A DNA stretch of 64,000 nt, taken from positions 149,190 to 213,189 of the forward strand of contig CANMJD010000004.1 of assembly GCA_947498155.1 (NCBI GenBank), written 5' to 3'. The notes under the pieces are model-generated. The model made no database searches, was not told where the DNA came from, and worked only from the letters and a program-made list of their open reading frames with translations. Source of the DNA: an uncultured Pseudoruegeria sp. GTDB taxonomy: Bacteria > Pseudomonadota > Alphaproteobacteria > Rhodobacterales > Rhodobacteraceae. This document shows positions 1-64,000 of this stretch, piece by piece; position 1 is the first letter of the stretch; every line of letters begins with the position of its first letter. The translations under genes were made by a program, and so were the position numbers.

Positions 1-322
1 CGGGGTTCGTATCCTTGGGGCCGAGGACAGCAAGTTCTGGCATGACCACAAAGGCGCCAAGCTGAATGCGATCCGCACCCGTAAAGGGATAGAAGAGGCC
101 GACGTAGTGGTCGTGCGCTTTGGCGAGAAATACAAACAGTGGAATGCGGCCTTTGATGCTGGTTATGCGGCGGCCTTGGGGAAATCCCTTATCGTGATGC
201 ATGGTGCTGATCATCAACATGCGCTCAAGGAAGTAGATGCCGCCGCATTGGCTGTGGCCGAAACACCTGCCCAGGTAGTGCAGATGCTTCGCTATGTTCT
301 GACAGGCGCCTTGCCTGCCTAA
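1..322 (+). CDS. YtoQ family protein (C-terminal part)
   Basis: The reading frame is open from base 2 of the window to the stop at 322, so the start lies outside and about 106 residues are visible. Residues such as FWHDHKGAKLNAIRTRK and the GEKYKQWNAAFDAGYAAALGK stretch look like the YtoQ family, proteins of about 150 residues whose fold resembles nucleoside deoxyribosyltransferases; their reaction is not established as far as I know. About two thirds of a normal family member is present. The stop overlaps by 4 bases the end of the convergent glutathione transferase gene. An internal GTG at 107 is not a credible start because family sequence continues upstream of it. Confidence 0.75.
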   Translation, partial: GVRILGAEDSKFWHDHKGAKLNAIRTRKGIEEADVVVVRFGEKYKQWNAAFDAGYAAALGKSLIVMHGADHQHALKEVDAAALAVAETPAQVVQMLRYVLTGALPA

Positions 323-1020
323 TCCCGCGCTGGCACGTTCAACCCGCGCTGGACGGCGGGTCGAGCCAGAAACCGATCCAAATAGGCGCTGACGTTTTTG
401 GTCTTGTCCAGTCCGATCAAATCACCGACCGCATAGAAGTCGCGGGCGGCGCGTATCCAAGGGGCGATGGCGATATCCGCAATCGAATACGCGCCCGCCA
501 CCCAATCGTTGCCCTCAAGTTGTTGGTCCAATACCTTCAGCAGCCGTGCGCCTTCGGCACTGTAGCGCTCTCGCGGACGCGGGTCTTCGATCTCTTTGCC
601 GGCAAATTTGGTAAAATATCCCAATTGTCCAAACATTGGCCCCAGGCCGCCCATTTGAAACATTAACCACTGCAACACCTTATAGCGCTCGGCCGCCGCC
701 TCCGGTAATAGCATGCCCGACTTTTCCGCAAGATAGATCAGGATCGCACCGCTTTCAAACAGGGCAACCGGAGCACCATCTGGCCCATTGGGGTCAATAA
801 TGGCGGGAATTTTATTGTTGGGATTTAGCGACAGGAAAGCATCGCTGGTTTGCTCGTTCTTTGCAAAAGACACCAGATGCGGGTCATAGGCCAACCCCAT
901 TTCTTCAAGTGCAATAGAAATTTTGATCCCGTTCGGGGTTGGAACGGAATAGAGCTGAATGGCCTCAGGGTTAACGGGGGGCCAACGCTTGGTAATCGGA
1001 AATTCTGAAAGCTGTGTCAT
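319..1020 (-). CDS. Glutathione S-transferase (YghU/YfcG-like)
   Basis: 233-residue soluble protein. The N-terminal thioredoxin-like half carries SVPTPNGIKISIALEEMG and NPNNKIPAIIDP, typical of the Nu-class/YfcG-YghU glutathione transferases, and the all-helical C-terminal half follows. Members have glutathione-dependent disulfide reductase or peroxidase activity; the substrate here is unknown. The ATG at 1020 is chosen because AAAGGA lies just upstream and the homology starts there; the frame stays open to 1098 without a better start. The Shine-Dalgarno lies in one arm of a perfect 12-bp inverted repeat. It is followed by the convergent YtoQ gene. Confidence 0.88.
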   Translation of the reverse strand: MTQLSEFPITKRWPPVNPEAIQLYSVPTPNGIKISIALEEMGLAYDPHLVSFAKNEQTSDAFLSLNPNNKIPAIIDPNGPDGAPVALFESGAILIYLAEKSGMLLPEAAAERYKVLQWLMFQMGGLGPMFGQLGYFTKFAGKEIEDPRPRERYSAEGARLLKVLDQQLEGNDWVAGAYSIADIAIAPWIRAARDFYAVGDLIGLDKTKNVSAYLDRFLARPAVQRGLNVPARD

Positions 1021-1027
1021 ATGGTGT

Positions 1028-1065
1028 CCTTTTGTCTGCACACTATCTAAGCAGCAGACAAAAGG
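1028..1065. repeat. Perfect 12-bp inverted repeat covering the GST ribosome-binding site
   Basis: CCTTTTGTCTGC at 1028-1039 is repeated in inverse as GCAGACAAAAGG at 1054-1065, with a 14-base spacer. In the transcript of the GST gene the arm at 1028-1039 contains the AAAGG of its Shine-Dalgarno, 7 bases before the ATG at 1020. The repeat could be a regulator-binding palindrome in DNA or an RNA hairpin that hides the ribosome-binding site; the sequence alone does not decide. Confidence 0.6.
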
Positions 1066-1133
1066 TTTGAAGGTCAAATCCGGTCGGTCATTGTGCACAG
1101 GTTCTGTGCAAAAATATCCAAGTCAGATTTTGA

Positions 1134-2252
1134 TCAGGATCTCAGCGCGATTGTCGGGGACACCGTATCCATACCAAGCGCCTTGCCCACAGCATAATAG
1201 GTCAACTGTCCCGCATGCACGTTAAGTCCGTTCAGCAAATGTGGGTCCTCTTCGCAGGCCTTTCGCCAGCCTTTGTCTGCCAATGCCAGCATGAACGGCA
1301 TGGTCGCGTTGGACAGTGCGATGGTGGAGGTCCGCGCCACAGCACCGGGCATGTTGGCGACACAATAATGCATGATGCCATCGACATCATAAATCGGGTC
1401 CTGATGGGTCGTGGCTTTGGAGGTCTCAAAACAGCCCCCCTGATCGATGGCGACATCGACGATTGCCGCCCCCGGCTTCATCTCGGAGAGTTGAGCGCGG
1501 CTGACCAGTTTGGGTGCCGCCGCCCCGGGAATAAGCACCGCACCAATGACCATATCGGCCTCGCGCACCAGTTCTGCCGTGGTATCCGCCGACGCATAGC
1601 GATTGCGAAAATCGCGCGAAAACACATCATCCAGATACCGCAGGCGCGGCAGGCTGCGATCCAGCACAGTGACATCGGCCCCCATGCCCGCAGCGATCCG
1701 TGCCGCATGGGTGCCGACAACACCACCACCGATCACCAGCACTTTGGCGGGGCCCACGCCCGGTACGCCGCCAAGCAAAACCCCGCGCCCGCCGTTGGCT
1801 TTTTGCAGGGTCCAAGCACCCACTTGTGGCGCAAGGCGTCCCGCGACTTCTGACATTGGGGCCAACAAAGGTAAGCCACCCTGCGCATCGGTCACGGTTT
1901 CATAGGCAATGGCCGTGCAGCCGCTGGCCAGCAAATCCTTGGTCTGGGCAGGGTCCGGGGCAAGGTGCAGATAGGTGAACAGCAGCTGACCCTCGCGCAG
2001 CATGGCCCGCTCGACCGCCTGTGGTTCCTTAACCTTGACGATCATATCGGCGGCCGCAAACACCTCGGCAGCGGTCTCAAGCAGCGCAGCGCCAGCGGTG
2101 GTATAATCGTCATCGGTAAATCCGGCACCAAGTCCGGCACCGGTTTGTACCACGACACTATGACCGTGGTTAACGGCTTCTCGGGCTGCGGCGGGTGTTA
2201 GTCCGACGCGGAACTCTTGGGGTTTTATTTCTGTGGGGCATCCGATTTTCAT
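1134..2252 (-). CDS. ald: Alanine dehydrogenase
   Basis: 372-residue cytoplasmic enzyme (the family is usually 371) that interconverts L-alanine and pyruvate plus ammonia with NAD+. The N-terminus MKIGCPTEIKPQEFRVGLTP, the substrate-binding region near residue 75 (VKVKEPQAVE), the Rossmann glycine motif VIGGGVVG near 175, and the SNATMPFMLAL segment near 315 are all family features. An Lrp/AsnC regulator is transcribed divergently 139 bases away, an arrangement well known for ald in Rhizobiales and Rhodobacterales, so amino-acid-responsive activation by that regulator is likely. GAGAGAG precedes the ATG. Confidence 0.96.
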   Translation of the reverse strand: MKIGCPTEIKPQEFRVGLTPAAAREAVNHGHSVVVQTGAGLGAGFTDDDYTTAGAALLETAAEVFAAADMIVKVKEPQAVERAMLREGQLLFTYLHLAPDPAQTKDLLASGCTAIAYETVTDAQGGLPLLAPMSEVAGRLAPQVGAWTLQKANGGRGVLLGGVPGVGPAKVLVIGGGVVGTHAARIAAGMGADVTVLDRSLPRLRYLDDVFSRDFRNRYASADTTAELVREADMVIGAVLIPGAAAPKLVSRAQLSEMKPGAAIVDVAIDQGGCFETSKATTHQDPIYDVDGIMHYCVANMPGAVARTSTIALSNATMPFMLALADKGWRKACEEDPHLLNGLNVHAGQLTYYAVGKALGMDTVSPTIALRS

Positions 2253-2336
2253 GGCAAGCTCTCTCCTTCTCCCATTGATGTCAGGCTACAGGTGGCTTCT
2301 CGAAATTGGCTCTGTATTTCTGCCTCAAAAGGATTA

Positions 2337-2350
2337 TTCTTTCGAAGGAA
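2337..2350. promoter_or_regulatory. Candidate Lrp-type operator between ald and its regulator
   Basis: TTCTTTCGAAGGAA is an imperfect palindrome (TTC-N-TTCGAA-N-GAA) in the 139-base divergent intergenic region. Lrp/AsnC proteins bind loosely palindromic AT-rich sites, so this is a reasonable target for the neighbouring regulator. No matching second site was found, and promoter boxes are not clear. Confidence 0.35.
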
Positions 2351-2391
2351 CCACGACGTTTTAACAATTTTGCAAGGGAATCTACGAAGAT

Positions 2392-2850
2392 ATGGAGCTG
2401 GACAGCATAGATCGTCGAATCCTGCGGGAACTGCAAAAGACCGGGCGCATCTCAAATGCGGATTTGGCCGAAAAGATTAATCTCTCCGCCTCTGCTTGCC
2501 ATCGCCGGGTGCAACGACTGGAAAGCGAAGGCTTCATAAAGGATTATGTTGCGCTGCTGGACACACGCAAACTGGGCCGTCCTTCTACCATTTTTGTTGA
2601 AATAACCCTATCGGGTCAAGCCGACGAAGTACTGGAAGCCTTTGAACGCGAAGTCGCAAAAGTGCCGGATGTGTTAGAGTGCCATCTGATGGCGGGTACG
2701 GCGGATTACATCCTGAAAGTTGTGGCCGCAGATACGGAAGATTTTGCCCAAATCCACCGCCGCTATCTGGCCCGCCTGCCCGGTGTGGCGCAGATGCAAT
2801 CCTCGTTTGCCTTGCGCACCGTGTTCAAAACCACCGCACTGCCGGTTTAG
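2392..2850 (+). CDS. Lrp/AsnC family transcriptional regulator
   Basis: 152 residues, the normal length for the family. The N-terminal winged helix-turn-helix has LDSIDRRILRELQKTGRISNADLA and LSASACHRRVQRLE; a C-terminal RAM ligand-binding domain (about residues 68-145) contains PDVLECHLMAGTADYILKV. It is divergent from ald and is inferred to control that gene in response to alanine or a related amino acid, like AldR or Lrp-type activators of ald elsewhere. The ATG at 2392 immediately precedes the conserved ELDSIDRRIL start. Confidence 0.93.
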   Translation: MELDSIDRRILRELQKTGRISNADLAEKINLSASACHRRVQRLESEGFIKDYVALLDTRKLGRPSTIFVEITLSGQADEVLEAFEREVAKVPDVLECHLMAGTADYILKVVAADTEDFAQIHRRYLARLPGVAQMQSSFALRTVFKTTALPV

Positions 2851-2862
2851 GGTGCCGCTAGG

Positions 2863-3471
2863 CTACCACATGGATTTGGCGGCGCGCTCCGGCCAGGCCT
2901 GATCATAGCTTGCCCCATCAAAGCTGCCCTTGGTCATCTCGGTCAGCAGATCGCCTGCCGTGGGCAGACCCTGACTTTGGTCGTCGCCGGACCATAAAGC
3001 AGAGCGTAGAAGTGCGCGGGCGCATTGGAAATAGATTTCCTGAATAGAGATCACCGTCACGCTGCGGGGCAGTTTGCCGTCGCGTTCATAACGCGCCAGT
3101 AATGCCTGATCCGCGCTCAGGACAGCCCGCCCGTTCACCCGCACCACATTGCTCGATCCGGTGATCATGAAGGTTAACGATACCCGATCATCGGCCAGAA
3201 TATTGCGTAAGGAATCGATCCGGTTGTTGCCGTGCCAATCCGGTAGCGCCAGCGTGCCGGGGTCAAGTTCATGCACCACGGGGCCTTCATCGCCGCGCGG
3301 CGAGCAATCCGTGCCATCCGGTCCCACCGTTGACAGCAGGCAAAACCGGCTGCGGTTAATCCATGCCCGATAGCCCGGCGTCAGCCGCTTGGCGACCTTA
3401 AGCAGCGATGCTTCGGCAGGGGTGCCATAGAGGGCTTCGAGCTCAGCCAGCGTATTAATCTTTTGCATCAT
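2863..3471 (-). CDS. Pyridoxamine 5'-phosphate oxidase-like FMN flavoprotein
   Basis: 202-residue protein with the split-barrel PPOX fold: FCLLSTVGPDGTDCSPRGDE forms the first beta strands, and NNRIDSLRNILADDRVSLTF the phosphate-binding region. It matches the MSMEG_1061-type group of FMN-dependent PPOX proteins, whose substrate is unknown; it is not true PdxH. The ATG at 3471 follows GGACAGG and overlaps the end of plsC by 17 bases, so it is translated as the last gene of the ftsE-ftsX-plsC unit. A TTG three codons upstream is an alternative start. Confidence 0.8.
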   Translation of the reverse strand: MMQKINTLAELEALYGTPAEASLLKVAKRLTPGYRAWINRSRFCLLSTVGPDGTDCSPRGDEGPVVHELDPGTLALPDWHGNNRIDSLRNILADDRVSLTFMITGSSNVVRVNGRAVLSADQALLARYERDGKLPRSVTVISIQEIYFQCARALLRSALWSGDDQSQGLPTAGDLLTEMTKGSFDGASYDQAWPERAAKSMW

Positions 3472-4204
3472 CCTGTCCAATCTGAAAACCGGCCTCTGCC
3501 ATCAGACGATTGGAATGACTTTCAACCATTTCTTCCAGCGTGTGCATAAATTCTTCTTTAGAGAGGCCCTGCTCGATGCGCGGCAAAAACTCGACCACGG
3601 CCAGTCCGGGTTTGCGGTACACGCCATGGCGCGGCCAGAAAACGCCGACATTGGTTGCGGATGGCACACAGTCCTGACCGGTTTGGGTATAGAGCACCGC
3701 GGGGCCCACCTTATAGGGCAACATCGCCCCCGGAGCGACTCGGGTGCCTTGGGGATAGATGATCAACTGACCGGGCGTCTGCTTGCCGCTTTTGACCTGC
3801 GCCACCATATCCGAGATTGCCTTGCCGCGCTTGCCGCGGTCCACCGGCACACAGCCAATGCGCATCCCGTAATAGCCAAGGATCGGGGCCCACTTCAGTT
3901 GCTTTTTCATGATGAATTTCGGGCGCGGGGTTTCGCTTACGATCATGATAATATCAAGAAAGCTCTGATGTTTGGAGGCAATCAAAACCTCATCCGTTGG
4001 GATTTGCCCGCGAACTTCGGTTTTCAGGCCCAGCATCCAGCCCGCTGTCCAGCGCACGTAGCGGCACCATGTGTGGATACCGTGAAACGCCCATTCCTGT
4101 TTCCAGATCGCTAAGGGCGTAAAGAAAATCGCCATCAGAAACATCATCAGATAAATCTGGAACGAAAAGAACAAAGAACGCAGCCAGCGCCAAGCATAAG
4201 CCAT
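3455..4204 (-). CDS. plsC: 1-acyl-sn-glycerol-3-phosphate acyltransferase
   Basis: 249 residues. It acylates lysophosphatidic acid to phosphatidic acid at the inner membrane. An N-terminal hydrophobic stretch (about residues 10-30) precedes the acyltransferase motif I, SKHQSFLDI (HX4D replaced by HQSFLD, the usual NH/KHXSXXD form), near residue 82, and the PQGT motif near residue 160 (IIYPQGTRVAPG). The ATG shares a base with the ftsX stop (TGATG), so translation is coupled to ftsX. The frame is open upstream to 4300, but only inside ftsX. Confidence 0.92.
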   Translation of the reverse strand: MAYAWRWLRSLFFSFQIYLMMFLMAIFFTPLAIWKQEWAFHGIHTWCRYVRWTAGWMLGLKTEVRGQIPTDEVLIASKHQSFLDIIMIVSETPRPKFIMKKQLKWAPILGYYGMRIGCVPVDRGKRGKAISDMVAQVKSGKQTPGQLIIYPQGTRVAPGAMLPYKVGPAVLYTQTGQDCVPSATNVGVFWPRHGVYRKPGLAVVEFLPRIEQGLSKEEFMHTLEEMVESHSNRLMAEAGFQIGQDDAKD

Positions 4205-5118
4205 CAGGAAATCTCCTTCAATGTGCGCAGGGCGGCGGTACGGGTCGCCCAGAAAGCCACAATAGCGACCAGAACAGGAATAATCAGCGGTAAAAACCAT
4301 TCGCCATTCTCAAATCCGAGGCCGGTCAGAAACCCGTCTTGGGTGGCATCTTGTGGCACAAACATAACCGCAAGCACCGCAAGTGCTGTTCCAATCGCCG
4401 CGCCGGTCAGGGCGCGCAGGGTAAAGCGCCGCACGAAGGCCCGCGCGATATAGATGTCGCGCGCGCCGACCAAACGCATAACCTGAATGACTTTGCCATT
4501 GGCAGAAAGGGCGGCGTTGGCGGCCAAAGTGATCATCACCGCAGTGGTCAACCCGATCAAAGCGAGCGAGACCACGCCAAGCATCCGCAACCGATCCGCT
4601 GCCTGCACCAGCGGTTCGCGCCAGCGGGCATGGTCATCCAGAACCGCACCGGGGACTTCGGCAGCCAATCGCTGACGCAAACCCTCGGCATCCATACCAC
4701 CGTCGCCGCCTTCTTCGATTTCGATCAACTGTGGCAAAGGCAGGTGTTCAATCGGCAAATCCGGCCCGAACCAAGGCGATAGCAATTCGCGCTGCTCGTC
4801 AGCATTCAGCACGCGGGCCAGACTCACCCCCGGTGTGGTGCGCAGCACTTTTAGGGCGGCTTCGGTTTGGGCATCGACCTGACCTTCGGGCGCAGAAATG
4901 CGAATGGTCGAGGTCCGCGCCAGTTCTGATGACCAGCGTTCGGCGATGCGGTCTGTGGTCAGCGACAGCGCAAGGGCAAAGACAGCCAGAAACGACATGG
5001 CCGCCGCCGCAAATACGGTCAGGCTGGCGGTAAATCCGGTGGGGGGTACGGCGCGATCTGCTTGCACATCGCCCAGGAGAAACCCGCGAAAGGAAGCAAT
5101 AGAAACGCGATCGCTCAT
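4204..5118 (-). CDS. ftsX: Cell division ABC transporter permease-like protein FtsX
   Basis: 304 residues. One N-terminal membrane segment (about 28-50), a periplasmic domain of about 120 residues, then three membrane segments near 175-200, 225-250 and 270-295: the FtsX topology. It works with FtsE at the divisome to activate peptidoglycan hydrolases; it is not a transporter. Sequence in the C-terminal half (VIQVMRLVGARDIYIARAF, RTLKEIS) is family-typical. The start overlaps the ftsE stop by 4 bases and the stop overlaps the plsC start. Confidence 0.93.
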   Translation of the reverse strand: MSDRVSIASFRGFLLGDVQADRAVPPTGFTASLTVFAAAAMSFLAVFALALSLTTDRIAERWSSELARTSTIRISAPEGQVDAQTEAALKVLRTTPGVSLARVLNADEQRELLSPWFGPDLPIEHLPLPQLIEIEEGGDGGMDAEGLRQRLAAEVPGAVLDDHARWREPLVQAADRLRMLGVVSLALIGLTTAVMITLAANAALSANGKVIQVMRLVGARDIYIARAFVRRFTLRALTGAAIGTALAVLAVMFVPQDATQDGFLTGLGFENGEWFLPLIIPVLVAIVAFWATRTAALRTLKEIS

Positions 5119-5792
5119 AGGTCCGCTCCTGCGGTTTTCAGGGTGCGGTCGGCAAAGCGCAAGGTGCGCGTGCTGACCTGCTTTTTGGCGGCACGGATCA
5201 GGTTCAGATCATGGGTGGCCACCATGATAGCCGTGCCCATTTTGTTCAATTCTACCAGCAAAGACAGTAGTTTCTGGCTCATCTCCCAATCGACATTTCC
5301 GGTTGGCTCATCGGCTAGAATAATATCCGGCGCATTGATCACCGCCCGTGCCAAAGCCGCACGCTGACGTTCGCCTCCCGACAGTTCCGGCGGGCGGCGG
5401 TTGGCCTGTTCGCTTAAGCCGACCCACGTCAGCAAGGCGTTCAAGTCTTCACGGGCGCTATCGGGGTCTTTGCCCCCCACCGTCAACGGCAGGGCGACGT
5501 TTTCAATCAGCGGTAAGTGGTCCAGAAACTGACAATCTTGATGCACGATGCCGATCCGGGCCCGGTTTTTGGCGACCTCATCGCGGTTCATATCCCGAGG
5601 GTCACGGCCGAAAACCTTGACCTGACCGGAAGTGGCCTGCAATTGCATATAGCATAGTTTGAGAAAAGTGGTCTTTCCGGCGCCGGACGGGCCGGTCAGA
5701 AAATGGAACGATCCCGGCTCTAGTGACAGGCTCACATCGGAAAAGAGCTCTCGCCCACTGTAGCTGTAGGCCACGCTCTGCAGGTCAATCAC
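5115..5792 (-). CDS. ftsE: Cell division ATP-binding protein FtsE
   Basis: 225-residue ABC ATPase. Walker A GPSGAGKTT (about 34-42), signature LSGGERQR near 137, Walker B IILADEPTGNVD near 157 and the switch His in VATHDLNL near 194. The EPTGNVD wording and the 225-residue length fit FtsE, and ftsX follows with a 4-base overlap. It is the first gene of ftsE-ftsX-plsC-PPOX and is transcribed away from the zinc-ribbon protein across a 164-base spacer that should hold both promoters; I could not place their boxes with confidence. Confidence 0.94.
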   Translation of the reverse strand: MIDLQSVAYSYSGRELFSDVSLSLEPGSFHFLTGPSGAGKTTFLKLCYMQLQATSGQVKVFGRDPRDMNRDEVAKNRARIGIVHQDCQFLDHLPLIENVALPLTVGGKDPDSAREDLNALLTWVGLSEQANRRPPELSGGERQRAALARAVINAPDIILADEPTGNVDWEMSQKLLSLLVELNKMGTAIMVATHDLNLIRAAKKQVSTRTLRFADRTLKTAGADL

Positions 5793-5956
5793 ACCCGAAC
5801 ACTCCTTTTGAATCTGCGACAGTTTTGCCGAACCCTGAGACAGGATTCAATGCACTCTATTGCAAAAGCTTTGAAAATCTGCAGGCCTTTGATAGGATTG
5901 GTGGAAATTGGGACCAATGACAAGAATAACTCCGCCAAGCGGAGAGTGGGGGCACG

Positions 5957-6886
5957 ATGCGGCTGATTTGCCCAAATTGTGATGCGCAATACGAAGTGGA
6001 TGACGCGGTCATTCCCGACGGTGGTCGGGATGTGCAGTGCTCCAACTGTGGCCACACGTGGTTTCAGGAACCAAACAAGCTTGAGGACGACGGGTTTGAC
6101 GCTGTGCCCGAACCGGCATGGCAAGAGCATGACCGCCAAGAATCATCAGAAGAGAGCACCGATCCCGACGCGCCTGACCAAGATGATGAGGCCGATGCCC
6201 ATGACGGGGATGACGCGGACGAAGGGGCCTTTGAGGCCGCCGCTGACGGTTCTGACCCTGAGGATGAGCCTGTCGACGAGGAATTTGAAAACCAGACCGG
6301 CGCGCCCGGTCAAAGTGTTCTGGCCCGCCGTCAAAAGGTTCTGGACGAAAGCATTCTTGGCATCCTGAAAGAAGAAGCCGAGCGTGAAACGCTGGCGCGG
6401 CAACGCGACAGCGGTAGCCTTGAAACGCAGGCTGATCTGGGCCTGCAAGACCCGCCGCAACCACAAGCCCCAGCAGACCCGCCCCCGGTTCAGGAACGCA
6501 CAGCCCGCTTGCGCGGCATCGAGCCAGACATGCCGGACACCATTGACCCGACCCGCCGCGATCTGTTGCCTGACATCGAGGATATCAATTCCTCTCTGCA
6601 ATCGACTTCTGAACGCGACGGGGTACCGCCCACCACCGATGAGGTCGAAGCACAGGAAAAATCGCAACGACGGGGGTTCCGCTTTGGGTTCAGCCTGATG
6701 ATCCTGCTGATCATTGTGCTTATTTTAGCCTATGCCTATGCGCCGAAAGTCGTTGAAACCGTGCCGCAATCCGAAGAGGTCATGGGCCAATATGTTGATC
6801 TGGTTAATCAGGGACGCATCAGCCTTAATGAGGTCGTGTCCAAGGTGACCGACTATATCGCGAACCTCAGCGCAGCCGATCCCTAG
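5957..6886 (+). CDS. MJ0042-type zinc-ribbon, acidic single-pass membrane protein
   Basis: 309 residues. The first 37 form an MJ0042 zinc finger with two CX2C pairs (CPNC at 5-8, CSNC at 28-31). A long acidic, disordered, Asp/Glu-rich linker (about 40-230) leads to one membrane segment (about 237-258, FSLMILLIIVLILAYAYAP) and a short tail. This architecture is common in Rhodobacterales next to ftsE, often with no assigned function; the zinc ribbon would face the cytoplasm. GGAGAG lies upstream of the ATG. Its 3' end nearly meets the convergent DUF4175 gene. Confidence 0.85.
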   Translation: MRLICPNCDAQYEVDDAVIPDGGRDVQCSNCGHTWFQEPNKLEDDGFDAVPEPAWQEHDRQESSEESTDPDAPDQDDEADAHDGDDADEGAFEAAADGSDPEDEPVDEEFENQTGAPGQSVLARRQKVLDESILGILKEEAERETLARQRDSGSLETQADLGLQDPPQPQAPADPPPVQERTARLRGIEPDMPDTIDPTRRDLLPDIEDINSSLQSTSERDGVPPTTDEVEAQEKSQRRGFRFGFSLMILLIIVLILAYAYAPKVVETVPQSEEVMGQYVDLVNQGRISLNEVVSKVTDYIANLSAADP

Positions 6887-6889
6887 GCC

Positions 6890-9469
6890 TTAGAAACGGT
6901 CCAAAAGCCGTTTCAGATAATCCAGTTCAAAGACCGGGCGGTCTTGTTCTCCGGATTTACGGCGGATTTCATCCAGCAATTCCTTGGCACGTCGGTAGAC
7001 ATCTTCGCCCTGCAAAAGATTTTCATCCGAGCCAATGCTGCCGCGCGACCCCGGCGTGCGGCCCAAGGGATCGCGGCCTTCGGGCTGTGCATCACCAATG
7101 GCTTCTCCCTGTTGGCCACCCTGCTGCTGTTGTTGCTGGGCCATCGCTTCACCAAGGTTGCGCATGCCCTCGCGTAGGGCCTCCATGGCGTCGGCCTGAC
7201 GGTCCAGCGCGTCGGCAGTGTTGCCGTCGCGCAGTGCCTGTTCGGCATCATCCATTGCCTCCCCTGCCCGCCCTAAAGCCTCGCGACCGGCATCACCTTC
7301 GGGGGTGCCAGCACCGGGAAGGTTCTGTTGCTGACGCTGCAGTTCCTGCCGCAAGGCATGCTGACGATCCGCCAAAGAGCCTGCTGCGCCCTCTTGGCCG
7401 TCTTGCCCCTGACCGTTTTCGCCATCGCCTTCGCCCTGACCTTCGCCGCCTTGGCCCTCATGGCTTTGCCCGCTGCCCTGACCGCCGTTACGGCCTTGGT
7501 TCTGGTCGCTTTCTCCGGCCTGTGCATTGGGGTTGAATTGCTCTTGCAGATCGCGGAACGCATCATCAGAAAGACCCTGCTGCTGGCGCAGCGTATCGGC
7601 CAGACCTTCCATGGCTTGCTCACCGGGGCTCTGTTGCCCCTGCCCGCCTTGGGTGACTTCCATATTCTCCATCATCTGCCGCAACTGATCCAGCAGCGCT
7701 TCGGCTTCTGCCATGCGCCCCTGTTCCATCAACTCCTGAATACGGTCGAGCATGTCCTGAATCTGATCGTCGGTAACTTCCTGACGGTTCTGATTGTCGG
7801 CCTGTTGCTGTTCCCCGTCGTTCTGGGATTCCTGAGCAAGCTGCTGCATATAGTCCTGCATCGCCTCGCGTAATTCCTGCATCAGTTCGGCGATTTCGCT
7901 ATCGGTTGCACCATCGCGCATGGCCTGCGCCAGCTTATCCTGCGCGCGTTGCAACCGTTGCAAAGCATCGGATAAATCACCATCTTCGATCTGAATGGCA
8001 ATATCCCAGAGCACCTGCGCAAATTCATCGCGCTGCGCAGGCGACAGCCCCGCGGTCACGGCATTTTCCAACCGGCGCATCATGACCCGCAGTTTTAGAT
8101 AGTCGGTTTCGCGATCAAAGAGCCCCTCGGGCGCATAGGTTACCGCCTTTAGAATTTGCACCACCCGCGCCCCGTTTTCGCGGTTCCACAGCAAATCGCG
8201 GCGCTGCTCGATCAGGGCTGCCGCCAGCGGATCAAAGAACCGGCGCCCGGGCAAAAGTAGGGTGCCCTTCGCCGATTCACCGGTTTGGGCCAAGGCATCC
8301 TTGACGGTCAGGGTGATCGACACCGGCAAACCCGCCCAAGGATGTTCCGCGAAATTATCAATCAGGGTTTCTTCGAACTGTCTGCGATCCCCCGAGATTG
8401 TCAGGGGCAAATCCAGCGTGATCGGCGCGCGCGGTTCGGGGTCAATCGCCATGCCATACCGCCGGTCCAGCAGGTCATCATTCAGCGAAATCTCGGCCTG
8501 TCCGGCGACAACGCCGTAGTCATCGCGCGCCAGAAACGGCTGACGCAACTCACCGGACAGCGTGGTTTCCTCGACGGCGGACAGGATGACATCCGGTTTC
8601 TTATCCGGGATCATGGTGATCTGCCACGTTGCCCCGCCCTCTCCGTCAACCGTCAGGGTGCCGCTTTGGGTGACAGTAAAACTCTGGGCTGGCTCGGCAG
8701 CACTTTGAACGGCATCCACAGTGCCAGAGATGGTTTCCGCCACGGTCAAAGCGCCGATCTCACCATACAGTCGTAGGGTCAGAATACTGCCCTGCGGCAC
8801 ATTCAGCGCACCTTCGGGCAGATCGTTCAGATAGAGCCCGGGCAATCCTGTATAGGCGGGCGGTTCGATCCAGCCCTCCCAACTTGGTCCTGCCGCAAGA
8901 TCCTGCCCCGTGCCGCCTGAGGTCAATTCCTGAATGTCACCAATGCGCAAGAAAGAACCGAACAACAAGCCCACCATCAAAACCAGCAGCGCCATATAGC
9001 GCAGGGCATATGGATCGCGCGAAGACATGCGCAAATCTGGTTGCACTGCTTTGGCATCGGCCAGACCCGCCGCCATTCGCGCCCGATGGGCGGCCCAAAC
9101 GGCTTCGGATGCAGCATCCCCGGCACCAATGGCCTGTCGATCCTGCAAGGTTGAAATCGGCTGACCCGGGAGCGTTGCATCCAACCGCGCCTGCGCTTCG
9201 GCCTGCGTGGGACGTTTAAAGCGCCGCAGGCCGCGCCACAGCAACCCCACACCGCCCAGTATAAACATCACTAGGCAAAGCCATGTTGCCTCTAGGGACA
9301 GCAGCTCCTGAACGCCAAGCAAGAGGGCACCGCAGGCAACGAAGATCAGGCTCCAGAGTGGCCAGAACGCGCGGGTTACACGCTCGGCAAACATACCCCA
9401 GCGCGTTACGCGAAGGGGCCAATTCAGCGCACGGAGCGCCTCATGGGGGGGTCGATCCTGTATCGTCAC
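6890..9469 (-). CDS. DUF4175/TIGR02302 family large membrane-anchored protein
   Basis: 859 residues. Two membrane segments near the N-terminus (about 32-78) and one near 150-170 are followed by a beta-rich domain (about 190-420), helical coiled-coil-like segments, and a strongly biased Gln/Glu/Gly region (about 560-790) with runs such as QQQQQGGQQG. This is the alphaproteobacterial TIGR02302 family, function unknown, usually next to lysA as here. The start is GTG at 9469 behind a GGGAG; it lies 36 bases after lysA on the same strand and is the last gene of the argH operon. Confidence 0.87.
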   Translation of the reverse strand: MTIQDRPPHEALRALNWPLRVTRWGMFAERVTRAFWPLWSLIFVACGALLLGVQELLSLEATWLCLVMFILGGVGLLWRGLRRFKRPTQAEAQARLDATLPGQPISTLQDRQAIGAGDAASEAVWAAHRARMAAGLADAKAVQPDLRMSSRDPYALRYMALLVLMVGLLFGSFLRIGDIQELTSGGTGQDLAAGPSWEGWIEPPAYTGLPGLYLNDLPEGALNVPQGSILTLRLYGEIGALTVAETISGTVDAVQSAAEPAQSFTVTQSGTLTVDGEGGATWQITMIPDKKPDVILSAVEETTLSGELRQPFLARDDYGVVAGQAEISLNDDLLDRRYGMAIDPEPRAPITLDLPLTISGDRRQFEETLIDNFAEHPWAGLPVSITLTVKDALAQTGESAKGTLLLPGRRFFDPLAAALIEQRRDLLWNRENGARVVQILKAVTYAPEGLFDRETDYLKLRVMMRRLENAVTAGLSPAQRDEFAQVLWDIAIQIEDGDLSDALQRLQRAQDKLAQAMRDGATDSEIAELMQELREAMQDYMQQLAQESQNDGEQQQADNQNRQEVTDDQIQDMLDRIQELMEQGRMAEAEALLDQLRQMMENMEVTQGGQGQQSPGEQAMEGLADTLRQQQGLSDDAFRDLQEQFNPNAQAGESDQNQGRNGGQGSGQSHEGQGGEGQGEGDGENGQGQDGQEGAAGSLADRQHALRQELQRQQQNLPGAGTPEGDAGREALGRAGEAMDDAEQALRDGNTADALDRQADAMEALREGMRNLGEAMAQQQQQQGGQQGEAIGDAQPEGRDPLGRTPGSRGSIGSDENLLQGEDVYRRAKELLDEIRRKSGEQDRPVFELDYLKRLLDRF

Positions 9470-9505
9470 ACTCCCTGGTCCAGTCCGGCGCAGCGAGTCT
9501 GCGCC

Positions 9506-10771
9506 CTAAAGCCACGATGGAATGGTATCGCGGTTGATCATCTCTTCATAGGTAGGACGTTTACGAATGACGGCGAATTGATCATCTTTCACCAGCACTT
9601 CGGGGATCAGGGGGCGCGAATTATACTCGCTCGCCATCACCGCGCCATAGGCCCCCGCCGAACGGAACGCGACCAGATCACCCGGTGCGAGCGGCGGCAT
9701 CATGCGTTGTTTGGTAAAGGTATCACCGGTTTCACACACCGGACCGACAATATCATAGGGCTGTTGCTCGACACCGGCTTCAGCCTCGATCACCGGTACG
9801 ATATCATGATGGGCCTCATACATCGCCGGACGGATCAAATCATTCATCGCCGCATCCAGAATCAGAAAATCACGATCCTCGCCGGATTTCACGTAAATCA
9901 CGCTCGAAATCAGCACACCGGCATTGCCCGAAATCAGACGGCCAGGTTCAATCTCAATCTCGCAGCCCAAATGTCCGAGCGTGTCCTTGATCAGCGCGCC
10001 ATATTCAATCGGCAACGGCGGGGCATCGTTGGAGCGCGTATAGGGAATACCCAAACCACCGCCCAAATCCAGACGTTTTATGTCATGGCCCTCGGCGCGC
10101 AGCATTTCGGTCAGATCCGCAACCTTTTGATAGGCGAGCCGGAAGGGCTCAAGCTCGGTCAACTGGCTACCGATATGCACATCGATGCCAATGACCTTTA
10201 ACCCCGGCAAGGCGGCGGCAGTGGCATAGACGTCTTTGGCGCGGGCAATCGGAATACCGAATTTATTCTCGGATTTACCTGTGGCAATTTTCGCATGGGT
10301 TTTGGCGTCGACATCGGGATTCACCCGAATGGTGATCGGCGCAACAACACCAAGGCTTTGGGCCACGGCACTCAGCGCCAGCATTTCGGGTTCAGATTCT
10401 ATATTGAACTGACGAATGCCGCCGGTCAGCGCGTCTTTCATTTCCTGCGCGGTTTTACCAACGCCCGAAAAGACGATCTTCTCACCGGGCACACCCGCTG
10501 CGATGGCGCGGGCATATTCGCCGCCTGAAACCACATCCATCCCGGCGCCAACCTCAGCCAGCACCTTGAGCACCGCCTGATTGGAGTTGGACTTCATCGC
10601 AAAGCAGACCAGATGCTCCGTTCCGGCGAGTGCTTCGTCAAACAGGGTGAAATGGCGCTGCAACGTTGCCGTTGAATAGAGATAGAACGGCGTGCCAACC
10701 GCCGCAGCGATTTCGGAAATTGCAACGTCTTCGGCGTGCAACACCCCATTGCGATACAGAAAATGATCCAT
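9506..10771 (-). CDS. lysA: Diaminopimelate decarboxylase
   Basis: 421-residue PLP enzyme making L-lysine from meso-diaminopimelate. The PLP lysine lies in CFAMKSNSNQAVL near residue 60, the glycine-rich phosphate loop in LDLGGGLGIPY near 235, EPGRLISGNAG near 278, and the C-terminal CETGDTF near 345 supplies the active-site Cys. The ATG shares a base with the DUF2834 stop (TGATG), showing coupled translation in the argH-lysA operon. Confidence 0.97.
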   Translation of the reverse strand: MDHFLYRNGVLHAEDVAISEIAAAVGTPFYLYSTATLQRHFTLFDEALAGTEHLVCFAMKSNSNQAVLKVLAEVGAGMDVVSGGEYARAIAAGVPGEKIVFSGVGKTAQEMKDALTGGIRQFNIESEPEMLALSAVAQSLGVVAPITIRVNPDVDAKTHAKIATGKSENKFGIPIARAKDVYATAAALPGLKVIGIDVHIGSQLTELEPFRLAYQKVADLTEMLRAEGHDIKRLDLGGGLGIPYTRSNDAPPLPIEYGALIKDTLGHLGCEIEIEPGRLISGNAGVLISSVIYVKSGEDRDFLILDAAMNDLIRPAMYEAHHDIVPVIEAEAGVEQQPYDIVGPVCETGDTFTKQRMMPPLAPGDLVAFRSAGAYGAVMASEYNSRPLIPEVLVKDDQFAVIRKRPTYEEMINRDTIPSWL

Positions 10772-11085
10772 CAGCTTTTGGCCCTAGAACGTAGAAAAAG
10801 ATAAAGCGGCAACCCGCAGCTTACGCCGATACACCAGGTCGCGGCAATCGCCCAGAGGCCTCGGAAGTTTTTTCGCTGGAATGACTCTGTGATGACCCAA
10901 ATCGTCAGCGCCACAGCGGCAATGGTGAGATCCCAGACCAGCCCGCTGCTGGCGTCATTGGCATGCCACGCATCCGCCATTGCGGTCAGGGAATAACCGA
11001 ATTCCTCAAACCAACGGATAAAGAAGACCATGGGATAAGTCCCGATGATGGCCAGAACAAGATAGAGATAACGAAAACCGGACAT
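10771..11085 (-). CDS. DUF2834 domain small membrane protein
   Basis: 104 residues with three predicted membrane segments (about 4-22, 48-66 and 74-94), the pattern of DUF2834. Function unknown. I chose the ATG at 11085, which has AAAGG 7 bases before it and starts directly at the first membrane segment; a longer start at 11112 has no ribosome-binding site. It sits between the small lipoprotein and lysA on one transcript. Confidence 0.75.
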   Translation of the reverse strand: MSGFRYLYLVLAIIGTYPMVFFIRWFEEFGYSLTAMADAWHANDASSGLVWDLTIAAVALTIWVITESFQRKNFRGLWAIAATWCIGVSCGLPLYLFLRSRAKS

Positions 11086-11148
11086 GGCGAACCTTTGGCA
11101 AAGATAGAACACACTCTGACCTAGATCCTTGGGCGATAAAAGGAAGGA

Positions 11149-11298
11149 TCAATCGTCGATGAGGACACCGACTCTGATATCGCCGGAGATTGTGACGCCG
11201 GGCGTGGTTTGCTCATGTGATGTAGGTGGCTTCGGGCTGCCGTTCACACCGCAAGCCACCAGCGCGGAGAGGCTGATCAGGCAAAAAACCATACGCAT
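11149..11298 (-). CDS. Small lipoprotein (49 residues)
   Basis: A short gene whose ATG overlaps the stop of the upstream lipoprotein gene (TAATG). The product begins [17 protein letters not shown]: a short hydrophobic signal and a lipobox LVAC with the lipidated Cys at residue 16. The mature part of about 34 residues is Pro/Thr/Ser-rich and ends TISGDIRVGVLIDD. No function can be assigned; position and coupling to the argH operon support that it is real. Confidence 0.7.
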   Translation of the reverse strand: MRMVFCLISLSALVACGVNGSPKPPTSHEQTTPGVTISGDIRVGVLIDD

Positions 11299-11603
11299 TA
11301 CCACCAGCCCCAACCAATGCCCCAGCGCGGTCCGCCGGTGCCAACACCGACACTGACCGGTCCTTTGTTCACCGAAACACCGGCGCCGCCTGTGCCAACA
11401 TAAACACTGGAATTGCTCCCGCCTGTGCTAACGCCTGCCCCATTGGTGCCGACATGGACACTCGAATTCTGGCCCACATCCGCACTCACACCGGCATTGA
11501 CGTTCACGTCCCCGTTGCCATTGCCGCTCACCCCGACACCGGGTTGCGGATTCGAACAGGCCGCCACAAACAGCAGAGCAACAATCGCTAAAGAGCGTTT
11601 CAT
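11298..11603 (-). CDS. Glycine/valine-repeat lipoprotein
   Basis: 101 residues. Signal peptide with lipobox VAAC (Cys 16: [20 protein letters not shown]), then a low-complexity mature part made of repeated [23 protein letters not shown] units, rich in Gly, Val, Asn and Ser and ending WGIGWGWW. The repeats suggest a small beta-structure exposed in the periplasm or at the outer membrane. The start overlaps the argH stop by 4 bases (ATGA) and the stop overlaps the next small lipoprotein. Function unknown; similar short lipoproteins accompany argH in other Rhodobacterales. Confidence 0.78.
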
Positions 11604-13006
11604 CCAAGCACCTCTTTCCAGCGCGCAATTTGCAGGCGCACCTGATCGGGCGCCGTTCCGCCATAAGATTGACGACTCGCTACTGAATTATGCACACCCA
11701 GCACGTCAAAAACAGCCTCGGTGATTTCGCCATGTACAGACTGCATCTCTGCAAGGCTGAGATCCGGCAGATCGCAGCCCTTTTGCTCTGCCATAGCGAC
11801 CAGCGATCCAGTGACGTGATGGGCATCCCGGAATGGCATGTTCAACGCGCGTACAAGCCAGTCGGCCAGATCCGTCGCGGTGGAGAACCCGCTTGCTGCA
11901 GCGGCCTCAAGGGACGGGCGGTTGGCGGTCATATCGCTGACCATACCGGTCATTGCAGCCAGTGCCAGCATCAGGCTGTCGGCTGCATCAAAGACCTGTT
12001 CCTTGTCTTCTTGCATGTCTTTGGAATAGGCCAGCGGTAGGCCTTTCATCACCGTGAACAAACCAACCATCGCGCCCATTATCCGGCCAATTTTGGCACG
12101 AATCAACTCGGCAGCATCGGGGTTCTTTTTCTGAGGCATGATCGAGGAACCAGTTGAAAAACGATCCGACAGCACGACAAAACGGAACTGCGCAGAGGAC
12201 CAGATCACCAGCTCTTCGGCAAAGCGGCTCAGGTGCATGGCGGTGATGGTCGAAGTTGAGAGGAACTCCAGCGCAAAGTCGCGATCGGCCACGGCGTCCA
12301 GCGAATTGGCGGTGGGGCGATCAAAACCCAGCGCCTCGGCAGTCATATGGCGATCTATCGGGAAAGACGTGCCCGCCAGTGCTGCCGAACCCAAGGGGGA
12401 TTCGTTCATGCGTTTGCGTGCATCTTTAAAGCGGCTAATATCGCGGCCAAACATTTCAACATAAGCCATCATATGATGGCCCCAAGTCACCGGTTGTGCG
12501 GTCTGCAAATGGGTAAAGCCCGGCATCACCCATTCCGCACCGGCTTCGGCCTGCGCCAAAAGCGCGCGCACCAAGGCTTCTAGCCCTTCAATCGCAGCGT
12601 CCATCTGATCGCGCACCCAGAGTTTGAAATCCGTGGCCACCTGATCGTTCCGGCTGCGGCCTGTGTGCAAACGGCCTGCCGGCTCTCCGATTACTTCTTT
12701 CAACCGCGCCTCGACATTCATATGGATGTCTTCAAGGGCTGCCGAAAAAGTAAACTCTCCGCGTTCAATTTCTGACAAGACCGTGAGCAGCCCTTCCCGA
12801 ATGGCCACAGCATCGCTATCGGTAATGATACCCTGTGCGGCCAACATGGCGGCATGGGCACGGGATCCCTGAATGTCCTGAGCCGCCATGCGTTTGTCAA
12901 AATCGATGGAAGCGTTAATCGCTTCCATGATCGCATCGGGGCCAGAGGCGAAACGGCCGCCCCACATTGCGTTGGAGGCTTTGGCGTTCTGGGTATCGTC
13001 GGTCAT
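11600..13006 (-). CDS. argH: Argininosuccinate lyase
   Basis: 468 residues, normal length. It splits argininosuccinate into arginine and fumarate, the last step of arginine synthesis. The fumarase/ASL signature [12 protein letters not shown] lies near residue 285, [13 protein letters not shown] near 115, and [18 protein letters not shown] near 168. It is the promoter-proximal gene of the six-gene minus-strand operon ending with DUF4175 and is divergent from the TlpA-like gene 27 bases away. Confidence 0.97.
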
Positions 13007-13033
13007 GTCTTTGTCACCCTTCGGAGGGAAATT

Positions 13034-13594
13034 ATGCGCGTTCTTCGTTTAGCGGTTCTCTATACCGCCCTTGCCTTTGGTGCAATTCCTGCCTTTGCCG
13101 ATATGGCCGAGATTGAGGCCCTGCGCGAGGGTGATATGAAAAAACTTGTGTTTCACAGCGCCCCGCAACCGGTATCAGAGGAAACCTTTACCGATGCGGC
13201 GGGGACGGTAACCTCCTTTGCCGATTATGAAGGCAAATATCTACTGGTCAATTTCTGGGCCACCTGGTGCGCACCCTGCCGCAAAGAGATGCCCTCGCTT
13301 GACCGTTTGCAAGCTGAGCTAGGCAGCGAAATGTTCGAAGTTGTGCCCATTGCCACAGGCCGCAACCCCAAACCGTCGCTGGATAAATTCTTTGCCGAAG
13401 CCGAGATTATGAACCTGCCGATCCTGCTGGACCCCAAACAAACCCTAGCCCGCGATATGGCCGTACTGGGCCTGCCGATCACCTTGATCGTTGATCCGGA
13501 AGGCAATGAAATCGCCCGGCTGCGTGGGGATGCCGAATGGGATAGCGACAGCGCCAAGGCTATCGTGAAAGCCCTGACTGAACCGGCAAGCTGA
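13034..13594 (+). CDS. TlpA-like periplasmic thiol:disulfide oxidoreductase
   Basis: 186 residues. A signal peptide (about 1-22, ending AFA) precedes a thioredoxin fold of the TlpA/ResA type with the active site WCAPC near residues 78-82 and the cis-Pro region [14 protein letters not shown] near 150. It probably keeps periplasmic cysteines, for instance those of cytochrome assembly factors or copper chaperones, reduced. The ATG at 13034 follows TCGGAGGG; an upstream in-frame extension lies inside argH. The divergence from argH is conserved in relatives. Confidence 0.9.
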
Positions 13595-13720
13595 TTTCTT
13601 CGGCGGTTCTCTACGGGCCGCATTTTCGCACCTGAGTAGCCTGCTTACTGCGGCGATTTTTCCTGTTGAGAGGCCGCTCAAACCCGCACATTTTGAAGGC
13701 TAAACTGGGAATTGTCCGCA

Positions 13721-14104
13721 ATGCTTTATCCTCGCCTGTGCACCGTGGTTGCCCTGCTTTTCTTTGCGCTGTTCATTAATCTGGTTTGGGTCCCCGATAT
13801 TCCTTTTTGGCTGTTTGACTTACAGGGCAATGAGGTCGCCGAAATACTCGCCAAACGCGCAGGTGTGCTATTTCTGGGTCTTTGTGTGCTGTGTTTCGCG
13901 GCGCGAAGGTCACAATCCCCCGAGGTTCAACGTCTTATCGCCCTGTCTGTCTGGGTCGCCATGGGCGGTATGGCGGTGCTTGGGATTTATGAATTTCTGC
14001 GCGGCGCGGTCGGTCCGGGGATGTGGGTCGCGGTCATCATAGAGATCCTGATCGCGGTGTTTTGCTGTCGGCTGTGGTTCCAAATCCGGCATCAGTCCGG
14101 ATAG
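13721..14104 (+). CDS. Small four-helix membrane protein, function unknown
   Basis: 127 residues with four predicted membrane segments (about 7-27, 43-62, 71-90 and 96-116). No recognised domain. The ATG at 13721 is preferred to a TTG three codons earlier. A terminator-like hairpin follows the stop at 14161. It may be related to small DUF4345-like membrane proteins, but I could not establish that. Confidence 0.6.
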   Translation: MLYPRLCTVVALLFFALFINLVWVPDIPFWLFDLQGNEVAEILAKRAGVLFLGLCVLCFAARRSQSPEVQRLIALSVWVAMGGMAVLGIYEFLRGAVGPGMWVAVIIEILIAVFCCRLWFQIRHQSG

Positions 14105-14160
14105 GGCGGCTTTGTCAGCGGCCCGCTGAAGGGGCGCGCACATCACGGGGGCAGGATTTG

Positions 14161-14195
14161 CAGGCGGCCGGCTTAGAACCGCCTGCCAAATTTTT
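14161..14195 (+). terminator. Rho-independent terminator after the small membrane protein gene
   Basis: CAGGCGG (14161-14167) pairs with CCGCCTG (14179-14185), with an 11-base loop. It is followed by CCAAATTTTTG, giving a T-run on the plus strand. It lies between two convergent genes and seems directional to the plus strand. Confidence 0.6.
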
Positions 14196-14199
14196 GTGA

Positions 14200-14655
14200 T
14201 CAGCTATCCGCTTCCAGCGCGTCGATCATATCGACACGGGTGGCGTGACGGCCGCCTTCGAATTCGGCGGACAAGAAAGCGTCGACAATATCCAGCGCCA
14301 GACCATCGCCGATCACCCGCACGCCCAGCGCCAACATGTTGGCGTTATTGTGCTGGCGGATCATCCGAGCGGAAAACGTATCGGAGCAAACCCCGCAACG
14401 GATGCCTTTGACCTTATTGGCGGCCAGCATGATGCCCTGCCCTGTGCCACACAGCACGATGCCGAATGTGCAATCGCCCGAAGCCACGCGCTGCGCCGCA
14501 GCTGCGCCATGTTTTGGGTAATGGGTGCTTTCGGCGGTGGTCGGGCCGATGTCAACCACGTCCCAGCCTTGCTGTTCGATATGGGCTGCAATGGCTTGGC
14601 GGGTTTCGATGGCGGCATGATCGCTGGAAAGCACGATGCGTTTGGCGGCTGACAT
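14200..14655 (-). CDS. rpiB: Ribose 5-phosphate isomerase B
   Basis: 151 residues, normal for RpiB, interconverting ribose 5-phosphate and ribulose 5-phosphate. Family features: SSDHAAIETR near the N-terminus, the catalytic Cys in LCGTGQGIMLAANK near residue 68, and RMIRQHNNANMLALGVRV with the phosphate-binding Arg/His residues near 105. The ATG at 14655 follows AGGAGTCCCCACC; the frame is open upstream to 14733 without homology. Confidence 0.93.
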   Translation of the reverse strand: MSAAKRIVLSSDHAAIETRQAIAAHIEQQGWDVVDIGPTTAESTHYPKHGAAAAQRVASGDCTFGIVLCGTGQGIMLAANKVKGIRCGVCSDTFSARMIRQHNNANMLALGVRVIGDGLALDIVDAFLSAEFEGGRHATRVDMIDALEADS

Positions 14656-14783
14656 TGGTGGGGACTCCTGAAGGGTGGCTCTTTTGCCTTCCATACCACA
14701 GTCAGCGCGCGGGTCTATGGGCGGATACGACACAGGGAGGCTGATCGATTTCGGGAATATTTATCGGAATTCTTTTTGTCAGC

Positions 14784-14816
14784 TTGACATAGTTGAGTGT
14801 TTCGCTCAGTTATATC
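14784..14816 (+). promoter_or_regulatory. Candidate promoter with IRO-box-like operator for the imelysin operon
   Basis: TTGACA (14784-14789) is a perfect -35 element; AT-rich -10 candidates (GTTATA at 14809-14814 or TATATC at 14811-14816) follow at a rather long spacing. Between them lies TGAGTGTTTCGCTCA (14794-14808), an exact TGA-N9-TCA inverted repeat, the form described for the IRO box bound by the iron regulator RirA in alphaproteobacteria. Repression by iron would fit the genes downstream. The assignment is by motif only. Confidence 0.5.
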
Positions 14817-14899
14817 GCAATTCCAGCCATCCCAGTATTTCGCGACGGGAAAGCCCGATCTGCGACAACAACAAATCACATCGATCTGGGACACACAGA

Positions 14900-16162
14900 A
14901 TGACTCATCTTTATACCGTAGCCACCGCCCTTGGGCTTATGCTTGCAACACCGACGCTGGCCGATACGCAGGCGGCGGTTTTGAATACCTACGCCGATAT
15001 CGCTGCTGCAAACTACCAAGACAGCCTGATCACAGCGCAACGCCTGCAAGACGCCGTAAATGCGCTGGTCGAAACCCCGTCGGCTGAAAACCTGACCGCC
15101 GCCCGCAGCGCCTGGCTTGCGGCCCGCGTGCCTTACCAACAGACCGAAGTCTTCCGTTTTGGCAACGCCATCGTTGACGACTGGGAAGGCAAGGTAAACG
15201 CTTGGCCATTGGATGAGGGCCTGATCGACTACGTTGATGCATCTTACGGTGGCCCGTCGGATGAAAACGAATATGCGGCGCTGAATGTGATCGCCAACCC
15301 GACCTTCACCCTGTCCGGCGCCGAAGTGGATGCCACCACAATTACACCTGAACTGTTGGAAGAAACCCTGCAAGAAGCCGATGGTGTCGAATCCAACGTC
15401 GCAACCGGCTATCACGCGGTTGAATTCCTGCTTTGGGGTCAGGATCTGAATGGCCACGCCGCCGGTGCAGGCAACCGCCCCTGGACCGATTATGCTACTG
15501 GTGACGACTGCACCAGCGACAATTGCGACCGTCGCGGCGCTTATCTGACCGCCGCAACCAACCTGCTGGTGTCCGATCTGGAGTGGATGACCGCACAATG
15601 GGCCGAAGGCGGCGCAGCCCGTGCGGCCGTTTCCGAAGACCCGTCAGCGGGTATCGCAGCCATCCTGACCGGCATGGGGTCGTTGTCCTACGGCGAAACC
15701 GCCGGTGAGCGGATGCGCCTTGGGGTGATGCTGAACGATCCGGAAGAAGAGCATTCCTGCTTTGCCGACAACACCCACAACGACCACTTCTACAATGGCG
15801 TCGGCATCCAGAACGTCTATCTGGGCAGCTACACCGGTGTAGATGGTACGGTTGTCTCAGGCCCCTCGCTTTCCGATCTGGTTGGCGAATCCGACACCAA
15901 GCTGGACGCCGAGATGAAAGCCAAAGTCAGCGCCGCCGTTCAGGCCTTGGGCAAAATCAAAATTGCCGCCGAATCCGGCTTTGCCTATGACCAGATGCTG
16001 GAGCGTGGCAATGCCGAAGGCGAAGCCCTGATCATGGGCGGTGTTAACGGTTTGATTGATCAGACCCGTTCTATCGAGCGCGTCGTGACGGCATTGGGTG
16101 TTGATCAGATCAGCATAGAAGGCTCTGACAGCCTTGATGATCCGGAAGCGGTTTTCCAATAA
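14900..16162 (+). CDS. Imelysin family iron-related periplasmic protein (M75)
   Basis: 420 residues. A signal peptide (1-21, ending LADT) is followed by two imelysin-like helical repeats. The hallmark GxHxxE is present as GYHAVEF at 170-176. A Cys pair (CTSDNC, 204-209) may form a disulfide. Members (IrpA, ICMP, EfeO M75 domain) are iron-regulated and are thought to bind metal; peptidase activity is doubtful for most. The ATG at 14900 is the start of the signal peptide. First gene of a four-gene unit with a di-heme oxidoreductase, a second imelysin and a DUF1513 protein; the candidate IRO box upstream suggests induction by iron limitation. Confidence 0.9.
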   Translation: MTHLYTVATALGLMLATPTLADTQAAVLNTYADIAAANYQDSLITAQRLQDAVNALVETPSAENLTAARSAWLAARVPYQQTEVFRFGNAIVDDWEGKVNAWPLDEGLIDYVDASYGGPSDENEYAALNVIANPTFTLSGAEVDATTITPELLEETLQEADGVESNVATGYHAVEFLLWGQDLNGHAAGAGNRPWTDYATGDDCTSDNCDRRGAYLTAATNLLVSDLEWMTAQWAEGGAARAAVSEDPSAGIAAILTGMGSLSYGETAGERMRLGVMLNDPEEEHSCFADNTHNDHFYNGVGIQNVYLGSYTGVDGTVVSGPSLSDLVGESDTKLDAEMKAKVSAAVQALGKIKIAAESGFAYDQMLERGNAEGEALIMGGVNGLIDQTRSIERVVTALGVDQISIEGSDSLDDPEAVFQ

Positions 16163-16172
16163 TTTTGACAAA

Positions 16173-16200
16173 AAGCCCGCCCCAGCGCTGGAGCGGGCTT
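16173..16200. terminator. Hairpin between the first imelysin gene and the di-heme oxidoreductase gene
   Basis: AAGCCCGC (16173-16180) pairs with GCGGGCTT (16193-16200), with a self-complementary CCAGCGCTGG between. The plus strand lacks a good T-run after it, so on the plus strand it is more likely to protect or attenuate the transcript than to end it; the first imelysin could thereby be made in excess of the downstream proteins. Confidence 0.5.
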
Positions 16201-16273
16201 CAAAATCGGTAAAAGCCTTAAGCCACACAAAAGCCACGGCCAATGCTGCGCCGTCGCCAGCCAGGTAGGAATT

Positions 16274-17839
16274 ATGCGCAACGCAATGCGTCAAGAATGG
16301 ATGAAGCCGCGTAATCTGCTTGCCATCCTCCTCATCACAGGCACTCCAGCCTTTGCACAAAGCGAAATCGAGATCCCGTTTCAGGGGCTCGGTGATCCGC
16401 ACCTCAACATCATACCGAGAACCGATTCCGAAGCAGACCGGATCGCCAAGGTAACCAGCCCGACGCAGGATTTCAGCACGGCTGAGAAATTCGAAGAACG
16501 TCCAGCTGGCGCTGCCACTGTGCGGGTCAGCAACGACGCCAATGCGTTTTCGAAACCCTCTGGCAATGTCTCTTTTGAGGATGAGCTGACGTTCAAGCTC
16601 GGTAACGGGCTATTCAAAAAGCTCTGGGTGTCGTCACCCTCTTCGACATTGGCCTCTGACGGGCTTGGGCCGCTGTTTAACGCCCGTTCCTGCCAGCGCT
16701 GCCACATCAAGGACGGGCGCGGCCATCCGCCAGAAAACGACGCCGATAATCGGGTCTCTATGTTTTTGCGGATTTCGATCCCCGGCGATCAAAGCAACGC
16801 GATCGCAGAAATCGAAGATTACATCGCCACCCTTCCAGACCCGAATTACGGCGCGCAGTTGCAGGATTTTGCTGTGCAAGGCCATGCAGCCGAATACACA
16901 CTCTCTATTAGCTATGACGAAGAAATCCTGCTTATGGCCGATGGCACCGAAGTCTCCTTGCGCCATCCAACCTATGAAGCGACAAACCTTGGCTATGGCC
17001 CTTTGCACCCCGACGCGATGCTGAGCCCGCGCGTTGCGCCGCAAATGATCGGGCTGGGTCTTCTCGAAGCGATACCAGCGGCTGATATTCTTGCCAATGC
17101 CGATCCGGAGGATGCGAATGGTGATGGCATCTCGGGGCGACCCAATATCGTCTGGTCTGTCGAATTTGATCAACCCATGCTGGGTCGATTTGGGCTGAAG
17201 GCGGGCAATCCCACGATCATGCAGCAATCTGCAGGCGCTTTTTCCGGCGACATCGGCATATCCAACCCACTGTTTCCGGCTGGGGCAGGCGAATGTACCG
17301 GCCTGCAAACCGCTTGCCTTGACGCGCCCCATGGCGACAAAGATGACCGCGTCTATGAAATCGACGCCAATGGCATGGACTTGGTCACCTACTATAGCCG
17401 CAATCTCGGCGTGCCGGCTCGCCGCGATACCGCCGACCCTACAGTGCTACGCGGCAAGAAAGTGTTTTATGAGACAGGTTGCATTTCCTGCCACACCCCC
17501 AGTTTCGTTACCCATCGCCTGCAGGATCAGCCCGAGCAGAGCTTTCAACTGATCTGGCCTTATAGCGATTTACTATTGCATGATATGGGACCCGCCTTGG
17601 CCGATAACCGCCCAGAAGCCCGCGCCACGGGGCAGGAATGGCGCACGCCGCCGCTCTGGGGGATTGGTCTGACCGAACAAGTCAGCGGCCACAGTTATTT
17701 CCTGCATGATGGGCGCGCCCGCTCTTTGCTCGAGGCTGTGCTCTGGCACGGTGGCGAAGCTGCCCCGCATCGCAATGCGGTCATGACCATGCCTACGGCC
17801 GACCGTGACGCCCTCATTTCATTTCTGGAGAGCTTGTGA
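16274..17839 (+). CDS. Di-heme oxidoreductase, thiol oxidoreductase-like (DUF1111)
   Basis: 521 residues with a signal peptide (cleaved near AFA-Q, residue 29) and two c-type heme motifs, CQRCH at 140-144 and CISCH near 403-407. The C-terminal HDGRARSLLEAVLWHGGEA is characteristic of the di-heme oxidoreductase family related to bacterial di-heme peroxidases, commonly found beside imelysin genes. It probably carries out a periplasmic redox step, perhaps on iron; the substrate is unknown. AGGTAGGAATT precedes the ATG at 16274. Its stop overlaps the GTG of the next gene. Confidence 0.88.
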   Translation: MRNAMRQEWMKPRNLLAILLITGTPAFAQSEIEIPFQGLGDPHLNIIPRTDSEADRIAKVTSPTQDFSTAEKFEERPAGAATVRVSNDANAFSKPSGNVSFEDELTFKLGNGLFKKLWVSSPSSTLASDGLGPLFNARSCQRCHIKDGRGHPPENDADNRVSMFLRISIPGDQSNAIAEIEDYIATLPDPNYGAQLQDFAVQGHAAEYTLSISYDEEILLMADGTEVSLRHPTYEATNLGYGPLHPDAMLSPRVAPQMIGLGLLEAIPAADILANADPEDANGDGISGRPNIVWSVEFDQPMLGRFGLKAGNPTIMQQSAGAFSGDIGISNPLFPAGAGECTGLQTACLDAPHGDKDDRVYEIDANGMDLVTYYSRNLGVPARRDTADPTVLRGKKVFYETGCISCHTPSFVTHRLQDQPEQSFQLIWPYSDLLLHDMGPALADNRPEARATGQEWRTPPLWGIGLTEQVSGHSYFLHDGRARSLLEAVLWHGGEAAPHRNAVMTMPTADRDALISFLESL

Positions 17840-18843
17840 AACAAATCATCCTTTTCGCAGCGCTTTGCCTGCTGCCCTTGTCTGCGCAAGCGCAGTCGCT
17901 GGTCAGTGATGCATTGACCAAGCATATCCTCCCGCGATTTGAAGCTTTGGCAGAAAACGCAGAAACCCTGTCCAAAACAGCCAACTCAGCGTGCTCACCA
18001 GAGTCCAAAGCCCTGCAACATGCCTATGGTGCGGCTTTTGACACGTGGATCGCAGCCAGCCATCTGCGGTTGGGCCCAACCGAGGTCGATGACCGTGCAT
18101 TTGCCCTTTCTTTCTGGCCTGACGGTCGCGGCGCCACGCCAAAAGCACTATCGCAATTGATCAATGATGCGGACCCGATTGCACAAACGCCCGACGCCTA
18201 TCGTGATATGTCCATTGCAGCGCGGGGCCTTTATGCCTTGGAATTCCTGCTTTATGACAATGCGTTGATGCAGGCTGGTGATTCCGCCTATCACTGCAGA
18301 TTGATCCGCACAATCAGCGCCGATATCGCCCACACGTCAGAGGCCATCCTGTTAGATTGGCAAAACAGATATATGGATGTGTTGCTGCACCCGCGCGCAG
18401 AAGGCCCCTATCAATCGCAAAAAGAAGTGGTCAAAGCACTCTTCAATACATTGAACACCGGCTTGGAATTCACCGCAGATACGCGCTTGGGGCGCCCGTT
18501 GGGCACTTTTGAACGCCCACGCCCAACCCGCGCGGAGGTGTGGCGGTCCGGTCGCTCTGCACGACATGTGATCCTGAGCCTTGCATCCCTGCGCGATCTG
18601 GCAATGGTTCTGGCAAGTGAATACCCCGCACTGGCGGCACGTCTGGACCACCAATTTGCAACCGCAATTGATCAAGTGACGGATTTGAACGATCCAGTTT
18701 TTGCTTCGGTCAACGTGCCGCAATCGCGGCTCAAGGTCGAAATCCTACAGCAAACTATCCAGGGCATTCGCAGCTCGGTAACGAATGAGTTGGGGCCAAG
18801 CCTTGGGGTCACAGCCGGATTCAACGCTTTGGACGGTGACTAA
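17836..18843 (+). CDS. Second imelysin family protein, divergent
   Basis: 335 residues. Signal peptide 1-20 (LPLSAQAQ), then a helical imelysin-like domain. At the place of the GxHxxE motif it has GLYALEF (131-137): the His is replaced by Tyr while the Glu remains. It is therefore unlikely to bind metal the way the first paralogue does and may be a structural partner. It starts with GTG overlapping the upstream TGA, so it is translationally coupled to the di-heme oxidoreductase. Confidence 0.85.
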   Translation: MKQIILFAALCLLPLSAQAQSLVSDALTKHILPRFEALAENAETLSKTANSACSPESKALQHAYGAAFDTWIAASHLRLGPTEVDDRAFALSFWPDGRGATPKALSQLINDADPIAQTPDAYRDMSIAARGLYALEFLLYDNALMQAGDSAYHCRLIRTISADIAHTSEAILLDWQNRYMDVLLHPRAEGPYQSQKEVVKALFNTLNTGLEFTADTRLGRPLGTFERPRPTRAEVWRSGRSARHVILSLASLRDLAMVLASEYPALAARLDHQFATAIDQVTDLNDPVFASVNVPQSRLKVEILQQTIQGIRSSVTNELGPSLGVTAGFNALDGD

Positions 18844-18844
18844 C

Positions 18845-19924
18845 ATGGCAACAACTGGACGTCGGCAGTTTCTGGGCGGGTTATTGGCCGCAGGACTTTT
18901 ACCAAAACCGACCTGGGCCGATGTTGGTACGCCCGCTTTTCTCGCCGCTGCCGCCACGCCGAATGGGCGCTTTGCGCTTTGTGGGATTGACGCAGCACTG
19001 AACCTCTTGTTCAAACTGCCTCTGCCCGCAAGGGGCCATGCCGCTGCAGGCCATCCGATCCGTCCCGAAGCGGTCGCCTTTGCGCGGAGGCCAGGTACAT
19101 TTGCAATCGTAATAGACTGCCGTTCCGGTCAGGAAACTGCGCGGTTGCAATCGCCCGATGGGCGACACTTTTACGGGCATGGTGTTTTTTCGGCAGATGG
19201 CAGCATGCTCTACACCACTGAAAACAACTTTGAGGCGGGACGCGGATGTATTGGTGTTTGGGATGTCGCCAACGGTTATAAACGTATCTCAGAGTGGGAC
19301 TCTGGCGGCGTCGGCCCACATGAACTCAGACGCTTGCCGCTATCGGATATTCTGGTGGTCGCAAATGGCGGTATTGATACACATCCGGATTCTGGCCGCA
19401 GCAAGCTTAATATTGCAACGATGCAGCCAAATCTAAGCTACATCGATCAGGGTCGCCTGATCGATCGGGCCGAGTTGCCGCCTGAGATGCACAAAAACTC
19501 GATCCGCCATCTGGCTGTTAGCACCCACGGCATAATAGCTTTTGGGATGCAGTGGCAAGGCGGCAACCCTGCCCCTGCAATGGTAGGCACCCATCGATTG
19601 AATTCTGATATCCGTTTGATTCAGGCACCGGCTTCCGAGCAAAGGCCGTTACAAGGCTATATCGGAAGCATTGCTATAGCCGATGATGGCAGTGAGATCG
19701 CTGTGACCTCTCCACCGGGCGGAGTGGTCCAGCGCTATGACACCAAAAACGCCACCCTGCGGGACACCAAACTCATCAAAGATGCGTCGGGCATTGCAAC
19801 AGGGCAAGACGACTTCGTCATCAGTTCTGGTACGGGACTTTTGACGCGCCTAAATGCACCCAGCAAACAAGAGATCGCAAACCGCGAACTCATCTGGGAT
19901 AACCATCTAGTCAGACTGGTCTAA
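18845..19924 (+). CDS. DUF1513 domain protein, Tat-exported beta-propeller
   Basis: 359 residues. The N-terminus MATTGRRQFLGGLLAAGLL carries a twin-arginine motif, so export of a folded protein is likely. The rest resembles DUF1513, a WD40/YVTN-like propeller found as the last gene of imelysin operons (for example in Pseudomonas). It starts one base after the previous stop. The role is unknown; a periplasmic partner of the imelysin and di-heme proteins is the simplest reading. A bidirectional hairpin follows. Confidence 0.85.
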   Translation: MATTGRRQFLGGLLAAGLLPKPTWADVGTPAFLAAAATPNGRFALCGIDAALNLLFKLPLPARGHAAAGHPIRPEAVAFARRPGTFAIVIDCRSGQETARLQSPDGRHFYGHGVFSADGSMLYTTENNFEAGRGCIGVWDVANGYKRISEWDSGGVGPHELRRLPLSDILVVANGGIDTHPDSGRSKLNIATMQPNLSYIDQGRLIDRAELPPEMHKNSIRHLAVSTHGIIAFGMQWQGGNPAPAMVGTHRLNSDIRLIQAPASEQRPLQGYIGSIAIADDGSEIAVTSPPGGVVQRYDTKNATLRDTKLIKDASGIATGQDDFVISSGTGLLTRLNAPSKQEIANRELIWDNHLVRLV

Positions 19925-19931
19925 AACAAAA

Positions 19932-19964
19932 TGGGCGCTGCAGCTTTGTCTACCACAGCGCCCA
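19932..19964. terminator. Bidirectional terminator between DUF1513 and the cycloisomerase gene
   Basis: TGGGCGCTG (19932-19940) pairs with CAGCGCCCA (19956-19964), a perfect 9-bp stem. T-rich sequence follows on both strands (AGATTTAGATTTTT on plus, ATTTTGTTTT on minus). The genes on either side converge here. Confidence 0.75.
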
Positions 19965-19984
19965 AGATTTAGATTTTTCGTACC

Positions 19985-21085
19985 CTACCCGTGCATTTCC
20001 GCATGGGCGGCTTCGAGCTTTGCCCAATCAAAAACAACACCCGTCCCCGCCGTCAACGGCGCCTGTGCCATGTGGTTTTTGATCTGCAGGGGCTGGGTCG
20101 TGTATTGGTCAATCGGGAACGAATGCACCTCTATCCAGCCTCCGTTCGGCTGCGACCCGACAAGGCTGACGTGAAGCTCCTGCATGCCATGAGAACAGAC
20201 CGGAATATTATGTTTACGGCTCAGTTCGGCAACCTGTAACCAGCCAGTGATCCCGCCACAGTTGGAGGCATCCGGCTGGATGAACCCCAGATTGGCTTGA
20301 TCAAATGCATATTCAAATTCATGGATCGTATGCAGGTTTTCCCCCATGGCTAGCGGGATGCTGGTCTGTTTGGCAATTTCGCCAAACCCCTTGTAATCAT
20401 CAGGTATCGTCGGCTCTTCGAACCAGAGGATGTCAAAAGGTTCAAATGCTTTGGCCGCCTTGATCGCCTCTTCCACGCTCATGGAGTAATTGGCATCAAC
20501 CATGAATTTCACATCCGGCCCGATCAATTCACGAACGGCGCAGATGCGGTCGATGTCTTCCTGAAGTGTGGGCTGGCCGATCTTGATTTTCACCGCGTTA
20601 AAGCCGCGCGCCAGATAGCCTTTTATCGAGTCCAGCAGCTTAGGCAGCGGGAAATTCAGATCAATGCCTCCGGCATAGGCCGGACAGTCCGGCGTCGTAC
20701 CACCCAGAAACTGCCAAAGCGGTTTTCCTGCCGCCTTGCACCGCAAATCCCAGAGCGCAATATCCACGGCCGAGATCGCAAAAGAGGCAATGCCCCCACG
20801 TGCGACGTAATGTAGGTGCCATTGCATTTCCTCGTAAATCTCTTCCACCGCAACAGCATCTCTGCCAATCAGGAAATTCGCCAGATCATGCTCAATCATA
20901 GCCACAATCGCACGACCGCCCTTGCCACCGGTATAGGTGTACCCGGTGCCTTCGGAACCATCCGTCAGCGTGATCGTTGCGGTGACCAATTCAAAATGGG
21001 TGTGATCCCCATGCTTTGCATCCGAGAGCACTTCGGCCAAAGGCACATCAAAGATACGGACGGAAACTTTGGCGATTTCTGCCAT
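19985..21085 (-). CDS. Enolase-superfamily enzyme, probable 3,6-anhydro-L-galactonate cycloisomerase
   Basis: 366 residues of the mandelate racemase/muconate lactonizing group. Visible catalytic features: KIK at 166-168, Mg ligands D197 (VDANY), E223 (FEEP) and E249 (MGEN), and H299 (SHGMQELH). From memory, the N-terminal block [16 protein letters not shown] and the [10 protein letters not shown] and NCGGITGW segments resemble the Vibrio anhydrogalactonate cycloisomerase closely. That enzyme opens anhydrogalactonate to 2-keto-3-deoxy-galactonate. An AldA-like dehydrogenase and a furanose-type importer in the same operon fit this. It could instead be a sugar-acid dehydratase. Last gene of the operon. 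Confidence 0.7.
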
Positions 21086-21086
21086 C

Positions 21087-22082
21087 TTAAAGAGTCCCTT
21101 TCTTGGCGGAGTTTGCCACCCTGCTCTGGAATACGATCACTGCAAAAAGGAACCCTCCGCGGATCACCATCTGCCAATAAGCGCTGAGACTAATCTTTCC
21201 CAAGCCGTTTTCAAAGTTCAGAATGTTAAAGACAAGGCCAAGAAGAAGCGCACCTGCAACCGTCGATGCGACCGAACCCATGCCGCCGGTCAACAACGTG
21301 CCGCCAACAACCACAGATGCGATGGCCGAAAGCTCCCAGCCGACACCTTCCAATGGCTGGCCCGCGCCAAAACCCGAGGCCAGGAACAGTCCTGCCAGTC
21401 CAGCACAACCACCGCTAAGCACATAAACCAGAACTTTGGCCCGGGTGACATTCAGCCCCATCATCACTGATGCGTCTTCACCCCCCCCAATCGCTAACAC
21501 CGTGCGTCCAAGAGATGTTTTTTCTAGCAACACCCAAAGGCCGACCACCACTATTGCGGTAATCACAATGGTCCAAGGCAAAATCCCGAAGGCTTTTTCC
21601 ATGCCCAGCTTGGTAAAGTTGGAACCCCAATCGATCGAGATCGTCTGCGCACCGGAAATCACCAATGCGCCGCCTTTAGCCCCCAACATCGTCGCCAACG
21701 TGGCAATAAACGGCGGAATACGCATGGCTACAACAAAAAAGGCATTTATCCCACCAAGGGCCAACCCAACGATTACAGCCCCCGGCAGGGCAACCTGTAT
21801 GCCGTAGGGCGACAGGTAGGCTGCAATCACCGAGGTAAAAGCGGCGACAGAACCAACCGACAGGTCAATCCCACCCGTCATAATGACAAAGCACATCCCG
21901 ACAGAGATCACGATAAACATCGCGTTATAGTTCAGAAATGACGAGATATTGTAGGCCCCGCCAAAATTATCGTAGCGCATAAGACCAAAACCTATCAGCG
22001 CGATAAGAACGATCCAGACGCCAAGACTATGGGTGTTACCTTGAATGTATTTTCGTAGATCGAAAGCAGTAGTATCCAGCAT
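21087..22082 (-). CDS. Sugar ABC transporter permease (YjfF-like)
   Basis: 331 residues with about eight to nine membrane segments, BPD_transp_2 (RbsC) family; the conserved [10 protein letters not shown]-type motif appears as [15 protein letters not shown] near residue 70. It is the second permease of a four-component importer with the gene order of E. coli ytfQ-ytfR-ytfT-yjfF, which imports galactofuranose. It ends one base before the cycloisomerase gene starts. Confidence 0.87.
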
Positions 22083-22087
22083 CCGTC

Positions 22088-23089
22088 TTACTCCTTCCGA
22101 GCCTGCTGGACGTAGACCGCCAGCACAATTATGCCTGCTTTGGCGATCAGCGCGACTTCGTCAGCAACGCCATTGGCCAGCAGGGTATATTTTACAAGTT
22201 GGATGATCACCGCGCCGAGGATGGCCCCGAAAATCGGTGCTTTGCCGCCTTGCAAAAGGGTGCCGCCCACAACAGCTGCCGCGATCGCATCCAATTCCAT
22301 AAGATTGCCAATCCGCGCCGCATCCGAGGCTGAATTGATGGCCACGACAATCAGCCCCGCAAGGCCAGACAAGCCAGCACAGATGACGTAAGCGCCGATT
22401 TTTACCCGTTTAACCGGAACACCCGACAGTTCTGCAGCCCGTTCATTCCCGCCCACTGCCAGCAGTTGACGCCCGAATTTCGTATGCGCCATCACCCACC
22501 AGACACAGACGGCAATGATCAGCACCAGATAACCCTGAAACGGAAGGCCAAAGATTTTACCCGTGCCCAGATAGCTAAAGGCCGGATTGTGAAAAGTTTG
22601 CAGATTGCCATTGGTCAAGACCAAGGCGATGCCGCGCCCAGAAATAAAGAAGATTAACGTTGCCACGATCGGCTGCACATTCAGAATACTGACCATTGCG
22701 CCGTTAAAAACCCCGCAAGCAAGCGCCACCAGTATCGGCACCCCGATGGACAGGATCAGCCCCAGTTCTGGGTTGGCCAGCGCAAAGTCAGAGGTAAAGA
22801 TCAGCGGCGCGAGCGCGCCTGACAGTGCCATGATCGCGCCGACACTTAGATCGATACCTCCGGTGGCAATCACCAAAGTCATGCCGACGGCAACGATTGC
22901 AATTGTTGCAACTTGGCTGATGTTCACAAACAGGGTCTGCGGATGCAGAAAGTTTGGCGTAAACAGCAAATTGAACAACAGGATCACCGCTAAAGCGATC
23001 AAACCACCGTGACGTGACAGCTGGCTCCAATCCATGCGGGTTAGCGCATTTTGCGATGTTGCAAATGCGGATTTATTTTGCGTATTCAT
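22088..23089 (-). CDS. Sugar ABC transporter permease (YtfT-like)
   Basis: 333 residues, RbsC-type inner-membrane permease with the motif [19 protein letters not shown] near residue 75 and about nine membrane segments. Its start overlaps the ATPase gene stop by 4 bases and it is followed 5 bases later by the second permease, so the two probably form a heterodimer as YtfT/YjfF do. Confidence 0.87.
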   Translation of the reverse strand: MNTQNKSAFATSQNALTRMDWSQLSRHGGLIALAVILLFNLLFTPNFLHPQTLFVNISQVATIAIVAVGMTLVIATGGIDLSVGAIMALSGALAPLIFTSDFALANPELGLILSIGVPILVALACGVFNGAMVSILNVQPIVATLIFFISGRGIALVLTNGNLQTFHNPAFSYLGTGKIFGLPFQGYLVLIIAVCVWWVMAHTKFGRQLLAVGGNERAAELSGVPVKRVKIGAYVICAGLSGLAGLIVVAINSASDAARIGNLMELDAIAAAVVGGTLLQGGKAPIFGAILGAVIIQLVKYTLLANGVADEVALIAKAGIIVLAVYVQQARKE

Positions 23090-24612
23090 GCCGCAGACTC
23101 CTCGTCGTGATGGTGCGCAATCGCAGCAATCAGGCTTTCTTCGGTAATGCCTGGGTTTTCCAACTCTTTGATCGAACGGCCATCACGCAGCACAACAATC
23201 CGGTCGGCACCTTCGACCAATTCTTCGAATTCGGAACTGATCAGCAAAACGCCAAGCCCATTGTCGACGTAAGAGCGAATGATGGATTGAATCTCGAACT
23301 TCGCGCCTACATCGACACCGCGGGTGGGTTCATCAAGGATCAACACTTCAGGCTCCAACGCCAGCCAGCGCGCCAAGAGCACTTTTTGCTGGTTGCCGCC
23401 TGACAATTCACGGATCGGCTGTTCCATGCCAGACGTCTTGATGCCCAGCGCCTTTATGAACTTCTCAACCAATTCGGATTCACGTTTGCGATCCAGTTTT
23501 CCCAATTTGGTCAGCTTGGGCAGCAAAGCGAGAGTCATATTCTCACGTACCGACATATGCGGCACGATACCTTCGCGTTTGCGATCTTCGGTCAGAAACC
23601 CGATGCCCGCTGCAATGGCCTCTGCCGGCGTGGATATCTGGCCCTTGCCGAGGTTATCAATCTGACCCGATTTCAAGGTATCCAACCCGAACAACGCACG
23701 CGCGGTTTCTGTGCGCCCCGATCCGAGCAGGCCCCCAAGCCCCACAATTTCGCCTTTGCGAACCGTGACAGACACATCCCTTAACCCGCGTGCGGTGGAA
23801 ATATGGCTGGCTTCAAACAATGCACTGCCAGGTTCGGTGGCTTCACCACCGCCCAGAGCGGTCATACCGGCTGCTTCGATTTCTGCTGCGTCACGACCCA
23901 GCATTTCAGAAATCAGACCCAGTTTGGTGGTCTCTGCAATCACATGTTGCCCGACCGTTTGCCCATCGCGCATGATCGTAACGCGGTCACAGATTTGATA
24001 GAGCTCATCTAGAAAATGCGAGATATACAGCACGGCCACACCGGCCTTCTTAAGCTCGCGTACAACCCCGAACAGAATTTCGATTTCCTGATCATCCAAT
24101 GAGGACGTCGCTTCGTCCATAATCACCAGTTGCGCATTGAGCGAGACCGCCCGCGCAATGGCGACAAGCTGCTGGATGGCTGTGGAATAAGAGCCGAGCT
24201 GTGCCTTAACATCAATGTCGATGCCAAAACGCTCTAGAATTTCGCGCGTGCGTTTATGCGCGGTTTTCCAGTCAATCATGCCCAGACGTGTGCGGGGCTC
24301 ATAGCCCATCATCACGTTTTCGGTCACGCTGCGCAGGGGTACAAGGCTCAATTCTTGATAGATCGTGGCGATGCCCGCATCTTGGGCTTCGCGCGGGGTA
24401 GAGATCGTCGAGGGGATGCCCGCGATCATGACCTCTCCGGCGTCTTTCCGGTAGACTCCGGTTAGAATTTTGATGAGTGTGGATTTTCCGGCGCCGTTTT
24501 GTCCGATGATGGCATGGACCTCGCCGGGCGCGATATGCAGGCTGGCATTTTGCAATGCAACCACACCCGCGAACGACTTTTTGATCCCGCTCATTTCGAT
24601 CAGGTGCTGCAT
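23086..24612 (-). CDS. Sugar ABC transporter ATP-binding protein (YtfR-like, two ABC domains)
   Basis: 508 residues, the fused two-domain ATPase type of RbsA/YtfR. First domain: Walker A GQNGAGKST near 35, Walker B LVIMDEATSSLD near 161. Second domain: a degenerate GLLGSGRTE in place of Walker A near 285, LSGGNQQKVLLARW near 400, and VLILDEPTRGVD. The ATG at 24612 starts right at the first beta strand. It lies 61 bases after the binding-protein gene, a gap holding a small stable hairpin. Confidence 0.92.
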   Translation of the reverse strand: MQHLIEMSGIKKSFAGVVALQNASLHIAPGEVHAIIGQNGAGKSTLIKILTGVYRKDAGEVMIAGIPSTISTPREAQDAGIATIYQELSLVPLRSVTENVMMGYEPRTRLGMIDWKTAHKRTREILERFGIDIDVKAQLGSYSTAIQQLVAIARAVSLNAQLVIMDEATSSLDDQEIEILFGVVRELKKAGVAVLYISHFLDELYQICDRVTIMRDGQTVGQHVIAETTKLGLISEMLGRDAAEIEAAGMTALGGGEATEPGSALFEASHISTARGLRDVSVTVRKGEIVGLGGLLGSGRTETARALFGLDTLKSGQIDNLGKGQISTPAEAIAAGIGFLTEDRKREGIVPHMSVRENMTLALLPKLTKLGKLDRKRESELVEKFIKALGIKTSGMEQPIRELSGGNQQKVLLARWLALEPEVLILDEPTRGVDVGAKFEIQSIIRSYVDNGLGVLLISSEFEELVEGADRIVVLRDGRSIKELENPGITEESLIAAIAHHHDEESAA

Positions 24613-24642
24613 GTCCTGTCCGCCTTTTGCTAAAGCGCCGAA

Positions 24643-24656
24643 GGCCGCGAACGGCC
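24643..24656 (-). other. Intercistronic hairpin between binding-protein and ATPase genes
   Basis: GGCCG (24643-24647) and CGGCC (24652-24656) pair with a four-base loop, read as TTCG in the minus-strand transcript. Hairpins at this position in ABC operons often stabilise the upstream binding-protein message; that role is inferred. Confidence 0.4.
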
Positions 24657-24673
24657 CCCGGCACAGGGAGTGT

Positions 24674-25648
24674 TTAGTATGCTTCGTCGATGTGATCGGC
24701 GGCGTTGTCGATGGTGAAGACGCGGTCTTCAACTTTGACCCAACCCGGGATCTCTTCGCCAGCGGCATACCGCTTCATCACGTCACAAGCCAAAGGACCA
24801 AAGAAAGGCGAGCTTTCAACAGTCACACCCATTTTGCCATCGATGATGGCCTGCAGCGCATCGCGCGTGCCGTCAATGGAAACGATGGTGATGTCTTCGC
24901 CCGGTTTACGACCGGCCAGCTCCAGCGCTTGGATCGCACCAATCGCCATTTCATCGTTATGGGCGTAAACAACGTTTACTTCAGGGTGGGCTTGCAGCAG
25001 TGTTTCCATAACCTGACGGCCCATATCACGGGCAAAGTCACCGGTCTGGGACGCAACGATTTCAAAACGGTCGTCTTGCAGGATTTTGTCGTCAAAACCC
25101 TTTTTACGATCGTTTGCAGGCGAAGACCCTGTCGTGCCTTCCAGCTCTACAATGATGCCTTTGTCACCGGAAAAGTTGGCACTCAACCAATCCGCAGCGC
25201 GTTCACCTTGTTCAATGAAGTCAGACCCAAGGAAAGCCACAAAATGCTCACCAGGCTGGGCGACTGCTTCGTCAACGGAACGGTCAACAAGGAAGGTCGG
25301 GATGCCAGCGGCTTTGGCTTTCATCACGGCAGGAAGCAGCGGCTTTTCTTCGCGTGGCGGCAGGAACAGAACGTCGATGCCTTGGGCAATCATCGAGTCC
25401 ACATCGGCAACCTGTTTCGCCGCAGAACCGGCTGCATCTGTTGCGATCAGCTCCCAGCCGCAGGATTCTGCAGTGTCATGGAAGGATTTGGTTTCCGCAA
25501 TCCGCCAAGGGTTGTTGGATTCCATTTGTGCAAAGCCCACACGGTATGTGTCTTTGACTTCGAGTGGCGGGGTTTCCGCCATGGATACACCAGCGCTAAG
25601 GCCCATACCCAATGCAATCGCTGATCCCAGCAAAATACGACGTTTCAT
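24674..25648 (-). CDS. Sugar ABC transporter substrate-binding protein (YtfQ-like)
   Basis: 324 residues. Signal peptide 1-23 (GVSMA-E), then a periplasmic type I binding protein of the ribose/galactofuranose group. RVGFAQMESNNPWRIAETKS, ELEGTTGSSPANDRKKGF, YAHNDEMAIGAIQA and VSIDGTRDALQAI closely parallel E. coli YtfQ, the galactofuranose-binding protein. The ligand is probably a furanose or an anhydro sugar; the adjacent dehydrogenase and cycloisomerase suggest 3,6-anhydro-L-galactose. GGAGGAACTATT lies before the ATG at 25648. Confidence 0.9.
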   Translation of the reverse strand: MKRRILLGSAIALGMGLSAGVSMAETPPLEVKDTYRVGFAQMESNNPWRIAETKSFHDTAESCGWELIATDAAGSAAKQVADVDSMIAQGIDVLFLPPREEKPLLPAVMKAKAAGIPTFLVDRSVDEAVAQPGEHFVAFLGSDFIEQGERAADWLSANFSGDKGIIVELEGTTGSSPANDRKKGFDDKILQDDRFEIVASQTGDFARDMGRQVMETLLQAHPEVNVVYAHNDEMAIGAIQALELAGRKPGEDITIVSIDGTRDALQAIIDGKMGVTVESSPFFGPLACDVMKRYAAGEEIPGWVKVEDRVFTIDNAADHIDEAY

Positions 25649-25667
25649 AATAGTTCCTCCAAGTTTC

Positions 25668-25693
25668 ATGTGGCGCGAACCTCCCCGCCACAT
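25668..25693 (-). other. Hairpin before the YtfQ-like gene
   Basis: ATGTGGC (25668-25674) pairs with GCCACAT (25687-25693) around a 12-base loop, in the 59-base gap between the dehydrogenase stop and the binding-protein start. No T-run follows on the transcribed strand, so processing or stabilisation is more likely than termination. Confidence 0.35.
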
Positions 25694-25707
25694 ATTTATC
25701 CGGGGTT

Positions 25708-27177
25708 TTATGCCCAGTTCAGATACAGGCTCTGCTTGCGCAGATACCCATCGAATCCGTATTTCCCGTCTTCGCCGCCAAGGCCGGATTGGCACCAACC
25801 ATTGTGAAAGGCGTGAACCTGTTCGCCATTGGCGCGATTGATGTAGATTTCACCAAAATTCAGCGCATAAGGCGTTTGCAGGATACGACGGTGATTTTCG
25901 GTGAAGACATAGGCGGAAAGGCCAAAATCAGTGTCATTGGCCAGCGCAAGCGCATGGTCGAAATCATTGACGCGAATGGCTGGAACCACAGGGCCAAAAA
26001 CCTCGTTGCGCACGACGGTGGAGTCGTTGTCTTTGACTTCCAGAACCGTTGGCGCGATCCAGTGCCCTTTGGTATATTCGCCATCCGTCAAGGGCCCGCC
26101 CTCCAGCAGAACTTCGGCGCCTTCGGAGACAGCGGCGCGGACTAGCGAAGCGACTTTGTCGACCTCGGGACCGCTAACCTTGGGGCCCATATCCGGGCTT
26201 TGCATCGGGTCACCGATTTTTAGCGCGGCTGCTTTTGCAACGAATTTGTCAAGGAATTCATCCGCAATATCCTTGTGCAGATACATGCGTTCGTTACAGG
26301 TACAAATCTGGCCACAGTTGGTAAAACGCGCCGTGATGGCGGCAGCCACAGCCTTGTCGATATCTGCATCTTCGAGCACGATGAATGGTGCTTTGCCACC
26401 CAACTCCAGCCGCAGAACTTTCATCCCTGCCGCACCGGCTTTGAAAATCTCTTGTCCGGCACGGTTGCTGCCGGTCATGGTGATCATCGCGGTCCCAGGG
26501 TGCTCTACTAGAGCCTGCCCGACAACTGGACCACGGCCCGTCACCACATTAAACAAACCCGCCGGAATGCCAGCTGCTTCGGCCAAGGATGCGATAAAAA
26601 GCCCCGATAGCGGAGTGATTTCATGGGCGAGAAGCACAAACCCGTTGCCCGCCACCAAAGCGGGGCCAAGCTTGCGCGTTGCCAAGGCCGCCGGATAGTT
26701 CCACGCGGTTAGGCCAACAACAACGCCATAAGGATGGCGGCGGATGTGGATTTCTTCGTCTACATTATCAGAGACCAGAATATCGCCTTCGATGCGGCGG
26801 GCATTGTCGGCAGCATGGAACAGGAATTCAGCCGTTGCGCCGACCTCACCCCGTGCCTGATCCAGCGGTTTGCCTTGCTCGGCGGTGATCAACTGCGCCA
26901 GTTCTTCGGTGCGGGCGACGATCAACTCTCCGAGCTTACGCACAATCCGGCCACGCTGCACCGCCGGCACCTTTGCCCATGCGGGTTGCGCGATTTTGGC
27001 GGCTTCAACCGCTGCGGCTGCGTCGTCAACACCGCCCAATGGCGTGGTTGCAATGATTTGCTCATTCGCAGGGTTCTCGACTTCAATAACGTCGCTTCCC
27101 GCGCCAGCGGTCCACTGCCCGTTGATGTACATCTGTGCTTTCAGCACGGTACCGGATTGAATATTGAAATCTTTCAC
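25708..27177 (-). CDS. AldA-like aldehyde dehydrogenase, possible 3,6-anhydro-L-galactose dehydrogenase
   Basis: 489 residues with the chosen GTG start at 27177, which has GAGG 5 bases upstream; an ATG 15 codons later (MYINGQW) is possible and the frame is open to 27306. The fold is the NAD(P)-dependent ALDH type: general base Glu in LELGGKAP, catalytic Cys in NCGQICTCNER, and the C-terminal FGEIYINRANGEQVHAFHNG like E. coli lactaldehyde dehydrogenase AldA. The coenzyme-binding K-P-S-E motif is changed to L-A-H-E (VLLAHEITP). As first gene of the operon with a cycloisomerase, oxidation of anhydrogalactose to its acid is a good hypothesis; another hydroxyaldehyde is possible. Confidence 0.8.
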   Translation of the reverse strand: MKDFNIQSGTVLKAQMYINGQWTAGAGSDVIEVENPANEQIIATTPLGGVDDAAAAVEAAKIAQPAWAKVPAVQRGRIVRKLGELIVARTEELAQLITAEQGKPLDQARGEVGATAEFLFHAADNARRIEGDILVSDNVDEEIHIRRHPYGVVVGLTAWNYPAALATRKLGPALVAGNGFVLLAHEITPLSGLFIASLAEAAGIPAGLFNVVTGRGPVVGQALVEHPGTAMITMTGSNRAGQEIFKAGAAGMKVLRLELGGKAPFIVLEDADIDKAVAAAITARFTNCGQICTCNERMYLHKDIADEFLDKFVAKAAALKIGDPMQSPDMGPKVSGPEVDKVASLVRAAVSEGAEVLLEGGPLTDGEYTKGHWIAPTVLEVKDNDSTVVRNEVFGPVVPAIRVNDFDHALALANDTDFGLSAYVFTENHRRILQTPYALNFGEIYINRANGEQVHAFHNGWCQSGLGGEDGKYGFDGYLRKQSLYLNWA

Positions 27178-27186
27178 GATCACCTC

Positions 27187-27201
27187 TTTGGTCGTACCAA
27201 A
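27187..27201. promoter_or_regulatory. FadR-subfamily GntR operator candidate
   Basis: TTTGGTCGTACCAAA is a perfect inverted repeat (TTTGGT, 3-base centre, ACCAAA) fitting the TGGT-N3-ACCA form bound by FadR-subfamily GntR proteins. It lies 10 bases upstream of the dehydrogenase start, where binding would block expression. A FadR-type gene lies nearby at 29152. Confidence 0.5.
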
Positions 27202-27234
27202 CTTTCTGAAGTTGTTGACCATACCGATATAATA

Positions 27235-27270
27235 GTCAACATATTTTTCAATTTTCCCAAATATGTTGAC
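27235..27270. repeat. Perfect 12-bp inverted repeat in the divergent promoter region
   Basis: GTCAACATATTT (27235-27246) and AAATATGTTGAC (27259-27270), spacer 12 bases. It stands about midway between the dehydrogenase and GMC oxidoreductase genes. Such a long perfect palindrome is most likely a protein-binding site or overlaps the promoters; TTGAC within the right arm could serve as a -35 for the plus strand. Confidence 0.55.
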
Positions 27271-27271
27271 T

Positions 27272-27303
27272 TTTGGTGCTATTTGCAAAATCTTTGGTGC
27301 TAT
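27272..27303. repeat. Two direct repeats of TTTGGTGCTAT
   Basis: TTTGGTGCTAT occurs at 27272-27282 and again at 27293-27303, 21 bases start to start, that is two helical turns. Each begins with the TTTGGT half-site that is also found in the palindrome at 27187. This phasing suggests cooperative binding of a regulator on one face of the DNA. Confidence 0.5.
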
Positions 27304-27427
27304 CATAATTGGAGTGCCCTACCAATAGGCACACCGTCGCAAAGCGGCGATTCGCGGGGAAGCCACTGCCATACGCAAACTGGGCAAAGGCAATTTCCGT
27401 GCTTTGAATTTCTGGAGGAAGAACCCC

Positions 27428-29050
27428 ATGACAACAGAGTATGACTTCATCGTTGCCGGAGGTGGCGCAGCGGGCTGTGTCGCTGCAGCGCGTCTGGTAA
27501 CCGATGGCGGTTACAGAGTCCTTTTGCTGGAAGCGGGCTATTCCAACAAACACCCTCTCCTCGATATGCCGCCGGGCATTTTCAAAATGATCAACGGTAC
27601 AAAATTCATGCGCTACCATAAAACGGTAGAGCAGGAGCATTTGGGCGGGCGTGTGCATGATATCCCGCAGGGGCACGTATTGGGCGGCGGATCTTCGGTT
27701 AATGCGCAGGTTTATATGCGGGGCCGACCCTCGGACTATAACGCCTGGCATGAAGAGCTGCGCGGCAGCAATGACGGTGTCGATTGGGACTGGCCTGCGG
27801 TGCTGCCGCATTTTCGAGGTATGGAAGATAACAACCGACTGCAGAATGATCTGCATGGCACCGGTGGACCGCTTCTGGTGTCTGATCCGGGCCATATCGA
27901 CGGGTTGTCGCGGCTGTTTGTGCAGGCCGTACAAGGATTGGGAGAGCCGTTTTCACCAGATTTTAACGGTACGGCCCAGCGCGGTGTCGGCTTTTATCAA
28001 TTCATGAACCGCCACGGTCGTCGGTCCTCTTCGGCCTATGCCTATATTGAACCGATCAAAGATGACCCGAGATTGACCGTGCGACTTCAAGCCGAAGTGC
28101 AGGAAATCATTCTGGAAAATAACGTGGCAGTTGGCGTCCGTTATTGCGATAAATCCGGTGATCTGCAAACCGCACGGTGCAGCGGCGAAGTGATCCTCTC
28201 GGCGGGGTCTTTGATTACCCCAAAACTATTAATGCAGTCCGGTATCGGCCCCGCGGACCATCTTGCTGAAGTTGGAATCCCTTGCCTGGTAGATCTGAAG
28301 GGCGTCGGCGAAAATCTTGTTGACCATCCTGAGGTTCCCATCACAGCCCGCGTCAAAGGCAAGGGCGGCTATTATAAACAAGGCGACGGTTGGCGGATGC
28401 TGCGCAATGGCTTGCAGTTCAAACTGTTTGGCAGTGGCCCGGTCACTTCGGCCGGTGTAGAGGCCGGTGCCTTTGTGAACCCCACTGATCCCAAGGCCGA
28501 TCCGACAATTCAGGCTTTTTGCGTGCCCATAGTCTATGTTGACCGCGACACCCGCCATCTGGTGGACGACGGCTACGGGCTGACGGTCACCACGGTGGTC
28601 GTAAAACCGAAATCGCGCGGGACAGTCCGGCTGGCGTCCGCCAACCCCAAAGACATGCCGCTGGTGTCTCCGAATTTATTGAAAGACAAAGCCGACATGG
28701 ATGCGATGGTCGAGGGGCAGAAGTTCTTTTTGCGTGCCTTCGAAACCAACCCGCTGGCCGATCAAGTCGATAAAGTCATGCTGCCCGAACCCGGAAAACG
28801 CAGCGATGATGACCTACGCGCCTATTGCCGCCGATTTGTTAAGACCAACTACCATCCGGCAGGCACGGCCAGAATGGGCAAAGACGGCGACCCGATGGCA
28901 GTGCTTGATCCACGGCTACGCGTGCGCGGCGTTGAAAACCTGCGGATCTGCGATCTGTCGGCTATGCCCGATATCAACGCAGGTAATACCCAAGCCCCTG
29001 CGATGATGCTGGGAGATCGCTGCGCCGATATGATTTTGGGCCGCATTTAA
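27428..29050 (+). CDS. GMC family FAD-dependent oxidoreductase (choline dehydrogenase-like)
   Basis: 540 residues. The FAD-binding motif DFIVAGGGAAGCVAAARL is at the N-terminus, GMC signature 1 in GHVLGGGSSVNAQVYMRG near 83, signature 2 in GSLITPKLLMQSGIGP near 265, and the catalytic His in TNYHPAGTARMG with NTQAPAMMLG near 520. It oxidises an alcohol with transfer of electrons to a quinone or oxygen; the substrate is unknown. It is divergent from the dehydrogenase operon and probably co-regulated through the shared 250-base region. The ATG at 27428 follows GGAGGAA. Confidence 0.88.
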   Translation: MTTEYDFIVAGGGAAGCVAAARLVTDGGYRVLLLEAGYSNKHPLLDMPPGIFKMINGTKFMRYHKTVEQEHLGGRVHDIPQGHVLGGGSSVNAQVYMRGRPSDYNAWHEELRGSNDGVDWDWPAVLPHFRGMEDNNRLQNDLHGTGGPLLVSDPGHIDGLSRLFVQAVQGLGEPFSPDFNGTAQRGVGFYQFMNRHGRRSSSAYAYIEPIKDDPRLTVRLQAEVQEIILENNVAVGVRYCDKSGDLQTARCSGEVILSAGSLITPKLLMQSGIGPADHLAEVGIPCLVDLKGVGENLVDHPEVPITARVKGKGGYYKQGDGWRMLRNGLQFKLFGSGPVTSAGVEAGAFVNPTDPKADPTIQAFCVPIVYVDRDTRHLVDDGYGLTVTTVVVKPKSRGTVRLASANPKDMPLVSPNLLKDKADMDAMVEGQKFFLRAFETNPLADQVDKVMLPEPGKRSDDDLRAYCRRFVKTNYHPAGTARMGKDGDPMAVLDPRLRVRGVENLRICDLSAMPDINAGNTQAPAMMLGDRCADMILGRI

Positions 29051-29151
29051 GGCGTTTTCGTCGTCGGAATTTACTCTGTCGATGGAAGTGTTTAGACACA
29101 CCTTAGGGGGCAGGCCACGTGTCTGTCCTGTGATACGGAAAGGACATCATA

Positions 29152-29859
29152 GTGCTGGGTCAGGAAGACAAAGGACGGGCCGCCGATCTTGTTGTGCATA
29201 AGCTGGCACAAAAAATCCAAACTGGAGAACTTGCGGACGGCAATCCCCTGCCCTCTGAACGCACAATGATGGAAGAATTCGGCACTAGTCGGACTGTGAT
29301 CCGCGAAGCCGTGGTGGCGTTGTCGAATAAAGGGCTGATCGAGGCCCGCCCACGCCACCGACCCGTTGTGCGCAAGCCGGGATATGATGCAGCCTTTGGG
29401 GCGCTTGAGAGTATTGTTGACCATCTGTTGAATGAGCCTGGCGGCGTAAGGAACCTTTTTGACACCCGTATCCTTATAGAGGCCGCTTTGGTGCGCGAAG
29501 CCGCGAAAAACGCCAATAAGGACGACATAGCGGCGCTGAAACAGGCTCTGGCACTGAACGAGGCCGCAATCCACGACAGCGAAGCCTTTTATGAGACCGA
29601 CATCGGGTTTCACCGCGTGCTGTATAATATCCCGCGCAATCCGGTACTCCCTGCGATCAACAAGGCCTATACGACGTGGCTTGCGCCCCAATGGTCGCAA
29701 ATGCCCCGCCTGCCAGAGCGCAACCGCAGCAACTATGAGGCCCATTGCGACATCTATGAAGCCGTTCTAATGCGCGACCCTGACGCCGCCGAAGAGGCTT
29801 TGCGCACGCATTTGCAGAACGCATGGCGGCAGGTGCGCGAAACCTTCGGGGAGCTATAG
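29152..29859 (+). CDS. FadR-subfamily GntR transcriptional regulator
   Basis: 235 residues. N-terminal winged helix (LPSERTMMEEFGTSRTVIREAVVALSNKGLIEARPRHRPVV) and C-terminal FCD effector domain with metal-ligand-type residues (DTDIGFHRVLYNIPRNP, HCDIYEAVLMRD). It starts with GTG behind AAAGGACATCATA. It probably controls the divergent dehydrogenase/GMC promoters, where TTTGGT half-sites are found, in response to a sugar acid. Confidence 0.88.
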   Translation: MLGQEDKGRAADLVVHKLAQKIQTGELADGNPLPSERTMMEEFGTSRTVIREAVVALSNKGLIEARPRHRPVVRKPGYDAAFGALESIVDHLLNEPGGVRNLFDTRILIEAALVREAAKNANKDDIAALKQALALNEAAIHDSEAFYETDIGFHRVLYNIPRNPVLPAINKAYTTWLAPQWSQMPRLPERNRSNYEAHCDIYEAVLMRDPDAAEEALRTHLQNAWRQVRETFGEL

Positions 29860-29915
29860 TTTACACACGGCGTCCCTTCGGGCACCAAGTGGATCGGATT
29901 TAGGTCTGGTGATTG

Positions 29916-31412
29916 TCAGGTTTGCCTGCTGTGCCGCACGGCCTTCACACCGGAAACCACAATCGCCAGAATGCTGACAAAGGTGGCAAGAGCCAGAACC
30001 GCGCTGACCGGTCGGGTCAGGAACGGCTCCAGCGAGCCTTCGGACAGGATCAGCCCGCGCCGCAGGCTTTTGTCGAGGATTTCCCCCAACACCAGCCCCA
30101 GCACCAAGGGCGCCATCGGATAATTCATTTGCCGCAGGATGAAACCGACTGTGCCAAACCCCAGCATGACCCACACGTCAAAGGGTCGCGAAGCAATGGC
30201 GAAAGCGCCAACCACGCAGAGCACAAAGATAATCGGCAGCAGACGTTCACGCGGGATGCGCAGCACCATCAGCAAGGGGCTGGTCAGCAGGATACCGATG
30301 ACGGTCATCGCCAGTGCCGCCAGAACAATTGCCGCGACAACTCCGTAAACCATTCCGGCGCTTTGGATCATGATCAGCGGGCCGGGCTGGATGCCATGGA
30401 TCACCATCGCCGCCAACAACACCGCCGAGGGGGCAGACCCCGGAATGCCAAGGGTCAGCACCGGAATAATTGCACCGGGTACAGCCGCCGAATTACCGGT
30501 TTCCGCCGCGATCAACCCTTCCTTGGAACCTTTGCCGAACTGGTCCTTTTCCTTGCTGAACCGTTTGGCCACCGCATAGGACACCCAGGCGCCGATATCC
30601 TCGCCGACACCGGGCATCAGCCCCATCAGCGTGCCCGCGACACCAGAACGCCCAATGGTCGGCGAATAGCGCAGCAACTCGCCCGCACGCGGTAGGATAC
30701 GGCCTTTATTCTCGGCAATCATCGGAGTTTTACTGCCGGTGATATTGGACAGGATTTCCGCCAGCCCGAAAGCCCCAACCATCGCCGGGATCAAGCTAAT
30801 TCCGCCGCTTAGCGGTTTATAGTCAAAGGTATAGCGTGCAAAGGCAAAAACCTGTTCCTGCCCGACCATGGCCAGTATCAGTCCGAGAAACCCCGCGATC
30901 CAGCCTTTGAGTGGATCATCCATCGACGTCAGCCGCCCCGAGATAACCACACCAAACAGGGCCAGCCAGAAAAATTCAAAGGACCCGAATTTCAACGCAT
31001 AGCTTGCCAGAATCGGGGCCGTAAAAACCAGCAGCAAAACCCCTGCCAGCGTGCCAAACAAAGAGCCGACCGTGGCCAGCCCTAGGGCCTCGCGGGCGCG
31101 GGATTGGCGGGCCAGCGGATAACCGTCCAGCGTTGTGGCCGCACTGGCCGGTGTGCCGGGCATGTTCAGGATAATCGCCGTCCGGCTACCGCCGTAGATA
31201 GAGCCAACATACATGCCCAAAAGGGCGGTAATGGCAGTGGTGCTTTCCATCTGGAATGTCAGCGTGGTCAGCAAGGCCAGTCCCATGGTGGCAGTCAGAC
31301 CGGGCATCATACCAATGACAACACCCAAGAGCGTCGCCCAAAGCGTGACGATCAATTGGTCGGGGGAAAGGGCGTTGGCAAAGGCCGTCAGGATGAGGTT
31401 CAGATCAGGCAT
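29916..31412 (-). CDS. Tripartite tricarboxylate transporter, large permease TctA family
   Basis: 498 residues with about 11-12 membrane segments. Conserved TctA blocks: GVVIGMMPGLTATMGLALL near 30, MYVGSIYGGSRTAIILNMPGTPASAAT near 78, and GVGEDIGAWVSYAVAKRFSK near 270. Forms the transport channel of a secondary, binding-protein-dependent importer with TctB and TctC. Last gene of the hexuronate operon; uronates are the likely cargo rather than citrate. Confidence 0.93.
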   Translation of the reverse strand: MPDLNLILTAFANALSPDQLIVTLWATLLGVVIGMMPGLTATMGLALLTTLTFQMESTTAITALLGMYVGSIYGGSRTAIILNMPGTPASAATTLDGYPLARQSRAREALGLATVGSLFGTLAGVLLLVFTAPILASYALKFGSFEFFWLALFGVVISGRLTSMDDPLKGWIAGFLGLILAMVGQEQVFAFARYTFDYKPLSGGISLIPAMVGAFGLAEILSNITGSKTPMIAENKGRILPRAGELLRYSPTIGRSGVAGTLMGLMPGVGEDIGAWVSYAVAKRFSKEKDQFGKGSKEGLIAAETGNSAAVPGAIIPVLTLGIPGSAPSAVLLAAMVIHGIQPGPLIMIQSAGMVYGVVAAIVLAALAMTVIGILLTSPLLMVLRIPRERLLPIIFVLCVVGAFAIASRPFDVWVMLGFGTVGFILRQMNYPMAPLVLGLVLGEILDKSLRRGLILSEGSLEPFLTRPVSAVLALATFVSILAIVVSGVKAVRHSRQT

Positions 31413-31419
31413 ATCAACC

Positions 31420-31932
31420 TCAGGGCAACTGAATAAGGAACAGGGTTTGAAAGACGTAGCGTGTCGCAAAGCTGACCAAGAGCGCCAGCGCCGTGGCGAT
31501 CATCAAAATCCTCGGTCTATTGATCGTTTCGCGAGGTTTGTCCGCCGGGATCAGGATCAATTCAAAGGTGCAGATAAAGGCAAAGACAAAAGCAAAGGTC
31601 GCGATCAGATAGGGTACCGTGCCGAACAGGATAGCCCCATAGCCCAGTGTCAAACCCAGCGCCGCCAAGGCGCGTTTGCGCGTAATCGCCGCGCCCATGA
31701 CCTCGTTCCAGAAACTGAAGTCTTTTCCCGCGGTTCCGGCTGGACGAAAAATAAGGATCACCCCGCACATCGCCAGCGCGACCCCCAAAAGGCCGGGCGT
31801 GAAACCGGGCGTTTCATAGAGTGCGGCACCCCGTTCTGTGTAGCGCGGCATTTGCAGGGCACCCAATAGAACCAGCCCCCCCAGAAGGGTGAAGAACAGG
31901 CCCGACAGGCGATCCAGAATAAGATTGCTCAT
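31420..31932 (-). CDS. Tripartite tricarboxylate transporter, small permease TctB family
   Basis: 170 residues with four predicted membrane segments (about 10-30, 48-64, 90-125 and 142-160), the TctB fold. It starts directly at the hydrophobic region with MSNLILDRLSG; the frame open to 31974 upstream shows no homology. It is followed 7 bases later by TctA and preceded by the TctC gene. Confidence 0.88.
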   Translation of the reverse strand: MSNLILDRLSGLFFTLLGGLVLLGALQMPRYTERGAALYETPGFTPGLLGVALAMCGVILIFRPAGTAGKDFSFWNEVMGAAITRKRALAALGLTLGYGAILFGTVPYLIATFAFVFAFICTFELILIPADKPRETINRPRILMIATALALLVSFATRYVFQTLFLIQLP

Positions 31933-31998
31933 AGTTTTAACGATGTCTTTGGGGAAAGGTAGAGGGGCCACCAAATTGCAGCGGCCCCAACTGTTTGA

Positions 31999-32985
31999 TT
32001 ATGGGCGTGGAATACCCAAGGACTCCGGGTCCGCAGAGGACTGACCGCCGTCGTGCAGCAGCCAAGCGTTGGCTTGGATCGAAGGCCAAACGCGGGCTTG
32101 GGCATCATCGCCGCCATGGACGGTCATGATCGAACCACGACCGGAGGTGTATTCTGCCAAAGCGTCGGAATTGGCCAGATCAGCCCATGCCGCACCCATT
32201 TTCTCTTTGACTTCGGCAGGCACATCACCCGGCATGAAGATGCCAAAGTAGATCGGCGCAACAGGGAAGTCAGTCAGTTCAGAAGTGACCGAGGCGATAG
32301 AACCGACACCGGGAACCTCGACATTGGCGTCCGAAATGATCGCGATGGGTTTCAGCTGACCCGCCCGCAACATGTCGATCTGCTCAGAGATTAGCTGCGT
32401 TGTGGCATTGGTTTCGCCCGAGACGGTCGACAGTACCGCCGCAGACCCGCCATCATAAGAGGCATGGGTGTAGCTACCGCCAACCGCGCTGGACAGCGCT
32501 TCGATGGTCGAATGACCGGCAGAGTTAACGCCGGAAGTGCCGACTTTCAGACCACCGGCTTTCAGCGCTTCAAGAAAACCCGCCAAATCTTCGATCTCGG
32601 AATTGGCCGAGACGCTGATCACGCTGGCGAGGGCCGAATTCAGATACAGATCCCAATCCTTGATCGAGGTATCCATTTTGCCGGTCACCGCATAGGTGCC
32701 CAGATCTTTGGCCGCACCTGCGGTCCATGTATAGCCGTCATGGGGCGCATCCCATGCCGCCTGCGAACCGAGCGAGCCGGACGCGCCGGGCTGGTTGACG
32801 ACAACAACGCTCTGGCCCAAGGCCCCTTCGAGTTCTGCGGCAACAACACGGGTTACTTGGTCGGTGGCCCCGCCTGCCCCCCAAGGTACGATCAGCTGGA
32901 TCGGCTTTTCAGGCCAGTCGGCCAAAGCCGGAGTCGCAAGGGCAACACTTGCAAGTGCGCCGGTGATAAATGTTTTCAGTTTCAT
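31999..32985 (-). CDS. Tripartite tricarboxylate transporter substrate-binding protein (TctC/Bug)
   Basis: 328 residues. Signal peptide 1-22 (ALATPALA-D), then the Bug-type periplasmic binding protein: WPEKPIQLIVPWGAGGATDQVTR and GQSVVVVNQPGASGSLGSQAA are canonical. It catches an anionic ligand, likely a hexuronate, for the TctAB permease downstream. AGGGAGGAAATC precedes the ATG at 32985; the frame is open upstream but without a ribosome-binding site. Confidence 0.92.
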   Translation of the reverse strand: MKLKTFITGALASVALATPALADWPEKPIQLIVPWGAGGATDQVTRVVAAELEGALGQSVVVVNQPGASGSLGSQAAWDAPHDGYTWTAGAAKDLGTYAVTGKMDTSIKDWDLYLNSALASVISVSANSEIEDLAGFLEALKAGGLKVGTSGVNSAGHSTIEALSSAVGGSYTHASYDGGSAAVLSTVSGETNATTQLISEQIDMLRAGQLKPIAIISDANVEVPGVGSIASVTSELTDFPVAPIYFGIFMPGDVPAEVKEKMGAAWADLANSDALAEYTSGRGSIMTVHGGDDAQARVWPSIQANAWLLHDGGQSSADPESLGIPRP

Positions 32986-33022
32986 GATTTCCTCCCTCTG
33001 GAAATATTGGTTTTTGGTTAAT

Positions 33023-34057
33023 CTACGCTGTGGTTTCGCCCGCAAGCGTCCCCAGTCGTTCTGCTTTTTGTTGCGCCTCAATCGCCAGCCGCATCACGCG
33101 CAAGGTGTGGCGCTGCGGGCAGGCTGTTTCAGTTCGATTTTTGACGTCCTCCTTCAAGCGCGCGAAATAGGGCGTGCCTGCCTCCCTGGCGTCAAATCGG
33201 GTGTTTTCTGTGCCGTTCACCAAAAACACGTGATCCGTGCCTAGCCCGCCGCCAATATCCATATATTTGCGCAGCTCGATAAAGCCTTCGGTGCCCAGAA
33301 TGGTCAGTCGCCCGTCGCCCCAATTGGGCGCGGCATCCGGCGTGTACCAATCCAGCCGCACATAACCCTGCGCGGTAGCGGAGCTCAGGTTCATTTCGCC
33401 AAAATCCTGAAATTCAGGATGATCGGGGTTGTTGAAATTACCTACCGTCGCGCGGGTGATCTCTGCATCCTCGGAACCGGTGAAATGCAAAAACTGGTCG
33501 ATCTGATGGGTGCCGATGTCCCCCAAAATGCCGCCGTATTCTGCCGGATGCCAAAACCAGTCGGGGCGCATTTGCGCGTTCAGACGGTGTGGGCCGACAG
33601 AAAGCGTGTGCACGACTTTGCCGATACGCCCCTCAGCGATCAGCTGTTCTGCTTTGGTGACCGAGGGCACTTCAAACCGTTCAGAGAAATTAACACTCCA
33701 GATCCGGCCAGTTTCGGCAATGCAGGCCTCTATCGCGTCAAGTTCCGCATCGGTCAGGCAACCGGGCTTGTCCAGCATCACGTCTTTGCCGTGTTGCATG
33801 GCCCTGATCGACAGGCGCGCCCGATCTTTGGGGGCGGCGGCGATCAGGACCAGCGCGATGGTGTCATCTTCGAGGATTTCAGCAAGATCAGCCACTTGCG
33901 GCACATCTGGAAACCGTTTTCGGTAGCCCGCGGCGGGTTGCGGCTCCGCCTCGGTCCAATAGGCGGCAAGGGTGCATCCAGCGGCAATCATACCTTCGGA
34001 CATGCCATAAATGTGGCGGTGATCCAGTCCAATCGCGGCAAATTTCAAGTCGGTCAT
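33023..34057 (-). CDS. Gfo/Idh/MocA family oxidoreductase
   Basis: 344 residues. N-terminal Rossmann fold (FAAIGLDHRHIYGM replaces the usual GxGxxG) with the catalytic Lys in VMLDKPGCL near 95 (DKP rather than EKP), and the C-terminal GFO_IDH_MocA domain with DIGTHQIDQFLHF near 175-187, His possibly catalytic. Substrate unknown; its place after uxaC-uxuA-uxuB suggests an unusual uronate, uronate epimer or inositol-like compound. It overlaps its paralogue by one base. Confidence 0.85.
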   Translation of the reverse strand: MTDLKFAAIGLDHRHIYGMSEGMIAAGCTLAAYWTEAEPQPAAGYRKRFPDVPQVADLAEILEDDTIALVLIAAAPKDRARLSIRAMQHGKDVMLDKPGCLTDAELDAIEACIAETGRIWSVNFSERFEVPSVTKAEQLIAEGRIGKVVHTLSVGPHRLNAQMRPDWFWHPAEYGGILGDIGTHQIDQFLHFTGSEDAEITRATVGNFNNPDHPEFQDFGEMNLSSATAQGYVRLDWYTPDAAPNWGDGRLTILGTEGFIELRKYMDIGGGLGTDHVFLVNGTENTRFDAREAGTPYFARLKEDVKNRTETACPQRHTLRVMRLAIEAQQKAERLGTLAGETTA

Positions 34058-35106
34058 CAGACGGTTTTCACCTCCTCTTGACGTTTATTTTTGGCGGATC
34101 GTTCAATCGCATCGATCAACGCATGAACCTTTAGCGCTGCGCGGCCCGTGACACGCGGTGGCCGTCCGGCCTGCCAAGCGTCGGCAAATTCCGCGATCAA
34201 GTCGCGATGCCAGTCACAGGGGAAATCCATCGGGTCACTGCCCCCGCCGGTGCCAGTGACTTCGCCAATGGTTTCAACCTCGCCATTACGCCAATGGATC
34301 AACAGTTCGCCCGCCTTCAGGCGAACCGACGCGTTTTCAGCGTCTAGTTCCAGCGTCTCTACATCGCCGGGAAAGCTTGACGTGGTGGCCATGATCGATC
34401 CCAGTGCACCGGTTTCAAACACCAGACCCGCAGAGGCAAAATCCTCGGCTTCCATATCGTGAAACGGCGTGGTGCCGGTCAGGGCGGCAACGGTTTGCAC
34501 CGGTCCTGTCAGGCTCAGCATTAAATCCATCACATGAATGGCTTGCGTGATCAGAACGCCGCCGCCATCACTGTCATAACGCCCGCGTCCGGCGTGATCG
34601 TAATAGGCCTGATCTCGCCACCACGGCAGAGCGACCCGTACCATATGAATGCGGCCCAACCGGCCAGACTCAACAAGTTCCCGCAGCGCCACTGCGCCAG
34701 CACGAAAGCGGTGCTGCAACACGACGCCGAGCATTACATCGGCTTTTTCACATGCCTCAACAATGGATTGCGCACCCTGCAGGTTCCGCTCTACCGGCTT
34801 TTCGGTGAGCACATGTTTACCTGCCGCCGCCAGTTTGGCGATGATCGCTTCCCGCGCATTGGGCGGGGTGATCAGGATCGCACCATCCACATCAGGATCG
34901 GCACAGATCGCGTCAATACTATCATAGGTCGGCCAGCCGAATTGCGCCCCAACCTCGGCACGGCGCGCGGCATTTCGTGTATAAACACCGGCAACAGAGA
35001 CGGTTTCATCCAATTGGCGCAATGCCGCCAGATGGGGCTTTGACGCCATGCCAAGGCCGATCACGACAAGGTTCATTGGACGGGAGGCTTTATGCGGATC
35101 AAGCAT
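34057..35106 (-). CDS. Gfo/Idh/MocA family oxidoreductase
   Basis: 349 residues. Rossmann motif VVIGLGMASKPHL, EKP motif in LTEKPVERN near 98, and a C-terminal dimerisation domain with the His of TQAIHVMDLMLSLTG near 187. NAD(P)-dependent sugar or sugar-acid oxidation or reduction is expected. The ATG at 35106 has AGGAGG five bases before it; a GTG two codons upstream is less likely. It overlaps uxuB by 8 bases. Confidence 0.87.
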   Translation of the reverse strand: MLDPHKASRPMNLVVIGLGMASKPHLAALRQLDETVSVAGVYTRNAARRAEVGAQFGWPTYDSIDAICADPDVDGAILITPPNAREAIIAKLAAAGKHVLTEKPVERNLQGAQSIVEACEKADVMLGVVLQHRFRAGAVALRELVESGRLGRIHMVRVALPWWRDQAYYDHAGRGRYDSDGGGVLITQAIHVMDLMLSLTGPVQTVAALTGTTPFHDMEAEDFASAGLVFETGALGSIMATTSSFPGDVETLELDAENASVRLKAGELLIHWRNGEVETIGEVTGTGGGSDPMDFPCDWHRDLIAEFADAWQAGRPPRVTGRAALKVHALIDAIERSAKNKRQEEVKTV

Positions 35107-36568
35107 GGCCACCTCCTGCGAGGTCTTTGATGGCAGCCGCCATGCCAGCCTGCATCATCCGCGCCAGATGCGCCTGAACGGCAGACCCGAAAGCGGTATT
35201 TTCGGCTAGGTCTGTTGGCAGCAGATTGGGCAGGGCAAAAATGGCTTCGGTCAAAGCTTTTGCAGATGCTCCATGTTCGGCACAGACCGCCGCAAATTCC
35301 GCCGCCCGCGGGTCCTGCACTGTATAGCTGTCGCCTTGATCCCCCTGACCGGATAGGAACCGAATCCAAGCCGCTGTCGCAAAGGCAAAGGTGTCCGCAT
35401 CAGACCCCTGCGCCAATGCCACAAGAGCAGGTTCAAAAATCCGCTGCGGCAATTTCTGACTGCCGTCCATGGCAATTTGAAAGGTCTCATGGGCGATATT
35501 GGGATTGGTAAAACGCTGCAGCAAGGCCTGACGGTAGTCATCCAGATCAATGCCTTCTATCGCGCCCAAAGTGGCCGCCGCGGCCTTGATATGGCGATCC
35601 ACCACTGCCGCCAATACGTCGTCTGCCATGACATCGCGCACATAGGGTTTGCCAGACAGATAACCGCTATAGGCCAGCAGCGAATGTGCTCCGTTGAGCA
35701 TGCGCAGTTTCATGTTTTCAAAGGGCGTGACGTCTTTGACAAACAGCGCTCCCGCCGTATCCCACGCCGGACGCCCGTTGCAGAAATCATCCTCGATCAC
35801 CCATTGAGAAAAAGATTCTGTTTCGATCGGGGCGAGGTCTTTCAGGCCGGTAGCGACCTCTGTTTCGGCAATCAACGCTTCGGTGCAGGCAGGCGTAATA
35901 CGGTCTACCATCGTGGCAGGAAAACGGGCGTTTTCGGTGATCCAGACAGCAAGTGCAGGATCAACCCGCTGGGCAAAATCCAGCACGGCCGCGCGCAGAA
36001 GCTGCCCGTTGTTGGGCAGGTTGTCGCAGGACAGAACCGTAAACGCCTTTTGGCCTGCCTCCTTGCGTATCTGCAAAGCCCGTACAATCAGACCAATGGC
36101 AGACTGCGGGGCCTCGGGGGTTGCCAAATCCGCCGCAATCAGCGGATCATTCAGATCAAGCGCGCCTTTGGCACGGTCATAGCCATAGGCTTTTTCGGTG
36201 ATGGTCAGGCTGACGATACGAGTCGTCTCTGCCGTCATGGCTTGCAGAATTGGATCAAGCCCGTTTTTTGCCGCCAAAACCCCGGCGATTGATCCGATCA
36301 CCCGCATCTCGGGCGGCTGGTCGTTATCGGCGCGAATGACCAGATGGTAGCGCCCGCCTTGTGCATTCAGCTTATCCGCCAGCGCAACACTACGCAGGCT
36401 AACCCCCAGAATACGCCAGTCGCCGCCGGATTGGGCCAACACATCATCGGTATGGTCCGCCTGATGGGCGCGATGAAACGCACCGGCACCGATGTGGACG
36501 ATGCCGACACCATGGGCCTCTGGCGTATAGGCCCGGCTGGGGGACCAGAAAGAAGAAGTCAATTTCAT
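35099..36568 (-). CDS. uxuB: Fructuronate reductase / mannitol dehydrogenase family
   Basis: 489 residues, as UxuB and related polyol dehydrogenases. GIVHIGAGAFHRAHQADHTDDVL near 22 is the NAD-binding start of the family, and KLRMLNGAHSLLAYSGYL near 285 holds the catalytic Lys/Asn/His set. With uxaC and uxuA in the same operon the reaction is most likely reduction of D-fructuronate to D-mannonate. The start overlaps the uxuA stop (ATGA). Confidence 0.9.
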   Translation of the reverse strand: MKLTSSFWSPSRAYTPEAHGVGIVHIGAGAFHRAHQADHTDDVLAQSGGDWRILGVSLRSVALADKLNAQGGRYHLVIRADNDQPPEMRVIGSIAGVLAAKNGLDPILQAMTAETTRIVSLTITEKAYGYDRAKGALDLNDPLIAADLATPEAPQSAIGLIVRALQIRKEAGQKAFTVLSCDNLPNNGQLLRAAVLDFAQRVDPALAVWITENARFPATMVDRITPACTEALIAETEVATGLKDLAPIETESFSQWVIEDDFCNGRPAWDTAGALFVKDVTPFENMKLRMLNGAHSLLAYSGYLSGKPYVRDVMADDVLAAVVDRHIKAAAATLGAIEGIDLDDYRQALLQRFTNPNIAHETFQIAMDGSQKLPQRIFEPALVALAQGSDADTFAFATAAWIRFLSGQGDQGDSYTVQDPRAAEFAAVCAEHGASAKALTEAIFALPNLLPTDLAENTAFGSAVQAHLARMMQAGMAAAIKDLAGGGHA

Positions 36569-37788
36569 TGGGCACCACCTTGGGCTTTGCGGGTTACCGA
36601 CAACGCGGCTTCGATCCCGCGCAATTCGGCCAGGCCGCGCAACCGCCCGATCAGCGGATAACCGGGCTGTACACGGCGGTTGAAATCATCGGCGATCTGG
36701 TGGCCGTGATCCGGACGCATCGGAATGTTCCAATCGCTGCGCCCTTGGGAACGGCGCTTGTTTTCTTCGGTCAGAATAGCATCAATCAGCGCCACCATAT
36801 CGGTGCTGCCTTCCAGATGAGCGGCTTCATGAAAGGAACAAGGCATGGTTTCAGCCTCGCGCTGAACATTGCGCAGATGCAGGAAATGCACCCGATGTCC
36901 CAAACGGGACATCATACCGGGCAGATCAACATCGGCGTTGACGCCAAGCGATCCGCTGCACAGCGTTATACCGTTGGCCGGGCTATCAACGGCGTTCACC
37001 AGATCGGTATAATCCGCCTCGGAAGAGACAACGCGCGGCAGGCCCAACAGCGGAAACGGCGGATCATCCGGATGACAGCAGAGCCGTAGACCAAGCTTTT
37101 CGGCCTCTGGCACAACAAGTTCCAGAAATGCATGCAGGTTGGATTTCAGCTGCGCCGCGTCGATGCTGTTATAGTGCGCCAACAGGGCTTTGAAACCGTC
37201 AAACGACAGGTTCTGATTGGCCCCCGGAAGCCCCATGACCAGATTGGCCATCAGTGCGGATTTATCGGCCTCATCCATTTGGGCGAACCGTGCGGCCGCT
37301 GCCTCTTGCAGGTCAGCGCTGAAATCCTCTGCCACGCCGGCACGCTCCAGAATGAACAGATCAAAGGCAACAAAATCCACCAGATCAAAACGCATACAGG
37401 TGGATCCGTTCGGCAAGGCCCATGTCAGATCGGTGCGCGTCCAGTCCAGTACCGGCATAAAGTTATAACAGATGGTTTGAATACCCGCCGCCGCGATATT
37501 GGCCATGCTGGTTTTATAGGTCTCGATATGGGCGCGCCAGTCGCCGTCCTGCTTTTTGATGTCTTCGGACACCGGCAGGCTTTCGACAACATCCCACGTC
37601 AGACCCGATGCAGCACCATCAGCGCGAAAGCCAACTTCATGCTGGCGTTTACTGATGTCTTCCGGCGTCCAGACCGCACCATTGGGAATATGATGCAAAG
37701 CGCTCACCACCCCTGTGGCACCCGCCTGTGCGATATCCTCGACCGATACGACGTCAACGGGGCCGAACCATCTCCAGGTCTGTTTCAT
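36565..37788 (-). CDS. uxuA: Mannonate dehydratase
   Basis: 407 residues (E. coli UxuA has 394). It dehydrates D-mannonate to 2-keto-3-deoxygluconate. Family blocks are TWRWFGPVDVVSVEDIAQAGATGVVSALHHIP at the N-terminus (read in parts: GPVDVVS, ATGVVSALHHIP), NFMPVLDWTRTDL near 110, LCCHPDDPPFPLLGLPRVV near 230, metal ligands in FLHLRNVQRE, and RPDHGHQIADD near 362. TIM-barrel, Mn/Fe-dependent. It overlaps both neighbours by 4 bases. Confidence 0.95.
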   Translation of the reverse strand: MKQTWRWFGPVDVVSVEDIAQAGATGVVSALHHIPNGAVWTPEDISKRQHEVGFRADGAASGLTWDVVESLPVSEDIKKQDGDWRAHIETYKTSMANIAAAGIQTICYNFMPVLDWTRTDLTWALPNGSTCMRFDLVDFVAFDLFILERAGVAEDFSADLQEAAAARFAQMDEADKSALMANLVMGLPGANQNLSFDGFKALLAHYNSIDAAQLKSNLHAFLELVVPEAEKLGLRLCCHPDDPPFPLLGLPRVVSSEADYTDLVNAVDSPANGITLCSGSLGVNADVDLPGMMSRLGHRVHFLHLRNVQREAETMPCSFHEAAHLEGSTDMVALIDAILTEENKRRSQGRSDWNIPMRPDHGHQIADDFNRRVQPGYPLIGRLRGLAELRGIEAALSVTRKAQGGAQ

Positions 37789-39194
37789 TTTGCATCCAAT
37801 CGATAAGCGCGTTTGGCAAGGCCATAGGACAGATCAACAATGACCTCTGCGGCTTCGTCCTCTGGAAGGCGGGCCTCTGCGACTTGTTTGGCAAGGAATG
37901 CACAATCAACCCGACGGGCCAGATCGTGACGCGCCGGAATAGAAGGCAAGGCCCGGGTGTCATCGTTAAAACCGGCAGTGTTGTAGAAACCAGCGGATTC
38001 CGTGGTCATTTCGCGATAACGCATCATGCCATCGGGGCTATCAAAGAACCACCACGCCGGACCCAGCTTCAAGCAGGGGTAAGCCCCCGCCAACGGCGCC
38101 AACTCGCGCCCGTAGGCCGTTTCATCCAATGTAAACAGGATCACCGTCAATCGGCTGTCATGCCCGAAAGCATCCAGCAGCGGCCGCAGCGCCTGCACAA
38201 AACCCGTCGGGCCGGGAATATCAAAACCCTTATCTGCGCCGAACCGGTCAAAAATGCTCTGGCTGTGATTGCGCACTGAGCCAGGATGGATTTGCATCAC
38301 CAACCCATCCTCAAGGCTCATCCGCGCCATTTCGGTCAACATCTGGCCACGGAATATTTCACGCTGCTCTGCGGTGGCGGATTGGGTGCGGATCACCTCA
38401 TAAAGCGCAACGCATTCTGCTTCACTTAGATCGCAGGTCAATGCGGTGGGATGCCCGTGGTCGGTTGCTGTCGCCCCATGGGCGATGAAATCCTGACGGC
38501 GCTGGCGGTGGGCGCGCAACAGACCCTGCCAGCTTGCGGTGTCTTCTCCGGTTATGTCGGCAAACTTTTGAAGAGCCTCGGCAAAACCGGCTGTATCGGG
38601 GTTGGTCACAACGTCAGGACGATAGGTGGGCACAACACGCCCGCCCCAATCGCTGGCGGCGATGGCCTTGTGATGGGCCAGATCATCCAGACAGGAATCG
38701 GTCGTTGCCAACAGCTCTATGTTGAAATTCTCAAACAGAGCCCGCGGCTTGAACGCCTCTGTCGTCAACGCCTCTGCGATCAGGTCATAGCTTTGATCCG
38801 CTATGTCACCGTTTAGGGGGGCTTCGATACCGAATAAGGTCTCTAGTGTGTGATCCATCCAGTGCCGCACCGGTGTCGCACGGAACAGATAGTAATTTTC
38901 CGCAAACAAACGCCAGATTTCGCGGCGGTCCGTATTGACCGGTGATCCATCCCGTGACGGCACGCCCATTTGCGCGTGATCAATCCCCTGCGAAACCAAC
39001 ATACGCACTATGTAATGGTCCGGAATGATCAACAGTTCGGCGGGATCGGAGAAAGATTTGTTTTCATGAAACCATGCCGGATCCGTATGCCCGTGGGGGC
39101 AGATCAGTGGCAAATGCGCCACCTCTGCAAACAGGCGGCGCGCAATGGCGCGGGTGGTTGGGTCTGCAGGAAAGAACCTGTCGCTATTCAGCAT
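37785..39194 (-). CDS. uxaC: Glucuronate (uronate) isomerase
   Basis: 469 residues, normal for UxaC. It converts D-glucuronate to D-fructuronate or galacturonate to tagaturonate. ICPHGHTDPAWF near 33 holds the metal-binding HGH, ALFENFNIELLATTDSCLDDL near 145 and LKLGPAWWFFDSPDGMMRYRE near 380 are typical. Since uxuA/uxuB follow, glucuronate is the probable substrate. The ATG overlaps the end of the GntR gene by 11 bases. Confidence 0.96.
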   Translation of the reverse strand: MLNSDRFFPADPTTRAIARRLFAEVAHLPLICPHGHTDPAWFHENKSFSDPAELLIIPDHYIVRMLVSQGIDHAQMGVPSRDGSPVNTDRREIWRLFAENYYLFRATPVRHWMDHTLETLFGIEAPLNGDIADQSYDLIAEALTTEAFKPRALFENFNIELLATTDSCLDDLAHHKAIAASDWGGRVVPTYRPDVVTNPDTAGFAEALQKFADITGEDTASWQGLLRAHRQRRQDFIAHGATATDHGHPTALTCDLSEAECVALYEVIRTQSATAEQREIFRGQMLTEMARMSLEDGLVMQIHPGSVRNHSQSIFDRFGADKGFDIPGPTGFVQALRPLLDAFGHDSRLTVILFTLDETAYGRELAPLAGAYPCLKLGPAWWFFDSPDGMMRYREMTTESAGFYNTAGFNDDTRALPSIPARHDLARRVDCAFLAKQVAEARLPEDEAAEVIVDLSYGLAKRAYRLDAK

Positions 39195-39885
39195 AGTCTT
39201 CTACCGTTTCAAAAGCCGAGTTGATGTGTTTGTTGATCAGCGCCTGAGACAGATCGCTGTCACGCGCCTTGAGCGCGTCGATGAGTTCCAGATGTTCTTT
39301 GAAGGCGACGTTGATCCGTTTTGGCAGGTTTCCCATCAAAACGATCCGCGCCCGGTCGGTATGCGCCTTGATCGAATAGGCCAGACGCCACGCAGAGGGC
39401 AGCTCGGCAATATCGGCCAGTTTGGCGTGAAATTCTTCGTCGTATCGGAAGAAAGAGATGTGATCATTGTGGGATACCGCGACGCTTTGCAGCGCGATAA
39501 TACTGTCGAGCGGGCGTAAATCCGCTCCGGTTTCACAGATCAGCTTGACCGCCTCTCGCTCCAGCGCACGGCGCACGATGATGCCTTCCCGCACCCGCGC
39601 CTCATCAATGGGCGCAACGGTGGTGCCGACTTTGTTCTGAGTGTCGATCAAACCATCTTCGATCAGCCGCAAATAGGCTTCGCGCACGGGGGTTCTGCTG
39701 ACGCCGAACCAAGCGGCCAGATCGCCCTCGTTGATCGGCGCATTCGGTTTAAACTGTTCCAGAATGATGCTCATGCGGACCGCTTCGTAGATCTGCACCC
39801 CGATGGGACGAGAGCGATCAATCGCTCCGATGAAATCAGGCTTTTCGATCTTTGGACTTTTCTGAAATCTAACTTCGGTCATCAC
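39184..39885 (-). CDS. GntR/FCD family regulator of the hexuronate operon
   Basis: 233 residues. Winged helix around residues 30-95 (NEGDLAAWFGVSRTPVREAYLRLIEDGLIDTQ, read in parts) and an FCD domain with YDEEFHAKLADIAELPSAW. First gene of the uronate operon, so it probably represses its own transcript and is released by a uronate, as UxuR/ExuR are. Two palindromes directly upstream, including CATGTATACATG, match sites used by this subfamily. Confidence 0.88.
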   Translation of the reverse strand: MMTEVRFQKSPKIEKPDFIGAIDRSRPIGVQIYEAVRMSIILEQFKPNAPINEGDLAAWFGVSRTPVREAYLRLIEDGLIDTQNKVGTTVAPIDEARVREGIIVRRALEREAVKLICETGADLRPLDSIIALQSVAVSHNDHISFFRYDEEFHAKLADIAELPSAWRLAYSIKAHTDRARIVLMGNLPKRINVAFKEHLELIDALKARDSDLSQALINKHINSAFETVEDYAE

Positions 39886-39903
39886 GTCCCCCTCGCATCT
39901 GGT

Positions 39904-39926
39904 ACACTAGTGTTCATGTATACATG
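39904..39926. promoter_or_regulatory. Twin palindromes, likely GntR operator
   Basis: ACACTAGTGT (39904-39913) and CATGTATACATG (39915-39926) are each perfect palindromes, one base apart, 19-42 bases upstream of the GntR start. The second has the GTATAC core seen in many FadR/FCD-subfamily GntR operators (TNGTATACNA). Autoregulation of the uronate operon is inferred. Confidence 0.55.
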
Positions 39927-40052
39927 AGTCAAGCTTGAGAAATTCCGACCAAATTCCTAGGAAGGGCTTTGGGTGTTTTTTAGACCTGAGATGGGTTCGG
40001 TTTTTCCCCTGCGTCGGGAAACACAACTGCGCCAAACTCCGGTATTGGTAAG

Positions 40053-40772
40053 TCACTTCTGCAAGTCACGATAAGGACAGACATCTTCCTCGAAGGGCAC
40101 GTGACGACGCCGAAACCGCGTGTTTTCAACGACTTCTGGCGTACTAATCCGGTCCATTCGGAAATGGCGGAAATCAGCGCGATCTGGATCCCAAGCAACA
40201 AGATACCACAGCGGAGACAGGATCAGCATGGCCTGCGGTTCAACTTCGCGGCGGGTCAGACGATCTTTTGCATCGCGGTATTCAAACCGAATGCACTGTC
40301 GCCCGAGGAACGCCTGTTCAAAAACCGGCAGCAAGTCAGCATCCATCGCGCCCCTATCCGACAGGTCCTGCAGGGGTGACAGCTGTCCGATATGCAAACA
40401 GTCCAGAAAGGCGCGCAGGTCCTTTACCTTATCTGACGGCAGCGCCTTTTCGATCTTGGCAAGACCCGCATCTGCAAGTTCTGAAAAGGGCAAATTCCCC
40501 GCCGCGCGCATCGCTGCAACACTGATGAGCAGCGCAAAGACTTCTGGCACCGAAAGCCGCGCCTTTGTCTGCACGGATTGTGGATCAAGTTGCAGCCCGC
40601 CACCGCGCCCGACATCGGAGTGGATCGTATACCCCTCGTCCCGCAGCGCAGAGATATCGCGCAAAACGGTTCGGCGCGAGGCCCCAACCTCCTGGGCAAT
40701 TGCGTCAACGGTAGATGTGCCGTTACGGCGCAGGCTGCGGACGATGGCGTCCTGTCTGAGTCTAATATTCAT
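40053..40772 (-). CDS. YafY-type regulator with HTH and WYL domains
   Basis: 239 residues. N-terminal DeoR-like winged helix (RNGTSTVDAIAQEVGASRRTVLRDISALRDEG, in parts) and a WYL domain (about 140-220) with the WYL-like LSPLWYLVAWDP. WYL domains bind small ligands or nucleic acid. It is divergent from a RidA gene 87 bases away and probably controls it. Confidence 0.86.
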   Translation of the reverse strand: MNIRLRQDAIVRSLRRNGTSTVDAIAQEVGASRRTVLRDISALRDEGYTIHSDVGRGGGLQLDPQSVQTKARLSVPEVFALLISVAAMRAAGNLPFSELADAGLAKIEKALPSDKVKDLRAFLDCLHIGQLSPLQDLSDRGAMDADLLPVFEQAFLGRQCIRFEYRDAKDRLTRREVEPQAMLILSPLWYLVAWDPDRADFRHFRMDRISTPEVVENTRFRRRHVPFEEDVCPYRDLQK

Positions 40773-40859
40773 TTGGACAGCTTATCATCAATGGTGACAA
40801 ATTTTGGCACTATATTGATCTACACCGATCCCAGCAACAAAATTAAAGGAGATTGCGAC

Positions 40860-41255
40860 ATGGAACGGCATGCAGTGAACCCGTGGGACTGGTCGATTAA
40901 GCTGGGCTACAATCAGGCCGAGGTCATTGACGGCGCAACCCACCAGCTGATTTGTGCCGGTCAAACGGCAGTAGACGCGCAGGGCAGCCCGCAGCACCCC
41001 GGTGACATGCGCGCGCAGATGAGCCTCGCGCTTGATAATCTGGAGGCGGTGCTGAAAGCCGCGGACATGGGCTTGCGCAATGTTATCAAACTGGGTGTCT
41101 ATGCCACCGATGTGGACGAAGCCCTTAAAAATTTCGATCTGATGGGCAAGCGGTTTGGCCCGCATCAGGTCTCCCCGCCTATGACCTTGCTGGGGGTAAC
41201 GCGTCTCGCCATTCCCGGATTGCTTTTCGAAATCGAAGCAACAGCAGCGGCATAA
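40860..41255 (+). CDS. RidA family protein (enamine/imine deaminase-like)
   Basis: 131 residues, YjgF/YER057c/UK114 fold. Conserved: ICAGQTAVDAQGSP near 32, NLEAVLKAADMGLRNVIKLGVYATD near 62 and a C-terminal PGLLFEIEATA with the Glu of the active site; the conserved Arg of RidA proper (R105, in an R-x-x-x-x-P context) aligns near TRLAIPG. It may hydrolyse reactive enamines or act on an unknown ketimine. AAAGGAGA precedes the ATG. A 13-base imperfect stem hairpin follows the stop. Confidence 0.85.
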   Translation: MERHAVNPWDWSIKLGYNQAEVIDGATHQLICAGQTAVDAQGSPQHPGDMRAQMSLALDNLEAVLKAADMGLRNVIKLGVYATDVDEALKNFDLMGKRFGPHQVSPPMTLLGVTRLAIPGLLFEIEATAAA

Positions 41256-41636
41256 GCATCGTCAAAGCGGCCATTGAAGTAACACACTTGAATGGCCGAA
41301 AGACGCCCAAAAATGGGCCGCCCCTTTCCGCCGGTAAAGCCATTTTTAACCGACACTTGGCAGTCCCACCGGCGTGCGCGAAATTTCCACCCGAAGGCGG
41401 TTGGCGGGTCGATGTAAGGATGCTCCATGCCGTCACTGGTTTCAGGACACGCACGTCAGACGAACAAATTCAGGATGCCCGAGCCAATTTGAAAACACCT
41501 CGGCAGCGTTCATCCGAAGCCGAGTGATGCAGTTCAGATTTGCACTTACCCATCACCTTTTCTGGCCCTCGATCAAGCGCCCGACAGTCTTATCAGTGAT
41601 GTGTCAAAACTAGGTTTTGAGCGGCCCTAAACCAAT
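41256..41636. other. 381-base gene-free stretch with an inverted repeat
   Basis: CGGCCATT (41268-41275) and AATGGCCG (41291-41298) form a hairpin extended by AAGT/ACTT, just after the RidA stop; there is no T-run. The rest contains no credible gene on either strand. The stretch ends with GGTTTTGAGCGGCC shortly before the MocR-type gene stop. The composition resembles dispersed intergenic sequence in this group of bacteria, but I cannot demonstrate a repeat family from one copy. Confidence 0.4.
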
Positions 41637-43007
41637 TTAAAAGCTCTTTGAAAGCTGCCAAATCTGATTGTTCAAATGCGTAAGCGTTTGAGGGAGATTG
41701 CTTCTGTGCAATCTGCCTCCCAAGCAAACCCTCACATACCGATCCTGATGGCCAGCCGTGCGAAAGGCGCTTTCTGGAGAGATGCCAATTTCGTGGTTCG
41801 CCATATTTGCCATCAGCGCCGCACAGGTGATGTTTTCCGGCAGACGCAGCCAGATATTGAACGCATGCGGATGTGAGACAAAGGCGGCCTCGGTGATGGT
41901 TTCCGTGGCAATTTCTTGCCGGATTGCCGTTTCACTGCGAATAAACCGTCTGATTTGATCAGCAGTCCCATCCAACACCCAGCGCGTAGCGATAGCCATG
42001 GACACGGGGGATGCCATGCCTGAAACGGCGCGAACACCGTTTTCCATTGCAAAGGCCGCCCGCGCGCTTGGGGCGATGGCATAAGCCAACCGCAGCCCTG
42101 CCCCGATACACTTGGCCAAACCGCCAATATACCAAGTCAACTCCGGAGCGCTTGCGGCCATCGGGGGTGGGGCATCTGGGAGCACAAACCCATAGGCGTC
42201 ATCCTCAATCAGCGGCAAGTCATAGCGTTTCATGACATTTGCAATCTCAAGCCGCCGGTCCTGCGGTACAATCATCGTCGTTGGATTGTGCAAGGTCGGA
42301 TTGAGGTAAAGCACCTTAGGTTGATGCGTTTGAATCGCGGTCTCCAGCGCGTCTGGCAGGATGCCATCATCATCCATCGGCAAGCCAACCAATCGCAGCC
42401 CAAGGTGCGCGGCAATCTTTTTGAAGCCAGCATAGGTGATATCTTCGCAGAGAACGGTATCTCCGGGACTGGCCAGGATGGTCAGAATGGCCAGCATTGT
42501 TGCATGCGCCCCAGGTGTGACCGCGACACGATCCAAATTCGGCACAAGGCCGCGCATAGACAACCAAATTGACGCCGCCTCTTTATCGATGTCGCCCCCA
42601 ATAGGGTTTTGGTATCGCAACAGATGCACCAGATCATTTGACACCACTGAAAGCCCGGAACGCATACGCTCAAGCAACTCCGGATCCGTTGGTTCAGGCG
42701 GGGCATTCATAGTGAGATCATTGGCAAGCGCGCGGCGTTCATCATTGATGACGCTGACACTGTGTTGAGGCAAAATAAACGTCCCCCGGCCTACATGGGT
42801 CTCTATAAGCCCTCGACTGAGTGCTTCTGTATAGCCCCGGGAGACAGTGGTGAAATCCACGCCAATCTGATCCGCCAGCTTGCGCTGCGCCGGAAGACGA
42901 TCCCCCGGCAAAAGCACGCGATCTTTCATATCCTGCGCGATGCAATCCGCGATCGCCAGATAGCGCGGTTTGTTTGATTGTTCGATTCGTTGAGACCAGT
43001 TTTCCAT
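41637..43007 (-). CDS. MocR-type regulator: GntR winged helix fused to aminotransferase fold
   Basis: 456 residues. Residues about 10-75 form a GntR helix-turn-helix (LPAQRKLADQIGVDFTTVSRGY); about 105-450 form a class I aminotransferase domain with LIEDDAYGFVLP near 268 and the PLP lysine in IGGLAKCIGAGLRLAY near 300. MocR proteins sense PLP-amine adducts. It is divergent from the Nit1C cluster across a 266-base region full of TTGTAT/ATACAA palindromes, so it is the likely Nit1C regulator. Its own effector is unknown. Confidence 0.9.
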   Translation of the reverse strand: MENWSQRIEQSNKPRYLAIADCIAQDMKDRVLLPGDRLPAQRKLADQIGVDFTTVSRGYTEALSRGLIETHVGRGTFILPQHSVSVINDERRALANDLTMNAPPEPTDPELLERMRSGLSVVSNDLVHLLRYQNPIGGDIDKEAASIWLSMRGLVPNLDRVAVTPGAHATMLAILTILASPGDTVLCEDITYAGFKKIAAHLGLRLVGLPMDDDGILPDALETAIQTHQPKVLYLNPTLHNPTTMIVPQDRRLEIANVMKRYDLPLIEDDAYGFVLPDAPPPMAASAPELTWYIGGLAKCIGAGLRLAYAIAPSARAAFAMENGVRAVSGMASPVSMAIATRWVLDGTADQIRRFIRSETAIRQEIATETITEAAFVSHPHAFNIWLRLPENITCAALMANMANHEIGISPESAFRTAGHQDRYVRVCLGGRLHRSNLPQTLTHLNNQIWQLSKSF

Positions 43008-43039
43008 TGATTCACCTTAATATCGGCAGGGATAATCAA

Positions 43040-43066
43040 TATTGTATGCATATTTTGCAGACAATA
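43040..43066. promoter_or_regulatory. 27-base palindrome near the MocR-type gene start
   Basis: The arms are TATTGT-A-TGCA (43040-43050) and TGCA-G-ACAATA (43056-43066) around the centre TATTT. It lies 33-59 bases upstream of the MocR-type start, a position suited to autoregulation. The outer TATTGT/ACAATA hexamers recur in the second palindrome group at 43164. Confidence 0.55.
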
Positions 43067-43163
43067 CTCGGCGCGAATTCAAAGGCGAAATCTCAGGATT
43101 TAGACAATAAACGCCAAATATTTCGTCAATTTCCGAAAGATTTGCCACTGCAATGAGCGAACA

Positions 43164-43203
43164 CATACAATCAATACAATTCGATTGTATTCAATATTGT
43201 ATG
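43164..43203. promoter_or_regulatory. Nested TTGTAT/ATACAA palindromes upstream of Nit1C
   Basis: A perfect 19-base palindrome AATACAAT-TCG-ATTGTATT (43173-43191) is enclosed by CATACAAT (43164-43171) and ATTGTATG (43196-43203). This gives four hexamers ATACAA/TTGTAT in 40 bases, 70-110 bases before the first Nit1C gene. MocR regulators bind repeated hexamer half-sites as dimers, so this is the best candidate for Nit1C control by the divergent regulator. Confidence 0.6.
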
Positions 43204-43273
43204 GATCAATGGCAGAGCCCTCAACGTCGCGACTAGCAATGTACAGCACCCATGCGAACCACAGGAGAACGCA

Positions 43274-43756
43274 ATGCCAGACGTCACAACCCCAGCCCAT
43301 AAAGATGGTGATTTCTTTGTAAATTACGAAGACAAAGTCTTTGAAGACGTACAAGCCGAAGAAGGTCAGAAAGCACTCGTGACCTTCCACACCGTAGCCT
43401 TTGAAGGCTCTATTGGTCTTGTTAACATTCTGCAGGCGATCCGTCTGCAACGTAAAGGATTTGAAACCTCCATTCTGCTTTATGGCCCTGGGGTTTCCCT
43501 TGGTGTTCAGCGCGGTTTTCCGACACTCGGAGATGAGGCTTTTCCCGGTGCGCAGAACTACGCGGCAAACTTGAACAAGTTTATGAAAGAAGGCGGCAAC
43601 ATCTATGCCTGCCGGTTTGCGCTGCAAATGCTGATGGGTCATGGCGAGCCATCGTTGCTGCCTGGCATCACGCCAATCGCCCCACAGGATGTACTCGACC
43701 TTAAGCTGCTGCATGTGCGTGACAACGCACTAATCCTGGACACCTGGACGCTGTAA
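43274..43756 (+). CDS. MSMEG_0572/Sll0783 family nitrogen starvation protein
   Basis: 160 residues. [18 protein letters not shown] at the N-terminus and [24 protein letters not shown] in the middle match the first protein of Nit1C clusters (Sll0783 in Synechocystis), which is induced by nitrogen starvation; a DsrE-like fold is suggested by [27 protein letters not shown]. Biochemical function unknown. AGGAG lies before the ATG. A short GTGGC/GCCAC hairpin (43773-43788) separates it from the nitrilase gene. Confidence 0.9.
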
Positions 43757-43864
43757 ACCCCCAAGCCCCGGGGTGGCAACAACGCCACTCCGGATGTTCC
43801 CGCCATTTCGAACTTTCCCACTGGGTGGCAGCGTCGTCACCCACATATGACAAAGGACTTTCCC

Positions 43865-44845
43865 ATGTCAGATCACATGGTCCGAGCCGCCGCAGTCCAG
43901 ATTGCTCCGGATTTGACAAGTCGCGCTGGCACCATTGAACGTGTCTTGAACGCTATCGCAGAGGCGGCTGAAAAAGGTGCAGAGCTGATCGTTTTCCCAG
44001 AAACCTTTGTTCCCTATTATCCGTATTTTTCCTTTGTTCTGCCTCCGATGCAGCAGGGTCCGGAACATCTTCGCCTTTATGAAGAGGCCGTGACCGTACC
44101 GTCGTTGGAAACGCAGGCTGTCGCGGATGCGGCACGCAAGCGTGGCGTTGTTGTGGTTTTGGGCGTAAACGAGCGTGACAAGGGATCATTGTTCAACACG
44201 CAGCTGATCTTTGACGCGGATGGCACGCTGGCCCTTAAGCGCCGTAAAATCACACCGACCTACCATGAACGTATGATCTGGGGCCAAGGCGACGGCGCCG
44301 GCCTAAAGGTTGTCGACACTAAGGTTGGGCGCGTTGGCGCTCTGGCGTGTTGGGAGCACTACAACCCGCTTGCACGCTATACGCTAATGGCCCAACACGA
44401 GGAAATCCATGTCGGGCATTTTCCGGGAAGCCTTGTGGGTCCGATATTTTCGGAACAAATCGAAGTTACCATGCGCCATCACGCGCTGGAAGCCGGCGCA
44501 TTTGTAGTGAACGCCACGGGCTGGCTGACCGAAGATCAGATCAACAGCGTGACCGAAGATCCGAAACTACAAAAGGGTCTGCGCGATGGCTGTATGACCT
44601 GCATCATCTCGCCTGAAGGCCGTCATGTCGTGCCCCCTTTGACGAAAGGCGAAGGCATTCTGATTGCCGATCTGGACATGAAATTAATCACAAAACGCAA
44701 GCGCATGATGGACAGCGTCGGTCACTATGCGCGGCCCGAGCTGTTGCATCTGGTGCATGATGCGCGCCCGGCTTTTCCGGTGCATCGCATCGAAGAGCCG
44801 CAGGATGTGCTCACCCCTGCCGATGGGGAGGTTGAAGATGTCTGA
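43865..44845 (+). CDS. Nit1-type nitrilase (Nit6803 family)
   Basis: 326 residues. The carbon-nitrogen hydrolase triad is visible: Glu in [11 protein letters not shown] near 46, Lys in [12 protein letters not shown] near 130, and Cys in [13 protein letters not shown] near 165, a wording typical of true nitrilases. It hydrolyses nitriles to acids plus ammonia. The ATG at 43865 has AAAGGA 6 bases before it; the ATG 18 bases upstream has none. It belongs to the Nit1C cluster, linked elsewhere to nitrogen starvation and to growth on cyanide as nitrogen source. Confidence 0.94.
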
Positions 44846-45938
44846 AGCCACGCTGATCAATGAATTGCAAACCCATGGCATGCGGATGGTCGACCCGACT
44901 GTCGGCATGCAAAGCCGCCGGGGTGGCGCAGGACCAACGGACCACAAGGCCGTGACCATTGGCGACACAACGGTAATGGTGCCGGTGCACACAGCCCCGG
45001 CCTTTGACAGCCCCTATGTTGTGCAGGCACCTGACGCGAACGGCATGGCTGAAGTTACCAAATCAGGGATCTCACTGGGTCAGGTGAAATTTCCGATGCG
45101 TCCCAAATTCTATGACCTGACGACGGCAGAGGGCGTAGCCTACCACAAGATTGCCACGCTGCACTCCAAGGATGTGCTGGCGACGACGGTTTTGCAGGAA
45201 TGCATCCGCTATGCCAGCCGCAAGAAAACCTGCCAGTTCTGCGCGATTGGCCAGTCTTTGGCAGCGGGGCGCACGATTGCGCATAAAACACCGGCGCAGT
45301 TGGCCGAAGTCGCCAAGGCCGCTGTCGAGCTGGATGGTGTCAAACATATGGTCATGACCACCGGCACACCAGCTGGCAGGGACCGTGGCGCGCAGGTGAT
45401 GGTCGACAGTGCAACTGCCATCAAAGCTGCCGTGGACCTGCCCATTCAGGGGCAATGTGAACCTCCTGAAGACGACATCTGGCATGCACATATGTTCACT
45501 GCCGGGATTGATAACCTTGGCATGCATCTGGAGGCCGTCACCCCTGAGGTACGCGCCCGCGTGATGCCCGGCAAGGCGCAGATCAGTCTTGAAAAATACT
45601 TTGACAGCTTCAAAGCCGCCGTAAAAGTCTTTGGGCGCGGTCAGGTCTCGACCTATATTCTTGCCGGTCTTGGCGATACGCCAGAGGCAATTTTGGCGAT
45701 CTCGCAAGAGCTGTGCAAAATTGGCGTCTACCCTTTTGTCGTACCATTCGTGCCGGTATCGGGAACACCGATGGAGAGCCACCCCGCGCCAAATTCTGAC
45801 TTTATGGCCAGCATTCTAAAGCCGCTTTCCGGTATGATCTTGCGCGCCGGAATGAGCGCTGAATCAGCCAAGGCCGGTTGCGCAAAATGCGGGGCGTGCT
45901 CTGCACTTTCTGTCTACGAAAAGTTGAGGACGTCATGA
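44838..45938 (+). CDS. MSMEG_0568 family radical SAM protein
   Basis: 366 residues. Radical SAM-type TIM barrel; the cluster cysteines appear in [17 protein letters not shown] (near 120-136), that is CX9CX2C instead of the usual CX3CX2C, and a second group CAKCGAC (CX2CX2C) lies near the C-terminus, possibly binding an auxiliary cluster. Conserved in Nit1C clusters; no reaction known. The ATG at 44838 overlaps the nitrilase gene by 8 bases, and the stop overlaps the next start. Confidence 0.9.
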
Positions 45939-46483
45939 GTTTTCAGAACCCCAAAACTTTCCTCTCACCTGACTTTATCATTCGCGCTGCAGCCCAAAAA
46001 TGGGAATTGGAAGGGGTGAAAGCCCTGCGTCATCAGGTCTTTGTGCAGGAACAAGGCATCTTTGAGCAAGATGATCGGGATGAAATTGACCCGATTGCCT
46101 TGCCACTAGCCGCGATTAGCACTTTTGCCGCCGAGGCCGATCAAGTGGTCGGCACCGTTCGCATTCACGAAGAAAGCCCGCGCATATGGCGCGGGTCACG
46201 TCTTGCGGTGGCCCATAGTCATCGCCGTATGGGTCGATTGGGGGCCGAACTGATCCGGCTGGCGGTTTGCACCGCACATGGGCGGGGGTGCGATCGTTTT
46301 TTGGCGCAGGTTCAATTGCAGAATGTCACCCTGTTTAAGCGGCTGCGCTGGACCCCTCTGCGTGAAATCAGTGTTTATGGCGTCCCGCATATGGAAATGC
46401 AGGCTGATCTGAATTTCTACCCACCGATCCCTGACCCTTTTGCCGGCTGGAAAACACTCTCGCCCAGAAAGCGCGTGGGATGA
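45935..46483 (+). CDS. MSMEG_0567/Sll0786 family N-acetyltransferase
   Basis: 182-residue GNAT protein. ALRHQVFVQEQGIFEQDDRDEID near 25 and the acetyl-CoA loop RLAVAHSHRRMGRLGAELIR near 90 support the fold. Part of the Nit1C set. Its substrate is unknown, presumably an amine or amino intermediate of the pathway. The ATG lies in an ATGA overlap with the radical SAM stop. Confidence 0.9.
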   Translation: MSFQNPKTFLSPDFIIRAAAQKWELEGVKALRHQVFVQEQGIFEQDDRDEIDPIALPLAAISTFAAEADQVVGTVRIHEESPRIWRGSRLAVAHSHRRMGRLGAELIRLAVCTAHGRGCDRFLAQVQLQNVTLFKRLRWTPLREISVYGVPHMEMQADLNFYPPIPDPFAGWKTLSPRKRVG

Positions 46484-47466
46484 TGAAACCCTCAGCATCC
46501 TTGCGCAGCATGGCGCGTGAATTGCGAGAGCACCCGTCGATACACGGTAAGCTGGACATCGCTCAGAGCACGCAGACTCTGGGTCTGAGTCCTCAAAGCG
46601 ACGGACAGCCCGGCGACGACTGTGCAGTTTTACCGACAAAAAACGGATTTGATCTGTTTGCTTGCGAAGGGTTCATGAATGGCTTTGTCAAAGCTGATCC
46701 GTGGTTCGCGGGCTGGTGCGGGGTTATGGTGAATATTTCCGATATCCTGTCGATGGGCGGACGCCCACGTGCCGTCACCAATGCGATTTGGGCGCCAAGT
46801 GCCGAACAGATGCAGCCGGTTCTGGCTGGGATGAAAGCGGCGTCCCACGCCTATAACGTGCCAGTGGTTGGTGGGCACACAAACCTACGCACGGATGAAT
46901 TGCAACTCTCGGTCTCCATTCTCGGGCATGCGACGAAAATCGTGTCCAGTTTTGATGCACGCCCCGGCGATGTGCTGGTCTGCGCCGTTGATCTTCAAGG
47001 CAGCTACCGCGAGCCCTTTGACAATTGGTGCGCGGCCCTTACCACCCCGCCTAGGAAACTTCGCGCCGCGCTGGACATCATGCCAGGGCTCGCTGAAGCA
47101 GGTCTGGTCACCGCCGGGAAAGACATTAGTCAGGGGGGCATCGTTGGCACAGCCCTGATGTTGGCAGAAGCCTCTGGTGTTGCCATCGACATTCAGCTTG
47201 AAGCCCTGCCGCAACCTGCCGGAGTGGACTTGGCACGCTGGCTGCGCAGCTTTCCTAGCTTTGGTTTTTTGCTATCGGTGCGCCCGGCGCATGCCCCGGC
47301 GGTCTGCGCTGAATTTGCCAAAGCGGGCATCTCGGCCACCGTCTGTGGCGATGTCTCCCAAGGCAACGCCGTCCACCTGACGGGGCGTGAGGGCAGCACC
47401 GTGTTCTGGGATTATCAAAACACACCTTATCTAAATTTGACTACAAAAGAGGCCCCCTATGCCTGA
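46480..47466 (+). CDS. Sll0787 family AIR synthase-like protein
   Basis: 328 residues of the PurM/ThiL/SelD/HypE superfamily: GDDCAVLP near 46 forms the ATP/Mg site, WCGVMVNISDILSMGGRPRAVTNAI near 73, and SQGGIVGTALMLAEASGVA near 220. Such proteins use ATP to phosphorylate or activate carboxamides or thiocarboxylates. Nit1C member; its substrate is unknown. Starts in an ATGA overlap. Confidence 0.9.
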   Translation: MMKPSASLRSMARELREHPSIHGKLDIAQSTQTLGLSPQSDGQPGDDCAVLPTKNGFDLFACEGFMNGFVKADPWFAGWCGVMVNISDILSMGGRPRAVTNAIWAPSAEQMQPVLAGMKAASHAYNVPVVGGHTNLRTDELQLSVSILGHATKIVSSFDARPGDVLVCAVDLQGSYREPFDNWCAALTTPPRKLRAALDIMPGLAEAGLVTAGKDISQGGIVGTALMLAEASGVAIDIQLEALPQPAGVDLARWLRSFPSFGFLLSVRPAHAPAVCAEFAKAGISATVCGDVSQGNAVHLTGREGSTVFWDYQNTPYLNLTTKEAPYA

Positions 47467-47737
47467 GACCCGTTTTACCGTCCGTTGGCCGAATGGCGAA
47501 ATCGAGAAATGCTACTCTCCTTCAACTGTCGTGCGAGAATTCTTGACAGCCGAAACAGCCTATCCGCTCGATGAGTTCGTGACCCGTTGCCGCATCGCCT
47601 TGGAAAAAGCCAGCACCCGCGTTGAAGCCAAATTCGGCTATCGATGCACCAACGCCGAAGCTCAGCTCACGGCGATTGAATCCAAAGCGCGCACTTTTTC
47701 AACCCCGGCAGATGTGACCTGCCTTTCGATCTCTTGA
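47459..47737 (+). CDS. MSMEG_0570 family nitrogen starvation protein
   Basis: 92 residues, short as usual for the family. FTVRWPNGEIEKCYSPSTVVREF near the N-terminus is diagnostic; one conserved Cys (CYSPS) and two further Cys follow. Function unknown. It overlaps the AIR synthase-like gene by 8 bases and has the flavoprotein gene 9 bases downstream. Confidence 0.88.
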   Translation: MPETRFTVRWPNGEIEKCYSPSTVVREFLTAETAYPLDEFVTRCRIALEKASTRVEAKFGYRCTNAEAQLTAIESKARTFSTPADVTCLSIS

Positions 47738-47746
47738 GGACTCATC

Positions 47747-49003
47747 ATGACTCATCGCGAACATAAATCTGTTGTCATTGTCGGCGGCGGTCAGGCTGGC
47801 CTGTCTGTGAGCTATTACCTGTGCCAAGAAGGATTGGATCACATCATCCTTGAACGTCACAAGAAGTTTCATTCTTGGCGGGTCAACCGGTGGGACACCT
47901 TCTGTCTGGTAACGCCCAATTGGCAGTGCTGCTTGCCTGATTTTCCCTATCAGGGCAATGATCCTCACGGGTTCATGGTAAAGGATCAGATCACAGATTA
48001 TCTGGACGCATTTGCTGCCTCCTTTACGCCGCCAATCGTCGAGGACTGTACCGTAACCCAGATCACCAAGCGCCATGGCGGCGGCTATTTGGTCGACAGT
48101 ACGCAAGGCAATTATTCGGCCGACCAGGTTGTGATTGCGACCGGTGGATATGACAACCCGATTGTGCCGGCTTATGCGGATCTGCTTGATCCAACGATCC
48201 AGCAGGTCCACTCGGTCGATTACAGGCGCCCAGAGCAAATGCCCGAAGGGGCAACGTTGGTCGTGGGCACCGGACAATCGGGGGTGCAGCTGATGGAAGA
48301 TATGCACCTGACAGGTCGCAAAGTGCATTTGGCCGTTGGTCCGGCACCGCGGGCCCCCCGAAAGTATCGGGGCAAGGACTCGACGGATTGGCTGTATGAA
48401 ATGGGTCATTATTCTGTCACCATCGACAGCCACCCCAACCCGCAGCACGCTATCACCAAGACCAATCATTACATGTCCGGTCGCGATGGCGGTCACGAAA
48501 TCGACCTGCGGAAATTTGCCCGCGATGGTGTGTCTTTGTACGGGTCAGTGAGCGGCATGCAGGGCAAGACAATCCAGTGTCAGCCGGATCTGGAAACCAA
48601 TCTGGATGACGCCGACGACAGCTATATTGGCATTCGTGAGGCGATTGACGCTCATATTGCGGCAAACAATATCGATGCGCCGACCGAACCCGCCTTTGAA
48701 AAACTGTGGCGACCGGCACAGGAAATCACCGAAATCGACTGCGAAAAAGAAGGGATTACTTCGATCCTTTGGGCCATCGGGTTCCGTCCGGATTACAGCT
48801 GGATCGATGTGGATGTATTTGATGCGCGGGGCCGACCGGTCTACCAGCGTGGCGTTTGTCAGGAAGACGGGTTCTACTTTATCGGTCTTGGCTGGCTGAA
48901 CACCTGGGGATCTGGCCGTTTCCTTGGGATCAATGAAGACTCGCGCTATTTGGTCGATCATATCAAGACCAAGGCGAAATCCGCCTTGTTGGTCGCCTCA
49001 TGA
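47747..49003 (+). CDS. MSMEG_0569 family flavin-dependent oxidoreductase
   Basis: 418 residues, flavin monooxygenase-like (CzcO group). FAD Rossmann motif VVIVGGGQAGLSVSYYL near 9, NADPH motif VVGTGQSGVQLMEDM near 172, and ATGGYDNP near 130. It probably oxygenates the nitrogen compound processed by the cluster. TGAGGA precedes the ATG. It overlaps the last gene of the cluster by 4 bases. Confidence 0.91.
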   Translation: MTHREHKSVVIVGGGQAGLSVSYYLCQEGLDHIILERHKKFHSWRVNRWDTFCLVTPNWQCCLPDFPYQGNDPHGFMVKDQITDYLDAFAASFTPPIVEDCTVTQITKRHGGGYLVDSTQGNYSADQVVIATGGYDNPIVPAYADLLDPTIQQVHSVDYRRPEQMPEGATLVVGTGQSGVQLMEDMHLTGRKVHLAVGPAPRAPRKYRGKDSTDWLYEMGHYSVTIDSHPNPQHAITKTNHYMSGRDGGHEIDLRKFARDGVSLYGSVSGMQGKTIQCQPDLETNLDDADDSYIGIREAIDAHIAANNIDAPTEPAFEKLWRPAQEITEIDCEKEGITSILWAIGFRPDYSWIDVDVFDARGRPVYQRGVCQEDGFYFIGLGWLNTWGSGRFLGINEDSRYLVDHIKTKAKSALLVAS

Positions 49004-49812
49004 CTCCAGCAGCGATCGCACGCAGCCCCTCGAATCAACGCCAAAGTCAAATGACATTGGGCATGGCGCAGCTTGCACCATGCGGGATCTCTGAAGATTG
49101 GTGGCTCAAGTATTTGGGTGATGTCCACTGGCAACTTATTGCAGAGGCCGTCGGCCAAAATACAACGGTGTTCCGCGACGTCCACGGCAGGCAGCTTTAT
49201 GCAGCCTTCTGCGCCACAGAATTCAAGCAACGCCAACCCGAGCTGGTCGGGCTCGGGCGGAAGCTTGACGTGCGCTCAGAGCTTTGGGCTGTCGGACGCA
49301 GCCGCATTCAATCCAACCATTCTCTTTTGGCAAACGGAGTAGAAGTTGCACGGTTCAAGCTTGTCTCGACCTTCGTTGCGCATATGGAAGCAGGCAACAA
49401 CGCGAGCGTAAGGCGTGCAAAGCCTTATTTGATTCCGGTACTAGAACCCGCTCCGGATTGTTTTGCGCAAGAGGCTTCCGTTCTGGCGAAACAGTATCGG
49501 AACAACCCCCAACCCGGCGCGGATTATGTTCGGCTGCCGACGCATATCGGGATGGATTTCAACGCCGTTGGCTTGCTCTATTTTCCAAGTTTTACCCGAT
49601 TGTTTGAACATGCAGAAGCGGCAACATCGCCGGCGTTCAAATGGCGCCCCGTAAAGCACCGCCAGATTCTATATTTTGGCAACATCGCACCCGGAGAGCC
49701 CGTTCTGGGGAGCGCGCCAAATGGCAATTTAGACGGATTCACGATTTGGCACTCCAAGGAAAATACCTTGTTCAGAGGCTTGCTCGCACATTGCGACGTC
49801 CTCAGGTTTTGA
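49000..49812 (+). CDS. LnmK-like / Pnap_2097 family biosynthetic protein
   Basis: 270 residues. The double hot-dog type organisation of the LnmK/Pnap_2097 group is suggested by LGMAQLAPCGISEDWWLKYLGDVHW at the N-terminus and by GMDFNAVGLLYFPSFTRLFEHAE near 185. LnmK itself is an acyltransferase/decarboxylase of polyketide assembly; a related protein in several Nit1C clusters may act on an acyl-carrier substrate. The ATGA overlap shows it belongs to this operon. The family call is moderate. Confidence 0.65.
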   Translation: MTPAAIARSPSNQRQSQMTLGMAQLAPCGISEDWWLKYLGDVHWQLIAEAVGQNTTVFRDVHGRQLYAAFCATEFKQRQPELVGLGRKLDVRSELWAVGRSRIQSNHSLLANGVEVARFKLVSTFVAHMEAGNNASVRRAKPYLIPVLEPAPDCFAQEASVLAKQYRNNPQPGADYVRLPTHIGMDFNAVGLLYFPSFTRLFEHAEAATSPAFKWRPVKHRQILYFGNIAPGEPVLGSAPNGNLDGFTIWHSKENTLFRGLLAHCDVLRF

Positions 49813-50471
49813 AGCAGTTCACAGTTAAACGACGGGAATTGCTGCTCGGCCAGTCGTTTTTCCAAGGAAAATATTCAAATCAACCAAAAAACGACACAAG
49901 AGGGCCCTTTGGAAAATCAGTGCAGGTGATCGCTTATTTTGCCTGCCGGTCATCCAAGTCCGCTTTGGGCAGATTTGCTCTTCATTGTGTCCGCTCATTT
50001 AGGTTGGTCATCTTCACTTTTGGCCTGCCTTTGACCGGTTCGCAAGTTCCACAAATATAAGGCCAGCGAGGCTTGTGTGCGGTTCTATAGATTACCGCCG
50101 CACACCGCCCAATTACGCAACCAGAAACGCCTTAGGCTCTCTTAGGTAAAGTTTCCTATCAATTTCAAAAGCCGATGACGGGCATTCAACCCACTCCGGT
50201 GGCATTTGGTCCGTGGTTTCCAGTAAACCGCTTACCCATGAACAGATGTATCTCCGGCTTCGCCCTCCTGAGGGTCGGCTGAATCGCTGAGAAATAGCCA
50301 AGTCGTGGTATCGGATCGCCGCTTTTAGGGGCCTTTTAGTTTGAATCTAAGCCTAATAATTGGGCATAATAGCTCGGTTCAATACAAAAATAGGCAAACT
50401 GCCGGAAAAAACCGCCCTATTCTTTCAACCCGCTTGATCCAAAAATACCACTTCGCAATCGTCAAAGGGCA
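49813..50471. other. 659-base intergenic region before the guanidine operon
   Basis: No convincing gene. GTGTGCGG (50075-50082) and CCGCACAC (50098-50105) form a perfect 8-bp hairpin that may end the Nit1C transcript, though it lacks a T-run. TTGAAT (50341-50346) and CATAAT (50365-50370), 18 bases apart, are a possible promoter for the riboswitch transcript. A 62-codon minus-strand frame at 50113-50301 has no recognisable relative. Confidence 0.45.
50341..50370 (+). promoter_or_regulatory. Possible promoter of the guanidine operon
   Basis: TTGAAT at 50341-50346 and CATAAT at 50365-50370 with an 18-base spacer, about 100 bases before the riboswitch aptamer. It matches sigma-70 boxes in eight of twelve positions at most; other promoters nearer the aptamer cannot be excluded. 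Confidence 0.3.
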
Positions 50472-50590
50472 GGGTGCTTAGGGTTCCGTAAATGTCATCG
50501 CGATGTTTGGTCTGGTCCGAGAAGTACCACCGGTGCGGCAAACTCCGCATAGGCACACGGCGGGGCAAAATCCCGGGAGGTTACTGTGTT
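50472..50590 (+). promoter_or_regulatory. Guanidine-I (ykkC) riboswitch
   Basis: The conserved blocks of the ykkC class I aptamer are present in order: TTAGGGTTCCG (50479-50489), TGGTCTGGTCCGAGAAGTA (50508-50525, read in part), a variable hairpin TGCGG/CCGCA (50534-50538 with 50545-50549), and ACGGCGGGGCAAAATCCCG (50557-50575) followed by GGAGG. This RNA binds free guanidinium and turns on guanidine export, carboxylase or hydrolase genes. It lies about 90 bases before the binding-protein gene, so the ABC importer and hydrolase downstream should be guanidine-induced. Exact aptamer ends are approximate. Confidence 0.93.
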
Positions 50591-50615
50591 GGTTTTGTCC
50601 GCGCTTTAATTTCTT

Positions 50616-50658
50616 GTTCCGCCAGCGCGTTGGAGCCGGCTCTGATGTCAGGCGGAAC
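50616..50658 (+). terminator. Probable riboswitch expression platform hairpin
   Basis: GTTCCGCC (50616-50623) pairs perfectly with GGCGGAAC (50651-50658); inside, GAGCCGGCTC (50633-50642) is itself palindromic. GCGTTTT and then the Shine-Dalgarno GGGGA follow. It could be a short-T terminator or could affect initiation at 50680. Which state guanidine favours is not readable without folding. Confidence 0.45.
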
Positions 50659-50679
50659 GCGTTTTGGGGAATTATCACG

Positions 50680-51744
50680 ATGCCATCTAAACTCTTATCC
50701 TCTGTAGCTGTTTGCGCAGCTCTTTTTTCATCCCTTGGGATGCCCGTTTATGCCGAAGAAAAGACTGAATTCAAACTTGCATGGTCCATTTACGTGGGTT
50801 GGATGCCCTGGGGCTATCTTGATGAAAGCGGCATCATGGATGAATGGGCCGACAAGTACGATATCAGTGTCGAGATCGTTCAGATTAATGACTACGTTGA
50901 GTCCATCAACCAATATACGGCGGGTGCCTTTGACGGCGTGTCAGCAACAAACATGGACACATTGTCCATCCCGTCTGGTGGCGGCGTCGATACAACGGCT
51001 TTGATCATTGGCGATTATTCAAACGGCAACGATGCTGTCATCATGAAGGGAGAAGGCACCCTTGCCGATCTTGCGGGCCAACCGGTGAACTTGGTCGAAC
51101 TGTCCGTATCCCATTACCTTTTGGCACGTGGTCTGGGTACTGTCGGCCTTGAGGAATCCGATCTTGATGGTGTGATCAACACGTCAGACGCAGATATGAT
51201 TGCGGCCTATGCCACCAAAGATGTGAAAGCCGTCGTGACATGGAACCCGCTTGTTTCCGAGATCACCAGCAGCAATCCAGATGCGAACATCCTGTTCGAC
51301 AGCTCTATGATCCCCGGTGAGATTCTGGACCTCATGGTGGTCAACACCGAGACGCTTGCCGACAATCCCAACTTCGGGAAAGCTGTTGTGGGTGCGTGGT
51401 ACGAAGTGATGAGCCTAATCGCTTCTGGCGACGAAGAGGCCCTGACAGCCATGGCAGAAGCATCAGGAACGGATCTTGAAGGGTTCAATGCCCAGCTTGC
51501 CGCGACAGAGATGTTCACCGACCCAGCCGAAGCCGTTGCGCAGGCCGCTTCCGCAGAGTTGCCAACGACGATGACGACAATCGCTGACTTCTTGTTCGAC
51601 AAAGGAATCTTGGGCGTTGGCGCGCCAAGTGCCGATTTTGTCGGGGTGGAATATCCGGGCGGCGTGGTCACCGGCAACGAAGCAAACGTGAAGTTTCGAT
51701 TTGACGCCACCTACATGCAGATGGCCGCTGATGGCGAATTGTAA
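50680..51744 (+). CDS. ABC transporter substrate-binding protein, guanidine/urea-carboxylase type
   Basis: 354 residues. Signal peptide 1-25 (GMPVYA-E), then a SsuA/NMT1-like periplasmic binding protein. FKLAWSIYVGWMPWGYLDESG and TAGAFDGVSATNMDTL match the family found beside urea (now guanidine) carboxylases and ykkC riboswitches. Because it is directly under a guanidine riboswitch it most likely binds guanidinium. The ATG at 50680 starts the signal peptide and has GGGGA 9 bases upstream; the frame open further up runs through the riboswitch. Confidence 0.88.
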   Translation: MPSKLLSSVAVCAALFSSLGMPVYAEEKTEFKLAWSIYVGWMPWGYLDESGIMDEWADKYDISVEIVQINDYVESINQYTAGAFDGVSATNMDTLSIPSGGGVDTTALIIGDYSNGNDAVIMKGEGTLADLAGQPVNLVELSVSHYLLARGLGTVGLEESDLDGVINTSDADMIAAYATKDVKAVVTWNPLVSEITSSNPDANILFDSSMIPGEILDLMVVNTETLADNPNFGKAVVGAWYEVMSLIASGDEEALTAMAEASGTDLEGFNAQLAATEMFTDPAEAVAQAASAELPTTMTTIADFLFDKGILGVGAPSADFVGVEYPGGVVTGNEANVKFRFDATYMQMAADGEL

Positions 51745-51821
51745 AATTTGCTCTGTTGGCGCGTCGTGATCGGCGCGCCATCTATCGTCAAAATCGATGC
51801 GCACCCAACCGGAGGAGCGTC

Positions 51822-52634
51822 ATGAGACTTATCAATCGCATACCATCAAAACCCACAGGAATCTTGCTGGCAGCCCTGCCGTTTATCCTTGTGCTTCTGG
51901 CCTATTCGATCGCGTCTGAAATACGTCTAGCCGCAAATCCACAAGACAAACTGCTGCCCGCAATCAGCACGATTTGGGACACCGCCACGCGCTTGTTTAC
52001 TGAACAAGATCGCCGGTCAGGCGACATCTTGCTGTGGCTCGATACATGGGCGTCACTCTGGCGACTTCTGCTTGGGGTTGGGATATCCGCATTCATTTCA
52101 CTGATTTTTGGTATGGCGATTGGATTGTTGCCCATTGCTAGGGCGGGCTTATCCAGTTTTGTGGCCGTCTTGTCGATGGTGCCGCCGCTGGCATTATTAC
52201 CGATCCTGTTTATCGTTTTCGGGCTGGGAGAGGTCTCTAAGGTTGTTTTGATCGTCATTGGCATCACACCCTTTATGACACGGGACTTGTCGCAACGTGT
52301 GCTGGACATTCCAGCCGAGCAATTGATCAAGGCCCAAACGATTGGGGCATCTTCAGGCGTGATTGCCCTGCGTGTTGCCTTGCCGCAAATCCTGCCGCGG
52401 TTGATTTCGAACGTGCGCCTGTCGCTTGGTTCTGCCTGGCTGTTTCTGATCGCCGCCGAAGCGGTCGCATCTGATGTTGGTCTTGGCTATCGCATCTTCT
52501 TGGTGCGTCGCTACCTCGCGATGGATGTCATCCTGACCTACGTGGTTTGGATCACATTGCTCGCGTTTATGATCGACTGGGCGCTTAAGACGCTGTCGCG
52601 AAAATCATTCCCATGGATGGAGGCAGGACTATGA
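51822..52634 (+). CDS. ABC transporter permease (SsuC/TauC type), guanidine uptake
   Basis: 270 residues with about six membrane segments and the EAA-like loop (AQTIGASSGVIALRVALPQILP near 180). Partner of the binding protein and ATPase on either side. CGGAGGAG lies 6 bases before the ATG at 51822. Its stop overlaps the ATPase start (ATGA). Confidence 0.88.
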   Translation: MRLINRIPSKPTGILLAALPFILVLLAYSIASEIRLAANPQDKLLPAISTIWDTATRLFTEQDRRSGDILLWLDTWASLWRLLLGVGISAFISLIFGMAIGLLPIARAGLSSFVAVLSMVPPLALLPILFIVFGLGEVSKVVLIVIGITPFMTRDLSQRVLDIPAEQLIKAQTIGASSGVIALRVALPQILPRLISNVRLSLGSAWLFLIAAEAVASDVGLGYRIFLVRRYLAMDVILTYVVWITLLAFMIDWALKTLSRKSFPWMEAGL

Positions 52635-53398
52635 GTTTTGTAACTGTGCGGGATATTTGGCAGTCTTATGGTGATCGCTCGATCATTGAGAGAGTAAATC
52701 TGGATGTGGACGAAGGTGAGTTCGTCTCAATCGTCGGGGCCTCTGGCTGTGGCAAATCCACGTTCTTGCGGCTGCTGCTGGCGCAAGAGCGACCGACGCG
52801 TGGTGAAATTCGGATCGATGGTGGTGCACCGGCTGTGGAACCAAACCTTGAGCGCGGCGTTGTCTTCCAGAGATACTCGGTTTTTCCGCATCTCACTGTC
52901 CGCGAGAACCTAGTGGCTGGCATCGGATTCTCTACCCGTTCCGGGTACTTATTCGGCAATACCCGTAAACAAGCACTGAAGGCGGCAGATGAAATGCTGT
53001 CCCGGATTGGGCTCAACCACGTTGCCGATCAATACCCGGCGTCGCTCTCTGGCGGGATGCAGCAACGCCTTGCGATTGGACAGGCCATGGCTGCCAAACC
53101 AAGGGTGCTATTGCTTGATGAACCCTTCGGAGCGCTTGATCCGGGGACCCGTTTACAGATGCATGAATTCCTGTTGGAGCTTCGCGATGAAACCAACATG
53201 ACCGTCTTTATGGTTACCCATGATCTCGATGAAGGGTTCAAATTAGGCGACCGTGTGTTGGTGTTTGATAAGCCGCGTTGGGACCCGCATGATCCGGGGG
53301 CATATGGCGCGACCGTCACCTATGATTTTGATGCGCGCGATGGCGGGATGCCGTTCCAGAATTTACTGGAGAAATATCCAACCCTCGCCGCGAATTAA
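52631..53398 (+). CDS. ABC transporter ATP-binding protein, guanidine uptake
   Basis: 255 residues. Walker A GASGCGKST near 37, Q-loop VVFQRYSVFPHLTV near 82, signature LSGGMQQR near 142, Walker B VLLLDEPFGALD near 164 and switch His in MVTHDLDEGF near 196. Nitrate/taurine-type ATPase. Energises import of the ligand, inferred to be guanidinium. The hydrolase gene follows 97 bases later. Confidence 0.9.
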   Translation: MSFVTVRDIWQSYGDRSIIERVNLDVDEGEFVSIVGASGCGKSTFLRLLLAQERPTRGEIRIDGGAPAVEPNLERGVVFQRYSVFPHLTVRENLVAGIGFSTRSGYLFGNTRKQALKAADEMLSRIGLNHVADQYPASLSGGMQQRLAIGQAMAAKPRVLLLDEPFGALDPGTRLQMHEFLLELRDETNMTVFMVTHDLDEGFKLGDRVLVFDKPRWDPHDPGAYGATVTYDFDARDGGMPFQNLLEKYPTLAAN

Positions 53399-53495
53399 CT
53401 CTTACTGCGCGCGCTGCTGGGCTCCGCACGCAGGCTGTCACCAAGGCCCAGAGAATACGCTCGCTTGATCGAGCACTACCACAGGACACGAAATT

Positions 53496-54767
53496 ATGTT
53501 TTCGGATTTTGAGAGAAGACGTTCCCACCACCCACGGGATTTGGCGAAACGCTTCAACGCGACACAAAAACGCCAGCACCACCCCGATTTGACCAAACTT
53601 GCAGGCTGGAAGGCCATGCAAAAAGAGGCCGATCTTCCCGAAGGCCGCCACGACGAAGAACGTCGCTGGGCGCTGCGCATGGGGCTCACGGGTGCAGATG
53701 CTATCGAAGACAAATCCATCCCAACCTTCGCACGAGGCGAACTTCCTCATTTTGCGGGCATCAATACCTTCCTGAAAGCCCCCTATGCCGAGGATGTTTT
53801 GGAGGTCGCAAACTACGATGCAACTGTGTTGGGAATTCCGTTTGATGGCGGGACAACCTACCGACCGGGTACGCGATTTGGCCCGCAGGGATTGCGCAAA
53901 ATCTCGGCGCTTTACACGCCGTATAACTACGAACTTGGCGTCGATCTGCGTGAGCAAATGACCATGTGTGATGCGGGCGATGTTTTCACCATTCCTGCCA
54001 ATATTGAAAAGTCATTTGATCAGATCAGCCGTGGTGTGAGCCATGTATTCAGCTCTGGTTCCCTGCCCATCATGATCGGTGGCGATCATTCTATCGGGTT
54101 CCCCTGTGTGCGTGGCATCGCGGAATGTACATCCAAGAAAATCGGCATCGTTCACTTTGACCGCCATGCCGACATTCAGGAAAAAGACCTCGACGAGCGC
54201 ATGCACACAACGCCGTGGTTTCACTCAACGAACCTGCCCAATGTGCCGGCAACCAACCTCGTTCAGATCGGTATCGGCGGTTGGCAAGTCCCGCGTGAAG
54301 CCGTCAAAGTGGCCCGCGAGCGCAATACCAACATCATCACCATGGGCGATATGGAAAAGATGGGCATCGACAAGACCATCGAGATGGCGCTGGAAATGGC
54401 GTGGAAAGACGTCGACATGGTATACCTGTCCTTTGACATCGACAGTATCGACTGTGGTTTTGTGCCCGGTACCGGCTGGCCTGAACCCGGAGGCTTTTTA
54501 CCTCGTGAAGCGCTGGCGCTTGCCTCCGGAATTGCAGCCGAAGGCATTTGCGGCATGGAACTGGTTGAAGTTTCTCCACCTTATGACACCTCTGACATCA
54601 CTGCCTTGATGGGGACACGGGTGATTGTGGATGTGCTCGGCGCTTTGGTGGCGAACAACAAGCTTGGGGCGCATAAGCGGCATATCGACAAACCCGTGTC
54701 CCTACCGCATGGCGAATTTGACGGCAAACGATGGTCAAACGATGCGCCCCACAAGGTAGGTGAGTAA
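53496..54767 (+). CDS. Ureohydrolase, probable nickel-dependent guanidine hydrolase (GdmH-like)
   Basis: 423 residues, about 110 longer at the N-terminus than agmatinase. The arginase-fold metal site is complete: H198 (GGDHS), D222, H224 and D226 (HFDRHADI, with Arg where most ureohydrolases have Ala), D314 and D316 (SFDIDSID). Length and sequence resemble Sll1077 of Synechocystis, shown to be a Ni-dependent guanidine hydrolase. It would split guanidine into urea and ammonia. Support comes from the riboswitch and importer upstream and the His-rich protein downstream. An agmatinase or guanidinobutyrase is the alternative. ACAGGACACG precedes the ATG. Confidence 0.82.
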   Translation: MFSDFERRRSHHPRDLAKRFNATQKRQHHPDLTKLAGWKAMQKEADLPEGRHDEERRWALRMGLTGADAIEDKSIPTFARGELPHFAGINTFLKAPYAEDVLEVANYDATVLGIPFDGGTTYRPGTRFGPQGLRKISALYTPYNYELGVDLREQMTMCDAGDVFTIPANIEKSFDQISRGVSHVFSSGSLPIMIGGDHSIGFPCVRGIAECTSKKIGIVHFDRHADIQEKDLDERMHTTPWFHSTNLPNVPATNLVQIGIGGWQVPREAVKVARERNTNIITMGDMEKMGIDKTIEMALEMAWKDVDMVYLSFDIDSIDCGFVPGTGWPEPGGFLPREALALASGIAAEGICGMELVEVSPPYDTSDITALMGTRVIVDVLGALVANNKLGAHKRHIDKPVSLPHGEFDGKRWSNDAPHKVGE

Positions 54768-55216
54768 TGCCGCACGATCATTCTCATGACCACGATCACC
54801 ACCACGCCCATCACGGCGCGGGGCATAACCACAGCCACGGCGATCATTTGCATTCACATCTTCATGACGAAGACGAAGCGGCCGACATTCAAGTGTTGGC
54901 CACCCAATTCATCGACGGGTTTGTGCAGGCGAAGGACAAGTCAAGCTACCTGAAGCTGGCGGGGGTTCCGTTTGAACGCCCGTCATCCGGTGGCTCCAAA
55001 GCCCTTAAGCTCATCGATATTGAACTTAAGACTGAATGGCAGGTCGGTACGGCCTCGCCATCTTTCGGCTCTCGCGAACTGTCCTACCTGCCCTTCCCTG
55101 GGGAAATGGTCAATGAACGCACCAATATGTCCCTCATCTATGTTTCCATGGATGAGAAATCAGTCCTCGATATTCGAGATTTTCTACTGAAGAAAAAGAA
55201 GGAGCTAGACACATGA
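54767..55216 (+). CDS. Histidine-rich protein, putative metal (nickel) chaperone
   Basis: 149 residues. The first 33 contain 16 histidines in Asp/His and His/Ser alternation (HDHSHDHDHHHAHH); the remaining 115 residues form a soluble domain (ADIQVLATQFIDGF to LKKKKELDT) that I do not recognise. There is no signal peptide, so it acts in the cytoplasm. Its start abuts the hydrolase stop (TAATG). Poly-His tails in SlyD, HypB, UreE and CooJ store or deliver nickel, so delivery to the hydrolase is the best inference. It is unlike the HypA/HypB-type factors known with the cyanobacterial enzyme. Confidence 0.75.
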   Translation: MPHDHSHDHDHHHAHHGAGHNHSHGDHLHSHLHDEDEAADIQVLATQFIDGFVQAKDKSSYLKLAGVPFERPSSGGSKALKLIDIELKTEWQVGTASPSFGSRELSYLPFPGEMVNERTNMSLIYVSMDEKSVLDIRDFLLKKKKELDT

Positions 55217-55392
55217 ACAAATTTTTAACGGGCGCATTTGCTGTCTTCGCCGCATCACCTGCTGTTGCACATGTTAGCGAGATGCCCATTCACACCCATG
55301 GACATGAAGCCCCTGCAATAGCAGTTGGCGCTATCCTGCTTGCAGTATTGGTTTGGCATCTGAATAAACCTTTATCAGAGCATAGAAAATAG
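55213..55392 (+). CDS. 59-residue His-containing exported membrane peptide
   Basis: The ATG overlaps the stop of the His-rich gene (ATGA). The sequence begins MNKFLTGAFAVFAASPAVAH: a signal peptide probably cut after AVA, leaving an N-terminal His and the segment HVSEMPIHTHGHE with four His, then one membrane segment (about 34-49, AIAVGAILLAVLVWHL) and a short basic tail. It may capture nickel in the periplasm or assist a transporter. Small His-rich proteins of this type occur near metal genes, but I know no assigned function. Confidence 0.7.
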   Translation: MNKFLTGAFAVFAASPAVAHVSEMPIHTHGHEAPAIAVGAILLAVLVWHLNKPLSEHRK

Positions 55393-55988
55393 GATCGTTT
55401 TCCCGAACACGGATAGAAAAGAATTGATCTTCAATTTTGGCCTTGCCGCAGTGCGGCAAGGTTGAGCTTTGCCAATGTCAGCCTCTGGACTGCGTTTTCC
55501 AAACACGGGACTACCAGTTCCCGAACTTGATTTTTGACACGGCTCTGGAGCCCAACATGGTGGTCTCTATACAGCCGATGATCTGGGTGCCGCATCGACT
55601 TCACAATAAGATTTATGCGAACCGGATCGGTTTAGTCGGCTCAGAGCCGCAACAACTTAGGGCATCCAACAAAAGGAGCCATTCGCTGCACCATGCATGA
55701 ACGAGAAAGGTGCGGACAAACCGGACTTCTGCAGTTACGGCTATTTCTGATGCAGAAAAAATTCGCATATGTAGCACCTACTACCCTGATTTGTCGTGAT
55801 GCAACGAATGGCAAAACCGACGGAACGGATCGATTGGACCATGATTTCCTACCCTAACGCACTGTTCAAACAAGCTTGGAATAAGCCCGCCTCGTTTGCA
55901 TTTGGCAAACGAAGTCACAGCGGACCAAGGTATAATAGGGTCACAACGTTCAAAATTATCGATAATTATTGACGTTTGGGAAAGTCCT
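55393..55988. other. 596-base region between guanidine operon and LacI gene, possible gene remnant
   Basis: Apart from the palindrome at 55441 no intact gene is seen. The plus-strand frame near 55500-55620 translates to FDTALEPNMVVSIQPMIW, which recalls the LxPxMVxSxEP strand of M24 peptidases (Xaa-Pro dipeptidase or creatinase type), but nothing recognisable flanks it. It might be a decayed fragment. Confidence 0.3.
55441..55461. terminator. Palindrome after the guanidine operon
   Basis: CCTTGCCGCA (55441-55450) and TGCGGCAAGG (55452-55461) are a perfect 10-bp inverted repeat with a one-base centre, so the stem would be about 9 bp. It lies 48 bases after the last operon gene. T-runs are poor, so termination is plausible but not certain. 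Confidence 0.5.
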
Positions 55989-57014
55989 TCAGTCTTGCGA
56001 CACACCCGCAACGCTTTTTCGCAAAACGAGTTTGGTTTTGAAGAGGGTGTGTAATGCGCTGGATCGACCACTAATTCTACCCAACAATGCTTCTGTTGCG
56101 CCGAGGCCGAGTTCAAACCCATTCTGATCGACACTCGAAAGTCCGATCTGCAACAATCCTCCGATGCTTGAATTATCAAATCCAATGATGGAAAGCTCTG
56201 CTGGCAATGATAGTCCAATTTGTTCGGCGGCGGTCATAAGTTGTATTGCGTCAAGGTCAGACCAGCAAAACACAGCGGTTGGTTGTTGCGGTCTCTTCAG
56301 AAAATCATGTGCCCAGTCATTTGTACGTCTGATCGGATCAGAGAGACGGTGGACGTCGATGAATTCGTCGAGGCCCGCCCCCCTCATTGCCGCTCGATAC
56401 CCCTGTTCACGGTGGTAGAAAACGTGATTTTCTGGGCTTTTGATAGTATCAAGCGTCACCATCGAGATTCTGCGGTGTCCTTCTGCGATAAGATGTTCAA
56501 CTGCGTGTTGGGCAGCTGTTGCGTCATCCGCGTTGACCGTATCAAAGTCAGTGGCGCCTTCTGCATGAAACGCGAGACAAACTATCGGCAATTGGTGTGC
56601 AAATTTAGCGATCTCCTCTGGGGACAAATGTGACCCAACCAGGACAAGCCCGTCCATCTGTTGATCCATCATTGAGTTTACAAGGTCGCGTTCGTTGCCA
56701 CGATCAGCTCGTCCGACACCAATCATAACCCGGTAACCCGCGGCATCTGAAGCCTCGCGGATGCCGTCGATCAAGTCGGGAACAAACGGGTTTCGCAGGT
56801 CCGGCACCAAGATGCCAATTGTATAGGTTTTGCCCCGCATCGCCCGCGCTGCAGTGTTGGGACGGTAGCCGAGTTTTTCGATCGATGCCTCGACCTTTTC
56901 GCGAAGAGATTCGCTAACCCCGTAAGCGTTGCGCAAAACTTTGGATACCGCTGAAACCGATACGCCTGCATCAGCCGCCACCGTCTTGATTGTCGCTCTT
57001 GTATTTTTACCCAT
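55989..57014 (-). CDS. LacI family transcriptional regulator
   Basis: 341 residues. Helix-turn-helix and hinge at the N-terminus (TIKTVAADAGVSVSAVSKVL, then LGYRPNTAARAMRG) followed by a periplasmic-binding-protein-like effector domain (TIGILVPDLRNPFVPDLIDGI onward). Divergent from the rhamnosidase and its ABC importer, which it most likely represses; a rhamnose-containing saccharide or rhamnose is a sensible inducer. Confidence 0.92.
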   Translation of the reverse strand: MGKNTRATIKTVAADAGVSVSAVSKVLRNAYGVSESLREKVEASIEKLGYRPNTAARAMRGKTYTIGILVPDLRNPFVPDLIDGIREASDAAGYRVMIGVGRADRGNERDLVNSMMDQQMDGLVLVGSHLSPEEIAKFAHQLPIVCLAFHAEGATDFDTVNADDATAAQHAVEHLIAEGHRRISMVTLDTIKSPENHVFYHREQGYRAAMRGAGLDEFIDVHRLSDPIRRTNDWAHDFLKRPQQPTAVFCWSDLDAIQLMTAAEQIGLSLPAELSIIGFDNSSIGGLLQIGLSSVDQNGFELGLGATEALLGRISGRSSALHTLFKTKLVLRKSVAGVSQD

Positions 57015-57082
57015 GCTTTTTCAAACGCTTATTCTCAATTCCCTTTGACGGAACACGTTCTTTTTATAGCAAAACACAAAAA

Positions 57083-59500
57083 ATGAAACTCCCGATTGCT
57101 TTTGAAACAGAAATGTATAACGATCCACGTGCAACGTTGCACACAAATTTCTTTGGAAGGCATCAACGCATCATGAGAGACCAACTCAATACTGAAAACA
57201 GTGAATTGACGCGCCGGTCGGTGTGGACCGCAAAGATGATTGCCCCTGATTGTGACGCGGGCCAAGGCACACAAGCGAGCTATGTCCATAAGACGATCGA
57301 CATTGATGTCGTTCCGACAAATGCCCAATTACACATCTCCGCGCAGGGCCTTTATCGCTGCTTTATTAACAACGTGCGTGTCGGCAATGATGTGCTGACA
57401 CCGGGTTGGGTGAATTATGACAACCGCTTGCCGTTCCAAACCTATGACGTCAGCCAACTCCTAAGGGCCGGCTCCAATCGCGTTGAAATTTGGTTGGGCG
57501 ACGGATGGCACAGATCACAATTGATGTGGGACAAGGGCCATATTTTCAACTGCTGGGGGAACCAAATTAGCGCAATCGCCGAGATCACATCGGGCGACAA
57601 GGTCATTGCACAGACGGATTCCACTTGGAAAAGCGGGCTGCTGCCCATTTTAAAATCTGGCATCTACCATGGCGAAGATTTTGATGCACGGATCGCGATA
57701 CAGGATCCGTTCAAAGGTGTGACTGTGGTCGAGTTCGATCCAAATATGCTGACATTGCAGGAGTGCGACCCCGTCCGCGAACTGAGCGCCCATTCCGTCC
57801 AGCACAGCTTCAAGGATCAGCAAGGGCGCACAATATACGACTTTGGTCAGAACGCGGCGGGTTACGTACGTTTCACCGTGGAGGGTGACGCCGGTGCGAA
57901 AGTTCGCGTTGAACATGCCGAGGTACTAGGCCCTGATCAATTCTTTGACAATCGTAATTACCGCAGTGCCCGTGCTGAACTTACATATGTCTTGGCTGGC
58001 GATGGCGCGGAAACCTACCAACCGACGTTTACGTTTCAAGGTTTTCGCTATGCACGCGTGACGATCGAGGGCGCGGCTGAAATCACGAATATCGAAATGA
58101 TCCCGATTACTTCGGTGCCTGATCTCATGGCTGGGTTCGAATGTGCCAACCCTCTGGTGAACCGGCTCGTGCAGAATACAATCTGGTCACAACGGGCAAA
58201 TTTTATCGAGGTCCCAACCGACTGTCCGCAACGTGATGAACGTCTTGGCTGGACCGGTGATGCGCAGGTCTTTGCACCCACAGCCTGTTACCTTGCCGAC
58301 AGTCAGCATTTCTTGCGCAAATATCTGCGCGACGTCATGGTAGATCAGCGCCCGAACGGCGCAATCGCACATTTTTCGCCTGACCCGTCACGCCTGCACC
58401 CGGAAAACTACGAAGGTTTCTTTGGATCAACGGGGTGGGGCGACGTGATCACCGTAGTGCCTTGGACGCTCTATGTTCACTATGGCGATCGCCAAATCCT
58501 GGCCGAATGCTACGAAGCGATGAACCGCTGGATGGACTTTGTCTGGAGCATTTCAGATGGCCCGATTGTACGGCCGCCTGTATCTTGGGGTGACAAAGGG
58601 TTCACGTTTGGGGACTGGCTTCAGCCAACGGGGGACACGCGAAAATCCAAACCCGCGATCGGTGATGATTGCGCCGCCACGCTCTATCACTTCATCTCGT
58701 CTGATCTGATGATGCGGATCGCAGATGTCTTGGGCAACGCGTCTGATGCCGAACACTACAAACAACGCGCCGATCAGATCCGCGCCGCCTTTGCGGATGA
58801 GTTTATTACCCCGTCCGGTCGATTGGCCTATTCCGATCAGACATCCTACGCACTGGCCTTTTTGCACGATCTGATCCCAGATCGTCATATTGATGCGGCA
58901 AAACAATATTTCCGTGATTCAATCGCTGTTTCTAGCGGGCGGATCGGAACCGGATTCATCGGCACACCTGCTTTGTTGCCTGCGCTTGTCAAAATTGGCG
59001 CCGTTGATTTGGCTGCAGCGGTGTTTTTACAAACGGAATCTCCTGGGTGGCTTTATCAAGTCGAACAGGGTGCAACGACGATCTGGGAACGTTGGGACGC
59101 GATCGGGCCGGACGGCGTAATCTATGATCCTGAAATGAACAGCTATAATCACTACGCCTATGGCGCAGTGTGCCAGTGGTTGTTTGAATCCGTAGCTGGC
59201 TTTAGGCCGGATCCGGAAAACCCCAGCTTCGAACATATCACCTTCCAGCCGACCATCATTCCACAACTGGCCCCCGTCCAAGCGCATCACGACAGCGCCG
59301 CGGGACGCATCAGCGCGAAGTGGTCAATTCATAACGGTATTGTGCGCTACAGCGTGAACATTCCTGAAGGCGCACGCGGCACGTTTGTGGCCGACGACAC
59401 GTTCACGAACATCAAGATCAACGGTGTTGCTGCAGCGGAAGGAGCATCGACCCCGCTGATTGCGGGTCACCACGAAATTACGTTTCGACACGCGGGTTAA
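57083..59500 (+). CDS. GH78 alpha-L-rhamnosidase, cytoplasmic
   Basis: 805 residues from the ATG at 57083; ATGs at 57113 and 57173 are alternatives, since no start has a strong ribosome-binding site and the conserved ELTRRSVWTAKMIAPD follows 57173. The catalytic region is clear: VPTDCPQRDERLGWTGDAQV near 405 with the acid Glu, and GATTIWERWDAIGPDG near 670 with the base Glu. An N-terminal beta-sandwich and the C-terminal sandwich domain complete the GH78 architecture. There is no signal peptide, so imported rhamnosides are cut inside the cell. The four ABC transporter genes follow immediately. Confidence 0.9.
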   Translation: MKLPIAFETEMYNDPRATLHTNFFGRHQRIMRDQLNTENSELTRRSVWTAKMIAPDCDAGQGTQASYVHKTIDIDVVPTNAQLHISAQGLYRCFINNVRVGNDVLTPGWVNYDNRLPFQTYDVSQLLRAGSNRVEIWLGDGWHRSQLMWDKGHIFNCWGNQISAIAEITSGDKVIAQTDSTWKSGLLPILKSGIYHGEDFDARIAIQDPFKGVTVVEFDPNMLTLQECDPVRELSAHSVQHSFKDQQGRTIYDFGQNAAGYVRFTVEGDAGAKVRVEHAEVLGPDQFFDNRNYRSARAELTYVLAGDGAETYQPTFTFQGFRYARVTIEGAAEITNIEMIPITSVPDLMAGFECANPLVNRLVQNTIWSQRANFIEVPTDCPQRDERLGWTGDAQVFAPTACYLADSQHFLRKYLRDVMVDQRPNGAIAHFSPDPSRLHPENYEGFFGSTGWGDVITVVPWTLYVHYGDRQILAECYEAMNRWMDFVWSISDGPIVRPPVSWGDKGFTFGDWLQPTGDTRKSKPAIGDDCAATLYHFISSDLMMRIADVLGNASDAEHYKQRADQIRAAFADEFITPSGRLAYSDQTSYALAFLHDLIPDRHIDAAKQYFRDSIAVSSGRIGTGFIGTPALLPALVKIGAVDLAAAVFLQTESPGWLYQVEQGATTIWERWDAIGPDGVIYDPEMNSYNHYAYGAVCQWLFESVAGFRPDPENPSFEHITFQPTIIPQLAPVQAHHDSAAGRISAKWSIHNGIVRYSVNIPEGARGTFVADDTFTNIKINGVAAAEGASTPLIAGHHEITFRHAG

Positions 59501-59553
59501 TTTGGGCCCGCCACTACAGATGACAAAACGTTAACCGGTGTGAGGAGGACATC

Positions 59554-60831
59554 ATGACAAATCAACTGAAGACACTACTTTTGGGAACAACGGCGGCTGG
59601 GCTTATGGCGACGGCGGCGGCTGCGGAAACGGAACTGACGTTTCTATTGGATGTAGCACCCGATACTATTGCGGTATTCGAAGCTGTCATCGAGGCATTT
59701 GAGGCCCAAAACCCCGACATCACCATCGAGATTGAAACCCGTCCAAGTGGGGCTGAGGGTGACAACATCGTCAAAACACGCTTGGCGACAGGTGAAATGA
59801 CGGATGTGTTCCTCTACAATACGGGGTCATTGTTTCAGGCCATCAACCCTGAAAACTTCCTCGTTCCGATCACAGATCAACCATATGCCGACAATATCAT
59901 CGGCAGTTTTTTGCAGACTGTAACCGCGGGCGAAAATGTCTACGGCGTCCCGACATCCACTGCGATGGGCGGCGGCATTTTCTATAACATCCCAATCTAC
60001 GAGAAACTTGGTCTCGAAATTCCGACGTCGTGGGACGACTTCATGGCAAACAACCAAGCGATCAAAGACGCTGGCATGGTCGCTGTCGCGCAAACCTATC
60101 GCGATACTTGGACGTCACAACTGTTTGTGTTGTCGGACTATTACAACATTCAGGCCGACGTACCTGATTTTGCGACTCTCTATACCTCCAACGAAGCCAA
60201 GATCGCTTCAACACCTGCGGCCCTGCGTGGTTTCGAGAAGCTGCAAGAAGTCTACGAGGGTGGGTTCTTGAACGAAGACTTTGGTGCCGCAACATTTGAC
60301 GATGGCTTGCGTATGCTTGCCACTGGCGAAGCTGCCCATTATCCGATGCTGACTTTCGCTGTTGGTGCGATCCAAGCAACCTATCCAGAGCACCTGCAAG
60401 ACGTCGGGTTCTTCGCGCAGCCGGGTGATAATCCAGACAACAATGGCCTCACAGTTTGGATGCCGTCGGGCCTCTATATTCCACAATCGTCTGAAAATCA
60501 GGATGAAGCGCACAAGTTCCTTGCCTTTGTTGCCAGCGTTGAAAGCTGCGACATCCAGACGGCGACCATCGGCGCACAGGGTCCATACCTGATCAAAGGC
60601 TGCACGTTACCTGCAGAGGTTCCACCTGCCGTCGCTGATCTGCTTCCCTACTTCCAAGACGGTGGACAAACAGCCCCTGCGCTAGAGTTTCTATCCCCGA
60701 TCAAAGGGCCCGCTCTTGAGCAGATTACAGTCGAAGTCGGTTCTGGCATTCGCAACGCACTAGACGGTGCCGAGCTTTATGACAACGATGTGCGCAAACA
60801 AGCACAACAACTCGGCCTACCAAACTGGTAA
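59554..60831 (+). CDS. Sugar ABC transporter substrate-binding protein (family 1)
   Basis: 425 residues. Signal peptide 1-24 (MATAAAA-E), then an extracellular binding protein of the MalE-like oligosaccharide family: LTFLLDVAPDTIAVFEAVIEAFEAQNPDI and YGVPTSTAMGGGIFYN. Two Cys (CDIQ and GCTLP, near 330-350) may form a disulfide. Ligand inferred as a rhamnose-containing oligosaccharide from the adjacent GH78. TGAGGAGGA precedes the ATG. Confidence 0.9.
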   Translation: MTNQLKTLLLGTTAAGLMATAAAAETELTFLLDVAPDTIAVFEAVIEAFEAQNPDITIEIETRPSGAEGDNIVKTRLATGEMTDVFLYNTGSLFQAINPENFLVPITDQPYADNIIGSFLQTVTAGENVYGVPTSTAMGGGIFYNIPIYEKLGLEIPTSWDDFMANNQAIKDAGMVAVAQTYRDTWTSQLFVLSDYYNIQADVPDFATLYTSNEAKIASTPAALRGFEKLQEVYEGGFLNEDFGAATFDDGLRMLATGEAAHYPMLTFAVGAIQATYPEHLQDVGFFAQPGDNPDNNGLTVWMPSGLYIPQSSENQDEAHKFLAFVASVESCDIQTATIGAQGPYLIKGCTLPAEVPPAVADLLPYFQDGGQTAPALEFLSPIKGPALEQITVEVGSGIRNALDGAELYDNDVRKQAQQLGLPNW

Positions 60832-60900
60832 ATCTATCTGAACGACGTCCTCCGCCGACTGCTCCCTGTTGGTGGAGGACCCCCTTTTGAAAGATATGAC

Positions 60901-61794
60901 ATGTCAAGTAGGACCATGACCAAAAGGCCCCAAAAGAAATCTGGATCACCCTATCCCTTTTGGTTTTTCTTGCCGGCGGGTCTGATTTATGGCGTACTTT
61001 TTTTGGTGCCAACGGTTGCGTCACTTTACTTCAGTTTGACCCGCTGGAGCCTGTTCAACTCAACATTCATTGGCTTTGAAAATTTCCTATCCTTTGTACA
61101 AGAGCCTTTCCTGCTCAAAGGCCTGATCAACACAGTGATCTTCGCGGTTTCTACGGCCGTTCTGAAAACGATCATCGGCCTCTCACTAGGCATTCTGCTA
61201 ACGTCCAATATCCGTATGCGTGGGCTGCTGCGCACAATTGCGTTCTTTCCTGTGTTAGTCTCAACGGTTGGGATCGGCATCACATTCGCGGTTATGATGC
61301 ATCCGACACGTGGCATCATTAATGTCTCGCTCGAACTTATCGGCATTGACGGGCCGGGTTGGCTGACTAACCCAACGTTAGCGCTTTATTCCGTTGCATT
61401 TGTCGAAGTTTGGCGCGGCGTCGGGCTTGCCAGCGTGATCTTTATCGCTGGTTTGGTATCAATCCCTCGTGACTACTACGAAGCAGCGCGCATAGACGGC
61501 GCGACGAAGTGGCAGCAATTTAAACGCATCACCTTACCATTGGTTCAGCCCGCTACAGCCACGGTAATGATCTTATCATTCGTCTATGGATTGCGTTCGT
61601 TCGAGCTGATTTGGACCATGACGAAAGGCGGTCCCGGCTTTTCATCCGACGTCATCGCATCAATCATCTACAAGCAGTATCAGGCCGGATTTTACGGCCT
61701 TTCCACAGCGGGCAACGTGATCTTGTTTATCCTGATTGCAGTTATGGTCATGCCGCTTGTCGCCTACTTCAACCGTCGCGAGGTTGACCTATGA
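60901..61794 (+). CDS. Sugar ABC transporter permease (MalF/UgpA type)
   Basis: 297 residues with six membrane segments and the EAA loop [22 protein letters not shown] near 198. The first membrane segment (FWFFLPAGLIYGVLFLVPTVA) starts at about residue 22. The ATG at 60901 is accepted; one at 60916 behind TAGGACC is possible. Overlaps the second permease by 4 bases. Confidence 0.9.
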   Translation: MSSRTMTKRPQKKSGSPYPFWFFLPAGLIYGVLFLVPTVASLYFSLTRWSLFNSTFIGFENFLSFVQEPFLLKGLINTVIFAVSTAVLKTIIGLSLGILLTSNIRMRGLLRTIAFFPVLVSTVGIGITFAVMMHPTRGIINVSLELIGIDGPGWLTNPTLALYSVAFVEVWRGVGLASVIFIAGLVSIPRDYYEAARIDGATKWQQFKRITLPLVQPATATVMILSFVYGLRSFELIWTMTKGGPGFSSDVIASIIYKQYQAGFYGLSTAGNVILFILIAVMVMPLVAYFNRREVDL

Positions 61795-62618
61795 AGCAGC
61801 TGCGTCCAACCATTCTCGGTGTCATCACGTTGCTGGTGTTTGGCGTTATCTTTGTTGTGCCCTTCTTCTTCATCGCACTACAGGCAGCCAAAGACCGCCA
61901 AGGTTCATCACTGCTCAACTTCTCATGGCCAGCGGAAGCGCAGCTTTGGCAGAACCTCATGGATGTCATCCAAGCGCGCGATTATCAGCTTCTACTTGCC
62001 TACTTCAACTCGACTGTCATTACCGTGATTTCCGTAACAGGGCTCGTGATTTTTGCAGCGATGGTCGGCTATGTTTTGCAACGTCGCCCCAGCAAATGGA
62101 ACAAATATGTAAACTTTGCTGTTCTGGCCGGATTGATGATCCCGCCCGCGGTCGTCCCAACCATCTGGTTACTGCAACAAATAGGGCTGTTCAAAACCAT
62201 TCACGGAATGATCCTCATAGAAATCGCTTACAACTTATCGTTTTCAATTCTGTTGTATCGTGCCTTCATCGCCACCGTCCCAAAGGACTTGGACGAGGCG
62301 GCGCGCATTGATGGAGCCAAGCCTCTACAATTGTTTTTTCGGGTAATATTACCATTACTGAAACCCGTCACGGTAACAAATATCGTGGTACAATCCATTG
62401 CGATTTTCAACGACTTTACGAACCCGTTGTACTACCTCCCGGGGAAGGACAATGTCACAGTTCAACTGACGCTGTACAATTTCCAAAGCCAGTTTGCGAC
62501 GCAGTATCACTTACTGTTCATGAATATACTTCTGGTCACGATCCCGCCGCTTATCGTCTTCATTTTCTTCAATAAACAGATCGTCGAGGGCATGACCGCC
62601 GGCGCAGTCAAGGGATAA
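61791..62618 (+). CDS. Sugar ABC transporter permease (MalG/UgpE type)
   Basis: 275 residues, six membrane segments, EAA loop [26 protein letters not shown] near 165. Forms the heterodimeric channel with the previous permease. It starts in an ATGA overlap and ends 4 bases before the ATPase gene. Confidence 0.9.
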
Positions 62619-62622
62619 AGAA

Positions 62623-63609
62623 ATGTCACGGCTCGAACTGAAAAAAATATGCAAATCTTATGGAGCAGTTGAGGTCATCAAAGATCTTAGCCTTCATATC
62701 GAAAGCGGTGAGTTCGTCGTATTCGTTGGGCCTTCGGGCTGCGGTAAATCGACATTGTTGCGCATGATCGCGGGCCTTGAAGACTGCACTGGCGGGGCGA
62801 TTGAAATCGACGGCGAAGACGTTACCTATGCCGAACCATCCGATCGTGGTATTGCGATGGTATTCCAGTCCTACGCGCTTTATCCGCATATGACGGTGCG
62901 CGACAATATCGGCTTCGGGCTCAGCCTCGCGAAGACACCCAAGGCAGAAATGAATGCGCGCGTCGAAGAAGCGGCACGTATTTTGCAACTGACCGAATAC
63001 TTGGATCGAAAGCCAAAGGCCTTGTCGGGCGGACAACGGCAGCGCGTTGCCATTGGGCGCGCGATTGTGCGAAGTCCCAAAGTCTTCTTGTTCGATGAGC
63101 CCCTTTCCAATCTTGATGCCGCTTTGCGTGCCAAGATGCGGCTGGAACTAACTGACCTGCATGCCGATCTCGATGCGACCATGATCTACGTGACTCATGA
63201 TCAGGTCGAGGCCATGACGATGGCCGACAAAATTGTAGTTTTGAACAAAGGTGTCATTGAACAAGTCGGCAAGCCGATGGATCTTTACAATCATCCGGCA
63301 ACAGCCTTTGTCGCGGGCTTTATCGGATCGCCCCAAATGAATATATTTGAAGGCTCGAATGCACAAACAATGGGCGCCGATATATATGGAATTAGGCCGG
63401 AACACATTGATATTTCAAAGGCTTCTGGGAAATGGGAGGCCGTAGTTCGCCAGATCGAAAGACTGGGGAATGATGCAACGCTATATTTAGAATCCGCTGA
63501 TGTAGGGCCATTAACTGTTACAGTAGCAGGAAGTACTGACGTAGCGATCGGTGACAAAGTCTTTGCGACACCAAGGCCTCAGAACGAACATCGATTCAAT
63601 AATTCATAA
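62623..63609 (+). CDS. Sugar ABC transporter ATPase (UgpC/MalK type)
   Basis: 328 residues, slightly short for the group (about 350-370). Walker [10 protein letters not shown] near 37, signature [14 protein letters not shown] near 133, Walker [13 protein letters not shown] near 153, His in [14 protein letters not shown] near 188, and the C-terminal TOBE/OB domain (about 235-328). Energises the oligosaccharide importer. After the stop comes a 320-base gap before the tRNA gene. Confidence 0.92.
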
Positions 63610-63929
63610 GGCAACGCTTTTTTCGATTTTTAACTCAAACTTACGTCGCGTTGCGACACCGAAACCTTGGCAGTGACCGCATATTTTGTGCTGCACGCGC
63701 CTAGGGCGATTATTTGAAACTTCCGCTGTGGGCTCTTTACTAACACCTCAGTGGCTCGATTTCAGGGGGCTGGTTAAGGCCGTTTTTCAATTATCTATTT
63801 GTAGAATTTTAGGAATGTATCGATTTTTATTGTATAAATTTCCGTCCGCTATGCTGACACGGGGTTTTATGCGCAAATGGGCGGAGCGTGCTTTGGGTGT
63901 CTCACATGATGATAGTATCGATAAATAAT
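63610..63929. other. 320-base gene-free region
   Basis: AT-richer sequence between the ATPase gene and the tRNA. A small plus-strand frame (63686-63928) encodes 80 residues without recognisable domain, signal or ribosome-binding site, and I do not regard it as a gene. No clear terminator hairpin was found. Confidence 0.35.

Positions 63930-64000
<71 letters not shown>

Follow-up and report, generated by a model that had tools for sequence, protein, structure and literature searches.

A predicted two-operator divergon with helically phased sites, linked to a FadR/GntR-type regulator, between probable 3,6-anhydro-L-galactose operons of an uncultured Pseudoruegeria sp.

This study provided computational evidence that the intergenic region at positions 27178-27427 of the window (the whole analysed stretch of 64,000 nucleotides) is probably a divergon with two operators under one local regulator, the FadR/GntR-type protein encoded at 29152, whose sites lie on the same face of the helix and would probably support a repression loop; we give this reading a probability of about two in three. 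The region divides a minus-strand dehydrogenase-transporter-cycloisomerase operon from a plus-strand operon of a GMC gene and the regulator. A sequence-only reading had described it as a layered operator region, on which more than one regulator or a cooperative one would act. All the elements described there are present within 117 bases, namely a palindrome, an inverted repeat and two 11-base direct repeats 21 bp apart, and they are statistically unusual against composition-matched sequence, yet being unusual is not the same as being conserved. In the alignment of six close relatives, three conserved islands stood out: the operator O1, the motif GTCAA and the operator O2.

The minus-strand operon comprises an aldehyde dehydrogenase, probably a 3,6-anhydro-L-galactose dehydrogenase (25708..27177), a sugar ABC transporter made up of a YtfQ/RbsB-like binding protein (24674..25648), an ATPase (23086..24612), permease 1 (22088..23089; gene order conserved in relatives) and permease 2 (21087..22082), and an enolase-superfamily enzyme, probably a 3,6-anhydro-L-galactonate cycloisomerase (19985..21085). 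The plus-strand operon consists of a GMC-family FAD oxidoreductase (27428..29050) and the regulator with GntR and FCD domains, which is proposed to bind O1 and O2 (29152..29859). The dehydrogenase most likely starts with the GTG at 27177, after a ribosome-binding site that abuts the O1 palindrome. Comparison within the genus was uninformative, the closest GMC homologue there being only 62% identical. Positions 14675-19924 hold a gene set resembling, as judged by eye, an imelysin-type iron-uptake cluster.

Judged from protein likeness, both back-to-back operons probably serve the use of the red-algal (agar) sugar 3,6-anhydro-L-galactose (AHG), because the enolase-family protein shares 67% identity, across 357 residues, with 5XD7, a 3,6-anhydro-L-galactonate cycloisomerase of solved structure, and the best solved relative of the aldehyde dehydrogenase is 6J75, given as an L-AHG dehydrogenase in PMC10163077. 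By sequence, these first two enzymes (AHG dehydrogenase and AHGA cycloisomerase) are the same as in the AHG pathway of Vibrio sp. EJY3 and Streptomyces coelicolor, for which PMC9706016 names no regulator. The carrageenan regulator of Zobellia is of the AraC type (PMC5698469), and a literature search on anhydrogalactose repressors returned nothing relevant; the library searches made here yielded no described regulator of the present kind for the pathway. The agarase-associated Pfam family PF17992 (Agarase_CBM) had no match in the genome and none in any control either, which makes the result uninformative. A hexuronate role for the operon facing the region was rejected on the cycloisomerase match, the uronate genes being those of the neighbouring stretch 29916-39885. 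This separate minus-strand operon resembles one for hexuronate use and has its own GntR regulator, together with a tripartite tricarboxylate-type transporter, two Gfo/Idh-type oxidoreductases, a fructuronate reductase-like enzyme, a mannonate dehydratase and a glucuronate isomerase-like enzyme.

The predicted operator O1 is the palindrome TTTGGTCGTACCAAA (TTTGGT-CGT-ACCAAA) at 27187..27201, which abuts the Shine-Dalgarno sequence of the dehydrogenase gene and is conserved in relatives, with a mean identity of 92% in the six-relative alignment (background 23-32%). The 3.71-Mb genome has a single exact copy of the palindrome, and 0.005% of composition-matched random 250-bp sequences contain one. 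Regulator orthologues were gathered from genomes, and 80 surrounding loci, amounting to 1.45 Mb, were searched for palindromes. The exact palindrome TTTGGTNNNACCAAA was found 57 times, in 49 of the 80 orthologous loci, and four control palindromes gave 0 occurrences across the same loci. The search supported the earlier guess of a FadR-type regulator encoded at 29152. Among 111 non-redundant loci, 91 carried a site with 11 or all 12 positions matched.

The association between palindrome and regulator covers Rhodobacteraceae, Rhizobiales, Thalassospira and Poseidonibacter, and the palindrome accompanies the regulator despite changed flanking genes, lying upstream of the dehydrogenase gene, or of the cycloisomerase gene if the dehydrogenase is elsewhere. 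Fifteen more distant regulator homologues had no such palindromic site, and sampling of other classes and of the phylum found few regulator orthologues. Taken from sequence, the prediction that O1 and O2 are operators of the FadR/GntR-type (FCD) regulator is well supported. A genome-wide regulon search with 2 mismatches returned 198 sites and its reversed-pattern control 199, which is the chance level, so the claim for the host genome is confined to O1 and O2. A wider regulon is suggested for Mameliella and Pseudoponticoccus, where a GMC gene adjoining a second ABC-transporter operon is likewise flanked by the palindrome (L054:16724; L056:16742 and 18491; L057:16722 and 18479).

The regulator carries an N-terminal GntR helix-turn-helix (PF00392, 56.6 bits) and a C-terminal FCD domain (PF07729, 90.2 bits), each above the cut-off, as in the FadR subfamily. 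Its residues D150, H154, H198 and H220 do not vary among 11 orthologues and may correspond to the usual Asp/His metal-binding pattern of FCD domains. O1 has the form of FadR-subfamily operators, TKGT...ACMA with GT and AC 3 bp apart, following the consensus in PMC4494728.

The predicted operator O2, TTTGGTGCTATCATA (TTTGGT-GCT-ATCATA; 27293..27307), is a degenerate O1 that matches at 10 of 12 positions and by itself would be weak. Its centre is 106 bp from that of O1, and it includes the second copy of the direct repeat, which has 81% mean identity in the six close relatives, the adjoining CATAAT having 69%; CATA[AT] is conserved beside O2 in their alignment. The candidate promoter of the GMC-regulator operon, TTTGCA-N16-CATAAT (27282..27309, plus strand), is a weak consensus match with O2 within its spacer and -10. 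For the dehydrogenase promoter, the probable -35 is TTGACT (27234..27239, minus strand), whose complement GTCAA forms the conserved end of the left arm of the inverted repeat. This assignment was made because GTCAA reads TTGAC on the other strand and keeps a fixed offset from O1 (39-42 bp to its centre) in 21 of 22 loci; GTCAA is 100% identical in the six close relatives. The candidate -10, AACAAC (27211..27216, minus strand), is 17 bp from TTGACT, a weak match placed by its position.

Operator pairs were sought with a rule blind to helical phase, requiring two sites with centres 30-250 bp apart, both matched at 10 or more of the 12 positions and one at 11 or more. Such pairs were found in 57 of the 111 non-redundant loci, and the same rule gave 0 pairs with twelve composition-matched decoy palindromes; false second sites arose in 1.8% of shuffled flanks. 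The distance between O1 and O2 ranges from 52 to 203 bp over the loci (52, 64, 73-76, 84-85, 96, 106-108, 117-119, 130, 136, 150, 159-161 (164), 176 and 203 bp), the 106 bp of the host corresponding to ten turns. These spacings cluster at integral multiples of the helical turn (about 10.7 bp); those of 130, 136 and 164 bp, for example, fit whole turns poorly. A period scan over 5-16 bp peaked at 10.80 bp with a Rayleigh R of 0.79, and one value per spacing class (13 values) gave a null P of 4e-4. With clade-level values, picked by hand from the regulator tree, R was 0.74 and 0 of 5000 simulations were as high, a test that reduces, but does not remove, the influence of shared ancestry. The distances from either operator to the regulator start codon showed no comparable periodicity, R not exceeding 0.24 for periods of 10-11 bp.

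The phasing was also seen in held-out loci, namely those outside the pair set with only a weaker second site (9/12). There, 15 of the 18 weaker pairs departed from a whole number of 10.67-bp turns by no more than 1.5 bp, against 5.1 expected; the nominal P of 2e-6 is too optimistic, because the loci were treated as independent, though some share ancestry. No second site with at least 9 of 12 positions was found in 16 of the 34 loci that have a strong O1 but no strong pair, and therefore two operators are not universal. In the close relatives L044 (9599-10000) and L045 (9659-10000), which lack the GMC gene between the dehydrogenase and the regulator, O1 and O2 are still 107 bp apart. In Ahrensia, two operators 14 bp apart centre to centre adjoin the dehydrogenase gene (L091:9786-9820 and L092:9783-9817), and both loci have a third operator near the regulator gene. 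The motif, its link to the regulator, the pairing of sites and their helical phasing are direct results of these computations, and two predicted operators with phased spacing across orthologous loci agree with the earlier notion of a cooperative regulator.

The two sites could in principle be independent operators, each dimer controlling only the adjoining promoter without mutual contact. O1 adjoins its own gene and O2 sits in the other promoter, the fixed offset between GTCAA and O1 is as expected of a self-contained promoter-operator unit, and most two-site FadR-type divergons (71 of 100) look so in the survey by Suvorova et al. (PMC4494728). However, independent sites need no phase, whereas the spacing is phased over 52-203 bp, that is, over 5 to 19 turns, and in the held-out loci; this argues for protein contact between O1 and O2, as in looping, and we consider independent operators unlikely. 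Another factor binding the intervening DNA might also set the phasing; a shared activator or a DNA-bending protein, for example, would have to face both promoters and would likewise give whole-turn spacing, and the core is AT-rich (27203-27310, 30% GC). Spacings as short as 52 bp leave little room for such a factor, and the alignment has no third conserved element from GTCAA to O2, so that we regard this account as improbable.

A layered arrangement, in which additional regulators would use the inverted repeat and the direct repeats as their operators, has to be judged from these elements themselves. The perfect inverted repeat (27234..27271) has 13-bp arms and a 12-bp spacer; the 12-bp arms noticed earlier, GTCAACATATTT at 27235-27246 and AAATATGTTGAC at 27259-27270, are exact to 13 bp when extended. 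A perfect inverted repeat of at least 12 bp occurs in 0-0.25% of composition-matched 250-bp sequences, and a direct repeat of at least 11 bp, such as TTTGGTGCTAT at 27272-27282 (plus strand) and 27293-27303, in 0.25-3%. Despite this improbability, the inverted repeat is present once in the 3.71-Mb genome even with 3 mismatches allowed and is absent from all relatives examined, and it was therefore rejected as a second operator. The six close relatives have no inverted repeat longer than 10 bp and no direct repeat longer than 8 bp in the region. Lack of conservation in related genomes, which would refute the earlier reading, thus applies neither to O1 nor to the second repeat copy, but it does apply to the inverted repeat as a unit, whose left arm keeps only GTCAA and whose right arm has 25% identity, within background, and to the first repeat copy, which has 44%, near background. 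What was read as a 21-bp direct repeat is accounted for by the second copy, a degenerate operator of the O1 type. With the inverted repeat and the first copy private to the host genome apart from the -35 TTGAC, several layered regulators are very improbable. Statistically odd as it remains, the inverted repeat also gives the two strands the same AAATATGTTGACT, arranged back to back.

NanR is the best solved relative of the regulator and binds GGTATA direct repeats cooperatively (PMC8012715), so that assembly of the regulator on direct TGGT repeats was considered as well. Nevertheless, the conserved sites are palindromes and not tandem direct repeats, the regulator is without the 32-residue N-terminal extension of NanR (its residue 9 aligns with NanR residue 31), and its NanR family score of 195.4 bits is below the cut-off of 260. 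On motif, absent extension and family score, the NanR-type direct-repeat operator was rejected, and we give it hardly any credence.

In the preferred reading of a two-operator divergon, a dimer of the regulator would bind O1, which adjoins the ribosome-binding site and lies shortly past the start of the dehydrogenase-transporter-cycloisomerase transcript, predicted on the minus strand around 27204; a second dimer would bind the weaker O2 inside the promoter of the GMC-regulator operon. As O2 lies inside that promoter, the regulator would also control its own gene. By prediction, O1 lies just past the dehydrogenase start and O2 overlaps the spacer and -10 of the opposing promoter, locations that would both suit repression. 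At a distance of 106 bp, or 10 turns, O1 and O2 face the same way on the helix, and a tetramer or a pair of dimers would probably join them, closing a small repression loop over both promoters. The regulator would leave the DNA in response to a pathway metabolite, perhaps 3,6-anhydro-L-galactose, its acid or KDGal. Binding and repression by the regulator, looping, its oligomeric state and the sensed ligand are inferred. Two-operator repression by the Lac repressor, through looping, depends on helical phase; that protein belongs to an unrelated family, and its phasing was measured by experiment, not seen in the evolution of a natural divergon.

Among FCD-type proteins, the closest precedent found for repressor looping is Atu1419 of Agrobacterium fabrum, a tetrameric GntR/FCD repressor with two palindromes for which looping has been proposed; most GntR proteins studied are dimers (PMC7797058). 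Both systems, the present one by prediction, have an FCD-type GntR repressor with paired palindromic operators, a strong and a degenerate site, in a control region including the regulator's own gene. The motif sites here, too, give two predicted operators per regulator in one control region, and they are helically phased. Atu1419 differs in its palindrome (ATGTATACAT), its pathway (hydroxycinnamic acids) and its VanR group, and its sites, 190 and 109 bp apart, are known from one species, without cross-species phasing evidence. The double-site divergons of the FadR subfamily in PMC4494728 share the TKGT/ACMA palindrome with 3 bp from GT to AC and also have a pair of sites between divergent operons of which one includes the regulator. 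Suvorova et al. (2015) analysed distances by regression; in the accessible passages no helical phase is reported, and neither the regulator of 29152 nor its pathway was seen there. E. coli NanR, the nearest well-studied relative of the regulator, is also a cooperative repressor, but it uses close direct repeats through the N-terminal extension that the regulator of 29152 lacks.

We see even odds that the orthologous loci form a natural series of loop lengths replicated in evolution, one repressor and its operator pair being re-spaced over 5 to 19 turns in different bacteria with the phase kept, and that looping is the selected function. The loci offer natural operator pairs at about 5, 6, 7, 8, 10, 11, 13, 14 and 15 turns for testing looping by FCD-type repressors. 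The findings also assign an operator motif and its regulator to the probable use of anhydrogalactose, the agar sugar, in marine and soil Alphaproteobacteria.
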